From positions 1 through 39,341 of the forward strand of contig JAFUOR010000090.1 of the NCBI GenBank assembly GCA_017481825.1: 39,341 bases of DNA, in the 5' to 3' direction. The translations under genes and the position numbers were made by a program. Position 1 is the stretch's first letter. Each line of letters begins with the position of its first letter. Source of the DNA: Clostridia bacterium (GTDB taxonomy: Bacteria; Bacillota; Clostridia; Christensenellales; Aristaeellaceae). The notes below the pieces were generated by a model. It did no database searches and was not told the origin of the DNA. It was given only the letters and a program-made list of their open reading frames with translations. This document shows positions 1 through 39,341 of the stretch, piece by piece.

Positions 1-35
1 CTCCTGTCCAGATGCGCAGCCTCCTCGGCGCCGCC

Positions 36-80
36 GCGAAGTGAAGCCGCTCGGGCTACGCCCTCCCGCCTTCACTTCGC
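36..80. repeat. Inverted repeat in the gap upstream of the pilus operon
   Basis: An 11-bp arm (GCGAAGTGAAG, 36-46) is perfectly inverted at 70-80, with a 23-nt loop. The flanks (1-120) are GC-rich and C-tract-rich, like the intergenic repeats elsewhere in the window. No gene is visible in 1-311 on either strand. The hairpin may end a gene to the left of the window or be part of a dispersed repeat; the sequence does not decide. Confidence 0.5.
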
Positions 81-237
81 CCTCCCTTCCCCTTGCTCTT
101 TCGTTCTTTTTCTTGGTCTCACATCATTGACTAATGAACAATGCGGCAAAAAGAGCGGTGGGAAAGTGCGGATGATAAATAACTTCTGTTTGGCAAAATA
201 TGATGCTGAAAGTAACGAATTTTACACGCTTTTGCTA

Positions 238-266
238 TTGCAAAAAATGGGAAACAGAAGTACAAT
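238..266 (+). promoter_or_regulatory. Sigma-A-type promoter of the pilus operon
   Basis: TTGCAA (238-243) and TACAAT (261-266) are separated by exactly 17 nt in a locally AT-rich stretch (170-300) that contrasts with the GC-rich flanks. The predicted transcription start is near 273, giving a leader of about 40 nt that contains a strong ribosome binding site (AAAGGAGGG) just before the ATG at 312. No other convincing promoter was seen before 12522, so this one probably drives all eight genes. Confidence 0.6.
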
Positions 267-311
267 GATAAATGTAGAATTGTATGATTTTGCCGAAAGG
301 AGGGAGTTTGC

Positions 312-1460
312 ATGCAAAGGGACTGGCGCAGACAACTGAAGATGATTATCGTGCTGGTGGCATGGCTGCTGCCTCTTGTGTGCGTGCCTATCGGCGTGTC
401 GCTGCTGACGGCCCAGGCGCAGGAGATTACTACGCCCAGTGACCTGGCGACGGAAGCTCTCACCACGGCACCCACGGCCACACCTGCGCCGACCAAGACC
501 CCCAGCAAGCGTGCCGGTTATGCGCTGCTCAAGGGTGGATCGACGGTCTGGAAGAGCCGCCAGCGAACGTCCTCCTTGGGCAAGACCAACGGGGATGCGT
601 ATGTGTGGATCGTCAACACCTCCGTGGCGTCCCTGACCTACAAGATCATGTTCGATACCGAATTGTCCACTGCTCTGGAGGAGTGCCATACGGCCTATGT
701 CCTTTCGGCGGATGTAGTTTGGCTTTCCGATGCGGCGAATGAACAGCTGGCGGCGGAGCTGGCAAAGGATGAAGTCCGCCAAGCCGGCGGCACCTGGATT
801 CCGGTGATTTCCTTCAACTACCGCAATCCGCCCGCCACGCCCCAGGTGACGGCGACTCCCACACCGGCGCCATCCACGACGTCTGTCCCGACGCAGGAGC
901 CCGATCTGACCACCGGTACCGATCTGGTAACGCCTGCGCCGACCCGCGAACCTGACCTTACCACAAGCACCGATCTGGCGACGGCAGCGCCAACGGCCAC
1001 GCCTGCGCTCACCGCCATCCCCACTGTCGAACCGACGCTGGTGCCTCCGATGATCATCGCGACGCCCGTGCCGGATATCACCACCGGCACGGACCTGCCG
1101 GGAGACGTTGCCACCGGCACTGATCTGCCGGGCAATCTCACAACCGGTACCGATTTGCCAGCCCTCACGGCTGCCGAAATGAAAGCCATCCTTGACCAGA
1201 CCCATCCAGACCGTGTGCTGACCATCAGCACTACCTGCTCCATGGCCGATTACCGTGTGGGCAGCATGCTGACGATGTGGGCCGAGATCACGGGCTACGA
1301 CGGTCTTGACTACCAGGTCATCTGGGAAGTGAACCGCGGCGACGGCTGGTGCAACGCCGGGGCGGACGGACAGATGAGCCTGTCCTTCACCATCACGGAG
1401 GAAAACCAGTACTGGAACTGGCGTGCCGGTGTGAAGCTCACCGAAATCCCCGCGCCCTAA
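312..1460 (+). CDS. Secreted Thr/Pro-rich surface protein, first gene of the pilus operon
   Basis: 382 residues. An N-terminal hydrophobic segment (about residues 10-35) ends in AQAQ and reads as a signal peptide. The middle (about 175-295) is a low-complexity Thr/Pro/Ala linker with a repeated TTGTDL or TGTDLPG motif; related TTPSDL and TTSTDL variants also occur. The C-terminal ~80 residues look like a small Ig-like beta domain, with spaced Trp and Tyr residues. There is no C-terminal sorting motif or membrane anchor, so the product should be released or held by another protein. The start is fixed by AAAGGAGGG seven bases upstream. The stop is 9 nt before the adhesin gene. I do not recognise a named family; a role as a soluble pilus-associated factor is inferred from position only. 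Confidence 0.8.
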   Translation: MQRDWRRQLKMIIVLVAWLLPLVCVPIGVSLLTAQAQEITTPSDLATEALTTAPTATPAPTKTPSKRAGYALLKGGSTVWKSRQRTSSLGKTNGDAYVWIVNTSVASLTYKIMFDTELSTALEECHTAYVLSADVVWLSDAANEQLAAELAKDEVRQAGGTWIPVISFNYRNPPATPQVTATPTPAPSTTSVPTQEPDLTTGTDLVTPAPTREPDLTTSTDLATAAPTATPALTAIPTVEPTLVPPMIIATPVPDITTGTDLPGDVATGTDLPGNLTTGTDLPALTAAEMKAILDQTHPDRVLTISTTCSMADYRVGSMLTMWAEITGYDGLDYQVIWEVNRGDGWCNAGADGQMSLSFTITEENQYWNWRAGVKLTEIPAP

Positions 1461-1469
1461 GGAGTCGAT

Positions 1470-4400
1470 ATGCACACATTCGCCAAGCGGATCATCGCGC
1501 TCACACTGGCTCTGCTGATGCTGGCCGGTGTGTTTGCCGCGCTTGCGGATGAGCTGGTGGAGTACAGCGGCGGGGTGTCGGTATGGGCGATGCGAGTCAA
1601 TGGCGATTACGCCGTGACCCTGCAGGTGGAGAACCTGGATGGGTCGATTGCCCAGTCAGTGACCGTTGGAGTCAATGCCGGCGCAACGCTCAACGCTACA
1701 GATTATGAGGCCTTCAATAGCTGGTACACCTGGTATGACGAGGCGGGCAATGTGGTCGACCTGTCGACGCAGACCTATACCGCAGATACCGTGTTGACGG
1801 CAAGGGCGACATATGATGCAGCTCCCTACGCCAACCTGTATGTCTGTATTGACGGAACCTGGAGTAAGTTAGAGACTGCAAACCGTCTTTATCACACCTA
1901 TGACGCTTCGTCGCAGCGTTGGCTGATTACCGCAGCGCAGCTGGCAGCATGTTATCAGACTTATGGCTTCTTGCCCGATGTGTATAATGCAACCAGTCTG
2001 TATAAGTTTGCATATTGCAGTGTAGGTGCAACCGGTGTGTACGCGGACACTACCCCGGTAGAGTACTTTGGTGCGTATGCACTTCCGCTAAGTACGCGCG
2101 GCTGGATAGACCAATATGACATATACTATCTGCCCAACAACTCGTCACGGATTGATGGGGCAGGAATTAGCAGCTACGCAGGTGCCAACACCTTCTACAC
2201 CATTACTGTCAACGCCTATGACAAGGCGGCGGAGGTGGTGAGGGGGACAACCTACAGCGACAACGTCCTCACCGGTGCAGACAAGCCGGTTGTTCTGGCT
2301 GGCGAAACTCTGACCATCACGGTTCCTGCTTTTGATGGCCGTGAATGGACATGTACCAACGGCACAAGCACCATCACGGGCACGACGGCAAACGGCTTTA
2401 CGACCTTTAGCATCAGCAGTGTTTCCGCTGCCACGACGCTGGAACTGAGCCATCCGACAGTAGCTCCGGGTGCGCAGATCAATTTCCAGGTGTACCTTGA
2501 TGATCAATGGAAAACGGTCAGCCAATCCAGCAACCTGTATGGGCCATACAATGACCGCTATATGGTGGCGGTGGACGAGCTGATCGATGTGTTTGACAGC
2601 TACGGCCTCTCAACGGATGCTGATGCGGTGATGAGCAACAATCCCTTTGCATACAGCGACCCGGACAAGGATCAAATGTGGCGGGATACAGCTTATACGA
2701 TTTATTACAGCGAATCAATGCTGCCACTGAGTGGAAAAACTGCCGTCAATGTTTACTATCTGCCCAACCAAACAGGAAGTGGTGTGTATCTGACGGAAAT
2801 CGGCCCTCCCAACGCCTTCTACACCCTGACCCTCCATGAGGCCGCCACGGGGCTGAGTGCATCCTACATCCTGCCCAGGGATACGAACCTCACCACCTGG
2901 TGGAATGGCACGGCTCCGGACACGCTGCCCGGCTGGGTGTATGAATTTTCCGAGTATGACTGGTATCAGGGCAGTGCCGATGGCGACACGTGGTCGTGGG
3001 AAGCTGGCAGAACGATTGGCGAGAAGCTCGACCTCTATGCGGTCATGCCCACCTACACGGTTACTCTGCGCCAGGATGCGGCAGACGGTGAGAAGTTGGC
3101 CAGCGTCAGCGGCGTGGTCAAGCATACTTCGCTGGCGGACTGGCTGGAGGCGAATGATGGCCTTGCGCTGTCCAATAACAAGACGGTGCATGACTACAAC
3201 TGGATGTGGCTGGATGAAGACAACCACGTGGAAATTGGCACAACCCAAATCACGGGCGACGTAACCCTCGTGGGTACGCTCAAGCCCAGATACACGGTCA
3301 CATTCCTGGCAGTGAAGGACGGCGAAACGGGCGGCAGCTTCACCGATAGCACGATCCCGACCAGCATCATCGTGCTGGAGGGCGATACGGTGCCGGAGCT
3401 CTTCATCGCCCAGATGCGCGATAACATCACGCTGGCAGAGGGCTTTGCTTTCAGGCAATGGCTTTTTGAGGGCGATCAGGTCGCTTCCGGTTCCATGACC
3501 TTCACCGAGAAGACGTCTGTTCAGTCACACTTGACCGTCTGGGGTGAATACACCACGGAGGTCACCGTCAATTTCTATGCGGACAGTGCGAAGACCCAGG
3601 CGGACGTGCTGAAAAATTATAATCAGAAGTATCCTGTCGGCGCGAAGCTGACAGACGATCAGTACCCCACGGAAGACGAGATTATGAGCGTGGCGCCTGC
3701 CGCCGACATGCGTTTCCGCTACTGGGTGAACATCAACACGGGCAAGGTTTTTACCCCGGACAGCGAACCTGTGATGACAGACCTTGAGCTCTACCCGGTG
3801 TTCGAGCGCTCCATTTTCCGCTTCATGGACAAAGAAAGTGGACAGCAGCTGACGATCCTCTACGACGATGATCAGTTGAAATACGACGCACCCAAGGTGG
3901 ACGGCCAGTACTACGCAGGCCTTCTGGTGGAGGATGAGGACGGGAATTCCATCCTGATCCCCAACGGCACGGCGGTGAGTGAGACGTTCTTTGCCGACAA
4001 TGGAGTAAATATTCCTGCCTCCGTCGATGGCTACTATGATGTGGAGGCTACCCCGGTGTACAAGCCGCTGCGCTATGTGACCTACCACGCGGGCGATACC
4101 GGCGCGTTCATCATCACCACCGGCGATACCTACACGGTGCCGGTGGAGGAGGAGGTCACCCTGCTGGGCGCTCTGGATATTGCCAATACTGCCAGCTCAA
4201 TTGGTCTGGCGCTGGCAGGCTGGACAACCGATCCGGACGGCACCACTGCGGAGTATGCGCCCCATGAGACAATCACCAACGCAGATGGCAAGCTGGACGC
4301 CTTGGTGGAAGCCTCGGAAACTGTCCATTTGTACCCCGTGTGGGAGCAGCAGGACAATACGGTGGCGGTCAGGTTTGAGTCCAACTACCCCGACGACGCA

Positions 4401-6761
4401 ACGGACGAGAAAGGTAACGCCCTGGCCGAAAAGGCCTACATCATCTACATCAGATCCGGAACGAAGCCCACCATGCCGACGCTGGAGCGTGTCCAGATAA
4501 CCGAGCCGGTCAATAAGACCAGCGAAAATGATGCGCGGTATGTGCTGGCTGGATGGTCGATCACGAAAAATGAACATGTGGCTTCAGGCTCTTTGGAGAG
4601 CGATGGAACCTATATCCCGGGCAGCCAGTACGTCAATTCGCTGACTACGGACACGATCTTCTATGCCAAGTGGGTTGATCAGGAGCCGACAGCAACGACG
4701 ACATACGGCGCGGAGTTCTTCATCCGTGGTGACGGCACACTGCCCACAGAGCCCAAGGAGCATGCAGACACAAGCGCTTACTATGCCATCGGTGGTCATG
4801 AGGAGATTGGTGGTTATATTTACAAAAGGATCAATATTGCCAACGACGTGAGCAAGGTTGAGGCCAACATCAAGACTGAGCCGATGCCGGAGACTATCAT
4901 TCAAAAGCTGAAAGAAGGGGGATATTCCCGCAGCGCCGAGCTTGAGACGCTGGGTGCGGCAGGCTACGGCACGACCTGGTGGGTGGACTGGTACGCCTGC
5001 AAAGATGCGGGCTGTACTTACTACCACATTGATGGCCGTATCCGATTTGCCACCCAGGTGGAACTGAACTACCACTCCAACGGCGGCAGTACCAATGTGC
5101 CTGATGGCGAGGTCGCCAACAAGGGCGAAACGCTGAATGTTGTCTTTGAAAAAGTGCAGATGCCCAGCCGTGACAACTTCACCTTCCTTGGGTGGGACCC
5201 GAATGCCAATGCGACCTATCCGAGCTATCCTGTGGATGGTTCAGGATTAACAAGCATTGAGATGAATAAGGACGAGGACCTCTACGCCATCTGGTCTGCC
5301 AACGCCATTGCCATCCCCATGAATGATGATTTCAAGGGCATGAAGTACGAGCAGACCAACAGTGAAGCGCAGAAGGCGCCGGAAAACACGTACAGCTTCA
5401 CCATCGAAGCCACGGAAGTGCCCGCAGGCGCCATGCCCTATGGCCCGATCACGAAAACCAACAACGCTGCCGGCAGCTTCACCTTTGATCAGATCATGGT
5501 GCAGGTGCCCGGCACATACGTGTTCGAGGTGCGCGAGGTGGCCGGAAGTCTGCCCGTTCAGTATGACACGTCAGTATACGAGCTGTCCATCCGCATCGAT
5601 GAAACGGACTATGGTCTGGGCATCGCCGGATACTCCTTCATGAAGAACGGCAAGGTTCTTTCAGTGACGACCAGCAGCGTCGATGATGTTGTGTTTGAGT
5701 TTGTCAACCGCACCGACGTCCGTGATATCACGGTCACGAAGGAATGGGCGGACAATGAGGATCAGGATGGCCTGAGGCCCTCGTCGGTCGAGGTGGAATT
5801 GTACCGTGACGATACAATGATGGAAAAGCAGACGCTGACAGCGGCGAATGGCTGGACCCATACGTGGGAGGATTTGGACATCCGCGATGGTGACAGCTCC
5901 GCGCAGTATCAGTACACCGTCAAGGAAGTCGCAACGCCCAACGGCTATACCAGCGAGATCACCGGCGATATGAACAGCGGCTACACCATCACCAATACCC
6001 ACACGCCCCAGACGGCGGATTTCTCCGTTGTCAAAACGTGGGAGGATGCCAATAACATCGATGGATACCGCCCGACGGAGCTGACCTATACCATCGAAGG
6101 CACAACGCTCGCCGGTGTTGCGGCGGTCAAGCAGACGAAGACCGTGAACGAGCCGTTCAGTTGGACCTTCGAGGATCTGCCGCGCTTCTACAAGGGCGAG
6201 CCCGTGACCTATACGCTCACGGAGAGTGCTGTGGACGGGTATTCAACGGCGATTCTGGAATCGGGGGCGCACTCGGATGGCGGCAAAACCTTCTACGTAA
6301 CCAACACGGCGGAGGTTGCCACGGTGACTGTGACCAAGCAGGTGGAGGGCAATGCGGCAGACCCGGCGAAGGAATTCACCTTCACCGCAATGGTCTACGA
6401 TGCGGCAGGCGCACAGGTGACAAGCCTGAAGGTGCCGGACGGTGCGCTGTACACAGCCGGTACGGACGGCACCATTTCCTTCAAGCTGGCGGCGGGGCAG
6501 TCCATCGATCTGCAATGGCTGCCCATCGGCGGCACCATCCAGCTTGCGGAAGAAAACGGCCCCTACACCCTCACCTGGTCGGATTCGACGGATGGCCGCT
6601 ATGCGATCACCGCCGGTCTGGACGTGGTTGCAACCAATGCCCTGAGCGCCAGCGTCCCCACGGGCGTGGTGCTGGATCGCTGGCCTTACCTCATCCTGCT
6701 GGGCGTGAGCCTGGTGGGCCTGCTGGTCTGGCCTGCATGGAAGAAACGGAGGAATGCCTGA
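1470..6761 (+). CDS. Giant multidomain adhesin / ancillary pilin with VPTGV sorting signal
   Basis: 1763 residues. A signal peptide covers about 1-25. Two tandem divergent copies of a module containing YYLPN and FYT follow (about 115-255 and 337-460). Several InlB-type B repeats run from about 530 to 1277, recognisable by FLGW, LAGW and LYPVW motifs. An FctA-like isopeptide domain (about 1279-1415) is followed by two Cna B-type domains (about 1417-1510 and 1515-1614, with TVTKEW and TNT ends) and a third pilin-like domain (1616-1728). VPTGV at 1729-1733, a hydrophobic helix and KKRRNA form a sorting signal. VPTG rather than LPxTG matches the signals used by streptococcal class B pilus sortases. 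Its place just upstream of the SipA-like gene corresponds to that of Cpa, so it is probably the tip adhesin. The start has AAGGAG nearby. Confidence 0.9.
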   Translation: MHTFAKRIIALTLALLMLAGVFAALADELVEYSGGVSVWAMRVNGDYAVTLQVENLDGSIAQSVTVGVNAGATLNATDYEAFNSWYTWYDEAGNVVDLSTQTYTADTVLTARATYDAAPYANLYVCIDGTWSKLETANRLYHTYDASSQRWLITAAQLAACYQTYGFLPDVYNATSLYKFAYCSVGATGVYADTTPVEYFGAYALPLSTRGWIDQYDIYYLPNNSSRIDGAGISSYAGANTFYTITVNAYDKAAEVVRGTTYSDNVLTGADKPVVLAGETLTITVPAFDGREWTCTNGTSTITGTTANGFTTFSISSVSAATTLELSHPTVAPGAQINFQVYLDDQWKTVSQSSNLYGPYNDRYMVAVDELIDVFDSYGLSTDADAVMSNNPFAYSDPDKDQMWRDTAYTIYYSESMLPLSGKTAVNVYYLPNQTGSGVYLTEIGPPNAFYTLTLHEAATGLSASYILPRDTNLTTWWNGTAPDTLPGWVYEFSEYDWYQGSADGDTWSWEAGRTIGEKLDLYAVMPTYTVTLRQDAADGEKLASVSGVVKHTSLADWLEANDGLALSNNKTVHDYNWMWLDEDNHVEIGTTQITGDVTLVGTLKPRYTVTFLAVKDGETGGSFTDSTIPTSIIVLEGDTVPELFIAQMRDNITLAEGFAFRQWLFEGDQVASGSMTFTEKTSVQSHLTVWGEYTTEVTVNFYADSAKTQADVLKNYNQKYPVGAKLTDDQYPTEDEIMSVAPAADMRFRYWVNINTGKVFTPDSEPVMTDLELYPVFERSIFRFMDKESGQQLTILYDDDQLKYDAPKVDGQYYAGLLVEDEDGNSILIPNGTAVSETFFADNGVNIPASVDGYYDVEATPVYKPLRYVTYHAGDTGAFIITTGDTYTVPVEEEVTLLGALDIANTASSIGLALAGWTTDPDGTTAEYAPHETITNADGKLDALVEASETVHLYPVWEQQDNTVAVRFESNYPDDATDEKGNALAEKAYIIYIRSGTKPTMPTLERVQITEPVNKTSENDARYVLAGWSITKNEHVASGSLESDGTYIPGSQYVNSLTTDTIFYAKWVDQEPTATTTYGAEFFIRGDGTLPTEPKEHADTSAYYAIGGHEEIGGYIYKRINIANDVSKVEANIKTEPMPETIIQKLKEGGYSRSAELETLGAAGYGTTWWVDWYACKDAGCTYYHIDGRIRFATQVELNYHSNGGSTNVPDGEVANKGETLNVVFEKVQMPSRDNFTFLGWDPNANATYPSYPVDGSGLTSIEMNKDEDLYAIWSANAIAIPMNDDFKGMKYEQTNSEAQKAPENTYSFTIEATEVPAGAMPYGPITKTNNAAGSFTFDQIMVQVPGTYVFEVREVAGSLPVQYDTSVYELSIRIDETDYGLGIAGYSFMKNGKVLSVTTSSVDDVVFEFVNRTDVRDITVTKEWADNEDQDGLRPSSVEVELYRDDTMMEKQTLTAANGWTHTWEDLDIRDGDSSAQYQYTVKEVATPNGYTSEITGDMNSGYTITNTHTPQTADFSVVKTWEDANNIDGYRPTELTYTIEGTTLAGVAAVKQTKTVNEPFSWTFEDLPRFYKGEPVTYTLTESAVDGYSTAILESGAHSDGGKTFYVTNTAEVATVTVTKQVEGNAADPAKEFTFTAMVYDAAGAQVTSLKVPDGALYTAGTDGTISFKLAAGQSIDLQWLPIGGTIQLAEENGPYTLTWSDSTDGRYAITAGLDVVATNALSASVPTGVVLDRWPYLILLGVSLVGLLVWPAWKKRRNA

Positions 6762-7087
6762 TGGAGACCATGAATCAGGAGAACCGTCGCCGTCGCCGTA
6801 AGGACAATCCTCCGGCGCAGGTGAATGTGCCCGCGCTGCCGGAGAATCCGTACCAGCAGAAGATTGCCGATTTCCTTGGCAAAATGAAGCTGCGCAAGGT
6901 GACCTTTGGAGGCGTGAGCGAGAAGCAGGTGTGGAAGCGCATCGGAGAGCTGAACGAGATGTACCAGAAGATGCTGGAGGTGGAACGTGCCCGCTACGAG
7001 GTGCTGCTCCACCAGCACGGCATCACCCTGGACCCGCAGACGCCCTATCCCGATGAGGCTCCTGCCGGGGGAGGTGAGAGCTCTTGA
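6761..7087 (+). CDS. Small cytosolic protein of unknown function in the pilus operon
   Basis: 108 residues. The start codon shares one base with the adhesin stop, and GGAGGA lies 7 nt upstream. The N-terminus is very basic (RRRRRK near residue 9), followed by a Pro-rich stretch. A helical region (about 50-85) is rich in charged residues and could form a short coiled coil. There is no signal peptide or membrane helix, so it should stay in the cytoplasm or bind the membrane face through its basic end. It overlaps the next gene by 4 nt, which implies translational coupling with the signal peptidase homologue. I do not recognise the family, and I recall no counterpart in the streptococcal FCT locus. 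Confidence 0.8.
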   Translation: METMNQENRRRRRKDNPPAQVNVPALPENPYQQKIADFLGKMKLRKVTFGGVSEKQVWKRIGELNEMYQKMLEVERARYEVLLHQHGITLDPQTPYPDEAPAGGGESS

Positions 7088-7638
7088 GTCATCCCAAGCC
7101 GCGCAAGAGCGCTGACATTGCGCGCGTCATCAGCCGCCGCCGGGAGCAGGTCGTTACTGCTCAGGAGACATGGGCGCTGGTGCGGCGCGTGCTGCTGCTT
7201 GCCGTCGTGGGCTACCTGCTGCTGACGCAGGTGTTTCTCATCACTCAGGTGGAAGGGCAGGGGATGTTCCCCGCTGTAAAGGATGGCGATCTGGCCATGG
7301 TCTACCGTCTGCAGGGCTCCTACGCCCGCAATGACGTGGTGGCCTACCAGGCGGAGGGCCAGCGGTACTTTGGGCGCATCATCGCCCAGGGCGGCGACGA
7401 GGTGCAAATCGATACCACCGGCACCCTGCTGGTCAACGGACTCATTCAGACGGGCGAAATCCTGTTTCCCACCAACACCCGCGATGGCGAGAGCTATCGT
7501 TACGTGGTGCCGGAGGGCTGCGTCTATGTGCTGGGCGACTACCGCACCCAGACCGTCGACAGCCGCGATTTCGGCGCGATCTCCCTGGACGACGTGGAGG
7601 GCAAGCTGATTACCATCCTGCGCCGCCGGGGCCTGTAA
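7084..7638 (+). CDS. SipA-like signal peptidase I homologue lacking the Ser/Lys dyad
   Basis: 184 residues, starting at a TTG that overlaps the previous stop (TTGA) and is preceded by GGGGGAGGTGAG. One membrane helix (about 34-54) is followed by the type I signal peptidase fold. Box B reads GQGMFP where active enzymes have GxSMxP, so Gly60 replaces the nucleophilic Ser. Box D reads YFGRIIAQGGDEV where active enzymes have YxKRVIGxPGD, so Gly97 replaces the general-base Lys. Box E (VLGDYRTQTVDSRDFG, about 149-164) is intact. Streptococcal SipA, a pilus assembly factor, also lacks both catalytic residues. The same role, as a non-catalytic chaperone for pilin polymerisation, is the best inference. 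Membrane-anchored, facing outwards. Confidence 0.88.
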   Translation: MSHPKPRKSADIARVISRRREQVVTAQETWALVRRVLLLAVVGYLLLTQVFLITQVEGQGMFPAVKDGDLAMVYRLQGSYARNDVVAYQAEGQRYFGRIIAQGGDEVQIDTTGTLLVNGLIQTGEILFPTNTRDGESYRYVVPEGCVYVLGDYRTQTVDSRDFGAISLDDVEGKLITILRRRGL

Positions 7639-7690
7639 GCAAGGATGCATGCCGAAAGGCACGATTGATACAAACAAGGAGGAATAAACC

Positions 7691-8731
7691 ATGAAAAAGT
7701 TTCTGGCCCTGCTGCTGGCAGCGATGATGCTGATGAGCGCTGTGGGTGTGGCGATGGCGGATGGGGAGGATACATCTACTGTTACTTATGATAAGGCGGC
7801 TACTATCGAGAAGATTTACACGGGTGCACTTCCCGTTGGTGATGCGCTGAGCTTTGAAGTGGAGTTTGTGAAGGAAATGGCTACCGGCAGTACGGACGAT
7901 CCTGATCTGCTATCCTTCCCCGATCATACGGTCACAGCTACTGAAGATGGTTCTCTGACGAATAAGCTGACCCTCAATTATCGTGTGCCGGAAGATCTGG
8001 CTCCCGGTGGCTATGTCTATAAGCTGACCGAAGTTAGCGAGAAGAAGTCTGATAACACCGCCAATACCAATGTTACCTTGGATGATAAAGTAGTGTATGT
8101 CATGATTTCCAAGCTGAACGATGGCACTTCCAGCATTGCGGTCTGTGGCAAGCCGACTGAGGAATCTGGCGTACAGACGGCGGCGGACGATCTTACGGAT
8201 GAGACTAAAAAAGACGACTTTACCAACACATACAAGACTGGTGCGGTCGATATTACCAAGGAGTTTAAGGGCAACGCTGCAGTTGTTACAGATACCTTCA
8301 AGGCCACTGTGACCTTCACCACGAAGGAGAACCTTGACAATTTCACGGTGACTGTCACCCCTCCCGGTAAAACCACGGGAACGGAATCCAAGCTGTCCAT
8401 TGATGATGCCGGTAAGGCAGTGCTTGATGTGACGATTGAGAAGGGTACGCTGAACATTACAGGTATTCCCTATGGCGTAACCGTCAATGTCAAGGAAAGC
8501 AGTCAGAGCGGCTTTGAGGACAACATGAATGGCTACACGGATACATACACTGCCGATGTGACGGTTAGTGAAACCAAGCAGACCATCACCGTCACCAACA
8601 CCAAGGATGCCGTCATCCCCACCGGCGTCTACATGGACTACATCCCCTACATCGTGATTCTCGCCGTGGCGGTGATCGGCCTGGTTGCCTTCGTGGCGAA
8701 GCGCCGCATGTCTGCTGACCGCGACGACTGA
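7691..8731 (+). CDS. Major pilin, FctA/Spy0128-like, with IPTGV sorting signal
   Basis: 346 residues. Signal peptide about 1-23 (ends AMADGED). Two Ig-like FctA-type domains follow. The first (about 30-177) ends FTNTYK. The second (about 178-312) opens VDITKEFKGN, contains a VKES motif and ends VTNTKD; these Lys, Glu and Asn positions fit the intramolecular isopeptide bonds of the family. IPTGVYMDY starts the sorting signal, followed by a hydrophobic helix and a KRRMSADRDD tail. A very strong ribosome binding site (AAGGAGG) precedes the ATG. Codons in the middle of the gene end in T or A more often than in its neighbours, while the signal peptide and sorting signal keep the GC-rich style. The likely role is the repeating shaft subunit, polymerised by the sortase encoded downstream. 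Confidence 0.9.
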   Translation: MKKFLALLLAAMMLMSAVGVAMADGEDTSTVTYDKAATIEKIYTGALPVGDALSFEVEFVKEMATGSTDDPDLLSFPDHTVTATEDGSLTNKLTLNYRVPEDLAPGGYVYKLTEVSEKKSDNTANTNVTLDDKVVYVMISKLNDGTSSIAVCGKPTEESGVQTAADDLTDETKKDDFTNTYKTGAVDITKEFKGNAAVVTDTFKATVTFTTKENLDNFTVTVTPPGKTTGTESKLSIDDAGKAVLDVTIEKGTLNITGIPYGVTVNVKESSQSGFEDNMNGYTDTYTADVTVSETKQTITVTNTKDAVIPTGVYMDYIPYIVILAVAVIGLVAFVAKRRMSADRDD

Positions 8732-8744
8732 TTTCTGAATCCAT

Positions 8745-8827
8745 CCCGGGGTCGGGCGAGTGACCCCGGGCATTCTCAGCGACCGGCAGCAGAGGGTCGG
8801 TCGTTGAGACTGCCTCAACCATTTTTT
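8745..8827 (+). terminator. Attenuator-like hairpins between major pilin and sortase genes
   Basis: The 116-nt gap holds three potential stems. The first is CCCGGGGTC (8745-8753) with GACCCCGGG (8762-8770). The second is CTCAGCGACCG (8775-8785) with CGGTCGTTGAG (8798-8808), 11 pairs including one G-U. The third is GTTGAG (8803-8808) with CTCAAC (8814-8819), directly followed by six T (8822-8827). The second and third share 8803-8808 and exclude each other, the geometry of a terminator and anti-terminator. Partial termination here would give more pilin mRNA than sortase mRNA. Confidence 0.5.
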
Positions 8828-8847
8828 ACGAAAGGAGAACAGCCGCC

Positions 8848-9621
8848 ATGCAGCGCAGGATCATTCGGTTCCTCAACAGCATCGTGTCCGCTGTGGTAGC
8901 GGTGGTTCTTGTTTTGATGCTGCTCTATTCGGCCTATGCCCTGTGGGATAATCAGCATGTGTATCTGCTGGCGGATTCCGTGCAGAATGATCTGCTGGCC
9001 TTCAAGCCCCAGGAGGAAGAGGAGGCTGCGCCCTCCTTTGAGGAGCTTCAGGCTATCAACCCCGATGTGAACGCCTGGCTCACCATGGAGGGCACCCACA
9101 TCGACTTCCCCGTTGTGCAGGGCAGCAACAATTTTGAATACCTGAGCCTGGATGTGTACGGGAATTTCTCCCTGGCGGGCAGCATCTATCTGGATTCTCG
9201 CAACAGCCGGACGTATACGGATGCTTACAGCCTCCTGCATGGTCATCATCTTGATCAGGGCCGCATGTTTGGCGATCTTGATCTGTACAAGCAGCGGGAC
9301 TTTTTTGATGCCCACACCACCGGCACGCTCCTGATGCCGGAGGGCCGCTATGCGCTGGATGTGATCGCCTACCTGCTGGTGGATGCGACGGACAGCGTCA
9401 TCTTTGCGCCCCAGCGCTGGACGCAGGATGCGGCGGACGTGCTGGACTTTGCGAAGGAAAAGGCTGTGTTCATCCATGAGGATGCCATGCAGCGCGCGCT
9501 GGGCGTGCCGTCCGATGAGGTCCGGCTGCTGTGCCTGGCAACCTGCTCCACGGAGTACACCGATGCACGGACGATCATCCTGTGTCTGATGACCAGGGCA
9601 GAGCAGGAGGTGTCGCCATGA
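8848..9621 (+). CDS. Class B sortase, pilus polymerase
   Basis: 257 residues. An N-terminal membrane helix (about 8-32) and a short linker are followed by a class B sortase domain (about 65-250). The catalytic triad is visible: His133 in LLHGHH, Cys233 in LATCSTE and Arg241 in DARTIIL. WLTMEGTHIDFPVVQ is the usual class B N-terminal motif. It lies between the IPTG pilin and the LPQTG basal subunit. In streptococcal FCT-3 loci a class B enzyme in the same position (SrtC2) joins QVPTG pilins, so polymerisation of the IPTGV and VPTGV subunits is the likely job. GGAG sits before the ATG. The stop overlaps the next start by 4 nt (ATGA). Confidence 0.92.
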   Translation: MQRRIIRFLNSIVSAVVAVVLVLMLLYSAYALWDNQHVYLLADSVQNDLLAFKPQEEEEAAPSFEELQAINPDVNAWLTMEGTHIDFPVVQGSNNFEYLSLDVYGNFSLAGSIYLDSRNSRTYTDAYSLLHGHHLDQGRMFGDLDLYKQRDFFDAHTTGTLLMPEGRYALDVIAYLLVDATDSVIFAPQRWTQDAADVLDFAKEKAVFIHEDAMQRALGVPSDEVRLLCLATCSTEYTDARTIILCLMTRAEQEVSP

Positions 9622-11351
9622 GCCGAAGAGTGCAGGCCGTTGCAATGGCGGCGATGCTGCTGATGCTTCTGCTCCTGCCCGTGAATGCGTTGGCTGGCAG
9701 CGTGGCTCTCCCGGTGGAGGTACGCGTCAGCGGCGTTCCCACGACGGCGGAAAGCTATACCATCATCCTGACGGCGAAGGATTCGCTTTGTCCCATGCCC
9801 TCCGGCGCGGTGAACGGCGAAATGAGGCTCAGCGTTACCGCCAACAGCACGGCGGCTTTCCCGGTCATTGATTTTACTGTGCCGGGTACCCATGAATATA
9901 CCATCCGCCAGCAGGCGGGGAGCGATCCGTTGGGTGTATACGATGAAACCGTCTATCTGGTGGAGATTTGCGTGGTCAATACCGAGAGCGGCGTGACGCC
10001 CGTGGTGGTGGTATCCGAATCGGTGAACGGCGTGAAGCTGGACGCCATCGTATTCGAGAACTCCTATCTGCCGGTGCCTACGCCCACCCCCACGCCAGGA
10101 CCAACGGTTACCCCGGAGCCTGACGTGACGGTCACCCCTGAACCGGATGTAACCGTGACGCCTGAGCCGGATGTGACGGTGACGCCTGAACCGGATGTAA
10201 CCGTGACCCCGGAGCCCGACGTGACGGTGACGCCCGTGCCTGACGTGACGGTCACGCCTGTGCCGGATGTGACCATCACCCCGCCCCCTTTGACCACCCC
10301 GCCAGTGGTCACGGTGACGCCCGTCCCGGATGTGACGGTCACGCCTGTGCCTGATGTGACGGTCACACCTGCTCCTGCAACGCCCACCGCGTGGCCTCCT
10401 GTGACACCCACACCCGCGCCGACGGTCACGCCGGAGCCTGATGTGACGGTGACCCCGGAGCCCGACGTGACGGTGACGCCTGTGCCGAATGTAACGGTCA
10501 CCCCGGTGCCGGATGTGACCGTCACCCCGCCGCTCGCCACCACAGCGACACCTGAGCCGGACGTGACAGTGACGCCCGTTCCCAATGTGACGGTGACCCC
10601 GGAGCCCGCAACGCCAACGCCCTGGCCCACTCCGGTGCCAACGCCTACCCAGTGGCCGCCTGTGACGGCAACGCCTGCCCCGACGGTGACGCCTGTGCCG
10701 AATGTAACGGTCACGCCTGTGCCGGGTGTAACGGCTACGCCCATTCCCAGTGTGACGGGCACTCCCGAACCTGGAGCCACCACCACGCCCCAGCCAACCG
10801 TGACGCCCGTGCCTGACGTAACGGTAACGCCTGTGCCGCAGGTGACAGTGACGCCTATCCCCGATGTGACGGTCACGCCGGTCCCGGATGTAACGGTCAC
10901 GCCGCCTCCCGCTACGCCGCAGGTGACGGTGACGCCCGTCCCCGATGTGACAGTGACCCCTGTGCCTGATGTGACCGTAACGCCTGCGCCCGAGCAGACA
11001 AGCCCCCCGGTTCCCGATACGACGGCAACGCCCCTGCCGACAGTGACACCTGTCCCTGATGTGACGGTGACGCCTGTCCCTGATGTAACAGTGACGCCCG
11101 CACCTGATGTGACGGTGACGCCTATCCCTGATGTAACAGTGACGCCCGCACCTGATGTGACGGTAACGCCCAACCCGGCGGTCACGGTTACCCCGGAACC
11201 CACCAGGCCTCCGGAACCTGATCCGGATCTGCCGCAGACCGGCGTGGAGGATCATTGGATGTACTACCTGGGCGGCGCGGCGGTGCTGGTGCTGATTGCT
11301 CTGGTGATGCTGCGTATTCTTCTGCGCCCGGAGCGTGATGACGATGAGTAA
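9618..11351 (+). CDS. FctB-like basal pilin with Pro/Thr octad-repeat stalk and LPQTG anchor
   Basis: 577 residues. A signal peptide ends near residue 26 (ALA). An N-terminal pilin-like beta domain (about 28-152) ends in FENSYLP and resembles FctA/FctB domains. A stalk of about 380 residues follows, made almost entirely of the octad TPxPDVTV (x = E, V, A or I); PDVT occurs more than twenty times, with a few irregular inserts containing WPPVT. LPQTGVEDH, a membrane helix and RPERDDDE form a standard cell-wall sorting signal. In streptococcal loci the LPxTG subunit with a Pro-rich tail is FctB, the pilus base that the housekeeping sortase fixes to the wall. The same role fits here. Translationally coupled to the sortase gene upstream. 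Confidence 0.9.
   Translation: MSRRVQAVAMAAMLLMLLLLPVNALAGSVALPVEVRVSGVPTTAESYTIILTAKDSLCPMPSGAVNGEMRLSVTANSTAAFPVIDFTVPGTHEYTIRQQAGSDPLGVYDETVYLVEICVVNTESGVTPVVVVSESVNGVKLDAIVFENSYLPVPTPTPTPGPTVTPEPDVTVTPEPDVTVTPEPDVTVTPEPDVTVTPEPDVTVTPVPDVTVTPVPDVTITPPPLTTPPVVTVTPVPDVTVTPVPDVTVTPAPATPTAWPPVTPTPAPTVTPEPDVTVTPEPDVTVTPVPNVTVTPVPDVTVTPPLATTATPEPDVTVTPVPNVTVTPEPATPTPWPTPVPTPTQWPPVTATPAPTVTPVPNVTVTPVPGVTATPIPSVTGTPEPGATTTPQPTVTPVPDVTVTPVPQVTVTPIPDVTVTPVPDVTVTPPPATPQVTVTPVPDVTVTPVPDVTVTPAPEQTSPPVPDTTATPLPTVTPVPDVTVTPVPDVTVTPAPDVTVTPIPDVTVTPAPDVTVTPNPAVTVTPEPTRPPEPDPDLPQTGVEDHWMYYLGGAAVLVLIALVMLRILLRPERDDDE
10079..11220 (+). repeat. Degenerate 24-bp tandem repeats coding for the stalk
   Basis: The TPxPDVTV octads are encoded by 24-bp units of similar sequence (forms such as GATGTGACGGTGACGCC). 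Many units differ only at third positions and a few are nearly identical neighbours, for example around 11060-11160. Copy number could change by slippage or unequal recombination, which would alter stalk length. Confidence 0.85.
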
Positions 11352-12522
11352 ACGCAAGCGTCTGGCAGCGCTGGTGATGGTGCTCTGCCTGCTGGCAGCA
11401 GCGGCCTTGTGCGTCCTGGCGGTGCGGGAACTTCACGAGCGCCAGGCCAGCGTCAATTATTATGCCAGTCTGATGAGTCAGGTGTATCTGCCGACCATCG
11501 TACCCACACCAGACACACCGACAACTGCCATGCCAACAGAAACGGTGGCTCCGACAGCTACGGCCATTGTTGTGACGGAGACCACATTTGCGGCGACGCT
11601 GTCTGCTGTTCCTGCGACAGAGGCTACACCCACGGCGACGCTGTCTGCTTGTCCTACGGCAGAAGCCACGCTTACGGCGACGCTGTCCGGCACGCCAGAG
11701 CCCAGCGCTGCACCTTCGAGCACAAAAGCTCCCACGGAGTCACCGACATCCACAGTAGCAGTGACGCCAACGAACTCCCCCGCGCCTGTCGTGACGGAGA
11801 CAGCTCCTGCAACCGGCAGCATGCCGCCTGCTCCGATAGCCACGTCCACCGGAACGCTGACGGCTGCATCGCCTGTGCCTGCGGCTTCGCCGACGATCAC
11901 GATGCAACCCACTGCTGTGCCGACAGCCACGCCCACGCAAGCACCGTCGCCTGTGCCGCGTACCTCGCAGCTGGATTTCAAGGCGCTGTCACAGCTCATG
12001 CCGGATATCGTCGGCTGGATCGTCTGTCCGGGGACGAACATCAATTATCCCATCGTGCAGGGCGAGGATAACGATTTCTACCTCAGCCATTTGCCGGATG
12101 GCACGGCCAATGCCTCCGGCTCCATCATGCTGGATGTGGCCAATGCCGGTGATTGGTCGGATCAGCTCAGCATCCTCCACGGGCATTTCATGCGCTCGGG
12201 CGAGATGTTCGGCAGCCTTGATGATTTTGCAGACCCGGCCTACGCTGCCGAGCATGCCGTGATGCAGCTCTATACGCCCCAGGGGGACTACACGGTGGAG
12301 CTGCTGGCGGCCTGCACGGTGGATGGCGCGAAGCTGGGCTACATGCCCAATTTCGAGGACGACGCCTCCTTGGAGCGCTTCCTGGCAAAGCTGACGGGCC
12401 GTTCCGCCTACAAGACGGCCTATGAGTCCACAAGGAACGATCAGCTGCTGCTTCTGTCCACCTGTGCGTATTCCTTTGTCAATGCCCGGTTTATGGTGCT
12501 GGGCAGGCTAATCCCACAATAA
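11344..12522 (+). CDS. Second class B sortase with a long Thr/Pro/Ala-rich stalk
   Basis: 392 residues from the ATG at 11344, which has GGAG 10 nt upstream and overlaps the basal pilin stop by 8 nt; an in-frame ATG at 11338 is too close to that site. A membrane helix (about 8-28) is followed by about 155 residues of Thr/Pro/Ala/Ser-rich low-complexity sequence (about 50-207), then a class B sortase domain (about 210-392). The triad is His281 (LHGHF), Cys374 (LLSTCAYS) and Arg382 (NARFMVLGRL). Class B sortases normally hold the catalytic domain close to the membrane, so the stalk is unusual. Possible roles are wall anchoring of the finished pilus or a second polymerisation step. Last gene of the operon. 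Confidence 0.88.
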   Translation: MSKRKRLAALVMVLCLLAAAALCVLAVRELHERQASVNYYASLMSQVYLPTIVPTPDTPTTAMPTETVAPTATAIVVTETTFAATLSAVPATEATPTATLSACPTAEATLTATLSGTPEPSAAPSSTKAPTESPTSTVAVTPTNSPAPVVTETAPATGSMPPAPIATSTGTLTAASPVPAASPTITMQPTAVPTATPTQAPSPVPRTSQLDFKALSQLMPDIVGWIVCPGTNINYPIVQGEDNDFYLSHLPDGTANASGSIMLDVANAGDWSDQLSILHGHFMRSGEMFGSLDDFADPAYAAEHAVMQLYTPQGDYTVELLAACTVDGAKLGYMPNFEDDASLERFLAKLTGRSAYKTAYESTRNDQLLLLSTCAYSFVNARFMVLGRLIPQ

Positions 12523-12526
12523 GAAC

Positions 12527-12563
12527 AGCTCCCTTGCAGGTTGCGAATTCCTGCAAGGGAGCT
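12527..12563. terminator. Bidirectional terminator between pilus operon and NahK-like gene
   Basis: A perfect 14-bp stem (12527-12540 with 12550-12563) and a 9-nt loop lie between two convergent genes. The T tract on the + side is short (CTTTGG). It probably serves both transcripts. Confidence 0.75.
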
Positions 12564-12578
12564 GCTTTGGTATGCGGA

Positions 12579-13646
12579 TCATTCGGCCAGGATTTCCTGA
12601 ACGATAGCGTTCATTTCATCCCACTTCTGCTCCATGTCCTTCACCAGCCGCAGCTGCGTGCGACAGCGGTCAAGATTGTGGGTGGGACGGCTGATGTGGA
12701 AGTACATGTCGCCGTTCAGATAATCGGTCATGAAGCGTACGGCATTTTCCAGGGTCATGAGCCTCGCACCCCAGGGGAGGGTCTCGATTTCCCTGGCGGT
12801 CAAGCGCTTGCCGCAGGTTGTCAGGAAGCCGCTGGTAAAGGCCTGGTAGCGTTCGATGGACAGGCTGACCTTATCCAGGTCCGTTTCATCCTCAGCGGCT
12901 GTGGAGGCGCCAAACCGGATGGCGTCGCCGAAGTCGTGAGCCACCAGGCCCGGCATTACCGTGTCCAGATCCATTACGCAAAGGGGCGTCTTTGTGGCCG
13001 CGTCCAGCATGACGTTGTTCAACTTGGTATCATTGTGGGTCACTCGCAGGGGGAGCTCACCCGATTGGCACAGCGCCGTCAAGAAGCCTGCTTCATCCTC
13101 ACGGCTCAGCAGCGCATCGATCTCCGGGCCGACCTCGTGCAGGCGTCCTGCGCGGTCTGCACAGATAGCCTCGCGGAGCTGACGGTACCGGTCAGGCGTG
13201 TCATGAAAATGGGGGATGGTTTCATGCAGTGTCTCTGCCGGGAAATCCGCCAGCTGATTCTGGAACATGCCAAAGGCCACGCCGCTCTGGTACAGATCAT
13301 CCGCCGATTCCGGAGCGTCCAGGCAGATGCCGTCCAGCACATAGTCCAGCATGCGCCAAAAGCGCCCATCCTCCCCGGTGATAAAGCTGCGGCCATCCAG
13401 GGTCGGCACGACCGACAGGGAATGCCGCGGATCGTTGTCTTTGCGGCGCAGATGTGCGCACACGGCGGTCAGATTGTCCATCAGGCCGGGAACATCCTTG
13501 AACACATGGCTGTTGATCTCCTGAAGAATGTACAGCCGGGCCCTGTTGGTCACCACCAGAAAAGTATGGTTGATATGCCCGCCTCCAAAGGGGGTGCATG
13601 CGATAGGCAGCCCATCAAGACAGAACTGCTGGTAGAGATGCTTCAT
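12579..13646 (-). CDS. NahK-like sugar kinase, phosphotransferase (APH) fold
   Basis: 355 residues. The ATG at 13646 has GGAGG a few bases upstream. FGGGHINHTF near residue 20 is a nucleotide-binding loop. THNDTKLNNVML is the catalytic (Brenner-type) HxD motif, and CVMDLDTVMPG carries the metal-binding Asp. These forms are closer to N-acetylhexosamine 1-kinase (NahK) and relatives than to drug-modifying aminoglycoside kinases. Phosphorylation of an N-acetylhexosamine or another sugar at C1 is the likely reaction, in the cytoplasm. No phosphorylase, epimerase or sugar transporter gene lies next to it, so the substrate cannot be set from context. It is transcribed alone. Confidence 0.75.
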   Translation of the reverse strand: MKHLYQQFCLDGLPIACTPFGGGHINHTFLVVTNRARLYILQEINSHVFKDVPGLMDNLTAVCAHLRRKDNDPRHSLSVVPTLDGRSFITGEDGRFWRMLDYVLDGICLDAPESADDLYQSGVAFGMFQNQLADFPAETLHETIPHFHDTPDRYRQLREAICADRAGRLHEVGPEIDALLSREDEAGFLTALCQSGELPLRVTHNDTKLNNVMLDAATKTPLCVMDLDTVMPGLVAHDFGDAIRFGASTAAEDETDLDKVSLSIERYQAFTSGFLTTCGKRLTAREIETLPWGARLMTLENAVRFMTDYLNGDMYFHISRPTHNLDRCRTQLRLVKDMEQKWDEMNAIVQEILAE

Positions 13647-13677
13647 GAAATGACCTCCATGATACAGTGCTATGTTT

Positions 13678-13706
13678 ATGATAGCATGAACGCAGCACTG
13701 CGTCAA
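13678..13706 (-). promoter_or_regulatory. Promoter of the NahK-like kinase gene
   Basis: On the minus strand, TTGACG (13706-13701) and TATCAT (13683-13678) are 17 nt apart. This places the transcription start near 13671, about 25 nt before the start codon. Confidence 0.5.
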
Positions 13707-13909
13707 TCGGGTGTCCAGGTGCGCTGCCCTCCAACCGGCAGGGAAGCTGTCCCTGCACCCTGCCAAAGGGTCTTCGCTCCAACATGCTTGTCGCTTAACT
13801 CCCCTCTGGAAAGGAGTTCCGGTGCGATGTCCTCTGGACTCCTTTTTCGCGATCTTGGTTGCGCGCGCGTGGTTATCGGGGAACGAAATCTGCATGCGCT
13901 TTGGTGATC

Positions 13910-14118
13910 GTGCCTTGGCGCGACTCCCCTGCGGTCGGCTCGCGGCGCCCGCTGCCTGATCGTACCTTTGCGGCAGAGAGAGGTGGCCTCCTCCTGCGGA
14001 GGGGTGCGGGGATTGGTGGGCACCAAAAGCCTTCCTGCCTCTAACCTTCCCCTCTGGAGAAGGTGGCAGTTTGCTTGCGGACTGACGTCTGAGGCCTCCC
14101 GCGTCCTCAGACGCGCCC
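13910..14118 (+). repeat. Dispersed intergenic repeat, copy A
   Basis: Shares an ordered series of words with 19111-19320 (inverted) and 32345-32550. They are a CGACTCCCC/CGGTCG block, GTACCTTTG, AGAGGTGGCCTCCTCCTGCGGAGGGG, GTGGGCACC followed by GCCTTCC, AACCTTCCCC with an AAGG complement, and CAGACGCG near the end. It includes the stem CGTCTGAGG / CCTCAGACG (14086-14113). No reading frame with protein-like content is present. The rest of the gap 13707-14328 also holds a weak terminator-like stem (13812-13843, followed by five T). Confidence 0.6.
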
Positions 14119-14328
14119 CCGACATCAAATACAAAGCCCTCAAAGGATCGTCTCCTTTTAGGCGCAACGTCCATAAAAGCAACTTGTCATATAGTCAACA
14201 TGTACATAAAAAGGGGTCGAAATTCGCCGATTAGCCTCTTGCTTTTTTCCTGCCGGAGGAGTAACGTATCGGGTGGGAAAAGGAACATAAGGACCGGCGT
14301 GAACCACCGATCCGGGGAGGTAAATGCC

Positions 14329-15603
14329 ATGGAATTGCTGCTTTCACTTTCTATTGCGCTTTTTGCAGGCTTGATGATGTCCCGCCTGAGCAAGAAGCTG
14401 AACCTGCCGGCCGTCACGGCTTATCTGGTGGCGGGCATCCTGATTGGCCCCTTCTGCCTGGGCCGCCTGGGCATTGAGGGCCTGGGCTTCACGTCCCTGG
14501 AAAATGTGAAGGATATGGATGTTATCTGCGATGTGGCGCTGGGCTTCATCGCCTTTACGATGGGCAATGAGTTCCGCCTCTCTGCGCTGAAGCAGGTTGG
14601 ACGACAGGCGACGATCATTGCCATATTCCAGGCGCTGGTGGCGACGCTGTTTGTCGATCTGGCGCTCTATGGCCTGCATCTGCTGATGCCCGACAAGCTG
14701 CCCTTGTCCGCCGTGCTGACGCTGGGCGCAATTGCCACGGCTACGGCTCCCGCTGCGACGCTGATGGTCGTGAAGCAGTACAAGGCCGACGGTCCCCTGA
14801 CCCGCACCCTGCTGCCTGTGGTGGCGCTGGATGATATGGTGGGTCTGGTGGTGTTTGCCATCTCCTTCGGCATTGCCCGTGCTATCGAGCATGGCACGGT
14901 GGATATGTTCTCCGTGCTGGTGGATCCCATTGTGGAGGTCGTGGCCTCTTTGGGCTTGGGCGGTCTGATTGGTCTGTGCTTCCACTGGAGCGAGCAGTTC
15001 TTCCATTCCCGCTCCAAGCGTATGAGCATCTCTGTGACCTTTGTGCTGCTGGCGGTGGCTCTTTCCCAGCTGCACTTTGTGATCGGCCCTGTGACTGTGG
15101 GCTTCTCCTCGCTCCTGGTCTGCATGGCCATGGGTACGGTGTTCTGCAATCTGTGTGATTTCTCCGAGGAGCTGATGGATCGCATCGATCGCTGGACGGC
15201 GCCCCTGATGGTGCTCTTCTTCGTCCTCTCCGGCGCGGATCTGGATTTTGAGGTCTTTGCGGATTGGGCCATCATTCTGGCTGGTGTGGTATACATCCTG
15301 TTCCGTTCTGCCGGTAAGATCTGGGGAGCAACCATTTCTGCCAAGATGATGAAGTGCTGTCCGGCGATCCAGAAATACCTGGGCATCACGCTGCTGCCCC
15401 AGGCAGGTGTTTCTCTGGGCATGAGCCTGACTGCCATGAGCCTTGGTGCTCCCGGTCAGATCATCCGCAACGTCGCCCTCTTCGCCGTGCTGGTCTACGA
15501 GCTGATTGGCCCCCTGCTGACCCGCATTGCTCTGCAGAAGGCTGGCGAGATCAGCGAGCGTCCCATGTCCGAGCGTGAAAAGGCTGAGCTGGCGGCAAAA
15601 TAA
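14329..15603 (+). CDS. Monovalent cation:proton antiporter, CPA2 family
   Basis: 424 residues, almost all hydrophobic, with about 11-13 membrane helices. It fits the Na+/H+ exchanger domain (PF00999): N-terminal LSKKLNLPAVTAYLVAGILIGP is typical of CPA2 proteins, and TATAPAAT and the LDDMVGLVVF motif with its paired Asp lie in the ion-binding core. There is no C-terminal TrkA-N/KTN domain, so this is a short antiporter without the usual regulatory module. It should exchange Na+ or K+ for protons in the membrane. GGGGAGG lies 8 nt before the ATG. A weak promoter may be TTGTCA (14184-14189) with TAAAAA 17 nt later. Single-gene unit with its own terminator. Confidence 0.88.
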   Translation: MELLLSLSIALFAGLMMSRLSKKLNLPAVTAYLVAGILIGPFCLGRLGIEGLGFTSLENVKDMDVICDVALGFIAFTMGNEFRLSALKQVGRQATIIAIFQALVATLFVDLALYGLHLLMPDKLPLSAVLTLGAIATATAPAATLMVVKQYKADGPLTRTLLPVVALDDMVGLVVFAISFGIARAIEHGTVDMFSVLVDPIVEVVASLGLGGLIGLCFHWSEQFFHSRSKRMSISVTFVLLAVALSQLHFVIGPVTVGFSSLLVCMAMGTVFCNLCDFSEELMDRIDRWTAPLMVLFFVLSGADLDFEVFADWAIILAGVVYILFRSAGKIWGATISAKMMKCCPAIQKYLGITLLPQAGVSLGMSLTAMSLGAPGQIIRNVALFAVLVYELIGPLLTRIALQKAGEISERPMSEREKAELAAK

Positions 15604-15610
15604 AAATTCA

Positions 15611-15641
15611 ACGCGTCTGTGCATCGTCACAGGCGCGTTTT
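15611..15641 (+). terminator. Rho-independent terminator of the antiporter gene
   Basis: ACGCGTCTGTG (15611-15621) pairs with CACAGGCGCGT (15628-15638) with one G-U pair, followed by TTTT. The hairpin is nearly identical to the one at 16743-16773. Confidence 0.8.
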
Positions 15642-15699
15642 GCATTCCTGCGACAGACATATCTCACTGAATTCTCATTTTCTTGTAATCGCTCTGTGT

Positions 15700-15728
15700 T
15701 TGAATTCAATCTCTGCATATGGTATCCT
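15700..15728 (+). promoter_or_regulatory. Probable promoter of the DUF4097 lipoprotein gene
   Basis: TTGAAT (15700-15705) and TATCCT (15723-15728) are 17 nt apart. This puts the transcription start near 15735. Confidence 0.4.
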
Positions 15729-15811
15729 GTTATCGTGGAACGGGAGGAAGAACCTTGCCGGCCAAGATTAGAAGCCGTATAGCGGATTTGAGAGAAAGAA
15801 GAGAAACGACC

Positions 15812-16702
15812 ATGAAAAAAATTGCCCTTGCCCTGATGCTGACTGCCTTGTGTCTGCTTTTTTGCAGCTGCAGCACGCAGGACTACATCTATCCGGGTAG
15901 CAGCTACACCTATGCCGATGGCGAAGATTATTCAGCAGGCGGCGGGAATATCTCCGGCAGGGTTGAGAAGGTTGACATCAGCTGGCTGGACGGCATGGTG
16001 AACATTGCGTATCATGACGGTGGTGAGATCGTCTTGTCTGAGACGGCTGATCAAGAATTGGAGGAAGATACGAAGCTGCACTGGCAACTGGAGGGGAAAA
16101 CGCTGTATGTGAAATACGCTGCCTCTGGTTTCCGCAGACAGTCCGGTCTGGAGAAACAGCTGACTGTGCAGCTGCCGGAAGATTTACGGCTGGAAGATGT
16201 GGAGATTGCTGTCGCCTCCGCAGCGATGCAGGCTGACGGCCTCAAGGCTGATGCGGTTCATATCCAGTCTGGCTCCGGATGCGTTGCGCTATGGCAGAGC
16301 GGCGAGGTTGGGGAGATCAAGGTGGATACGGCATCCGGAAGTGTCGATGTGGCGGTGGAGGCTGCTGGCAAGCTGGTCATCAACACGGCCTCTGGCGAGG
16401 TGCGCGTGGACGGGTATCAGGTGGATCAAATGGAGGCCGCGACGGCCAGCGGTTATCTGAGCCTCCAGTTTGCCCATACCCCGGACAAGATCAGCGTTGA
16501 TGCAGTCAGCGGCAACGTGACCATCCGTCTGCCTAAGGATGCAGGCTTCACGGCTGAGATCAGCAGCGTCAGCGGTGCCGTAAGCGGCAGCCTGCTCATG
16601 GAGCGCAAAGATGATGGCCGGTATGTCAGTGGGGATGGACATTGCCGTATCCGTGTGGATACAGTCAGCGGCGATGTGCAGCTAAGCGAGATGCTTCGGT
16701 AA
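15812..16702 (+). CDS. DUF4097-type beta-repeat lipoprotein
   Basis: 296 residues from the ATG at 15812. An in-frame TTG at 15755 has a better ribosome binding site (GGGAGGAAG) and would add 19 residues before the signal peptide, so the start is uncertain. The signal sequence (MKKIALAL...) ends in LLFCSC, a lipobox with the lipid-bearing Cys near residue 19 or 21. The rest is a right-handed beta-type repeat with recurring SGSG, TASGSVDV, TASGEVRV and VSGDVQL motifs, the pattern of the DUF4097 / putative adhesin family. These proteins are often linked to envelope-stress modules with PadR or DUF1700 genes; none is adjacent here. The binding partner is unknown. Expected on the outer face of the membrane. 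Confidence 0.8.
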   Translation: MKKIALALMLTALCLLFCSCSTQDYIYPGSSYTYADGEDYSAGGGNISGRVEKVDISWLDGMVNIAYHDGGEIVLSETADQELEEDTKLHWQLEGKTLYVKYAASGFRRQSGLEKQLTVQLPEDLRLEDVEIAVASAAMQADGLKADAVHIQSGSGCVALWQSGEVGEIKVDTASGSVDVAVEAAGKLVINTASGEVRVDGYQVDQMEAATASGYLSLQFAHTPDKISVDAVSGNVTIRLPKDAGFTAEISSVSGAVSGSLLMERKDDGRYVSGDGHCRIRVDTVSGDVQLSEMLR

Positions 16703-16742
16703 GACATAGTTCTGCTCCCTGTTACTTTTTGATGCTCCACGG

Positions 16743-16773
16743 CGCGTCTGTGCATTGCCACAGGCGCGTTTTT
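16743..16773 (+). terminator. Terminator of the DUF4097 gene
   Basis: CGCGTCTGTG (16743-16752) pairs with CACAGGCGCG (16759-16768) with one G-U, then five T. It overlaps the -35 element of the next promoter. Confidence 0.8.
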
Positions 16774-16783
16774 CCTGTATAAT
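16755..16783 (+). promoter_or_regulatory. Promoter of the SGNH hydrolase gene, embedded in the upstream terminator
   Basis: TTGCCA (16755-16760) lies in the loop and right arm of the terminator hairpin, and TATAAT (16778-16783) follows after exactly 17 nt. The start would be near 16790, where a small 6-bp stem (16786-16801) begins the leader. Confidence 0.65.
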
Positions 16784-16813
16784 ACTGCATGATACCATGC
16801 AGGGAGGATTGCT

Positions 16814-17941
16814 ATGAACACCACCCACTGGACCAGCATCTGGGGCAATGCCGTGAGCGTTGCGGAGAATCGTCCGGAGCGCTACGCCAAGGATATTACC
16901 ATTCGCTATCCGGTTCGCGTCCCCTTTGATGGCACGGCGCTGCGGCTGACTTTCGACAATTACTGCGGTACCGAGCCTGTCACCATTGCGAAGACTACCG
17001 TACTGGCGGGCGGGGTGTTTTACCCTGTCTGTTTTGGCGGGGCGCGCAGCGTGACCATCGGGGCGGAGGAGCATGCTGTATCCGATGCGGTTGAAATCGC
17101 GGTTCGTGCAGGCGATACGGTACAGGTCAGCTTTTACCTGGCGGACTTTACGCAGATGCGCTCGGTGGTGTTCACCTGCGGCAAGCTGTCCGGCGGGCTC
17201 TACGCCAACGGCGATGAAACGGAGAATGCCGATATCAGCATCCACACCTCCCGAACGACTCATCTGAACTACTTCCTGTCCAATGTGTCCCTGCTGACGG
17301 ATCGGGCCAACCGTACCATCGTCTGCTATGGGGATTCCATCACGGCACAGGACTGGCCGGATGACCTCCAGCTGCGCTGCGAACGGGAGGGCTATGCCCA
17401 TACGGCCATCATCCGCCGGGCGACCAGCGGCTCGCGCATCCTGCGGGAATATCACTGCCTGACCTATGAATCCTATGGTCTGATGGGCAGCAGGCGCTTC
17501 CGCCATGAGGTGCCGACAGACGGCGCGGACGCGGTGATCATCCAGCAGGGCATCAATGATATCATCCACCCGGTGGGGGAGGACGTGAATGTCTTCCGCC
17601 CGATGAGCGATCTGCCCACAGTGGAGCAGCTGATTGAGGGGCTCAAGACCTACATTGCCCAGGCGCGGGAGATGGGCTTGAAGGTCTACGTAGGAACGCT
17701 GCTGCCCATGGGCGGCTGGCGTACCGACGCCCTCTTCCGCCAGGAGATGCGCCATGCCTACAATGATTTCATCCGCACGACGGATCTGATCGACGGCTGT
17801 ATCGACTTTGACAGGGCGCTGCGCGATCCGGAGCGCATCGACTGGTTCATGCCGGAATATGACTCCGGCGACCATCTGCACCCGTCCAAGAAGGGCTATG
17901 CCCGCATGGCGGCGGAGGTGCCGGAGGAGCTGCTGAAATAA
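16814..17941 (+). CDS. SGNH/GDSL-family hydrolase (esterase-like)
   Basis: 375 residues with no signal peptide. The N-terminal half (about 1-160) is a beta-rich domain of the kind often fused to SGNH esterases. The C-terminal half has the SGNH blocks: YGDSIT with nucleophile Ser175 (block I), a Gly in SGSR, QGINDI with Asn (block III) and GDHLHPS with Asp353 and His356 (block V). Removal of acyl (often acetyl) groups from a sugar or glycan is the usual activity; the substrate is not predictable. Without a signal peptide it should act on intracellular material. GGGAGG lies before the ATG. The transporter gene follows 21 nt after the stop, so the two are probably co-transcribed. Confidence 0.85.
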   Translation: MNTTHWTSIWGNAVSVAENRPERYAKDITIRYPVRVPFDGTALRLTFDNYCGTEPVTIAKTTVLAGGVFYPVCFGGARSVTIGAEEHAVSDAVEIAVRAGDTVQVSFYLADFTQMRSVVFTCGKLSGGLYANGDETENADISIHTSRTTHLNYFLSNVSLLTDRANRTIVCYGDSITAQDWPDDLQLRCEREGYAHTAIIRRATSGSRILREYHCLTYESYGLMGSRRFRHEVPTDGADAVIIQQGINDIIHPVGEDVNVFRPMSDLPTVEQLIEGLKTYIAQAREMGLKVYVGTLLPMGGWRTDALFRQEMRHAYNDFIRTTDLIDGCIDFDRALRDPERIDWFMPEYDSGDHLHPSKKGYARMAAEVPEELLK

Positions 17942-17962
17942 CACGAAAGAGGCGTGTCACGC

Positions 17963-19072
17963 ATGAAACGCATCCTGAACTACTTCAAGCGCGAGGTCGT
18001 CCTGACCGTCGCGCTCCTTGCTGCTCTGGCGTCCTTCCTGCTGGTGCCGCCGGGGGAGCACACGCTGGCAGGCATCGACACCACGACGCTGCTGATGCTC
18101 TTTTCGCTGATGGCAATTGTCGCAGGCTTTCGGCACATGGGTGCGTTCGACAAGCTGGCAGGCGCGGTAACAAGCCGTATCCATGCCCTGCGCGGCCTTG
18201 CAATGGCGCTGACGGCAGGCTGCTTCCTTCTGGCGATGGTGGCAACGAACGATGTGGCGCTCATCACCCTTGTTCCCTTCACCATCCTGCTGATGGCGGG
18301 CGCGGAAATGAAGCACCTGACGCTCGCTGTCGTGCTGGAAACCATCGCGGCAAACCTCGGCAGCATGGTTACCCCCATCGGCAACCCGCAAAACCTGTAT
18401 CTGTACTCCAGCGGACAGCTGGACGCGCTGGATTTCCCAGTGCTGACATGGCCCTATGCGGCGCTGGCCTTTGCGCTGCTGATGGGCTGCTGTCTGCTGA
18501 TCCCCAAGGTGGAGGTGCAGCCCGTGGCTGCCTCCGGGAAGGAGCTGCCTGCACGGAAGTTTGGCCTATACGGTGCGCTCACCCTTCTGGCCCTGCTGAC
18601 CCTTGCAAAGGTCGTGCCAGCCTGGCTGCTGGCGGCAGCGGTGCTGGTGCTTGTGCTGCTGCTTGACCGCGAAGTGCTCAGGCAGGTGGACTACACGCTG
18701 CTGATGACCTTCGTGTGCTTCTTTGTCTTTGTGGCCTCGGTGAAGGAATACGCCCCCATCCGTATCTGGCTGGAGGCGCAGATGGCTAACGCTCCGATGC
18801 TGGTATCCCTGCTGGTGAGCCAGGTGATCAGTAACGTGCCTGCCTGTCTGCTCCTTTCACCCTTCACGCAGGATGTACCGGCGCTGATGCTTGGCGTCAA
18901 CATCGGCGGACTGGGTACGTTGGTGGCCTCGCTGGCGAGCCTCATTTCCTTCCGGCTGTACGGTGCGGCGGAAGGCGCCCGGCGGAGACGGTTTATGATG
19001 GTGTTCACGGGGCTTAATGCGGTGTTCCTGGCGGCGATGCTGGGGATGGCGTGGGTGATGGGTGCGGTGTGA
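17963..19072 (+). CDS. ArsB/NhaD-type anion permease (CitMHS/SLC13 superfamily)
   Basis: 369 residues from the ATG at 17963; AAAGAGG is well spaced for it and too close to the in-frame GTG at 17954. About 9-11 membrane helices. LAMVATNDVALITLVPF and NLGSMVTPIGNPQN are the two hairpin motifs of the ion transporter superfamily (PF03600), and SNVPACLLLSPF is a second binding-site motif. It should move an anion (arsenite, dicarboxylate, sulfate) or Na+/H+; specificity cannot be read. At 369 residues it is shorter than most ArsB or NhaD proteins (about 420-480). Partner of the SGNH gene by position, with no obvious functional link. Confidence 0.82.
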   Translation: MKRILNYFKREVVLTVALLAALASFLLVPPGEHTLAGIDTTTLLMLFSLMAIVAGFRHMGAFDKLAGAVTSRIHALRGLAMALTAGCFLLAMVATNDVALITLVPFTILLMAGAEMKHLTLAVVLETIAANLGSMVTPIGNPQNLYLYSSGQLDALDFPVLTWPYAALAFALLMGCCLLIPKVEVQPVAASGKELPARKFGLYGALTLLALLTLAKVVPAWLLAAAVLVLVLLLDREVLRQVDYTLLMTFVCFFVFVASVKEYAPIRIWLEAQMANAPMLVSLLVSQVISNVPACLLLSPFTQDVPALMLGVNIGGLGTLVASLASLISFRLYGAAEGARRRRFMMVFTGLNAVFLAAMLGMAWVMGAV

Positions 19073-19110
19073 GTGTGAAGGAGAGTACTTGCCTGGGGTG
19101 CAGATAGATA

Positions 19111-19320
19111 TTGGAAGCGAGGCCGCATCTGCGGACGCAGGGAGCCTCATCCGTCACCGCGCAAGCGCGGCGACACATCCCCAAAGCCGGGAGCCACGGT
19201 GGCGGGAAGGCTTTAGTACACCCTTACTTCTTGTCCCCCCGCAGGAGGGGCCGCCTCTTACTGGTGCAAAGGAATGCGTAGGCAGCAGGCGACGCGAGAC
19301 GACCGTAGGGGAGTCGAGTT
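19111..19320 (-). repeat. Dispersed intergenic repeat, copy B (inverted)
   Basis: Read on the minus strand it matches copies A and C. It begins with CTCGACTCCCCTACGGTCG (19321 downwards) and continues with CTTTGCACCA, AGAGGCGGCCCCTCCTGCGGG, AAAGCCTTCCC, GACGGATGAGG and CGTCCGCAGATGCGGCCTC. The remaining gap to 19525 holds a second repeat type, including GGGTCCAGGGGCAGAGTCCC (19472-19491); the core CAGGGGCAGAGTCCC recurs inverted near 32098-32113. No gene was seen between 19073 and 19525. Confidence 0.6.
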
Positions 19321-19525
19321 AAAGCGACACCTATAAGGCTACATGTAAATTTCGTTTCCTCAATAAGCATGCGTGCGCAACTCCACCCGAAGGCATGCGA
19401 GCAAGATCGCGAAAAGGGGTCCTTCGGGGCGAAGCTCCCCTAAGCGGGATGCAAGGGCAGCGCCCTTGCCGGGGTCCAGGGGCAGAGTCCCTGGCCGGAG
19501 AAATTGCAATTTCTGACGTTTGGAC

Positions 19526-19554
19526 TTGCAAAAAAGCCTGTTGTCCCGTATAAT
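19526..19554 (+). promoter_or_regulatory. Consensus promoter of the RpiR six-gene operon
   Basis: TTGCAA (19526-19531), a 17-nt spacer and a perfect TATAAT (19549-19554). The start is expected near 19561. A short inverted pair, CTGCAA (19563-19568) and TTGCAG (19575-19580), follows in the leader and could be an operator or a small stem. Confidence 0.75.
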
Positions 19555-19628
19555 GAAGGGAGCCTGCAATTTTCTTGCAGGAAGCCGTGTTGGCGGCGAT
19601 TACCCATGAGGAACGGGATGGTAGAGCC

Positions 19629-20504
19629 ATGCAGGATATGCAGGATATGATCGACCGGTTGAATCAATCGGGCAAGCGGCTGAGTAAGGGCCATCGGAAG
19701 ATTGCGCAGTACATTGTTGAGCATTATGAGAAGGCGGTGTTCATGACTGCCAATCGCCTGGGCGAGAGCGTGGGCGTGAGTGAATCAACGGTGGTGCGCT
19801 TTGCCTCGGCGATGGGCTATGAGGGCTATCCGCAGCTGCAAAGGTCGCTGCAGGAGCTGGTGAGCCATCGCCTCACAGCGAATCAGCGCTTTGAAATGTC
19901 CACGGAGATCGATCCCAGTGCGGCTCTTGGCATCGTGCTCAAGAGCGATATGCAGAATTTGCGTGCGACCCTGGATCAGATGGATACGACCATCTTTGAC
20001 GATGTGGTGCAGCGCCTGCTGTCTGCCCGTACCATTTATGTGATGGGCCTGCGTTCGGCGGCTCCGCTGGCGCAGTTCATGGGGTACTACCTGAATTACA
20101 TCTTCGACAATGTGCATCTGGTGTCCTCCGGTGCGACGGACGTGTTTGAGGAGATCAGCAAGCTCAAGGAAGACGATCTGTTGGTGGGCATATCCTTCCC
20201 GCGCTATTCCACGCGTACGCTGGAGGCTATGCGCTTTGCCAAACGCTGCGGCGCGCAGGTGGTGGCCATCACCGATGGCCCCATGTCCCCCCTTGGCGCG
20301 ATTGCCGATGCGACGCTGACGGCCCGCACGGACATGGCCTCCTTTGTGGACAGTCTTGCCGCGCCGCTGTCGGTCATCAACGCGCTGCTGGTGGCCCTGG
20401 GGCTTCACCGCAAGGAGGCGCTGACGCAGCACTTCCGGCAACTGGAGTCCATTTGGGAAACCTATGAGGTCTATCTGGAGGAGGAAGGGCATGGTCACGC
20501 ATAA
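19629..20504 (+). CDS. RpiR/MurR-family transcriptional regulator (HTH + SIS)
   Basis: 291 residues from the ATG at 19629; an in-frame TTG at 19575 would add 18 residues but would leave almost no leader after the mapped promoter. The N-terminal ~80 residues are the RpiR helix-turn-helix (LSKGHRKIAQYIVEHY, and GVSESTVVRFASAMGYEGYPQLQ is the recognition region). The C-terminal SIS domain (about 120-260) has IYVMGLRSAAPLAQFMGYYL and LLVGISFPRYSTRTL, a sugar-phosphate pocket. RpiR proteins sense phosphosugars and usually control sugar or cell-wall recycling genes. None is in this operon, so the target is either elsewhere or unconventional. First gene after a consensus promoter; autoregulation is plausible. 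Confidence 0.9.
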   Translation: MQDMQDMIDRLNQSGKRLSKGHRKIAQYIVEHYEKAVFMTANRLGESVGVSESTVVRFASAMGYEGYPQLQRSLQELVSHRLTANQRFEMSTEIDPSAALGIVLKSDMQNLRATLDQMDTTIFDDVVQRLLSARTIYVMGLRSAAPLAQFMGYYLNYIFDNVHLVSSGATDVFEEISKLKEDDLLVGISFPRYSTRTLEAMRFAKRCGAQVVAITDGPMSPLGAIADATLTARTDMASFVDSLAAPLSVINALLVALGLHRKEALTQHFRQLESIWETYEVYLEEEGHGHA

Positions 20505-21735
20505 TGTGATCGTGGTCGGCGGCGGCGCTGGCGGCATGATGGCGGCCATCTTTGCGGCGCGAACCGGCGCAAATGTGACGCTGCTGGAGCGCAACCAGAA
20601 GCTTGGCCGCAAGGTGTACATCACCGGCAAGGGGCGCTGCAATGTCACCAATGACTGCACAATTGACGAATTCATGCGGGAAGTGCCGCGCAATCCGCGC
20701 TTCCTGTACAGCGCGCTGAGTTACTTTACCCCCCAGCAGATGATGGAGCTGCTGGAGGATGAGGGCTGCCCTGTGGTGGTGCAGCGCGGACGACGCGTCT
20801 TTCCTGCCACGGAGAAGGCCAGCGATGTGACCCGTGCGCTGGAAAAGACCATGCGCGCCCTGGGCGTGCGCATCGTCTTCGACGCGCGGGTGAAGGATAT
20901 TGTGCTGGCGGATGGCGCGGTGTCCGGCGTGACGATGATGGACGGTACGGAATACGCAGCGGATCGCGTCATCATCGCGACGGGCGGCTTGTCCTGCCCC
21001 CTGACGGGCTCCTCCGGCGATGGCTACCGCATGGCGGAGCGCCTGGGGCATACCGTCACGCCGCGCATGGGTGTGCTCAGCGCCATAGAAACGGCAGTGC
21101 AGTGGCCGGGGGAATTGCAGGGCCTCAGCCTGCGCAATGTGACGCTGACCATGAAAAAGGGCAAGAAGACGCTTTACAGCGAGCTGGGCGAGATGATCTT
21201 CACCCACTTTGGCATTTCCGGCCCGCTGGCACTGACGATGAGCTGCCATCTGCCGGATGACATCAAGGATGCGCAGGTCACCCTGAACCTAAAGCCTGGA
21301 CTCACTGAGCAGCAGCTGGACGCGCGCATGCAGCGGGATTTTGCCGAGCAGAGCCGCAGGCAGCTGCGCAATGTGCTGCCGGGGCTGCTGCCCGCGAGGC
21401 TGGCGGAGATCTTCCCGCGGCTTTGCGGCGTGGATGGCGACAAGGTCTGCGCGCAGATTACCCGCGAGGAGCGCGAAACGCTGGTGAAGACCATGCAGGC
21501 GCTGCCGATCCCCCTGGAAAAGCTTGCTCCCATCGAGGAGGCCATCGTCACCCGTGGCGGCGTGCACGTCAAGGAGATTGATCCCGCGACGATGGAAAGC
21601 AAGCTCGTGCCGGGCCTGTACTTTGCAGGCGAGGTGATCGACGTGGATGCGCACACCGGCGGCTACAATTTGCAGATTGCCTGGGCGACAGGCGCGCTGG
21701 CCGGAACCTGCGCCGCGGAAGCCCCAATCGGTTGA
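20491..21735 (+). CDS. BaiN/YhiN (HI0933)-family FAD-dependent oxidoreductase
   Basis: 414 residues. The start overlaps the RpiR stop by 14 nt and is preceded by GGAGGAGG. The Rossmann FAD motif VVGGGAGGMMAA is at residues 8-19. KLGRKVYITGKGRCNVTN is the signature of the HI0933 / YhiN flavoprotein family, and ATGGLSCPLTGSSGDGY is a second cofactor contact. The C-terminal VTRGGVHVKEIDPATMESK and YFAGEVIDVDAHTGGYNLQIAWATG complete the family pattern. BaiN was proposed to act in bile acid dehydroxylation, but most members have no settled function. Soluble and cytosolic. Translational coupling to the regulator suggests a shared role. Confidence 0.9.
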   Translation: MVTHNVIVVGGGAGGMMAAIFAARTGANVTLLERNQKLGRKVYITGKGRCNVTNDCTIDEFMREVPRNPRFLYSALSYFTPQQMMELLEDEGCPVVVQRGRRVFPATEKASDVTRALEKTMRALGVRIVFDARVKDIVLADGAVSGVTMMDGTEYAADRVIIATGGLSCPLTGSSGDGYRMAERLGHTVTPRMGVLSAIETAVQWPGELQGLSLRNVTLTMKKGKKTLYSELGEMIFTHFGISGPLALTMSCHLPDDIKDAQVTLNLKPGLTEQQLDARMQRDFAEQSRRQLRNVLPGLLPARLAEIFPRLCGVDGDKVCAQITREERETLVKTMQALPIPLEKLAPIEEAIVTRGGVHVKEIDPATMESKLVPGLYFAGEVIDVDAHTGGYNLQIAWATGALAGTCAAEAPIG

Positions 21736-21825
21736 TCCGGATGCGTCCTCAGCAGGCGCACACCCTCAAAATGAAGAAGAGTCCGGAGGCAGAGCCTCTG
21801 CCCCTCTCGCTGAAGGAGTATTACT

Positions 21826-22824
21826 TTGCATTATATCGTGGTGGATTTGGAATGGAATCAGCCTCTGTCCTATGAATCGCATGTGTACCGCGAGGTGGGG
21901 GACAGGCTGATCTTTGAGATGATTCAGATTGGCGCGGTGAAGGTCGGGGACGATTTTGAGGTGATCGATTCGATCTCCATCCCGATCAGGCCGACGCATT
22001 ATGTGAAAATTCATCCGCGCATCAAGCGGATGACGCAGCTGGGCAGCGACGAGCTGGCGGATGCACCCCAGTTCCTGGAGGCGATGGATCAGTTCGCGGC
22101 GTGGTGCGGCGAAGATTACACGCTGCTGACCTGGGGCTGCGATGATGTGAGCGTGCTCAAGCAGAACATGGACTTTTTCGGCTGCAATGTGAAGCTGCCG
22201 CCGCTGTGCGATATTCAGCGCCTGTTCTCCGATGTGCACAAGTGCAAGGAGCGCAAGGGCCTCAAGGCAGCCATGGAGATGCTGGAGATCGAGCCGGATG
22301 CTTCCCGCTACTTCCACAACGCGCTGCATGACGCGTATTATACGGCACTGGTCTTCGCCAGGCTGCCCCGGCCTGAGGATGTGCTCAAATACCCACAGCA
22401 GCCCCGTCCGCTCATCCATACGGATAAGAAGGAGCGCGCCAAGGGTCAGAGCTTTACGTCCATCCAGGAAGCCTTCGAGAGTGAGTTTGCCCGCGAGCCC
22501 CGCTGCCCCGTGTGCGGCAAGAAGGTCAAGCTGGAGGAGGGAGGCTACGTCCGGCAGACGGCGGATAAGTACATCAACCTCGCAACCTGCCCGCATCACG
22601 GCCCGCTGCTGGTGCGTGTGCGCCTGCGCCTGATGCATTCCGGCGAGCGGCTGATGAGCATGAACCTTGCCAAGGCGGCCCCCAGTAACCGGGCCTATGT
22701 GCACACCAAGCGACTGCAGATGCTCCAGCGGGATGCGGAGTACGAGGCAGAGCATGGCCATCCACGCGACCTGGAGGCGGAGCTGGCGCTGGCTGACCGC
22801 AGCAGCATGCCCTTTGAAGATTAA
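21826..22824 (+). CDS. DEDDh 3'-5' exonuclease with C-terminal zinc ribbon
   Basis: 332 residues with a TTG start; GAAGGAG lies 8 nt upstream. The RNase T / DnaQ-type fold has Asp7 and Glu9 (VVDLEWN), a second acidic motif at Asp106-Asp107 (WGCDDV) and His164 with Asp169 (HNALHDA), the full DEDDh set. The C-terminal third has CPVC (227-230) and a CPHH motif (255-258) that probably bind one zinc ion. This arrangement is seen in Firmicutes KapD-like / ERI-like exonucleases. RNA is a likely substrate, but DNA is possible. It acts in the cytoplasm. The 90-nt gap upstream shows no promoter. Confidence 0.85.
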   Translation: MHYIVVDLEWNQPLSYESHVYREVGDRLIFEMIQIGAVKVGDDFEVIDSISIPIRPTHYVKIHPRIKRMTQLGSDELADAPQFLEAMDQFAAWCGEDYTLLTWGCDDVSVLKQNMDFFGCNVKLPPLCDIQRLFSDVHKCKERKGLKAAMEMLEIEPDASRYFHNALHDAYYTALVFARLPRPEDVLKYPQQPRPLIHTDKKERAKGQSFTSIQEAFESEFAREPRCPVCGKKVKLEEGGYVRQTADKYINLATCPHHGPLLVRVRLRLMHSGERLMSMNLAKAAPSNRAYVHTKRLQMLQRDAEYEAEHGHPRDLEAELALADRSSMPFED

Positions 22825-22862
22825 GCATACCCTGAGAGACAACTGAACAGAGGAGGCATTGT

Positions 22863-24512
22863 ATGAACATCACGTGCAGCAACAACACCATCGACATGGA
22901 GGCTGGCATGACGGTCATGCAATGCCTTCTTGCATTGCGCGTGCCGACGCAGGGTGTGCTGGCAGTGCGCATGGGTGGCGCGGTGCTGGAGCTTTACGAC
23001 GAGGTGCGGAGCGATGGTGTGCTTGTGCCGCTGACGCTCAGGGATGAGGAAGGCCGCCGCATTTATGAGCGCTCGCTGCGCTTTGTGCTGCTGCTGGCTA
23101 TCCGCCACCTGATGCCGGGCCAGCGTGTGCGCATTGAATACAGCGTGGGCGGCGGCGTATTCCTGTGCACGCCGGGACGTGAGCTTACCCCGGCGGACTG
23201 CTCCGCCATCGAGCAGGAGATGCGCCGCCTGACCGGCGCCAATCTGCCCTTTGACAAGCGGGAATGGTCGTTGGATGACGCGATTGCCTACTTTGAAGCT
23301 GAGGGCCAGAGGGATAAGGTTGAGCTGCTCAAGCGCCGTCCCTTTCCGTTCTTCAACATGTATGAGTGCGATGGCATGTGGGAGTACTTCTACGGCGCGA
23401 TGACGCCCTCCACATGGTATGTGCGGGTCTTTGGCGTGAAGCATTTGCCGGGGAGAGGGATGGCCCTGCTGTTGCCGGACAGCACGCAGCCGGAGCGCCC
23501 AGCGACTTATATCGACCGCCCGAAGCATCTGCATGTGTTTGATCAGTCAGCGGCGTGGTGCGGTATCCTGGGGGTGCAGAATGCACCGGATCTGGATCGG
23601 CTCATTGAGGAGCGCGGGCTCCGTGCCTTCATCCGCGTGAACGAGGCGCTGCATGCCCGGGCGATTGCGGAGATTGCCGATCTGATTGCCGAGCGTGGCC
23701 GCCGTCTGGTAATGATCGCCGGGCCGTCCTCCTCGGGTAAGACCACCTTTACGGGACGGCTGGCGATTGCCCTGCGGGTGCTGGGCTTCCAGCCGGTACA
23801 GATTTCGCTGGACGATTATTACCGCAATCGCGCCGACCTCCCTGTGGAGCCGGATGGCAGCGTTGACCTGGAGGCGCTGCACACCATTGATGTGCCGCTC
23901 TTCCGCGAGCATATGGTGAAGCTCATGGCGGGCGAGAAGGTGGAGATTCCGCGCTTCTGCTTCAGGACGGGTTCCCGCGAGCCCAGGGGCGTGCCGTTGA
24001 CGCTCCGCCCCGGGCAGCCGGTACTGATCGAGGGCATCCACGGGCTGAATCCCCAGTTGTGCGAGGGAGTGCCGGAGGAGTACATCCACCGCATCTTCGT
24101 CAGCGCCCTGACCTGCATCAACCTCGACGATCACAACCGCATCCGCACCACGGATGTGCGGCTGCTGCGGAGAATCGTACGCGACAATCAGTTCCGCGGC
24201 ACCAGCCCCGAGGAGACCCTGGCCATGTGGCCCAGTGTCCGCAAGGGTGAGGAAACCTGGATATTCCCCTATCAGGAGTGCGCAGACAGCATGTTCAACA
24301 CGGCCCTGCACTACGAACTGCCCATACTGCGCCGTTACGCCTACGGGCTGCTCCGGGCGATCCCGACCGATAATCCGCACTATCTGACCGCACGGCGCCT
24401 GGTGAAGATGCTCAACTACTTCCCCGAGGTCAGCGAGGATGTGATGGACGAGATTCCGCCGCTTAGCCTGCTGAGAGAGTTCGTGGGCGGATGCACGATC
24501 GATAAGGAATAA
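22863..24512 (+). CDS. TGS/SAD-uridine kinase fusion (nucleoside kinase)
   Basis: 549 residues. About 1-65 is a TGS-like domain. About 70-240 resembles the second additional domain of threonyl-tRNA synthetase (FFNMYECDGM is typical). From about 260 comes a uridine kinase-like P-loop domain. Walker A is GPSSSGKTTF (Lys293), followed by ISLDDYYRNRADLP, the uridine kinase substrate loop, and IEGIHGLNP. This three-part fusion is common in Firmicutes and is annotated as nucleoside kinase. Phosphorylation of uridine or cytidine with ATP or GTP is the expected reaction. GAGGAGG sits before the ATG. Part of the RpiR-headed operon; a link to nucleic acid turnover with the exonuclease and the NUDIX gene is plausible. 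Confidence 0.9.
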   Translation: MNITCSNNTIDMEAGMTVMQCLLALRVPTQGVLAVRMGGAVLELYDEVRSDGVLVPLTLRDEEGRRIYERSLRFVLLLAIRHLMPGQRVRIEYSVGGGVFLCTPGRELTPADCSAIEQEMRRLTGANLPFDKREWSLDDAIAYFEAEGQRDKVELLKRRPFPFFNMYECDGMWEYFYGAMTPSTWYVRVFGVKHLPGRGMALLLPDSTQPERPATYIDRPKHLHVFDQSAAWCGILGVQNAPDLDRLIEERGLRAFIRVNEALHARAIAEIADLIAERGRRLVMIAGPSSSGKTTFTGRLAIALRVLGFQPVQISLDDYYRNRADLPVEPDGSVDLEALHTIDVPLFREHMVKLMAGEKVEIPRFCFRTGSREPRGVPLTLRPGQPVLIEGIHGLNPQLCEGVPEEYIHRIFVSALTCINLDDHNRIRTTDVRLLRRIVRDNQFRGTSPEETLAMWPSVRKGEETWIFPYQECADSMFNTALHYELPILRRYAYGLLRAIPTDNPHYLTARRLVKMLNYFPEVSEDVMDEIPPLSLLREFVGGCTIDKE

Positions 24513-24563
24513 TCGCGTCGAACCGCAAGGGCGATGGCGAAAGAAATCAGAAGGATGATGCAG

Positions 24564-25082
24564 ATGCAACTCAACTATTGCATGCAATGCGGCAGGTCAC
24601 TGGTGCTCAAGTCCATCGGCGATGAGGGCCAGCAAAAGTACTGCCCGGCTTGCGAACGGTTTTTCTTTGACAATCCGGCAAGCTGCGTCCTCGTCTGTAT
24701 CGTCAACGAGCAGGATCAGGTGCTGATGCTGAAGCAGAACTACATTTCCGACAAGAGATACACCCTGTGCTCCGGCTATGTCAAGAAGGGTGATACGCTG
24801 GAGGAGACCGTTCAGCGCGAGGTGCTGGAAGAAACAGGCCAGCGGGTGCTCTCCATGCATTATGTGCAAAGCTACTATTTTCACCCTAAGGGCATCCTGA
24901 TGGCAGGCTTTATCGCCCGCGTGCAAGCCACAACATTGTCCCCTTCGGCTGAGGTGGATGAGCTGCTCTGGTGTGGCTGGGAGGCAGCGGCCGCCCTGGC
25001 AGCGCGGGAGAATAACTTTTCGGGTGAGCATCTGGAACGGTGTTGGGCGATGATCAAGAGAGGGAAGGCGGGCTGGCGATGA
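24564..25082 (+). CDS. NUDIX hydrolase with N-terminal zinc ribbon (NudC-like)
   Basis: 172 residues from the ATG at 24564, which has AGAAGGA 8 nt upstream; an ATG at 24534 lacks a good site. The zinc ribbon is CMQCG and CPAC (about 6-30). The NUDIX box GYVKKGDTLEETVQREVLEE (starting near residue 75) has all the conserved Gly, Glu, Arg and Glu positions. Zinc ribbon plus NUDIX is the layout of NADH pyrophosphatase (NudC), but this protein is shorter than NudC (about 260), so the substrate may differ (NAD-like or another nucleoside diphosphate). Cytosolic. The stop overlaps the phosphatase start (ATGA). Confidence 0.85.
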   Translation: MQLNYCMQCGRSLVLKSIGDEGQQKYCPACERFFFDNPASCVLVCIVNEQDQVLMLKQNYISDKRYTLCSGYVKKGDTLEETVQREVLEETGQRVLSMHYVQSYYFHPKGILMAGFIARVQATTLSPSAEVDELLWCGWEAAAALAARENNFSGEHLERCWAMIKRGKAGWR

Positions 25083-25528
25083 AGGTGCTGTTTGTTTGCC
25101 ACGGCAATATCTGCCGCAGTCCCATGGCGGAGATGATCCTCAAGCACATGATCCGCCAGCGCCGCTTGAAGGGTTATACCATCGACTCTGCGGCGGTGTC
25201 CCGGGAGGAGATAGGCAATCCTGTTTATCCGCCGGTGAGGCGCGAGCTTGCGACGCACGGCGTGCGCTGTGAAGATCACCGGGCGCGTCAGATGACGGCT
25301 GCCGATTATAATCAGTGGGATTACCTCATCGGCATGGATACGAGCAATATCACCCGGATGCTGCGCATTCTTGGCGGCGATCCACAGGGGAAGGTGCACC
25401 GCCTGTTGGATTTCACCTCCCGCCCGGGGGATGTGGCCGATCCCTGGTATACTGACCGGTTTGATACCTGCTACCGGGATATATGGGAGGGTTGTGAGGC
25501 ACTCCTGCGGTTCCTTGAAGAGAAGTGA
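25079..25528 (+). CDS. Low-molecular-weight protein tyrosine phosphatase family protein
   Basis: 149 residues. The catalytic P-loop CHGNICRS starts at Cys7 with Arg13, and the general acid Asp121 is in DPWYTDRFD near the C-terminus. Both are textbook features of the LMW-PTP family, and the length is typical. It should dephosphorylate protein Tyr or Arg, or small phosphoesters, in the cytoplasm. No tyrosine kinase gene is in the window. Translationally coupled to the NUDIX gene; last gene of the six-gene operon, followed by a terminator. Confidence 0.92.
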   Translation: MKVLFVCHGNICRSPMAEMILKHMIRQRRLKGYTIDSAAVSREEIGNPVYPPVRRELATHGVRCEDHRARQMTAADYNQWDYLIGMDTSNITRMLRILGGDPQGKVHRLLDFTSRPGDVADPWYTDRFDTCYRDIWEGCEALLRFLEEK

Positions 25529-25531
25529 ATG

Positions 25532-25798
25532 TTATCCACAACGCCTGTGGCAAACTTTGTGGATAGCCTGTGGATGTTCGCCTGATTCGCCATCCACAGG
25601 CTTTTTTATCCACAGGATGATGCTGGAAATGCAGGAAATATGTGCATGTGGCACAGGAAGTTGGCGAATGTGGGCGTCCGGAAGGGATGAACACGACATG
25701 CGGAAGCATCGGAGTTATCCACAGGGAAAGGCGAACATGGTGCAAAATAATCCACAATGTCCACAGCTTATCCACAGATATGCACAGCTTTATCCCCA
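25532..25798. promoter_or_regulatory. Cluster of DnaA boxes in a convergent gap
   Basis: Four exact TTATCCACA boxes lie on the + strand at 25532-25540, 25606-25614, 25715-25723 and 25768-25776. One-mismatch forms occur at 25558-25566 (inverted), 25748-25756, 25778-25786 and 25790-25798. The 400-nt gap 25529-25929 has no convincing gene. No dnaA or dnaN lies nearby and the flanking genes converge on the site, which argues against a standard origin. A DnaA-titrating or DnaA-reactivating locus, or a secondary origin element, is possible. Confidence 0.65.
25566..25607 (+). terminator. Terminator of the six-gene operon, built from DnaA-box-like arms
   Basis: GCCTGTGGATG (25566-25576) pairs perfectly with CATCCACAGGC (25591-25601), followed by six T (25602-25607). 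The arms contain the TGTGGAT / ATCCACA core of DnaA boxes. Confidence 0.85.
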
Positions 25799-25861
25799 TC
25801 AAAGGGCGGAAATCGGCGGCGTATCATGGAAAAATGTTCGTAAAAGAGGAATGCGGCATAT

Positions 25862-25889
25862 AAAAAGCGGACAGCAGTCAGCTGTCCGC
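25862..25889 (-). terminator. Terminator of the DUF1292 gene
   Basis: GCGGACAGC (25867-25875) pairs perfectly with GCTGTCCGC (25881-25889). Read on the minus strand it is followed by five T (25866-25862). Confidence 0.85.
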
Positions 25890-25929
25890 AGTACGGTTGA
25901 TCTGGATCGATGGAAATAAGATGGAAGGA

Positions 25930-26271
25930 TCAATCCTCGTCATCCGCTTCCTCGTCGTCATTGAGCTTTACGGTGGCAATTTCCATCAGCTTGGCTTCGA
26001 GTTTCTGATCCTCCACGGGGACGAATTCCTCCAGCTCTTCGCCGTTTTCATCCGTCGAGAGCACGATCTTCATCACGTAGCAGTCCACTGCTTCGGTCGT
26101 GTCCGCCTCGTTGGAGTCGGTCAGAATAGCGTATTCCTCACCATTGTAGAAGAAATAGTCGAGAATATGGAACAGGATGGTGTTACCTTCCTCGTCGGTC
26201 ATTTCGATCAGGTCTTCCTCCATGCCGACTTCCTCCATACCGCCCTGTTCGAGCTGCTCTTCGTCGTGCAT
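25930..26271 (-). CDS. DUF1292 family protein
   Basis: 113 residues from the ATG at 26271, which has AAAGGGGTG upstream; an ATG 18 nt earlier overlaps that site. The protein is very acidic, especially at both ends (MHDEEQLEQ, and a DDEEADDED tail). The core (about 25-100) has the DUF1292 pattern: ITLFH-like beta strand, YAILTDS, YVMKIV and a FVPVEDQ motif. The family is widespread in Firmicutes, often near ruvX/alaS, and has no settled function. Cytosolic. Here it forms a single-gene unit with its own promoter and terminator. Confidence 0.85.
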   Translation of the reverse strand: MHDEEQLEQGGMEEVGMEEDLIEMTDEEGNTILFHILDYFFYNGEEYAILTDSNEADTTEAVDCYVMKIVLSTDENGEELEEFVPVEDQKLEAKLMEIATVKLNDDEEADDED

Positions 26272-26336
26272 TGGTGACACCCCTTTCATTTCGGCTGCCG
26301 CTCACCGGCGGCTTTTTTGTCCTTTGTTGTGCCTTT

Positions 26337-26365
26337 ATTATACACAGGAAAGGCCAGTTTGGCAA
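26337..26365 (-). promoter_or_regulatory. Promoter of the DUF1292 gene
   Basis: On the minus strand TTGCCA (26365-26360), a 17-nt spacer and TATAAT (26342-26337). The transcript would start near 26330, giving a leader of about 60 nt. Confidence 0.7.
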
Positions 26366-26388
26366 TAGTTTTTGCGAAAGTTTTTCGC

Positions 26389-26417
26389 TTGACTTTGTAC
26401 TTATTGGGTGATATAAT
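26389..26417 (+). promoter_or_regulatory. Orphan consensus promoter on the + strand
   Basis: TTGACT (26389-26394), a 17-nt spacer and a perfect TATAAT (26412-26417). It points into a region with no + strand gene, and a terminator-like hairpin begins only 12 nt after the -10 element. Confidence 0.6.
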
Positions 26418-26428
26418 GGACATGTTGA

Positions 26429-26457
26429 GGGTATTCGAGGGATCGGATGCCCTTTTT
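26429..26457 (+). terminator. Terminator-like hairpin just after the orphan promoter
   Basis: GGGTATTCG (26429-26437) pairs with CGGATGCCC (26444-26452) over nine positions with two G-U pairs, then five T (26453-26457). With a start near 26424, the predicted RNA is only about 35 nt long. Confidence 0.6.
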
Positions 26458-26466
26458 GTGTGCGAT

Positions 26467-26503
26467 AAAAAAAGCGGGTACGCGTCGCTTGGTACGCGTA
26501 CCC
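26467..26503 (-). terminator. Terminator of the envelope operon
   Basis: GGGTACGCG (26476-26484) pairs perfectly with CGCGTACCC (26495-26503). On the minus strand a run of seven T follows (26473-26467). It lies downstream of the DUF896 gene. Confidence 0.85.
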
Positions 26504-26533
26504 TGCAAGAGACCAATGGCGCGCTGCCATCGG

Positions 26534-26752
26534 TCAATGCTTGATGGTGGGGGCCTTCTTCTTTAGGGGTTCCTTGGTGCCGTCGGGCCGCTGGATGACG
26601 ATGCCCTCCAGCATGGCCTTGGTATTCTCACGCCATTCGGTGATGTACTGCTGGCGGAGGGCTGCCTGCTCGGCGGCTTCCGCTTCGGTGAGGCCCTCGG
26701 ACTTCTTCTTGCGGGCCAGCTCGTTGATGCGGTCGATCTGCTTCTTATCCAT
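26534..26752 (-). CDS. DUF896 (UPF0291, YnzC-like) small protein
   Basis: 72 residues. IDRINELARKKKSEGLTEAE at residues 6-25, followed by EQAALRQQYITEWRENTKAMLEGI, is the family signature of the small helical hairpin seen in B. subtilis YnzC. The function is unknown; the B. subtilis protein is linked to the SOS-controlled yneA operon region. AAAGGAAA precedes the ATG. It follows the Lgt-like gene by 15 nt and is probably the last gene of that operon. Cytosolic. Confidence 0.88.
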   Translation of the reverse strand: MDKKQIDRINELARKKKSEGLTEAEAAEQAALRQQYITEWRENTKAMLEGIVIQRPDGTKEPLKKKAPTIKH

Positions 26753-26767
26753 GTTTGTTTCCTTTTC

Positions 26768-27664
26768 TTATTCAGCCTTTTTGCGTACGATCAGCGAGAC
26801 CGCTGCAATCACGGCCAGGCACAGGGCCATGATGGCGTATTCCAGCAGGAGGTTAGGGTTGGAATCCACGGCGAATTCCTGCATCACGCCCTGGGCAATG
26901 GCGGCGATGACCACCACGCAGGCGACAATGACCTGGGGAATCTTCGTACCCTTGCGCACCCAGCGCACCGTCCAGATCACAAAGGCGATTACAGCCATGA
27001 TCAGCGCGGCAATCTGGTTGAGGCGGATGAAGTAAATCACCATGTGGGCATCATCACGCAGGGATTCCATGACGGTCTGGCTGCAGCCGTAGAGGGTCAT
27101 GAACATCAGCAGCACATCGCCGTGGTGTTTCACGCCGCCTTTGCGGGTGGCAAAGCGCAGCAGCACCAGCAGGATGACGAAGGCGATGATGGCCTCGTAA
27201 AGGAACACGGGATGGCGGCCGTCCGTTGCGTCGCCCAAGAAATAGAGCCATTCGGTATCCACCACGCGGCCAATGCCCATATCAACCGGGTATTCGCTCA
27301 GACGCTCGATCACCAGTGCCAGGGGAGCTCCCAGCGCCACGCCGTCCAGCAGCAGCGCGCGGGGAACTTTGCACCATGTTTCGGCCAGGGCTGCGCCAAC
27401 CACAGCGCCGATGAAGGCGCCGGTGATGGAGGCGCCGCCGTCCCAGAAATACAGGGCCTGTACAGGGGATGTCATATCGCCGTTGGCAAGGGCAAAGATC
27501 GCAAACAGCAGCCGGGAAAACAGGAAGCTGAGCGGGATGGTGCACACGATCTGCCGGATCCACACGCCGTAGCCCAGCTTGTGCCTTGCGCACCACAGGC
27601 CTGCGATGGCAAGCATGCACGCCAGGGCAGCAGCTGCCATCAGACCGTAAGAGGTGATCATCAT
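26768..27664 (-). CDS. Divergent Lgt-family membrane protein (prolipoprotein diacylglyceryl transferase paralogue)
   Basis: 298 residues with about 7-8 membrane helices. It keeps the overall Lgt layout: the WDGGASITGAFIG loop (74-86), RHPVFLYE (150-157) and an LYG...ME..R motif near 191-203. Against E. coli Lgt, the essential His103 (SFHGG) is Thr81, Asn146 is Glu124 and Arg239 is Gln196, while Arg143 (Arg121), the YE motif and Glu243 (Glu200) are kept. Normal lipoprotein diacylglyceryl transfer is therefore doubtful. It may transfer another lipid or polar group, or be a non-catalytic relative. Three nt separate it from the glycosidase gene upstream, so they are coupled. The organism makes lipoproteins (see the DUF4097 protein), so a true Lgt should exist elsewhere. 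Confidence 0.75.
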   Translation of the reverse strand: MMITSYGLMAAAALACMLAIAGLWCARHKLGYGVWIRQIVCTIPLSFLFSRLLFAIFALANGDMTSPVQALYFWDGGASITGAFIGAVVGAALAETWCKVPRALLLDGVALGAPLALVIERLSEYPVDMGIGRVVDTEWLYFLGDATDGRHPVFLYEAIIAFVILLVLLRFATRKGGVKHHGDVLLMFMTLYGCSQTVMESLRDDAHMVIYFIRLNQIAALIMAVIAFVIWTVRWVRKGTKIPQVIVACVVVIAAIAQGVMQEFAVDSNPNLLLEYAIMALCLAVIAAVSLIVRKKAE

Positions 27665-27667
27665 ACC

Positions 27668-28597
27668 TTAGTCCTCCGTGGCGTCCAGGCCGTAATTGAT
27701 GGCCGTGCCGAAGTAGATGATATCGGACTGGGAGCGTTTGGTCTTGCGGGAATAGTAATCATCCTTGAACCACATCAGCGCCGTGTCGCCGCCGTCCAGG
27801 TTGTAGGCAGTGATGCAGCCCTGGGCAGCCATGAACTGGGCCAGCTGCTCGCCGGTCGCGCCCTCGGACTCGCCGTTTCGGCCGTCCGCCACCACCAGCA
27901 GATACTCCAGCTCGCCGATCTGGCCGATGGCGCAGCGGGGTTCGGGACGCGTGACGTTGAAGGTGTTTTTCGCCAGATAGTATTCGGGCATTTCCAGGGC
28001 CACGCCCTCAGCAACCAGCGCGGGGCCGAAGTTGAAGACGTTGGGGAAGGTCACATCCTCGCGGGCCAGCAGGGCTTCCAGATCCTCGGCGTTGGAGCGG
28101 TAGATGATATGAAAATCGCCGTTGGAGTCAATCAGCAGCATATCGCGGTTCGCATACAGCTTCTTGCGGAAAACCTCGCCCATGCGCACCACATAGCCGG
28201 AAGAGTTCTTGGAGAAGAAATCGCCGGAGATGGCAAGGATGGCGTTGTATTTTCCAGCGATGTTGTGGACGTAGTTGTTCTTTTTGCCTTTCTTGGGATC
28301 GTCCAGGCCCGTGCGCAGCTGGCTGGGGTCGGCGATCTTTACGCGGGCGACGTTGTACAGTACGCCATCCTCGGTGATCTGCTCAAGGGTGATGGTGATG
28401 CTCTCGTCGCTGTATCCGGCCAGCACGCCGTTGTCAGGATCGGCCTCGATGTAGTTGTCGGGATTCGCCACATGAGCGCCGGAGTCCAGCTCGCTGGACA
28501 GGGGCTCGATGATGGTCTGGGCTTCAACTGCTTCCTCGCAAAGGGCGGCGGGAAGCACCATGGTGATCAGCAGCAGGATAGCAATCAGCTTGCGCAT
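27668..28597 (-). CDS. Exported NAGPA-domain phosphodiester glycosidase family protein
   Basis: 309 residues. Signal peptide about 1-20 (MRKLIAILLLITMVLPAALC). The C-terminal two thirds have the phosphodiester glycosidase pattern (PF09992): ILAISGDFF, NFGPALVAEG, RCAIGQIG, LLVVADGRN and YNLDGGDTALMWF near 265-277, where family members usually have NLDGGGS. The family includes human uncovering enzyme (NAGPA), and bacterial members are thought to cleave sugar-phosphate bonds in envelope polymers. Cys20 just after the hydrophobic stretch could be a lipobox (PAALC), though the context is weak. Expected outside the cell. It sits between a membrane peptide and the Lgt-like protein. Confidence 0.85.
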   Translation of the reverse strand: MRKLIAILLLITMVLPAALCEEAVEAQTIIEPLSSELDSGAHVANPDNYIEADPDNGVLAGYSDESITITLEQITEDGVLYNVARVKIADPSQLRTGLDDPKKGKKNNYVHNIAGKYNAILAISGDFFSKNSSGYVVRMGEVFRKKLYANRDMLLIDSNGDFHIIYRSNAEDLEALLAREDVTFPNVFNFGPALVAEGVALEMPEYYLAKNTFNVTRPEPRCAIGQIGELEYLLVVADGRNGESEGATGEQLAQFMAAQGCITAYNLDGGDTALMWFKDDYYSRKTKRSQSDIIYFGTAINYGLDATED

Positions 28598-28618
28598 AGG
28601 GTCAATCCTCCTTGGTTC

Positions 28619-28771
28619 TTACAGGAAATCATAGGTGCTGCCTTCGGTGTCCAGTTCCATGTAGCTGTCCAGGGCGTCCTCGGTGATGGAGGGCGAGGGA
28701 ACGGCCCAGGCAAAAACAGTGATCAGCGCGATGGCCAGGATCGTCAGCAGGATGTTCTTCCAGTTCTTCAT
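28619..28771 (-). CDS. 50-residue single-pass membrane or exported peptide
   Basis: 50 residues. Start: MKNWKNILLTILAIALITVF, one hydrophobic helix with a basic N-terminus, then an acidic tail (ITEDALDSYMELDTEGS). AAGGAG lies 6 nt before the ATG. The start is only 3 nt after the glycosyltransferase stop, and the stop is 21 nt before the glycosidase start, so it fits exactly into a tight operon. It is most likely a real gene of a type that is easily missed. Function unknown; a small partner of the membrane enzymes beside it is plausible. Confidence 0.75.
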   Translation of the reverse strand: MKNWKNILLTILAIALITVFAWAVPSPSITEDALDSYMELDTEGSTYDFL

Positions 28772-28774
28772 GGG

Positions 28775-29878
28775 TTACTCCTTTTCACTCAGCGATGGCT
28801 GATTGGGTGCGAAGACCCATTTGTTCTGCACCCGGTAGCTGACCAGATACAGCACCGTGTCCACCACGATCTTCACCAGAGAGGCCAGCGCCGGTGCAAA
28901 GCCCAGCAGCTTCATCAGCAGCTCCACGCCTACGGCGGAGATAAGCAGGATGCCCGCCGCCAGAATCACATAGCGCAGGAAGGCCTGCTTGCCGCCCTTG
29001 CTGGAGAAGACGAAGTTCTTGTTCATCAGGAAGTTGCAGGGGGCGGAGATGAGGCGTGCCACCACCGTAGCGATGAACTCCCGGCCCGGCCCCATGCCGG
29101 CAAGAACGATGTTCTCCATCAGCGCGAAGACGCCGTTGTCAATCAGGAAGGACACGATAGAGGCGCCCATGAACCGGATGAAGTTCCCCAGGATCACCTT
29201 GTAGATGCGGTAGCTGTCCCGGATGGGGTGGAAGTGGGTGCCGGCGTTGTCGTTCTCATACACCGTTTCGATGGTGATGGGCACCATTTTGATATTCGCC
29301 CGCGCACAGGCGATGAGAACCTGCATCTCGTATTCAAAGCGCTCGCCGGGCACATCGATCATGAACTGCAGATCCTCGCGCTTGAAGGCGCGCAGACCCG
29401 TCTGGGTATCCGGCAGCCACTGGCCGTAGAGGAGCTTGAAGACGGCGGAGGTGGTCTTGTTGCCAAAGCGGGACTTGGGCGGAATGTTGGGCAGGTTGAA
29501 ATCGCGGCTGCCCAGATAGAGCACGCGTTTATCCTCCGTCAGGGCCTCGGCGAGCTTCCAGCAGTCTGCCACGGTGTGCTGGCCGTCGCTGTCAGCGGTG
29601 ATGACGCCGCTGGCCTCAGGAATGTGGTCACGGATGTAGGTGTAGCCGGTCTTGAGCGCGCAGCCCTTGCCCCGGTTGACTTCATGGTGCAGCACCGTCA
29701 CGCCCGGAAGGGCCTCAAGGCTCTGGAAAATCGGCTGATAGCGCTCGCTGCTGCCGTCGTCAACGATCACCAGGCGGGTGAAGCCACGCTCGATGAGCTG
29801 CGAAACGTAGGCAGGAAGTCTGTCATCCGGCTCCAGGGAGGGGATGAGCATGACCGCAGATGCAGGATGAAGTGACAT
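28775..29878 (-). CDS. Family 2 glycosyltransferase fused to a GtrA-like membrane domain
   Basis: 367 residues from the ATG at 29878; a GTG at 29887 lies very close to the ribosome binding site (AAAGGAA), so the start is not certain. The N-terminal GT2 domain (about 5-225) has LVIVDDGSSE, NRGKGCALKTGY and the DxD-type TADSDGQH, as in dolichol-phosphate mannose synthase-like enzymes. The C-terminal ~130 residues are a four-helix GtrA-like domain (FIRFMGASIVSFLIDNGVFAL, RLISAPCNFLMNKNFVF). This type transfers a sugar to a polyprenyl phosphate and may help to flip it, supplying sugars to envelope polymers outside the cell. Confidence 0.9.
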   Translation of the reverse strand: MSLHPASAVMLIPSLEPDDRLPAYVSQLIERGFTRLVIVDDGSSERYQPIFQSLEALPGVTVLHHEVNRGKGCALKTGYTYIRDHIPEASGVITADSDGQHTVADCWKLAEALTEDKRVLYLGSRDFNLPNIPPKSRFGNKTTSAVFKLLYGQWLPDTQTGLRAFKREDLQFMIDVPGERFEYEMQVLIACARANIKMVPITIETVYENDNAGTHFHPIRDSYRIYKVILGNFIRFMGASIVSFLIDNGVFALMENIVLAGMGPGREFIATVVARLISAPCNFLMNKNFVFSSKGGKQAFLRYVILAAGILLISAVGVELLMKLLGFAPALASLVKIVVDTVLYLVSYRVQNKWVFAPNQPSLSEKE

Positions 29879-29907
29879 ATCGATCACGGTTCCTTTCGTA
29901 AAGGGCT

Positions 29908-31431
29908 TTATTGCATATATGTGTCCAGATAATCAATCATCAGTCCGGACATATCCTGCCCGGAGTGCTGACTGATCAGTTGGGTGAGATCCTCGCGGGT
30001 AGCGTTGCGGAAGCGATACTGGGACTGATAGTCCCTGAGCAGCGCGTCAAGGGCATCCTTGTCCAGATGGGTTTCAAGGGCCATCCACAGGGCTGCGCCT
30101 CGTTGATAGACCACCTGGGAGTATTCCGTCAGATCGGCGAAGTAGTCGATGGGGCTGCCGGGGGTCACGCCTCGGGGGATGGTGATGCGCAGGCTTGTCT
30201 CGATGCGGTCAAAGGCTGCGCCTGCACGGGCGGACGCGCCGTATACATCGCCGATGTAGTCCATCAGGGCGTATTCGCACAGGCTTTCGTCCTGCCAGGG
30301 CTGGTTGTAGCTGTCCGAACCCACCATAACGCTCCACCATTGGTGGGCAGCCTCGTGGGCTACGGTGTATTCCAACGTGTCGCTGCCGTAGGCGATGGCG
30401 TCTGCGGCGATCATCACCAGGCCGGGATATTCCATGCCGCCATAGGGGAAGATGCTCTCAGCCAGGGTGAAGGCCGGATAGGCGTACGCTCCCCAGCGGG
30501 AGCCGTAGCTTTCAAGGGCCTGCCGGGCGTATTTCAGCATGGCCTGTGCATCGGATTTACGCCTGGCCCAAGCGGTCACGAGGGTATCGCCCGCCATGCC
30601 CTGCGCAGCGGTGAAGCGGTCGCTGATCACCAGCGCGAAATCCCGCATGGCTTGGGCCGTGAAATCATAGCGGCGCTGGCCGTTGGCGTCGATGGGCTCG
30701 GCATAGGCGGAGGCCGCGGCCGTGAAGCCCTCCGGCACGGTGAGGGTCACCTGCCAGTTGGCGCATTCGGACATGAAGGGATCGCCGATGGAGGCGTATG
30801 CATCCGTGCGCCATGCGCCACCCTCCCACACCGCAGGCACGGGGAAGACATTCCCCAGCATGAACACCCCGTCCGCATAGCCGAAGCGGCTGGCGCAGTC
30901 CGGGATGAGCACCGTGTATTCCAGCGTGACGCTGACCTCGTCCTCCGCATCCCAGGTTGCGGGCAGGCTCAGCACCGTCTGGGCGTCATCAAGCCAGCGC
31001 CAGATGACGGGCATGCCCTCAACGCGGGTTCGGGAGAGCGTCAGCCCGCCGGGATTGAAGGCTGCGCCATAGCATTCGTAGTACAGCTCGTCCGTGGCGA
31101 CGGGGGAGGTATCTTCGCTCAGGTACGCGCCCGTCCAGGAGCGCAGCACCACGGCGGATTGCGCCTGTCCGGTGCGGTTGCGCAGCGTCATATCCTGCGT
31201 CACGGTCAGCACCTGGGAGATGGGGTCGAGGTCAGCCGTGATCCGGATGCTGTCCAGACCCTGCGACGCCTCCAGCAGCGCGGCGTCCGCCTCGGGCAGG
31301 GAAGGAGTGGGTGACCAGTCATGGTTGGCCAGCAGGAAAATTCCTGCGCCCAGCACCAGCATCATCAGTACGATCAGCGCGGCCCACAGCCACGCCCGCC
31401 GGTTGTCCTCCGGCGACAGCTTCTGCCTCAT
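29908..31431 (-). CDS. Membrane-anchored M1-family (gluzincin) peptidase-like protein
   Basis: 507 residues from the ATG at 31431 (AAAGGA at a good distance). A single N-terminal helix (about 14-35) anchors it with the enzyme outside. An N-terminal beta domain (about 55-270) is followed by the thermolysin-like domain. GGMEYP (332-337) corresponds to the GAMEN substrate motif, HEAAH (359-363) is the zinc motif and Glu382 in QDESLCEYA is the third ligand. It therefore looks active. Members trim peptides or proteins at the surface. First gene of the six-gene envelope operon, 29 nt before the glycosyltransferase. Confidence 0.88.
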   Translation of the reverse strand: MRQKLSPEDNRRAWLWAALIVLMMLVLGAGIFLLANHDWSPTPSLPEADAALLEASQGLDSIRITADLDPISQVLTVTQDMTLRNRTGQAQSAVVLRSWTGAYLSEDTSPVATDELYYECYGAAFNPGGLTLSRTRVEGMPVIWRWLDDAQTVLSLPATWDAEDEVSVTLEYTVLIPDCASRFGYADGVFMLGNVFPVPAVWEGGAWRTDAYASIGDPFMSECANWQVTLTVPEGFTAAASAYAEPIDANGQRRYDFTAQAMRDFALVISDRFTAAQGMAGDTLVTAWARRKSDAQAMLKYARQALESYGSRWGAYAYPAFTLAESIFPYGGMEYPGLVMIAADAIAYGSDTLEYTVAHEAAHQWWSVMVGSDSYNQPWQDESLCEYALMDYIGDVYGASARAGAAFDRIETSLRITIPRGVTPGSPIDYFADLTEYSQVVYQRGAALWMALETHLDKDALDALLRDYQSQYRFRNATREDLTQLISQHSGQDMSGLMIDYLDTYMQ

Positions 31432-31467
31432 GCGCACATCCTTTCATGATGGTACATACTATACCAA

Positions 31468-31496
31468 ACTATATTATACACGACTTTGCCGCCGAA
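31468..31496 (-). promoter_or_regulatory. Probable promoter of the envelope operon
   Basis: On the minus strand a perfect TATAAT (near 31473-31468) lies in an AT-rich tract (31440-31500). The best -35 candidate 17 nt away is TTGTGT (31496-31491), which matches the consensus only in its first half. Confidence 0.4.
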
Positions 31497-31545
31497 CACA
31501 ATGTTTTGCAGGCGTAAAGGCTGTAAAAAGTCTGTGAATTCCTGC

Positions 31546-32028
31546 TTATTCCCGGCAAAGAAGGGCGAAGGACGCCCGTGCTGCCTGCATGAGAGCCTCC
31601 ACGGACAGAATCACCTGGCAGCCGCGTATGCCCGCGCTGACGCTGATGCGCGCCAGAGCCCTTGCGTCCTCCTGCACAAAGGTCGGGAAGGCCTTCTTCA
31701 TGCCGATGGGGCTGCATCCGCCGCGGAGGTAGCCGGTCAGGGGCAGCAGCTCCTTTTGCGGCAGCATGGCGACGGATTTATTCCCCGTGGCCCGGGCAAC
31801 GACCTTCAGGTCAAGCTCCTTTTCCACCGGAATGACGCAGACCAGATATTTCGTCTTGTCGCCCGTGAGTACGAGAGTCTTGTAGATCATCTCCGATGGC
31901 AGACCGACCTTATCGACGATCAGCTTGCCGTCGTAGTTTTCATCCTCGATGGTATATTCGCGGGTTTCGTAGGGGATTTTCGCTGCGTCCAGGTGGCGCA
32001 GGACATTGGTTTTGACAGGCTTGGGCAC
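31546..32028 (-). CDS. ybaK: YbaK/EbsC-family Cys-tRNA(Pro) deacylase
   Basis: 160 residues with a GTG start at 32028; AGGAGG lies about 10 nt upstream. The fold is the YbaK / ProX editing domain: KTNVLRHLDAAKIPYETREY at the start, IYKTLVLTGDK, LVCVIPVEKELDLKVVARATG and the LTGYLRGGCSPIGMKKAFPTF signature near 105-125. It removes Cys (or similar amino acids) wrongly attached to tRNA-Pro, in the cytoplasm. Length is standard. It is probably transcribed alone; the 560-nt gap upstream is repeat DNA. Confidence 0.92.
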   Translation of the reverse strand: MPKPVKTNVLRHLDAAKIPYETREYTIEDENYDGKLIVDKVGLPSEMIYKTLVLTGDKTKYLVCVIPVEKELDLKVVARATGNKSVAMLPQKELLPLTGYLRGGCSPIGMKKAFPTFVQEDARALARISVSAGIRGCQVILSVEALMQAARASFALLCRE

Positions 32029-32344
32029 GATAAATCGCCTCCTTGTGGTATCGGATTGATGATAGCACGATGGGGGAGGCTTTGCAAGGGGGGAAGCCAG
32101 GGACTCTGCCCCTGAAGCCCGGCAGGCATGCTGTGCCAGCACTCTGCTTAGGGGGTGTTCACTCAACATCGGGCTTCGCTTTCGCCTACGGTGAACTCTC
32201 CACTGGGGAGCCGCTCCAAACGGTTCCCCAGCGCCCCCCCTTATTTCGCGATTCGGTTGATTGCCTTCGGTGGAGGGCACGCGTGTGTTTGTTGGGGGTG
32301 AAATCTACGTGTACTTTGTTGGTCACGCCTTGACTCAGCTTCGT

Positions 32345-32550
32345 GAACGAATTCAGGGGAGTCCTCGCGTCGCCCGGGGCCTGAGCGTACCTTTGGTGTA
32401 GTGAGAGGCGGCATGGGAGTGGGTCGAAGCCCCCTCCTGTGGAGGGGTATGGGATCAAGTGGGCACTAAAAAAACCTTCCCCTTTGGGGGAAGGCGGAAG
32501 AGCGCAGTGAGGTCGGATGAGGCCGCATGTCCGCAGACGCGTCCCTTCCG
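32345..32550 (+). repeat. Dispersed intergenic repeat, copy C
   Basis: Same order of words as copies A and B: GAGTCCTCGCGTCGCC, GCGTACCTTTGG, AGTGAGAGGCGGC, CCCCCTCCTGTGGAGGGG, GTGGGCACTA, CCTTCCCCTTTGGGGGAAGG (its own hairpin, 32475-32494), GGATGAGGCCGCATG and GCAGACGCG. The adjoining stretch 32090-32340 holds further repeat-like sequence, including an inverted CAGGGGCAGAGTCCC word near 32098-32113. No gene was seen between 32029 and 32593. Confidence 0.6.
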
Positions 32551-32593
32551 GTGGCAGATGCTTCTGTCTCCAAAGGCATGCACCTGTGAAGCA

Positions 32594-32905
32594 TCACTTT
32601 TGGAGCAGGCCGCGCACCAGCGTGTTGACGGCCTGGAGCTCATCGTCATCGAGACGCTTGAGGTCCTCGATGAGCGCGCGGAGCCGGACGGGATTCTTGG
32701 ATTCGGCGCCGAAGAACTCTGGCAGCGTGATGTTGAAGCATTCGCAGATATTGAAAAAGGCATCCAGAGAAGGAAGCGATTTTCCGTTTTCAATCTGGTT
32801 GATATAGTTCTCATTCTGGCCGATGGAAAGACTCATGTCGCGAGCTGACACACCCTTGGCGTTTCGTAAGCGTGCAATTCTCAACGGAACCTCGTCGATG
32901 TACAT
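32594..32905 (-). CDS. XRE-family helix-turn-helix regulator
   Basis: 103 residues. A single HTH_3 domain (about 8-65): LRNAKGVSARDMSLSIGQNENYINQIENGKSLPSLDAFFNICECF contains the recognition helix and the typical QIENGKSLPS end. The last 35 residues are a charged helix (KNPVRLRALIEDLKRLDDDE) for dimerisation. GAGGTGAG precedes the ATG. It is divergent from the small + strand gene, and the 140-nt region between them carries paired repeats that may be its binding sites. Confidence 0.9.
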   Translation of the reverse strand: MYIDEVPLRIARLRNAKGVSARDMSLSIGQNENYINQIENGKSLPSLDAFFNICECFNITLPEFFGAESKNPVRLRALIEDLKRLDDDELQAVNTLVRGLLQK

Positions 32906-32918
32906 TCCATCTCACCTC

Positions 32919-33033
32919 GTACATCATTTTATCTTATACAAACCATGGCTATACGAGATTTAATCTTTTTCTCATATTGGCGCACAAGATGAAATATTAA
33001 CCATGGCATAAAGTACAACATTAGATGATGTAC
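32919..33033. promoter_or_regulatory. Divergent control region with paired repeats
   Basis: GTACATCAT (32919-32927) is exactly inverted as ATGATGTAC (33025-33033). AACCATGGC occurs twice as a direct repeat (32941-32949 and 32999-33007). The tract is AT-rich and holds TATAAG-like -10 elements towards the XRE gene. The symmetrical placement around a divergent gap suggests operator sites of the XRE protein. Confidence 0.5.
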
Positions 33034-33045
33034 AGGAGGGTACCC

Positions 33046-33400
33046 ATGAAAAAAGTTGGATCGCCATCATCCTGCTTGGAGCCATTCTCGTTGGAGCGGT
33101 GCTGGGTGTTGTCCGCCTTTTTTCCGACTGTCAGATGGTCTCCGTCACTACCATCGAATACATCTGTTCAACGGTTTGACCGCCTGTCCTCTGAGCGGAT
33201 TGCAGTGGGAGCAGATCGTCCACGTTGACGTGGAGATGGATAGCGGCAGCATGGGCCTATGGATCGAAAACAGCGCCGGAGAGGCCATGCCGATGGTCGG
33301 AGTGTGGTTCCTCGTGCCGGAGGACGGCAGCTATCTCCTGCGGCTCGACGGCGAGGACGCGACCTTCCGCCTGACGCTGACGCAAAAGGCCCGCCCATAG
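33046..33400 (+). pseudogene. Frameshifted small membrane-anchored protein
   Basis: A strong ribosome binding site (AGGAGGG, 33033-33039) precedes the ATG at 33046, and six A follow. In the ATG frame the product is not protein-like. The -1 frame from 33054 reads SWIAIILLGAILVGAVLGVV, a clear membrane helix, and stops at 33177. The third frame (from about 33155 to 33400) reads a beta-rich domain with VHVDVEMDSGSMGLWIEN and WFLVPEDGSYLLRLDGED, ending QKARP. Two shifts are therefore needed to join helix and domain. Decay by two indels is most likely; sequencing error or slippage at the A run is possible for the first. Confidence 0.6.
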
Positions 33401-33403
33401 AAA

Positions 33404-33439
33404 AGCGCCCTGTGACCAGTATGTCGGTCACAGGGCGCT
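33404..33439. terminator. Bidirectional terminator between the frameshifted gene and the DegV gene
   Basis: A perfect 14-bp stem, AGCGCCCTGTGACC (33404-33417) with its complement at 33426-33439, and an 8-nt loop. It has T-rich sequence on the + side and TTTT on the minus side. Confidence 0.8.
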
Positions 33440-33446
33440 GTATATT

Positions 33447-34289
33447 TTACTCCGCCGCCACAAAGGCCACGCCATAGGCATTGGGTCCGATGTGCGGGGA
33501 AATGGACGGCCCCAGCGCACTCAACAGCGCCTCGTTGACGGATACGCCGTGTTCCTTGAGCTTGCGCAGCAGCGCCAGGGCATTGTCCTTCTGATAGGAA
33601 TACAGGGGGATGATCGGGTGTGCCGGGTCAATCTTCATGGCGGCAATACGCTTGGCCAGCGCGTCAATGGCTCGGCGGCGGCCAAGGGATTTGCCGCACA
33701 GGGCGATGCGCCCATCCCGGGTGACCTCCACCAGCGGCTTCAGCTGAGCCAGCGTCCCCAGGCTTGCCACCGCACGGGGGATACGTCCGCTGCGGGCAAG
33801 GTTATCCAGGGTGTCCAGGCTGGCAAAGAGCCGGACGCGGCTGCGCAGGTTTTCCAGGCGCTGCACGATCTCCCGGGCAATGAGCCTGCCCTCATCCCGC
33901 AGCTTGCAGGCCGCCAGCACCAGCAGCTTCTGCCCCGCCGCGCCGGTCATCGAATCAACGATGTGGATGTGCTCGTCCTCCAGCATGGAGGCGGCAATCC
34001 GCGCGCTCTGCATCGTGCCGGACAGCGCCGAGGAGATGCAGATGCACAGCACGTCCTCACCCGCTTCCCGCGCTGCGCGAAAGGCCTGCAAAAAGGCCTC
34101 GGGAGACGGCTGGGAGGTCTTGGCGTTTTCCCCTGCCAGCAGACGCGTCCAGAAAACATCCTCCGTCAGCGGATGCTCGGCCGTGAAGGTCTCTGCACCG
34201 AACATCACCTGCGTATAGACGCAGGAAATGTGGTGGCGGTTCAGCTCCTCATGGGTGAAATCGGCAGCGGAATCGGTGATGATGCGCAT
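33447..34289 (-). CDS. DegV family fatty-acid-binding protein (FakB-like)
   Basis: 280 residues from the ATG at 34289, with AAAGGGGAT upstream. MRIITDSAADFTHEEL is the DegV start, SSALSGTMQSARIA the second motif, and FASLDTLDNLARSGRI the third. The C-terminal domain ends in SPHIGPNAYGVAFVA, the usual GPGAxGxxF-type motif. DegV proteins bind a fatty acid and present it to the kinase FakA for phosphorylation; no fakA is in the window. Cytosolic. Single-gene unit. Confidence 0.92.
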   Translation of the reverse strand: MRIITDSAADFTHEELNRHHISCVYTQVMFGAETFTAEHPLTEDVFWTRLLAGENAKTSQPSPEAFLQAFRAAREAGEDVLCICISSALSGTMQSARIAASMLEDEHIHIVDSMTGAAGQKLLVLAACKLRDEGRLIAREIVQRLENLRSRVRLFASLDTLDNLARSGRIPRAVASLGTLAQLKPLVEVTRDGRIALCGKSLGRRRAIDALAKRIAAMKIDPAHPIIPLYSYQKDNALALLRKLKEHGVSVNEALLSALGPSISPHIGPNAYGVAFVAAE

Positions 34290-34323
34290 GATGAATCCCC
34301 TTTGCGTCCAATGTATCGTGTTT

Positions 34324-34352
34324 ACAATACCGGAAAATGAGGATTCTGTCAA
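34324..34352 (-). promoter_or_regulatory. Promoter of the DegV gene
   Basis: On the minus strand a perfect TTGACA (34352-34347), a 17-nt spacer and TATTGT (34329-34324). The transcription start is expected near 34317. Confidence 0.75.
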
Positions 34353-34406
34353 GCGAAAACCGGTTTAACAAAAACCGAAGATTTTCGCGCGGATAGGAAA
34401 CGGCAC

Positions 34407-36482
34407 TTAACCTATCACAATTCGGCTGGCGTCCACCGTCCGGCCCTCAGCCTTGGCGGCGGCCTTGCCGTCCCGCACCTGCACGTCGATCACCGTCAGG
34501 CCCGCGTTCAGGTCGAACTGGGCGCTCACGCCGTCGTCATCGTAGAGGGTGATGGCCGTGCCCTTGTCCAGCCAGCCCAGGAGCGTCAGCTGAGACGCGT
34601 CGATGGCTTCGACGTATTGGGCTGTCCGGGCCAGCGGAATCACATGGCCCCGGCGGATGAACAGCGGGAACTCGTTCATCGCCAGCTTGACCCAGTGGTG
34701 GCCCTTCTTCATCGGCACAAGGTCGTAATCCGCCCAGGTGCGGAAGCGAACGAGCAGCATGTCCTCCGGTAGATACACATGGCGGCCCCGGGCGTTTTGC
34801 TCATACACGGGAGCGATCATGCAGCCATCGCCCAGGAGAATCTGATCCTCGGTACGGCAGGCCTCGTCATCGCGGGGATAATCAAAGGCCAGGGGACGGA
34901 ACATCATGTCGTTCTTGACGGCTGCCTTCATGACCTCTGAGTACAGGTAGGGGATCAGCGCGTAACGCACCGTCAGGGTATCGCGCATGGCCTCCCAGTT
35001 GCGGAAGCGGTAGATTTCCTGCACGCGGGTGCCATCGGCGGAATGGTTGCGCATCAGGGGCGTGAAGACGCCCAGCTGGAGCCAGCGCTGGAGCAGATCC
35101 TCCGTCGTGTTGCAGCTGAAGCCGCCCAGATCAGCGCCCGCATACAGGAAGCCGACCATGTTCAGGCTGGGCATCTGCTTGAGGTTCATCAGGATATGCC
35201 CCCACCAGGAGGAGTTATCGCCCTGCCAGACGCCGCCGTCACGGTGCGCGCCCACGAACGAGGCGCGGCTGAACAGCAGATGGCGCTTTTCGGGCGCAAA
35301 ATCCTTCATGCCCTGGGCGCTGGCCTTGGTCATCATCGCGCCGTAGAGGTTGTGAACCTTGTCATGCCGCACGAGCTTGCCATCCACCTCATGGTAGAAG
35401 CGGCGGTAATCATCCATCGAATTGGCCATGTTGTTAAAGGCGTCCTTGAGCGCAAAGGCGGTGTGGATGTCCAGATTTTGCCCGCGCAGCGCATCGGCCT
35501 TGCGGAAGGCCTCCTCCAGGCCCTCGGTGGAGTAGAACAGGGCCGGTTCGTTCATGTCGTTCCAGAAGGCCTCAACGCCCGCTTCCAGCAGAGGACGGTA
35601 CAGTCCGCCGAACCATTTGCGCACGTCTTCCTTCAGGAAGTCCGGGAAGACCGCGCGTCCGGGCCAGACCGCGCCCACGAACAACTCTCCATCGGCCTTC
35701 TTGCAGAAATAGTCCTTTTCCACACCCTCGTCATAGGCAGGATCGCCGACCTCCTCCTTGATGCCCGCATCGATGATCGGCACCACCCGGATGTGATCCG
35801 CCTTCAATTCGGCAATCAGCCCCGGCAGATCGGGAAAGTTGTTGTGGTTCCAGGTGAAGTCCTTGTAGGCCTCCATGTAATCGATGTCCATGGACATCAT
35901 GTCCAGCGGGATGCGGCGATCACGGTGCTCGCGGACGACCTTGCGCAGCTCCTCGTCCGAGGAGTAGCCCCAGCGGCTCTGGATGTAGCCCAGGCCCCAC
36001 TTGGGAGGCACATAGCTCTGGCCGATCAGGTGACGGAACTCCTTCACCAGGCCGATCAGTGTATCGCCCTCAAGCACATAGACGGTCAGATTGCCGTTGA
36101 CCGACGTGATGCTGGCCGTATCGCCCGAGGTGTAGCCCAGGTCAAAGAACACCTCGCCCGGGTCGTCAAAATACGCGCCGAAGACGCCCGTCGCGCCCGA
36201 AAAAAGCACCAGGTTGTGGCTCGCGTAAAGGCTGGACTTGTTCTCCGTGTGGGAGAAATCGTCGCTGTTCCATGCCCGGTAGATATGTCCGCGCTTGTTG
36301 ATGCCACGCACATTCTCACCCAGGCCAAAGATCAGGTCATCCTCCCCGAGCCTGACGGTGTAGGTGATGCTTTCGCCGCTGCGGGTCACGGTGAAGCGGG
36401 GCATTTCATCCGTGCAGGCGGGCACGGGATTGGCAATCGCGCCGGTTTGGATGGGCTGACCGAAATCGTATCTGCGGATCAT
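34407..36482 (-). CDS. GH31 family alpha-glucosidase
   Basis: 691 residues from the ATG at 36482; there is no signal peptide, so it is intracellular. The N-terminal beta-sandwich (about 1-160) has FGLGENVRGINKRG. The (beta/alpha)8 barrel holds the catalytic nucleophile Asp309 in FWNDMNEPA and the acid/base Asp422 in GDNSSWW. YAGADLGGF and TPLMRNHS are further GH31 motifs, and a C-terminal beta domain follows. The likely reaction is release of alpha-linked glucose (or xylose) from oligosaccharides; the exact linkage cannot be read. No sugar transporter is adjacent. A LacI-type palindrome upstream suggests sugar-dependent control. Confidence 0.92.
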   Translation of the reverse strand: MIRRYDFGQPIQTGAIANPVPACTDEMPRFTVTRSGESITYTVRLGEDDLIFGLGENVRGINKRGHIYRAWNSDDFSHTENKSSLYASHNLVLFSGATGVFGAYFDDPGEVFFDLGYTSGDTASITSVNGNLTVYVLEGDTLIGLVKEFRHLIGQSYVPPKWGLGYIQSRWGYSSDEELRKVVREHRDRRIPLDMMSMDIDYMEAYKDFTWNHNNFPDLPGLIAELKADHIRVVPIIDAGIKEEVGDPAYDEGVEKDYFCKKADGELFVGAVWPGRAVFPDFLKEDVRKWFGGLYRPLLEAGVEAFWNDMNEPALFYSTEGLEEAFRKADALRGQNLDIHTAFALKDAFNNMANSMDDYRRFYHEVDGKLVRHDKVHNLYGAMMTKASAQGMKDFAPEKRHLLFSRASFVGAHRDGGVWQGDNSSWWGHILMNLKQMPSLNMVGFLYAGADLGGFSCNTTEDLLQRWLQLGVFTPLMRNHSADGTRVQEIYRFRNWEAMRDTLTVRYALIPYLYSEVMKAAVKNDMMFRPLAFDYPRDDEACRTEDQILLGDGCMIAPVYEQNARGRHVYLPEDMLLVRFRTWADYDLVPMKKGHHWVKLAMNEFPLFIRRGHVIPLARTAQYVEAIDASQLTLLGWLDKGTAITLYDDDGVSAQFDLNAGLTVIDVQVRDGKAAAKAEGRTVDASRIVIG

Positions 36483-36562
36483 CGTTGATCGAACCTTTCC
36501 TTCTTGTTCTGCGTGTCTCCCGACACTGATGAAAACATTCGCCGCGCTTGTCCTTTTTCCTT

Positions 36563-36578
36563 CCGGAAACGTTTCCGG
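36563..36578. promoter_or_regulatory. LacI-family/cre-like operator upstream of the GH31 gene
   Basis: CCGGAAACGTTTCCGG is a perfect 16-bp palindrome with the central AACGTT typical of LacI/CcpA family operators. It lies 80 nt upstream of the GH31 start, where a promoter would be expected, and a minus-strand TTGAAA (36593-36588) just upstream is a possible -35. Repression by a LacI-type regulator or catabolite control is inferred. Confidence 0.6.
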
Positions 36579-36596
36579 TCCAAAACTTTTTTCAAC

Positions 36597-36628
36597 AAAA
36601 GGGCAGACAGCCGCGTGTGCTGCCTGCC
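36597..36628 (-). terminator. Probable terminator of the coat protein gene
   Basis: GGCAGACAGC (36602-36611) pairs with GCTGCCTGCC (36619-36628), with one non-Watson-Crick position that is a G-U pair in the minus-strand RNA. On the minus strand CTTTTGTTG follows, a weak T tract. Confidence 0.55.
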
Positions 36629-36633
36629 GGGAA

Positions 36634-37113
36634 TCAGTTTGCCTGATACATGCCATTTCTGGCCATGTACTGGTAGATCATCTCGCCGTGCTGCTGTTCG
36701 GCGCTCTGAATCTGGTTGAGGGCCTGCCGGGCCTGGGGGTCGCGGAACTCGAAGATCGACGTGTTGTAGGCGCCGCTGACCTCCTTCTCCGTGCAAAGGG
36801 CGTCAAGGCAAAGGTACTTGTCCTCCTCCTTGGCCTGCTGGAGCGCCTGTCCCTGGGGCATCTGCCAGTTGATCGGCTGAGCCTGCTGCTGGTTCTGCTG
36901 CTGACCCTGCTGCATCTGGGGCATCTGACCGTTGATCATGGTGGTCACGGTCTGCAGATGCTGCTGCTCAATGCCGCGGATGGTCGTGAAGAGCTGCTTG
37001 AGCTCCGGGTCGTTTGCGCGCTGGGCATATTCGCCATACTTGTCCACGCACAGCTGCTCCTGCTGCTTCAGATCCTTCAGGAGAGACGCCTCTTTTTGCG
37101 TCCAGGTCATCAT
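36634..37113 (-). CDS. CotF-type spore coat protein
   Basis: 159 residues. GAGGTG lies 6 nt before the ATG at 37113; further ATG codons nearby leave the exact start open by one or two residues. WTQKEASLLKDLKQQEQLCVDKYGEYAQRANDPELKQLF and GIEQQHLQTV form a ferritin-like helical hairpin typical of the CotF family. A Gln-rich linker (MQQGQQQNQQQAQP, about 70-83) separates it from a second helical half with KEEDKYLCLDALCTEKEV and SAEQQHGEMIYQYM. Expected in the coat of the mature spore, which supports a sporulating host. Single-gene unit. Confidence 0.85.
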   Translation of the reverse strand: MMTWTQKEASLLKDLKQQEQLCVDKYGEYAQRANDPELKQLFTTIRGIEQQHLQTVTTMINGQMPQMQQGQQQNQQQAQPINWQMPQGQALQQAKEEDKYLCLDALCTEKEVSGAYNTSIFEFRDPQARQALNQIQSAEQQHGEMIYQYMARNGMYQAN

Positions 37114-37178
37114 AATCATCACCTCACTGGGTAGGATGACCAGCGCTGCACTTTTCATGCATTCGATTTCCAGCAAAG

Positions 37179-37208
37179 TTGACATGCTGCGGACAGGGGT
37201 GATATCAT
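37179..37208 (+). promoter_or_regulatory. Promoter of metF
   Basis: A perfect TTGACA (37179-37184), an 18-nt spacer and TATCAT (37203-37208). Only 45 nt separate it from the start codon. No riboswitch-sized leader is present. Confidence 0.6.
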
Positions 37209-37253
37209 GAAGACCTGCCAGCGTTATCCTGTAATCAAAGGAGATATCATCCC

Positions 37254-38117
37254 ATGCGCATCAGCACCATTCTGGCCTCCGGCGACGTCCAGCTGTCCTG
37301 CGAGGTATTCCCGCCCAAGAAGTTCGACGGCATTGCCCAGGCCACGCAGGTCACCCGCGAGATCGCCGCATTGAAGCCCGCCTTTATGTCCGTCACCTAC
37401 GGCGCGGCTGGCTCCACCCCCGGCCACACCCTTGCGCTGGCCAAAGCCGTCGCTGATTCAGGCGTAACGCCACTGTGCCATCTGACCTGCGTGCAGTCCA
37501 CCAGGGAGCATGTGCAGCACGTCCTTGCGGACATGAAGGCTGCAGGCATGGAGAATGTTCTTGCCCTGCGTGGCGATCTGCCTAAGGAGGGACAGCCCTG
37601 CACAGATTTCGCCTATGCGGCGGAGTTGATTGACTTCATCCACACCCAGGGAGACTTCTGCGTCGGCGCGGCCTGCTACCCGGAGGGACACCCCGAGAGC
37701 GGCAGCCGCCTCAAGGATATCGAATACCTCAAGCGCAAGGTCGATGCGGGCGTGGATTTCCTCACGACCCAGATGTTCTTCGACAACGCCATCCTGTACA
37801 ATTTCCTTTATCGGGCATTGCGCGCGGGTATCGATGTGCCGGTTTGTGCGGGCATTATGCCCATCTGCAACGCCCGGCAGGTTGCCAGTGCCGTGCGCCT
37901 CTCGGGCAGCATCATGCCGCCGCGCTTTGCGGCCATCGCCGACCGTTTCGCTCACGATGAGGCCGCCATGACCCAGGCAGGCATCGCCTTTGCCACCGAG
38001 CAGATCATTGACTTGGTTGCCAACGGCATCACCAACATCCATCTTTACACGATGAACAAGCCTTGGGTGACCGAGGCCATTGTGCGGAACCTGTCCAACA
38101 TTATTAAGCTGGGGTGA
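37254..38117 (+). CDS. metF: Methylenetetrahydrofolate reductase
   Basis: 287 residues, the usual size of a bacterial MetF. It reduces 5,10-methylene-THF to 5-methyl-THF with FAD, supplying methyl groups for methionine or for the acetyl-CoA pathway. Motifs in order: SCEVFPPKK (catalytic Glu), FMSVTYGAAGS, HLTCVQSTREHVQHVL, NVLALRGDLPKEG (flavin contact), GAACYPEGHPES, DFLTTQMFFDN and CAGIMPICN. AAAGGAGAT precedes the ATG. Transcribed alone, with its own promoter and terminator. No metH, metV or other folate gene lies nearby. Confidence 0.95.
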   Translation: MRISTILASGDVQLSCEVFPPKKFDGIAQATQVTREIAALKPAFMSVTYGAAGSTPGHTLALAKAVADSGVTPLCHLTCVQSTREHVQHVLADMKAAGMENVLALRGDLPKEGQPCTDFAYAAELIDFIHTQGDFCVGAACYPEGHPESGSRLKDIEYLKRKVDAGVDFLTTQMFFDNAILYNFLYRALRAGIDVPVCAGIMPICNARQVASAVRLSGSIMPPRFAAIADRFAHDEAAMTQAGIAFATEQIIDLVANGITNIHLYTMNKPWVTEAIVRNLSNIIKLG

Positions 38118-38130
38118 AGCCAGACGATTG

Positions 38131-38154
38131 ACCTTCCCTGCGGGGAAGGTCTTT
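38131..38154 (+). terminator. Terminator of metF
   Basis: ACCTTCCC (38131-38138) pairs with GGGAAGGT (38143-38150) around a 4-nt loop, followed by CTTTT. Confidence 0.8.
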
Positions 38155-38189
38155 TCTGTTCCGCTCTTTTACGCTCAGGTGCGTTTGCG

Positions 38190-38218
38190 TTGCGCGTAGC
38201 CGCTGATTGTGCTATAAT
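38190..38218 (+). promoter_or_regulatory. Promoter of dnaE
   Basis: TTGCGC (38190-38195), a 17-nt spacer and a perfect TATAAT (38213-38218). The start would be near 38225, about 23 nt before the ATG. Confidence 0.65.
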
Positions 38219-38247
38219 ATTCCCATCTTTCCCTGAGGAGGCCGCCT

Positions 38248-39341
38248 ATGAGCTTCACCCACCTGCACCTCCATACCGAATATTCCCTGCTTGACGGTGC
38301 GTGCCGCATCCCGAAGCTCGTCCAGCGCCTCCAGGCCCTGGGCATGACCTCCTGTGCCATCACCGACCATGGTGTGATGTATGGCTGCATCGATTTCTAC
38401 TCCGCTATGAAGGACGCGGGGCTGAAGCCCATTATCGGCTGCGAGGTCTATGTTTGCCGCGACCGAAAGGATAAGTCCAACGTCTCCCGCGAGTACAGCC
38501 ATCTCATCCTCCTTTGCGAGAACAACATCGGCTATCAGAACCTCATGCATCTGGTCTCCGAGGGCTTCCTGACCGGCTATTATTACCGCCCGCGTGTGGA
38601 TTACGACCTCATCCGGGAGCACCATGAGGGCCTGATCTGCCTCTCTGCCTGCCTTTCGGGCGATCTGCCCAAGCTCCTGCTGAATGATCAGGAGGACGCC
38701 GCCCGCGCCTACGTCCATGAGATGCAGGCCATCTTCGGCAAGGATAACTTCTTTATCGAAATCATGGATCATGGCATCCGTGACGAAAAGCTCGTGCTGC
38801 CCAGGCTCATCAAGCTGGCCCGAGAGATGGACGTTCCCCTCGCGGCGACCAATGACTGCCATTATATCGAGGAAAAGGACGCCGATGCCCAGGAAGTCCT
38901 CATGTGCATCCAGACCGGCAAAACCCTGGAGGACGAGGCCCGCATGCGCATGGAGACCACCCAGCTCTACGTCAAGTCCGAGGAGGAGATGCGCGCGCTG
39001 TTCCGTTCCTGCCCGGACGCCATTGACAACACCCAGCTGATTGCCGAACGTTGCAATGTCGAGTTTGAGTTCGGCGTGACTCGCCTGCCTGCTTACCCTG
39101 TGCAGACGGGGGAAACGCCCCTTGAAATGCTGACCCGTCTGTGCCTGGAGGGCATCGCCCGCCTGTATCCGGAGGCCAAGGCGCCCTCGGAGGACTTCCC
39201 CGGCGACGAACCCTATGTCCGCCTGCGCTACGAGCTGGACGTGATCACCGGCATGGGCTATGTGGACTACTTCCTCATCGTATGGGATTTCATCCATTAT
39301 GCCAAGCAGAATGGCATCATGGTCGGCCCGGGCCGCGGCTC
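38248..39341 (+). CDS. dnaE: DNA polymerase III alpha subunit (DnaE), 5' part; runs off the window
   Basis: 364 codons are visible; full-length DnaE is about 1100-1200 residues. The PHP domain opens with FTHLHLHTEYSLLDGA, followed by AITDHGVMYG, IIGCEVYV, HLILLCENNIGYQNL and DCHYIEEKDADAQEVL, all typical of DnaE1. The polymerase domain begins at GYVDYFLIVWDFIHYAKQ, and the last visible codons (VGPGRGS) are the start of the nucleotide-binding GPGRGSAAGS motif. The PHP metal ligands (HLH, DH) are present, so this domain may keep its own exonuclease activity. Replicative polymerase, in the cytoplasm. GAGGAGG lies before the ATG. Confidence 0.96.
   Translation, partial: MSFTHLHLHTEYSLLDGACRIPKLVQRLQALGMTSCAITDHGVMYGCIDFYSAMKDAGLKPIIGCEVYVCRDRKDKSNVSREYSHLILLCENNIGYQNLMHLVSEGFLTGYYYRPRVDYDLIREHHEGLICLSACLSGDLPKLLLNDQEDAARAYVHEMQAIFGKDNFFIEIMDHGIRDEKLVLPRLIKLAREMDVPLAATNDCHYIEEKDADAQEVLMCIQTGKTLEDEARMRMETTQLYVKSEEEMRALFRSCPDAIDNTQLIAERCNVEFEFGVTRLPAYPVQTGETPLEMLTRLCLEGIARLYPEAKAPSEDFPGDEPYVRLRYELDVITGMGYVDYFLIVWDFIHYAKQNGIMVGPGRG

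What the first reader, a model, noticed from the sequence alone, without database searches (positions are those of the whole stretch)
312..12522. FCT-3-type pilus operon order with three extra genes
The order Cpa-like adhesin (VPTGV), SipA-like protein, FctA-like pilin (IPTGV), class B sortase and FctB-like LPQTG subunit is that of the Streptococcus pyogenes FCT-3/4 pilus loci. Here it appears in a probable Clostridia genome with three additions: a secreted Thr/Pro-rich protein at the front, a 108-residue cytosolic protein before the SipA-like gene, and a stalked second class B sortase at the end. The extras are tightly spaced or overlapping and so are likely to be functional parts.
Basis: partly seen in the sequence, partly recalled or inferred. 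Interest (0 to 1): 0.72.

Follow-up and report, generated by a model that had tools for sequence, protein, structure and literature searches.

The report
Pilus operon with SipA partner protein
This is a conserved eight-gene operon for building hair-like surface fibres in gut Clostridia; one of its three supposed extra genes turns out to be a near-constant but undescribed cell-interior companion of SipA, an assembly protein whose role has long been a puzzle.

Summary
The eight genes are as described: g1 Thr/Pro-rich, g2 Cpa-like, g3 108 aa, g4 SipA-like, g5 pilin, g6 class B sortase, g7 FctB-like, g8 second class B sortase. It is an FCT-3-type class B sortase pilus operon, a layout already known in Clostridium.

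The "extras" differ. g3 is near-core: of 47 non-redundant loci found through g3 itself, SipA follows in 43, and the other four contigs end first. g3 occurs in Clostridia, Erysipelotrichaceae and Actinomycetota.

SipA next to g3 carries a cytosolic tail (IIxxRRxxxxxRxGYxSL) with one arginine in 47 of 47 g3 loci, against 2 of 21 without g3. g3 was lost twice inside this SipA clade (three genomes); the tail motif is gone in all three.

g8 goes with a membrane-anchored basal pilin: 10 of 10 loci, 0 of 9 with an unanchored one; probably the anchoring sortase. g1 was found only in the own family.

Best model: g3 is a cytosolic adaptor docking on SipA's tail, as GpsB docks on arginine tails of cell-wall enzymes. 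DivIVA/GpsB homology is suggestive, unproved.

The parts
312..1460 (+). g1: secreted Thr/Pro-rich protein, 382 aa, with a conserved C-terminal domain
   Evidence: ORF; no Pfam hit for the window copy; SH3_3 and PKD hits in two relatives, both just under the Pfam cut-off; C-terminal domain profile found only in own-family loci
1470..6761 (+). g2: Cpa-like tip adhesin, 1763 aa, CnaB domains, VPTGV sorting signal
   Evidence: PF05738 125.7 bits
6761..7087 (+). g3: 108-aa cytosolic protein, proposed SipA adaptor; conserved core about residues 30-88
   Evidence: 14 of 150 family genomes including the own one; 43 loci in named records; SipA follows in 43 of 47 loci found through g3, contig ends in the other 4
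7084..7638 (+). g4: SipA-like inactive signal peptidase, 184 aa; cytosolic tail about residues 1-36 with conserved Arg19 (codon 7138-7140)
7691..8731 (+). g5: FctA-like major pilin, 346 aa, IPTGV; predicted isopeptide triads K41/E114/N179 and K190/E269/N303, candidate acceptor K173
   Evidence: all seven residues 18 of 18 in aligned own-family pilins
8848..9621 (+). g6: class B sortase SrtB1, proposed pilus polymerase
   Evidence: TIGR03064 167.2 bits
9618..11351 (+). g7: FctB-like basal pilin, 577 aa from ATG 9618, FctA/isopeptide-type domain, long VTPxPDVT stalk, LPQTG anchor
   Evidence: PF12892 30.8 bits, TIGR03786 38.6 bits, both run on the longer 9531 start; 24-bp repeat arrays
11338..12522 (+). 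g8: second class B sortase SrtB2 with Thr/Pro-rich stalk, proposed dedicated anchoring sortase (GTG 11335 also possible)
   Evidence: TIGR03064 151.5 bits, just under the cut-off; co-occurrence with anchored basal pilin
12527..12563 (.). perfect 14-bp inverted repeat, 9-base loop, right after the g8 stop: probable operon end
   Evidence: read by eye; not in the list, which allows loops of 3-8 only

Best explanation
The operon builds a covalent pilus of the FCT-3 kind. g2 is the tip, g5 the shaft polymerised by g6 through its IPTGV signal onto Lys173, and g7 the base. g8 then ties g7 to the wall, a job done by the housekeeping sortase SrtA in S. pyogenes. g4 is a catalytically dead signal peptidase that organises pilin and sortase at the membrane. 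g3 is its dedicated cytosolic partner: a small adaptor that docks on the arginine tail (IIxxRRxxxxxRxGYxSL) of g4 just inside the membrane and clusters g4, probably at one assembly site, in the way GpsB docks on arginine-bearing cytosolic tails of penicillin-binding proteins. Shown here by sequence comparison: the gene order, the replaced catalytic residues, conserved isopeptide residues, g3-SipA linkage, the tail motif and its loss with g3, and the g8-anchored-base link. Inferred: direct g3-SipA binding, clustering or septal placement, which sortase does what.
For: g3 was found in 43 loci by a scan that used only its own C-terminal peptide. Of 52 non-redundant loci SipA follows in 48; five of the 52 were found through SipA, so the unbiased count is 43 of 47, the other 4 contigs ending within 386 bases. 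Two of those four still show the tail motif before the contig end (L032, L065). Tail: a profile trained on 13 own-family loci gives 2.1-35.9 bits in 29 g3 loci outside the training set (27 at 12.6 or more) and -4.3 to 3.8 in 17 SipA without g3; Arg at one position 47 of 47 against 2 of 21. Natural losses: G289, and the sister genomes G054 and G851, have SipA of the g3 clade, no g3 at the locus and no tail motif. SrtB2: 10 of 10 loci with membrane-anchored FctB, 0 of 9 with unanchored FctB. The second pilus locus of the same genome also has a stalked sortase right after its basal pilin. GpsB precedent: an arginine conserved in membrane-near cytosolic tails is what GpsB binds (PMC6335420, passages).
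Against: No binding or localisation data. The g3 losses are only two independent events, and a basic tail could be a plain membrane or topology signal. Two Blautia g3 loci score only 2.1 and 3.1 with the tail profile, within the range of g3-less ones (highest 3.8; 4.0). The clade of all g3 SipA is starred in the first tree (96/92) but only 88/74 when G851 and others are added. One g3-less SipA unrelated to the clade (L167) also has Arg at the position. The GpsB pocket residues (Tyr25, Asp31, Asp35) correspond to Val, Trp and a variable position in g3. Homology to DivIVA is weak: hhalign p 0.02-0.044, and 52 of 200 block-shuffled alignments score as high. The type-A and type-B loci are related by descent, so 10 against 9 is not 19 independent cases.
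Confidence: 0.6

Rival explanations
1. g3 is a cytosolic helper of another step (a pilin export chaperone, or a regulator of pilus expression) and the SipA tail is a plain positively charged retention or topology signal that happens to be conserved in this clade.
For: A positively charged tail next to the membrane is known to matter for sortase foci in Enterococcus faecalis (Kline 2009, seen only as a reference title, content recalled). Several g3-less SipA tails are also basic, though lysine-rich and unpatterned to the eye.
Against: The patterned tail is lost each time g3 is lost while the ectodomain stays alike. g3 lies directly before SipA in all loci with sequence left. In G587 the SipA copy that overlaps a long g3-like gene has a tail that looks similar (EDVLKKRFHQLRRK), though it scores only 1.2 with the tail profile, and the second SipA copy does not (-4.1).
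Confidence: 0.22
2. g3 is a true, divergent member of the DivIVA/GpsB family (DivIVA-like domain plus short coiled coil) recruited to pili, placing assembly at septum or poles.
For: Same register F-x-R/K-...-F-G-G-V-[SD]-E-x-D-V as DivIVA F...FRGYDxxEV. A 244-aa g3-like protein in G587 has DivIVA as top Pfam hit (E 0.016, 15.6 bits, under the cut-off of 28) and scores 11.4 bits with a DivIVA profile, against at most 9.3 and 8.5 among plain and heptad-preserving shuffles (1,000 made of each, 999 scored). One of 14 g3 members hits MAG0865_DivIVA at E 0.14, but five unrelated families gave lower chance-level E-values in that call.
Against: The motif tyrosine and last aspartate are Val and Trp in g3; hhalign is not significant against block shuffles; no structure could be predicted.
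Confidence: 0.35
3. Ordinary: a known FCT-3/VR-10B-type pilus locus with lineage-specific hitchhiking genes; g3 and the SipA tail are correlated by descent only.
For: All g3 SipA fall in one clade, so most of the co-occurrence may be one event. FCT-3-type loci without g3 exist in the same family and genus (G148, G089).
Against: Two independent losses with tail loss each time; conservation of g3 and tail from Clostridia to Erysipelotrichaceae and Actinomycetota.
Confidence: 0.15
4. g8 is not the anchoring sortase but a second polymerase or a tip-incorporating enzyme.
For: In loci of other families the basal pilin mostly has an anchor signal with no g8-like gene among the genes shown, so another sortase can do the anchoring there.
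Against: g8 directly follows the basal pilin and is absent from all 9 loci whose basal pilin has no membrane anchor although tip, pilin and SrtB1 are kept. Of the five sortase hits in the own genome, none lists a class A family in NCBIfam: one is class C, one unclassified, and g8 and two others have class B as best match, under its cut-off.
Confidence: 0.25

Closest known systems
Streptococcus pyogenes FCT-3/FCT-4 pilus (Cpa, SipA/LepA, FctA, SrtC2, FctB)
   Same: Dead signal peptidase, class B polymerising sortase, three pilins, PTG-type sorting signals, pilin linkage Lys at an equivalent number (K173) (review PMC7900414, passages); the gene order itself is recalled, as the figure is not held
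   Different: The passages name no g3, no g1 and no second class B sortase; FctB is anchored by SrtA. The S. pyogenes DNA itself was not compared here
Clostridium perfringens VR-10B pilus (CnaA, signal peptidase, FimA, SrtB1, FimB)
   Same: Same set of proteins in a Clostridium, pilus fibres seen by gold labelling, a sortase B2 also mentioned (in the opposite orientation), base pilin with a sortase-B-type signal (PMC8088525, passages)
   Different: The passages list no g3-like or g1-like gene; its sequence was not compared here
GpsB, cytosolic adaptor of penicillin-binding proteins
   Same: Small cytosolic protein acting on membrane-near arginine tails of extracytoplasmic enzymes (PMC6335420, passages)
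   Different: Pocket residues not conserved in g3; the proposed client is an inactive signal peptidase of a pilus operon, not a wall synthase; homology unproved
DivIVA-like domain proteins (DivIVA, GpsB, FilP, Scy, PolyDIV)
   Same: Loop-then-helix motif with G, an N-cap S/D and V in the same register (PMC9858780, passages)
   Different: Y and last D of RGYDxxEVD are V and W in g3; the published survey pattern GY[DN]xx[QE]V[DN] would not have found it

Membership tests
FCT-3-type class B sortase pilus locus | Order adhesin - SipA - pilin - class B sortase - basal pilin | tested here: met
   (with g3 between adhesin and SipA)
FCT-3-type class B sortase pilus locus | Two-domain pilin with Lys/Glu/Asn isopeptide triads and an acceptor Lys | tested here: met
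   K41/E114/N179, K190/E269/N303 and K173 in 18 of 18 pilins, by residue conservation only; bond formation itself not testable, and the roles of the residues are inferred
FCT-3-type class B sortase pilus locus | High-molecular-weight covalent pilin polymer on the cell | not testable with these tools
   needs immunoblot or electron microscopy
FCT-3-type class B sortase pilus locus | RofA/Nra-type regulator beside the locus | not tested
   the window starts 311 bases upstream of g1; upstream genes of relatives were not classified
SipA/LepA pilus protein | Signal peptidase fold with Ser and Lys replaced | tested here: met
   Gly60 and Gly97 in the window copy; no Lys at the second site in 15 of 15 rows of A2, a Ser at the first site in 2 of 15 (L024, L059); nearest solved structure 4n31 SipA
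SipA/LepA pilus protein | Required for pilus polymerisation | not testable with these tools
   needs a deletion
Class B sortase | g6: TIGR03064 score over 153.75 | tested here: met
   167.2 bits
Class B sortase | g8: TIGR03064 score over 153.75 | tested here: inconclusive
   151.5 bits, just below the cut-off; catalytic motifs HGHF, STC, NARF present by eye; a more distant relative (L069) reaches 163.9
DivIVA-like domain | RGYDxxEVD motif | tested here: not met
   G 44 of 44, S or D 37 of 44, D 34 of 44, V 33 of 44 kept, but Y is V (41 of 44) and last D is W (40 of 44)
DivIVA-like domain | Profile score over the Pfam cut-off | tested here: not met
   DivIVA not among the families matched by 14 g3 members; long relative 15.6 bits, cut-off 28
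DivIVA-like domain | Fold: short helix, loop, parallel coiled-coil dimer | not testable with these tools
   structure prediction switched off
GpsB adaptor | Arginine pocket Tyr25/Asp31/Asp35 | tested here: not met
   in the register: Val52, Trp58, variable position 62; the GpsB numbering onto DivIVA is from recalled sequence
GpsB adaptor | Client protein with conserved arginine in a membrane-near cytosolic tail | tested here: met
   SipA Arg19 equivalent 47 of 47; that g3 binds it is not shown

The most novel reading that the evidence does not exclude
g3 is a DivIVA/GpsB-derived cytosolic adaptor that evolved (or was captured) to serve a sortase pilus. It reads a conserved arginine in the cytosolic tail of the dead signal peptidase SipA and so ties pilus assembly to a chosen membrane site such as the septum. 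SipA would then be a transmembrane link between an inside scaffold and the outside pilin machinery, rather than an enzyme.
Probability: 0.3. Interest if true: 0.8.

Novelty: new variant of a known kind. Interest (0 to 1): 0.62.

Why it matters
Why class B sortase pili need SipA, a signal peptidase that cannot cut, is an open question (PMC4049620 and PMC7900414, passages read): pull-downs with recombinant SipA found no partner among pilin and sortase, and the crystal construct lacks the membrane helix. The present comparison points to a side of SipA that those experiments left out, the cytosolic tail, and names a candidate partner with a precise contact residue. It is testable in cultured commensals that carry the genes (Blautia luti, Extibacter muris). 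If true it would link a cytosolic positioning protein to sortase pilus assembly; eight searches of an open-access library listed no paper whose title or abstract start describes one, with capped lists (20 of 1,490; 15 of 97; 12 of 20).

Tried and rejected
DivIVA homology of g3 by profile comparison: weak, kept as a lead only. Solved-structure search with the g3 profile and with the long g3-like protein: only chance hits. Pfam and NCBIfam on g3 members: only chance-level hits (one of them, Beta-lactamase2 at E 0.0005 in two members, was not followed up). Promoter scan: 6 found against 5.4 expected, so no claim. Idea that the g8 stalk is a conserved device: rejected, since several relatives have short stalks. 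Idea that g3 is found with every SipA: rejected, many SipA loci lack it. Search for more g3-less members of the clade in the families of G289 (3 genomes), G587 (10) and G419 (13) gave no further cases.

Rows dropped or oddly counted. Three rows of an early g3 alignment (L032, L054, L058) were mis-extracted and dropped before the controls and the column counts. In one search several upstream stretches were mis-cut (window, L068, L075, L077); one search repeats that test with the cut corrected. L143 (contig begins inside SipA) was among the 18 g3-less rows without a score and was dropped. L069 was dropped from the tail counts because its SipA is cut short and runs in frame into the pilin; its tail has the motif, and one search counts it as followed by SipA. 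L171_a and L171_b lie near a long g3-like gene but were counted as g3-less; L171_b is one of the two g3-less rows with the arginine, L167 the other. G044 and G138 were left out because their contigs end inside the basal pilin. Five long-branched rows were left out of the second tree.
Full report
What is there. The eight ORFs stand as reported, tightly packed with overlapping stops and starts at g2/g3 and g3/g4 and at g6/g7 and g7/g8. A perfect 14-bp inverted repeat lies 4 bases after the g8 stop, so the operon probably ends there. g2 has CnaB domains (125.7 bits), g7 an FctA-type domain, g6 and g8 are class B sortases, g8 just under the family cut-off. g4 is nearer to S. pyogenes SipA than to any true signal peptidase of known structure and lacks Ser and Lys. 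In 18 aligned pilins of the family the two Lys/Glu/Asn triads expected for intramolecular isopeptide bonds and one further Lys (173) are all kept, 18 of 18; the review names K173 of FctA as the FCT-3 linkage residue (PMC7900414, passages).

Relatives. The window lies in a 3.16-Mb draft genome of 163 contigs. In 308 genomes of its family 35 have a SipA-like match at E 1e-33 or better; 21 of these score over 200 bits. g3 was read in 19 of the 21, the exceptions being G054 and G851, and also in G049, whose SipA is fused and scores 152 bits. Of the 18 own-genus genomes listed, the own one included, 3 have the g3-type locus, 2 a g3-less SipA locus and 13 no SipA match at that threshold. Two layouts exist in the family. 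Type A (window, G017, G129, G047, G071, G879, G975, G935, G932, and G049 with a fused gene) has a basal pilin with a membrane anchor and SrtB2: 10 of 10. Type B (G103, G073, G118, G038, G006, G870, G898, G054, G851) has an unanchored basal pilin and no SrtB2: 9 of 9. In G935 and G932 the contig ends inside the SrtB2 stalk, so only the N-terminal part is matched.

The three extras. g1: its C-terminal domain profile is seen before the adhesin only in own-family loci, in none of the 29 other non-duplicate loci shown (many of these are cut before the adhesin start; two of the 29, L038 and L067, are themselves own-family loci that are cut). In the family it was not found beside the adhesin in G047 and G138. 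g8: see type A; more distant SrtB2-like genes follow SrtB1 and the basal pilin in L048, L068 and L069 (193-230 bits) and in G587 (182 bits). g3: a scan of the 84,980-species collection with one peptide pattern of g3 returned 43 loci, in Clostridia, in Erysipelotrichaceae (a Holdemanella MAG) and in Actinomycetota (Parafannyhessea and two MAGs); 11 of the 43 are the same loci as. With the family loci there are 52 non-redundant g3 loci; SipA follows on the same strand in 48, and in the other 4 no more than 386 bases remain. Five of the 52 (L185-L188, L190) were found through SipA, so the unbiased count is 43 of 47.

The SipA tail. Reading SipA upstream of its membrane helix shows a patterned cytosolic tail in g3 loci. 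A profile from 13 family loci scored 29 g3 loci outside that training set at 2.1-35.9 bits (27 at 12.6 or more; the two Blautia loci 2.1 and 3.1) and 17 g3-less SipA at -4.3 to 3.8. One arginine (Arg19 in the window) is present in 47 of 47 g3 loci and 2 of 21 g3-less ones; one of the two is the SipA that overlaps a long g3-like gene in G587, the other is L167. On a tree of SipA outer domains all g3 loci fall in one clade, starred at 96/92 in the first tree and 88/74 in the second, which adds G851 and eight other loci and leaves out six rows. Inside it g3 is missing in G289 and in the sister pair G054 and G851 (97/83); all three also lack the tail motif, and no g3-like frame scores better than E 0.3 at these loci. 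G289 and G054 had no g3 elsewhere in the genome either; G851 was not searched for g3 genome-wide. Both trees need at least three changes of the g3 label; starred branches alone force three in the first and two in the second. SipA outside the clade, including those of same-genus genomes G148 and G089, have neither g3 nor the motif.

What g3 may be. By its sequence g3 has no signal peptide or membrane helix. Gly51, Glu75, Arg76, Arg78 and Leu82 are invariant in 44 of 44. Its loop FGGV[SD]ExDVW lines up with the RGYDxxEVD loop of DivIVA and GpsB (PMC9858780, passages), but statistics are weak (3 of 200 column shuffles and 52 of 200 block shuffles reach the score). A longer relative in G587 has DivIVA as best Pfam family, under the cut-off, and beats the 999 scored shuffles of each of two kinds. 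The own genome has a separate DivIVA match (37.6 bits). So I claim that g3 works like an adaptor of SipA (confidence 0.6) and leave open whether it is a DivIVA relative (about 0.35).

g8. The second pilus locus of the same genome (contig C137: CnaB-like giant protein with LPETGG, SpaH-type pilin, class C sortase, basal pilin IPQTGQ) ends in a Thr/Pro-stalked sortase that fits no NCBIfam class at cut-off. The pairing 'basal pilin then own sortase' thus occurs twice with unlike sortases, which fits dedicated anchoring. No NCBIfam class A match was listed for the sortases tested, though the draft is about 91% complete.

Known and new. The core layout is that of FCT-3 (PMC7900414, passages; gene order recalled) and of the C. 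perfringens VR-10B pilus (PMC8088525, passages), so the observation itself is a new member of a known kind. New, as far as these searches go, are g3 as a near-core gene, the g3-linked SipA tail, and the g8-anchor link. Eight literature searches of an open-access library listed nothing on these by title or abstract start; three of the lists were capped, and subscription papers are not covered. The remark on E. faecalis sortase tails is recalled, and only the reference title was seen.

Noticed in passing
L020, L021, L025, L027, L029, L189, L191, L172, L192 (type-B loci): Basal pilins without a membrane anchor end in a shared tag, mostly INxGDCLE or similar: G[DE]C near the end in 8 of 9, GDYFE in L192. 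In L029, L172 and L192 the polymerising sortase ends in the same kind of tag (AGECLE, AGECFE, AGDCFD). This may be an unknown C-terminal attachment signal; an oligopeptide-binding protein (SBP_bac_5) follows in the two loci tested.
   Followed up: partly
L033 (contig C137 of the window's genome), about 1-15200: Second pilus locus: giant surface protein with LPETGG, SpaH-type pilin, class C sortase, basal pilin IPQTGQ, and a Thr/Pro-stalked sortase that fits no NCBIfam class at cut-off.
   Followed up: partly
L035 1751-9281 and L034 113-1159 (contigs C81 and C128): Two further sortases in the same genome whose best match is class B but under the cut-off (121.0 and 132.3 bits), the first right after a 2154-aa VPETGD protein.
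   Followed up: no
L030 8658-9872 (same gene as in L071): In Candidatus Excrementavichristensenella the N-terminal part of SipA runs in frame into the C-terminal part of FctB, and pilin and SrtB1 are missing between them; natural deletion or assembly fault, not resolved.
   Followed up: partly
L069 about 10240-10990: SipA is cut short after its membrane helix and runs in frame into the pilin; the tail motif is intact. A second case like L030.
   Followed up: no
L171 (G587), reverse strand 6702-15955: Locus with two SipA copies: a 244-aa DivIVA-like g3 relative overlaps the first, then adhesin, second SipA, pilin, SrtB1, FctB, SrtB2.
   Followed up: partly
L020, L021, L027 upstream of SipA: The conserved SipA tail is in frame but has no ATG, GTG or TTG before it, which suggests an unusual start codon.
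   Followed up: no
window 10104-11188: g7 stalk is a 24-bp repeat array (VTPxPDVT); g7 is 577 aa against 210-245 aa in seven type-A relatives and 614 aa (longest frame) in same-genus G932.
   Followed up: partly
window 27044-29875 and 38212-39297: A 943-aa and a 361-aa ORF with no Pfam match at 1e-5; not examined further.
   Followed up: no
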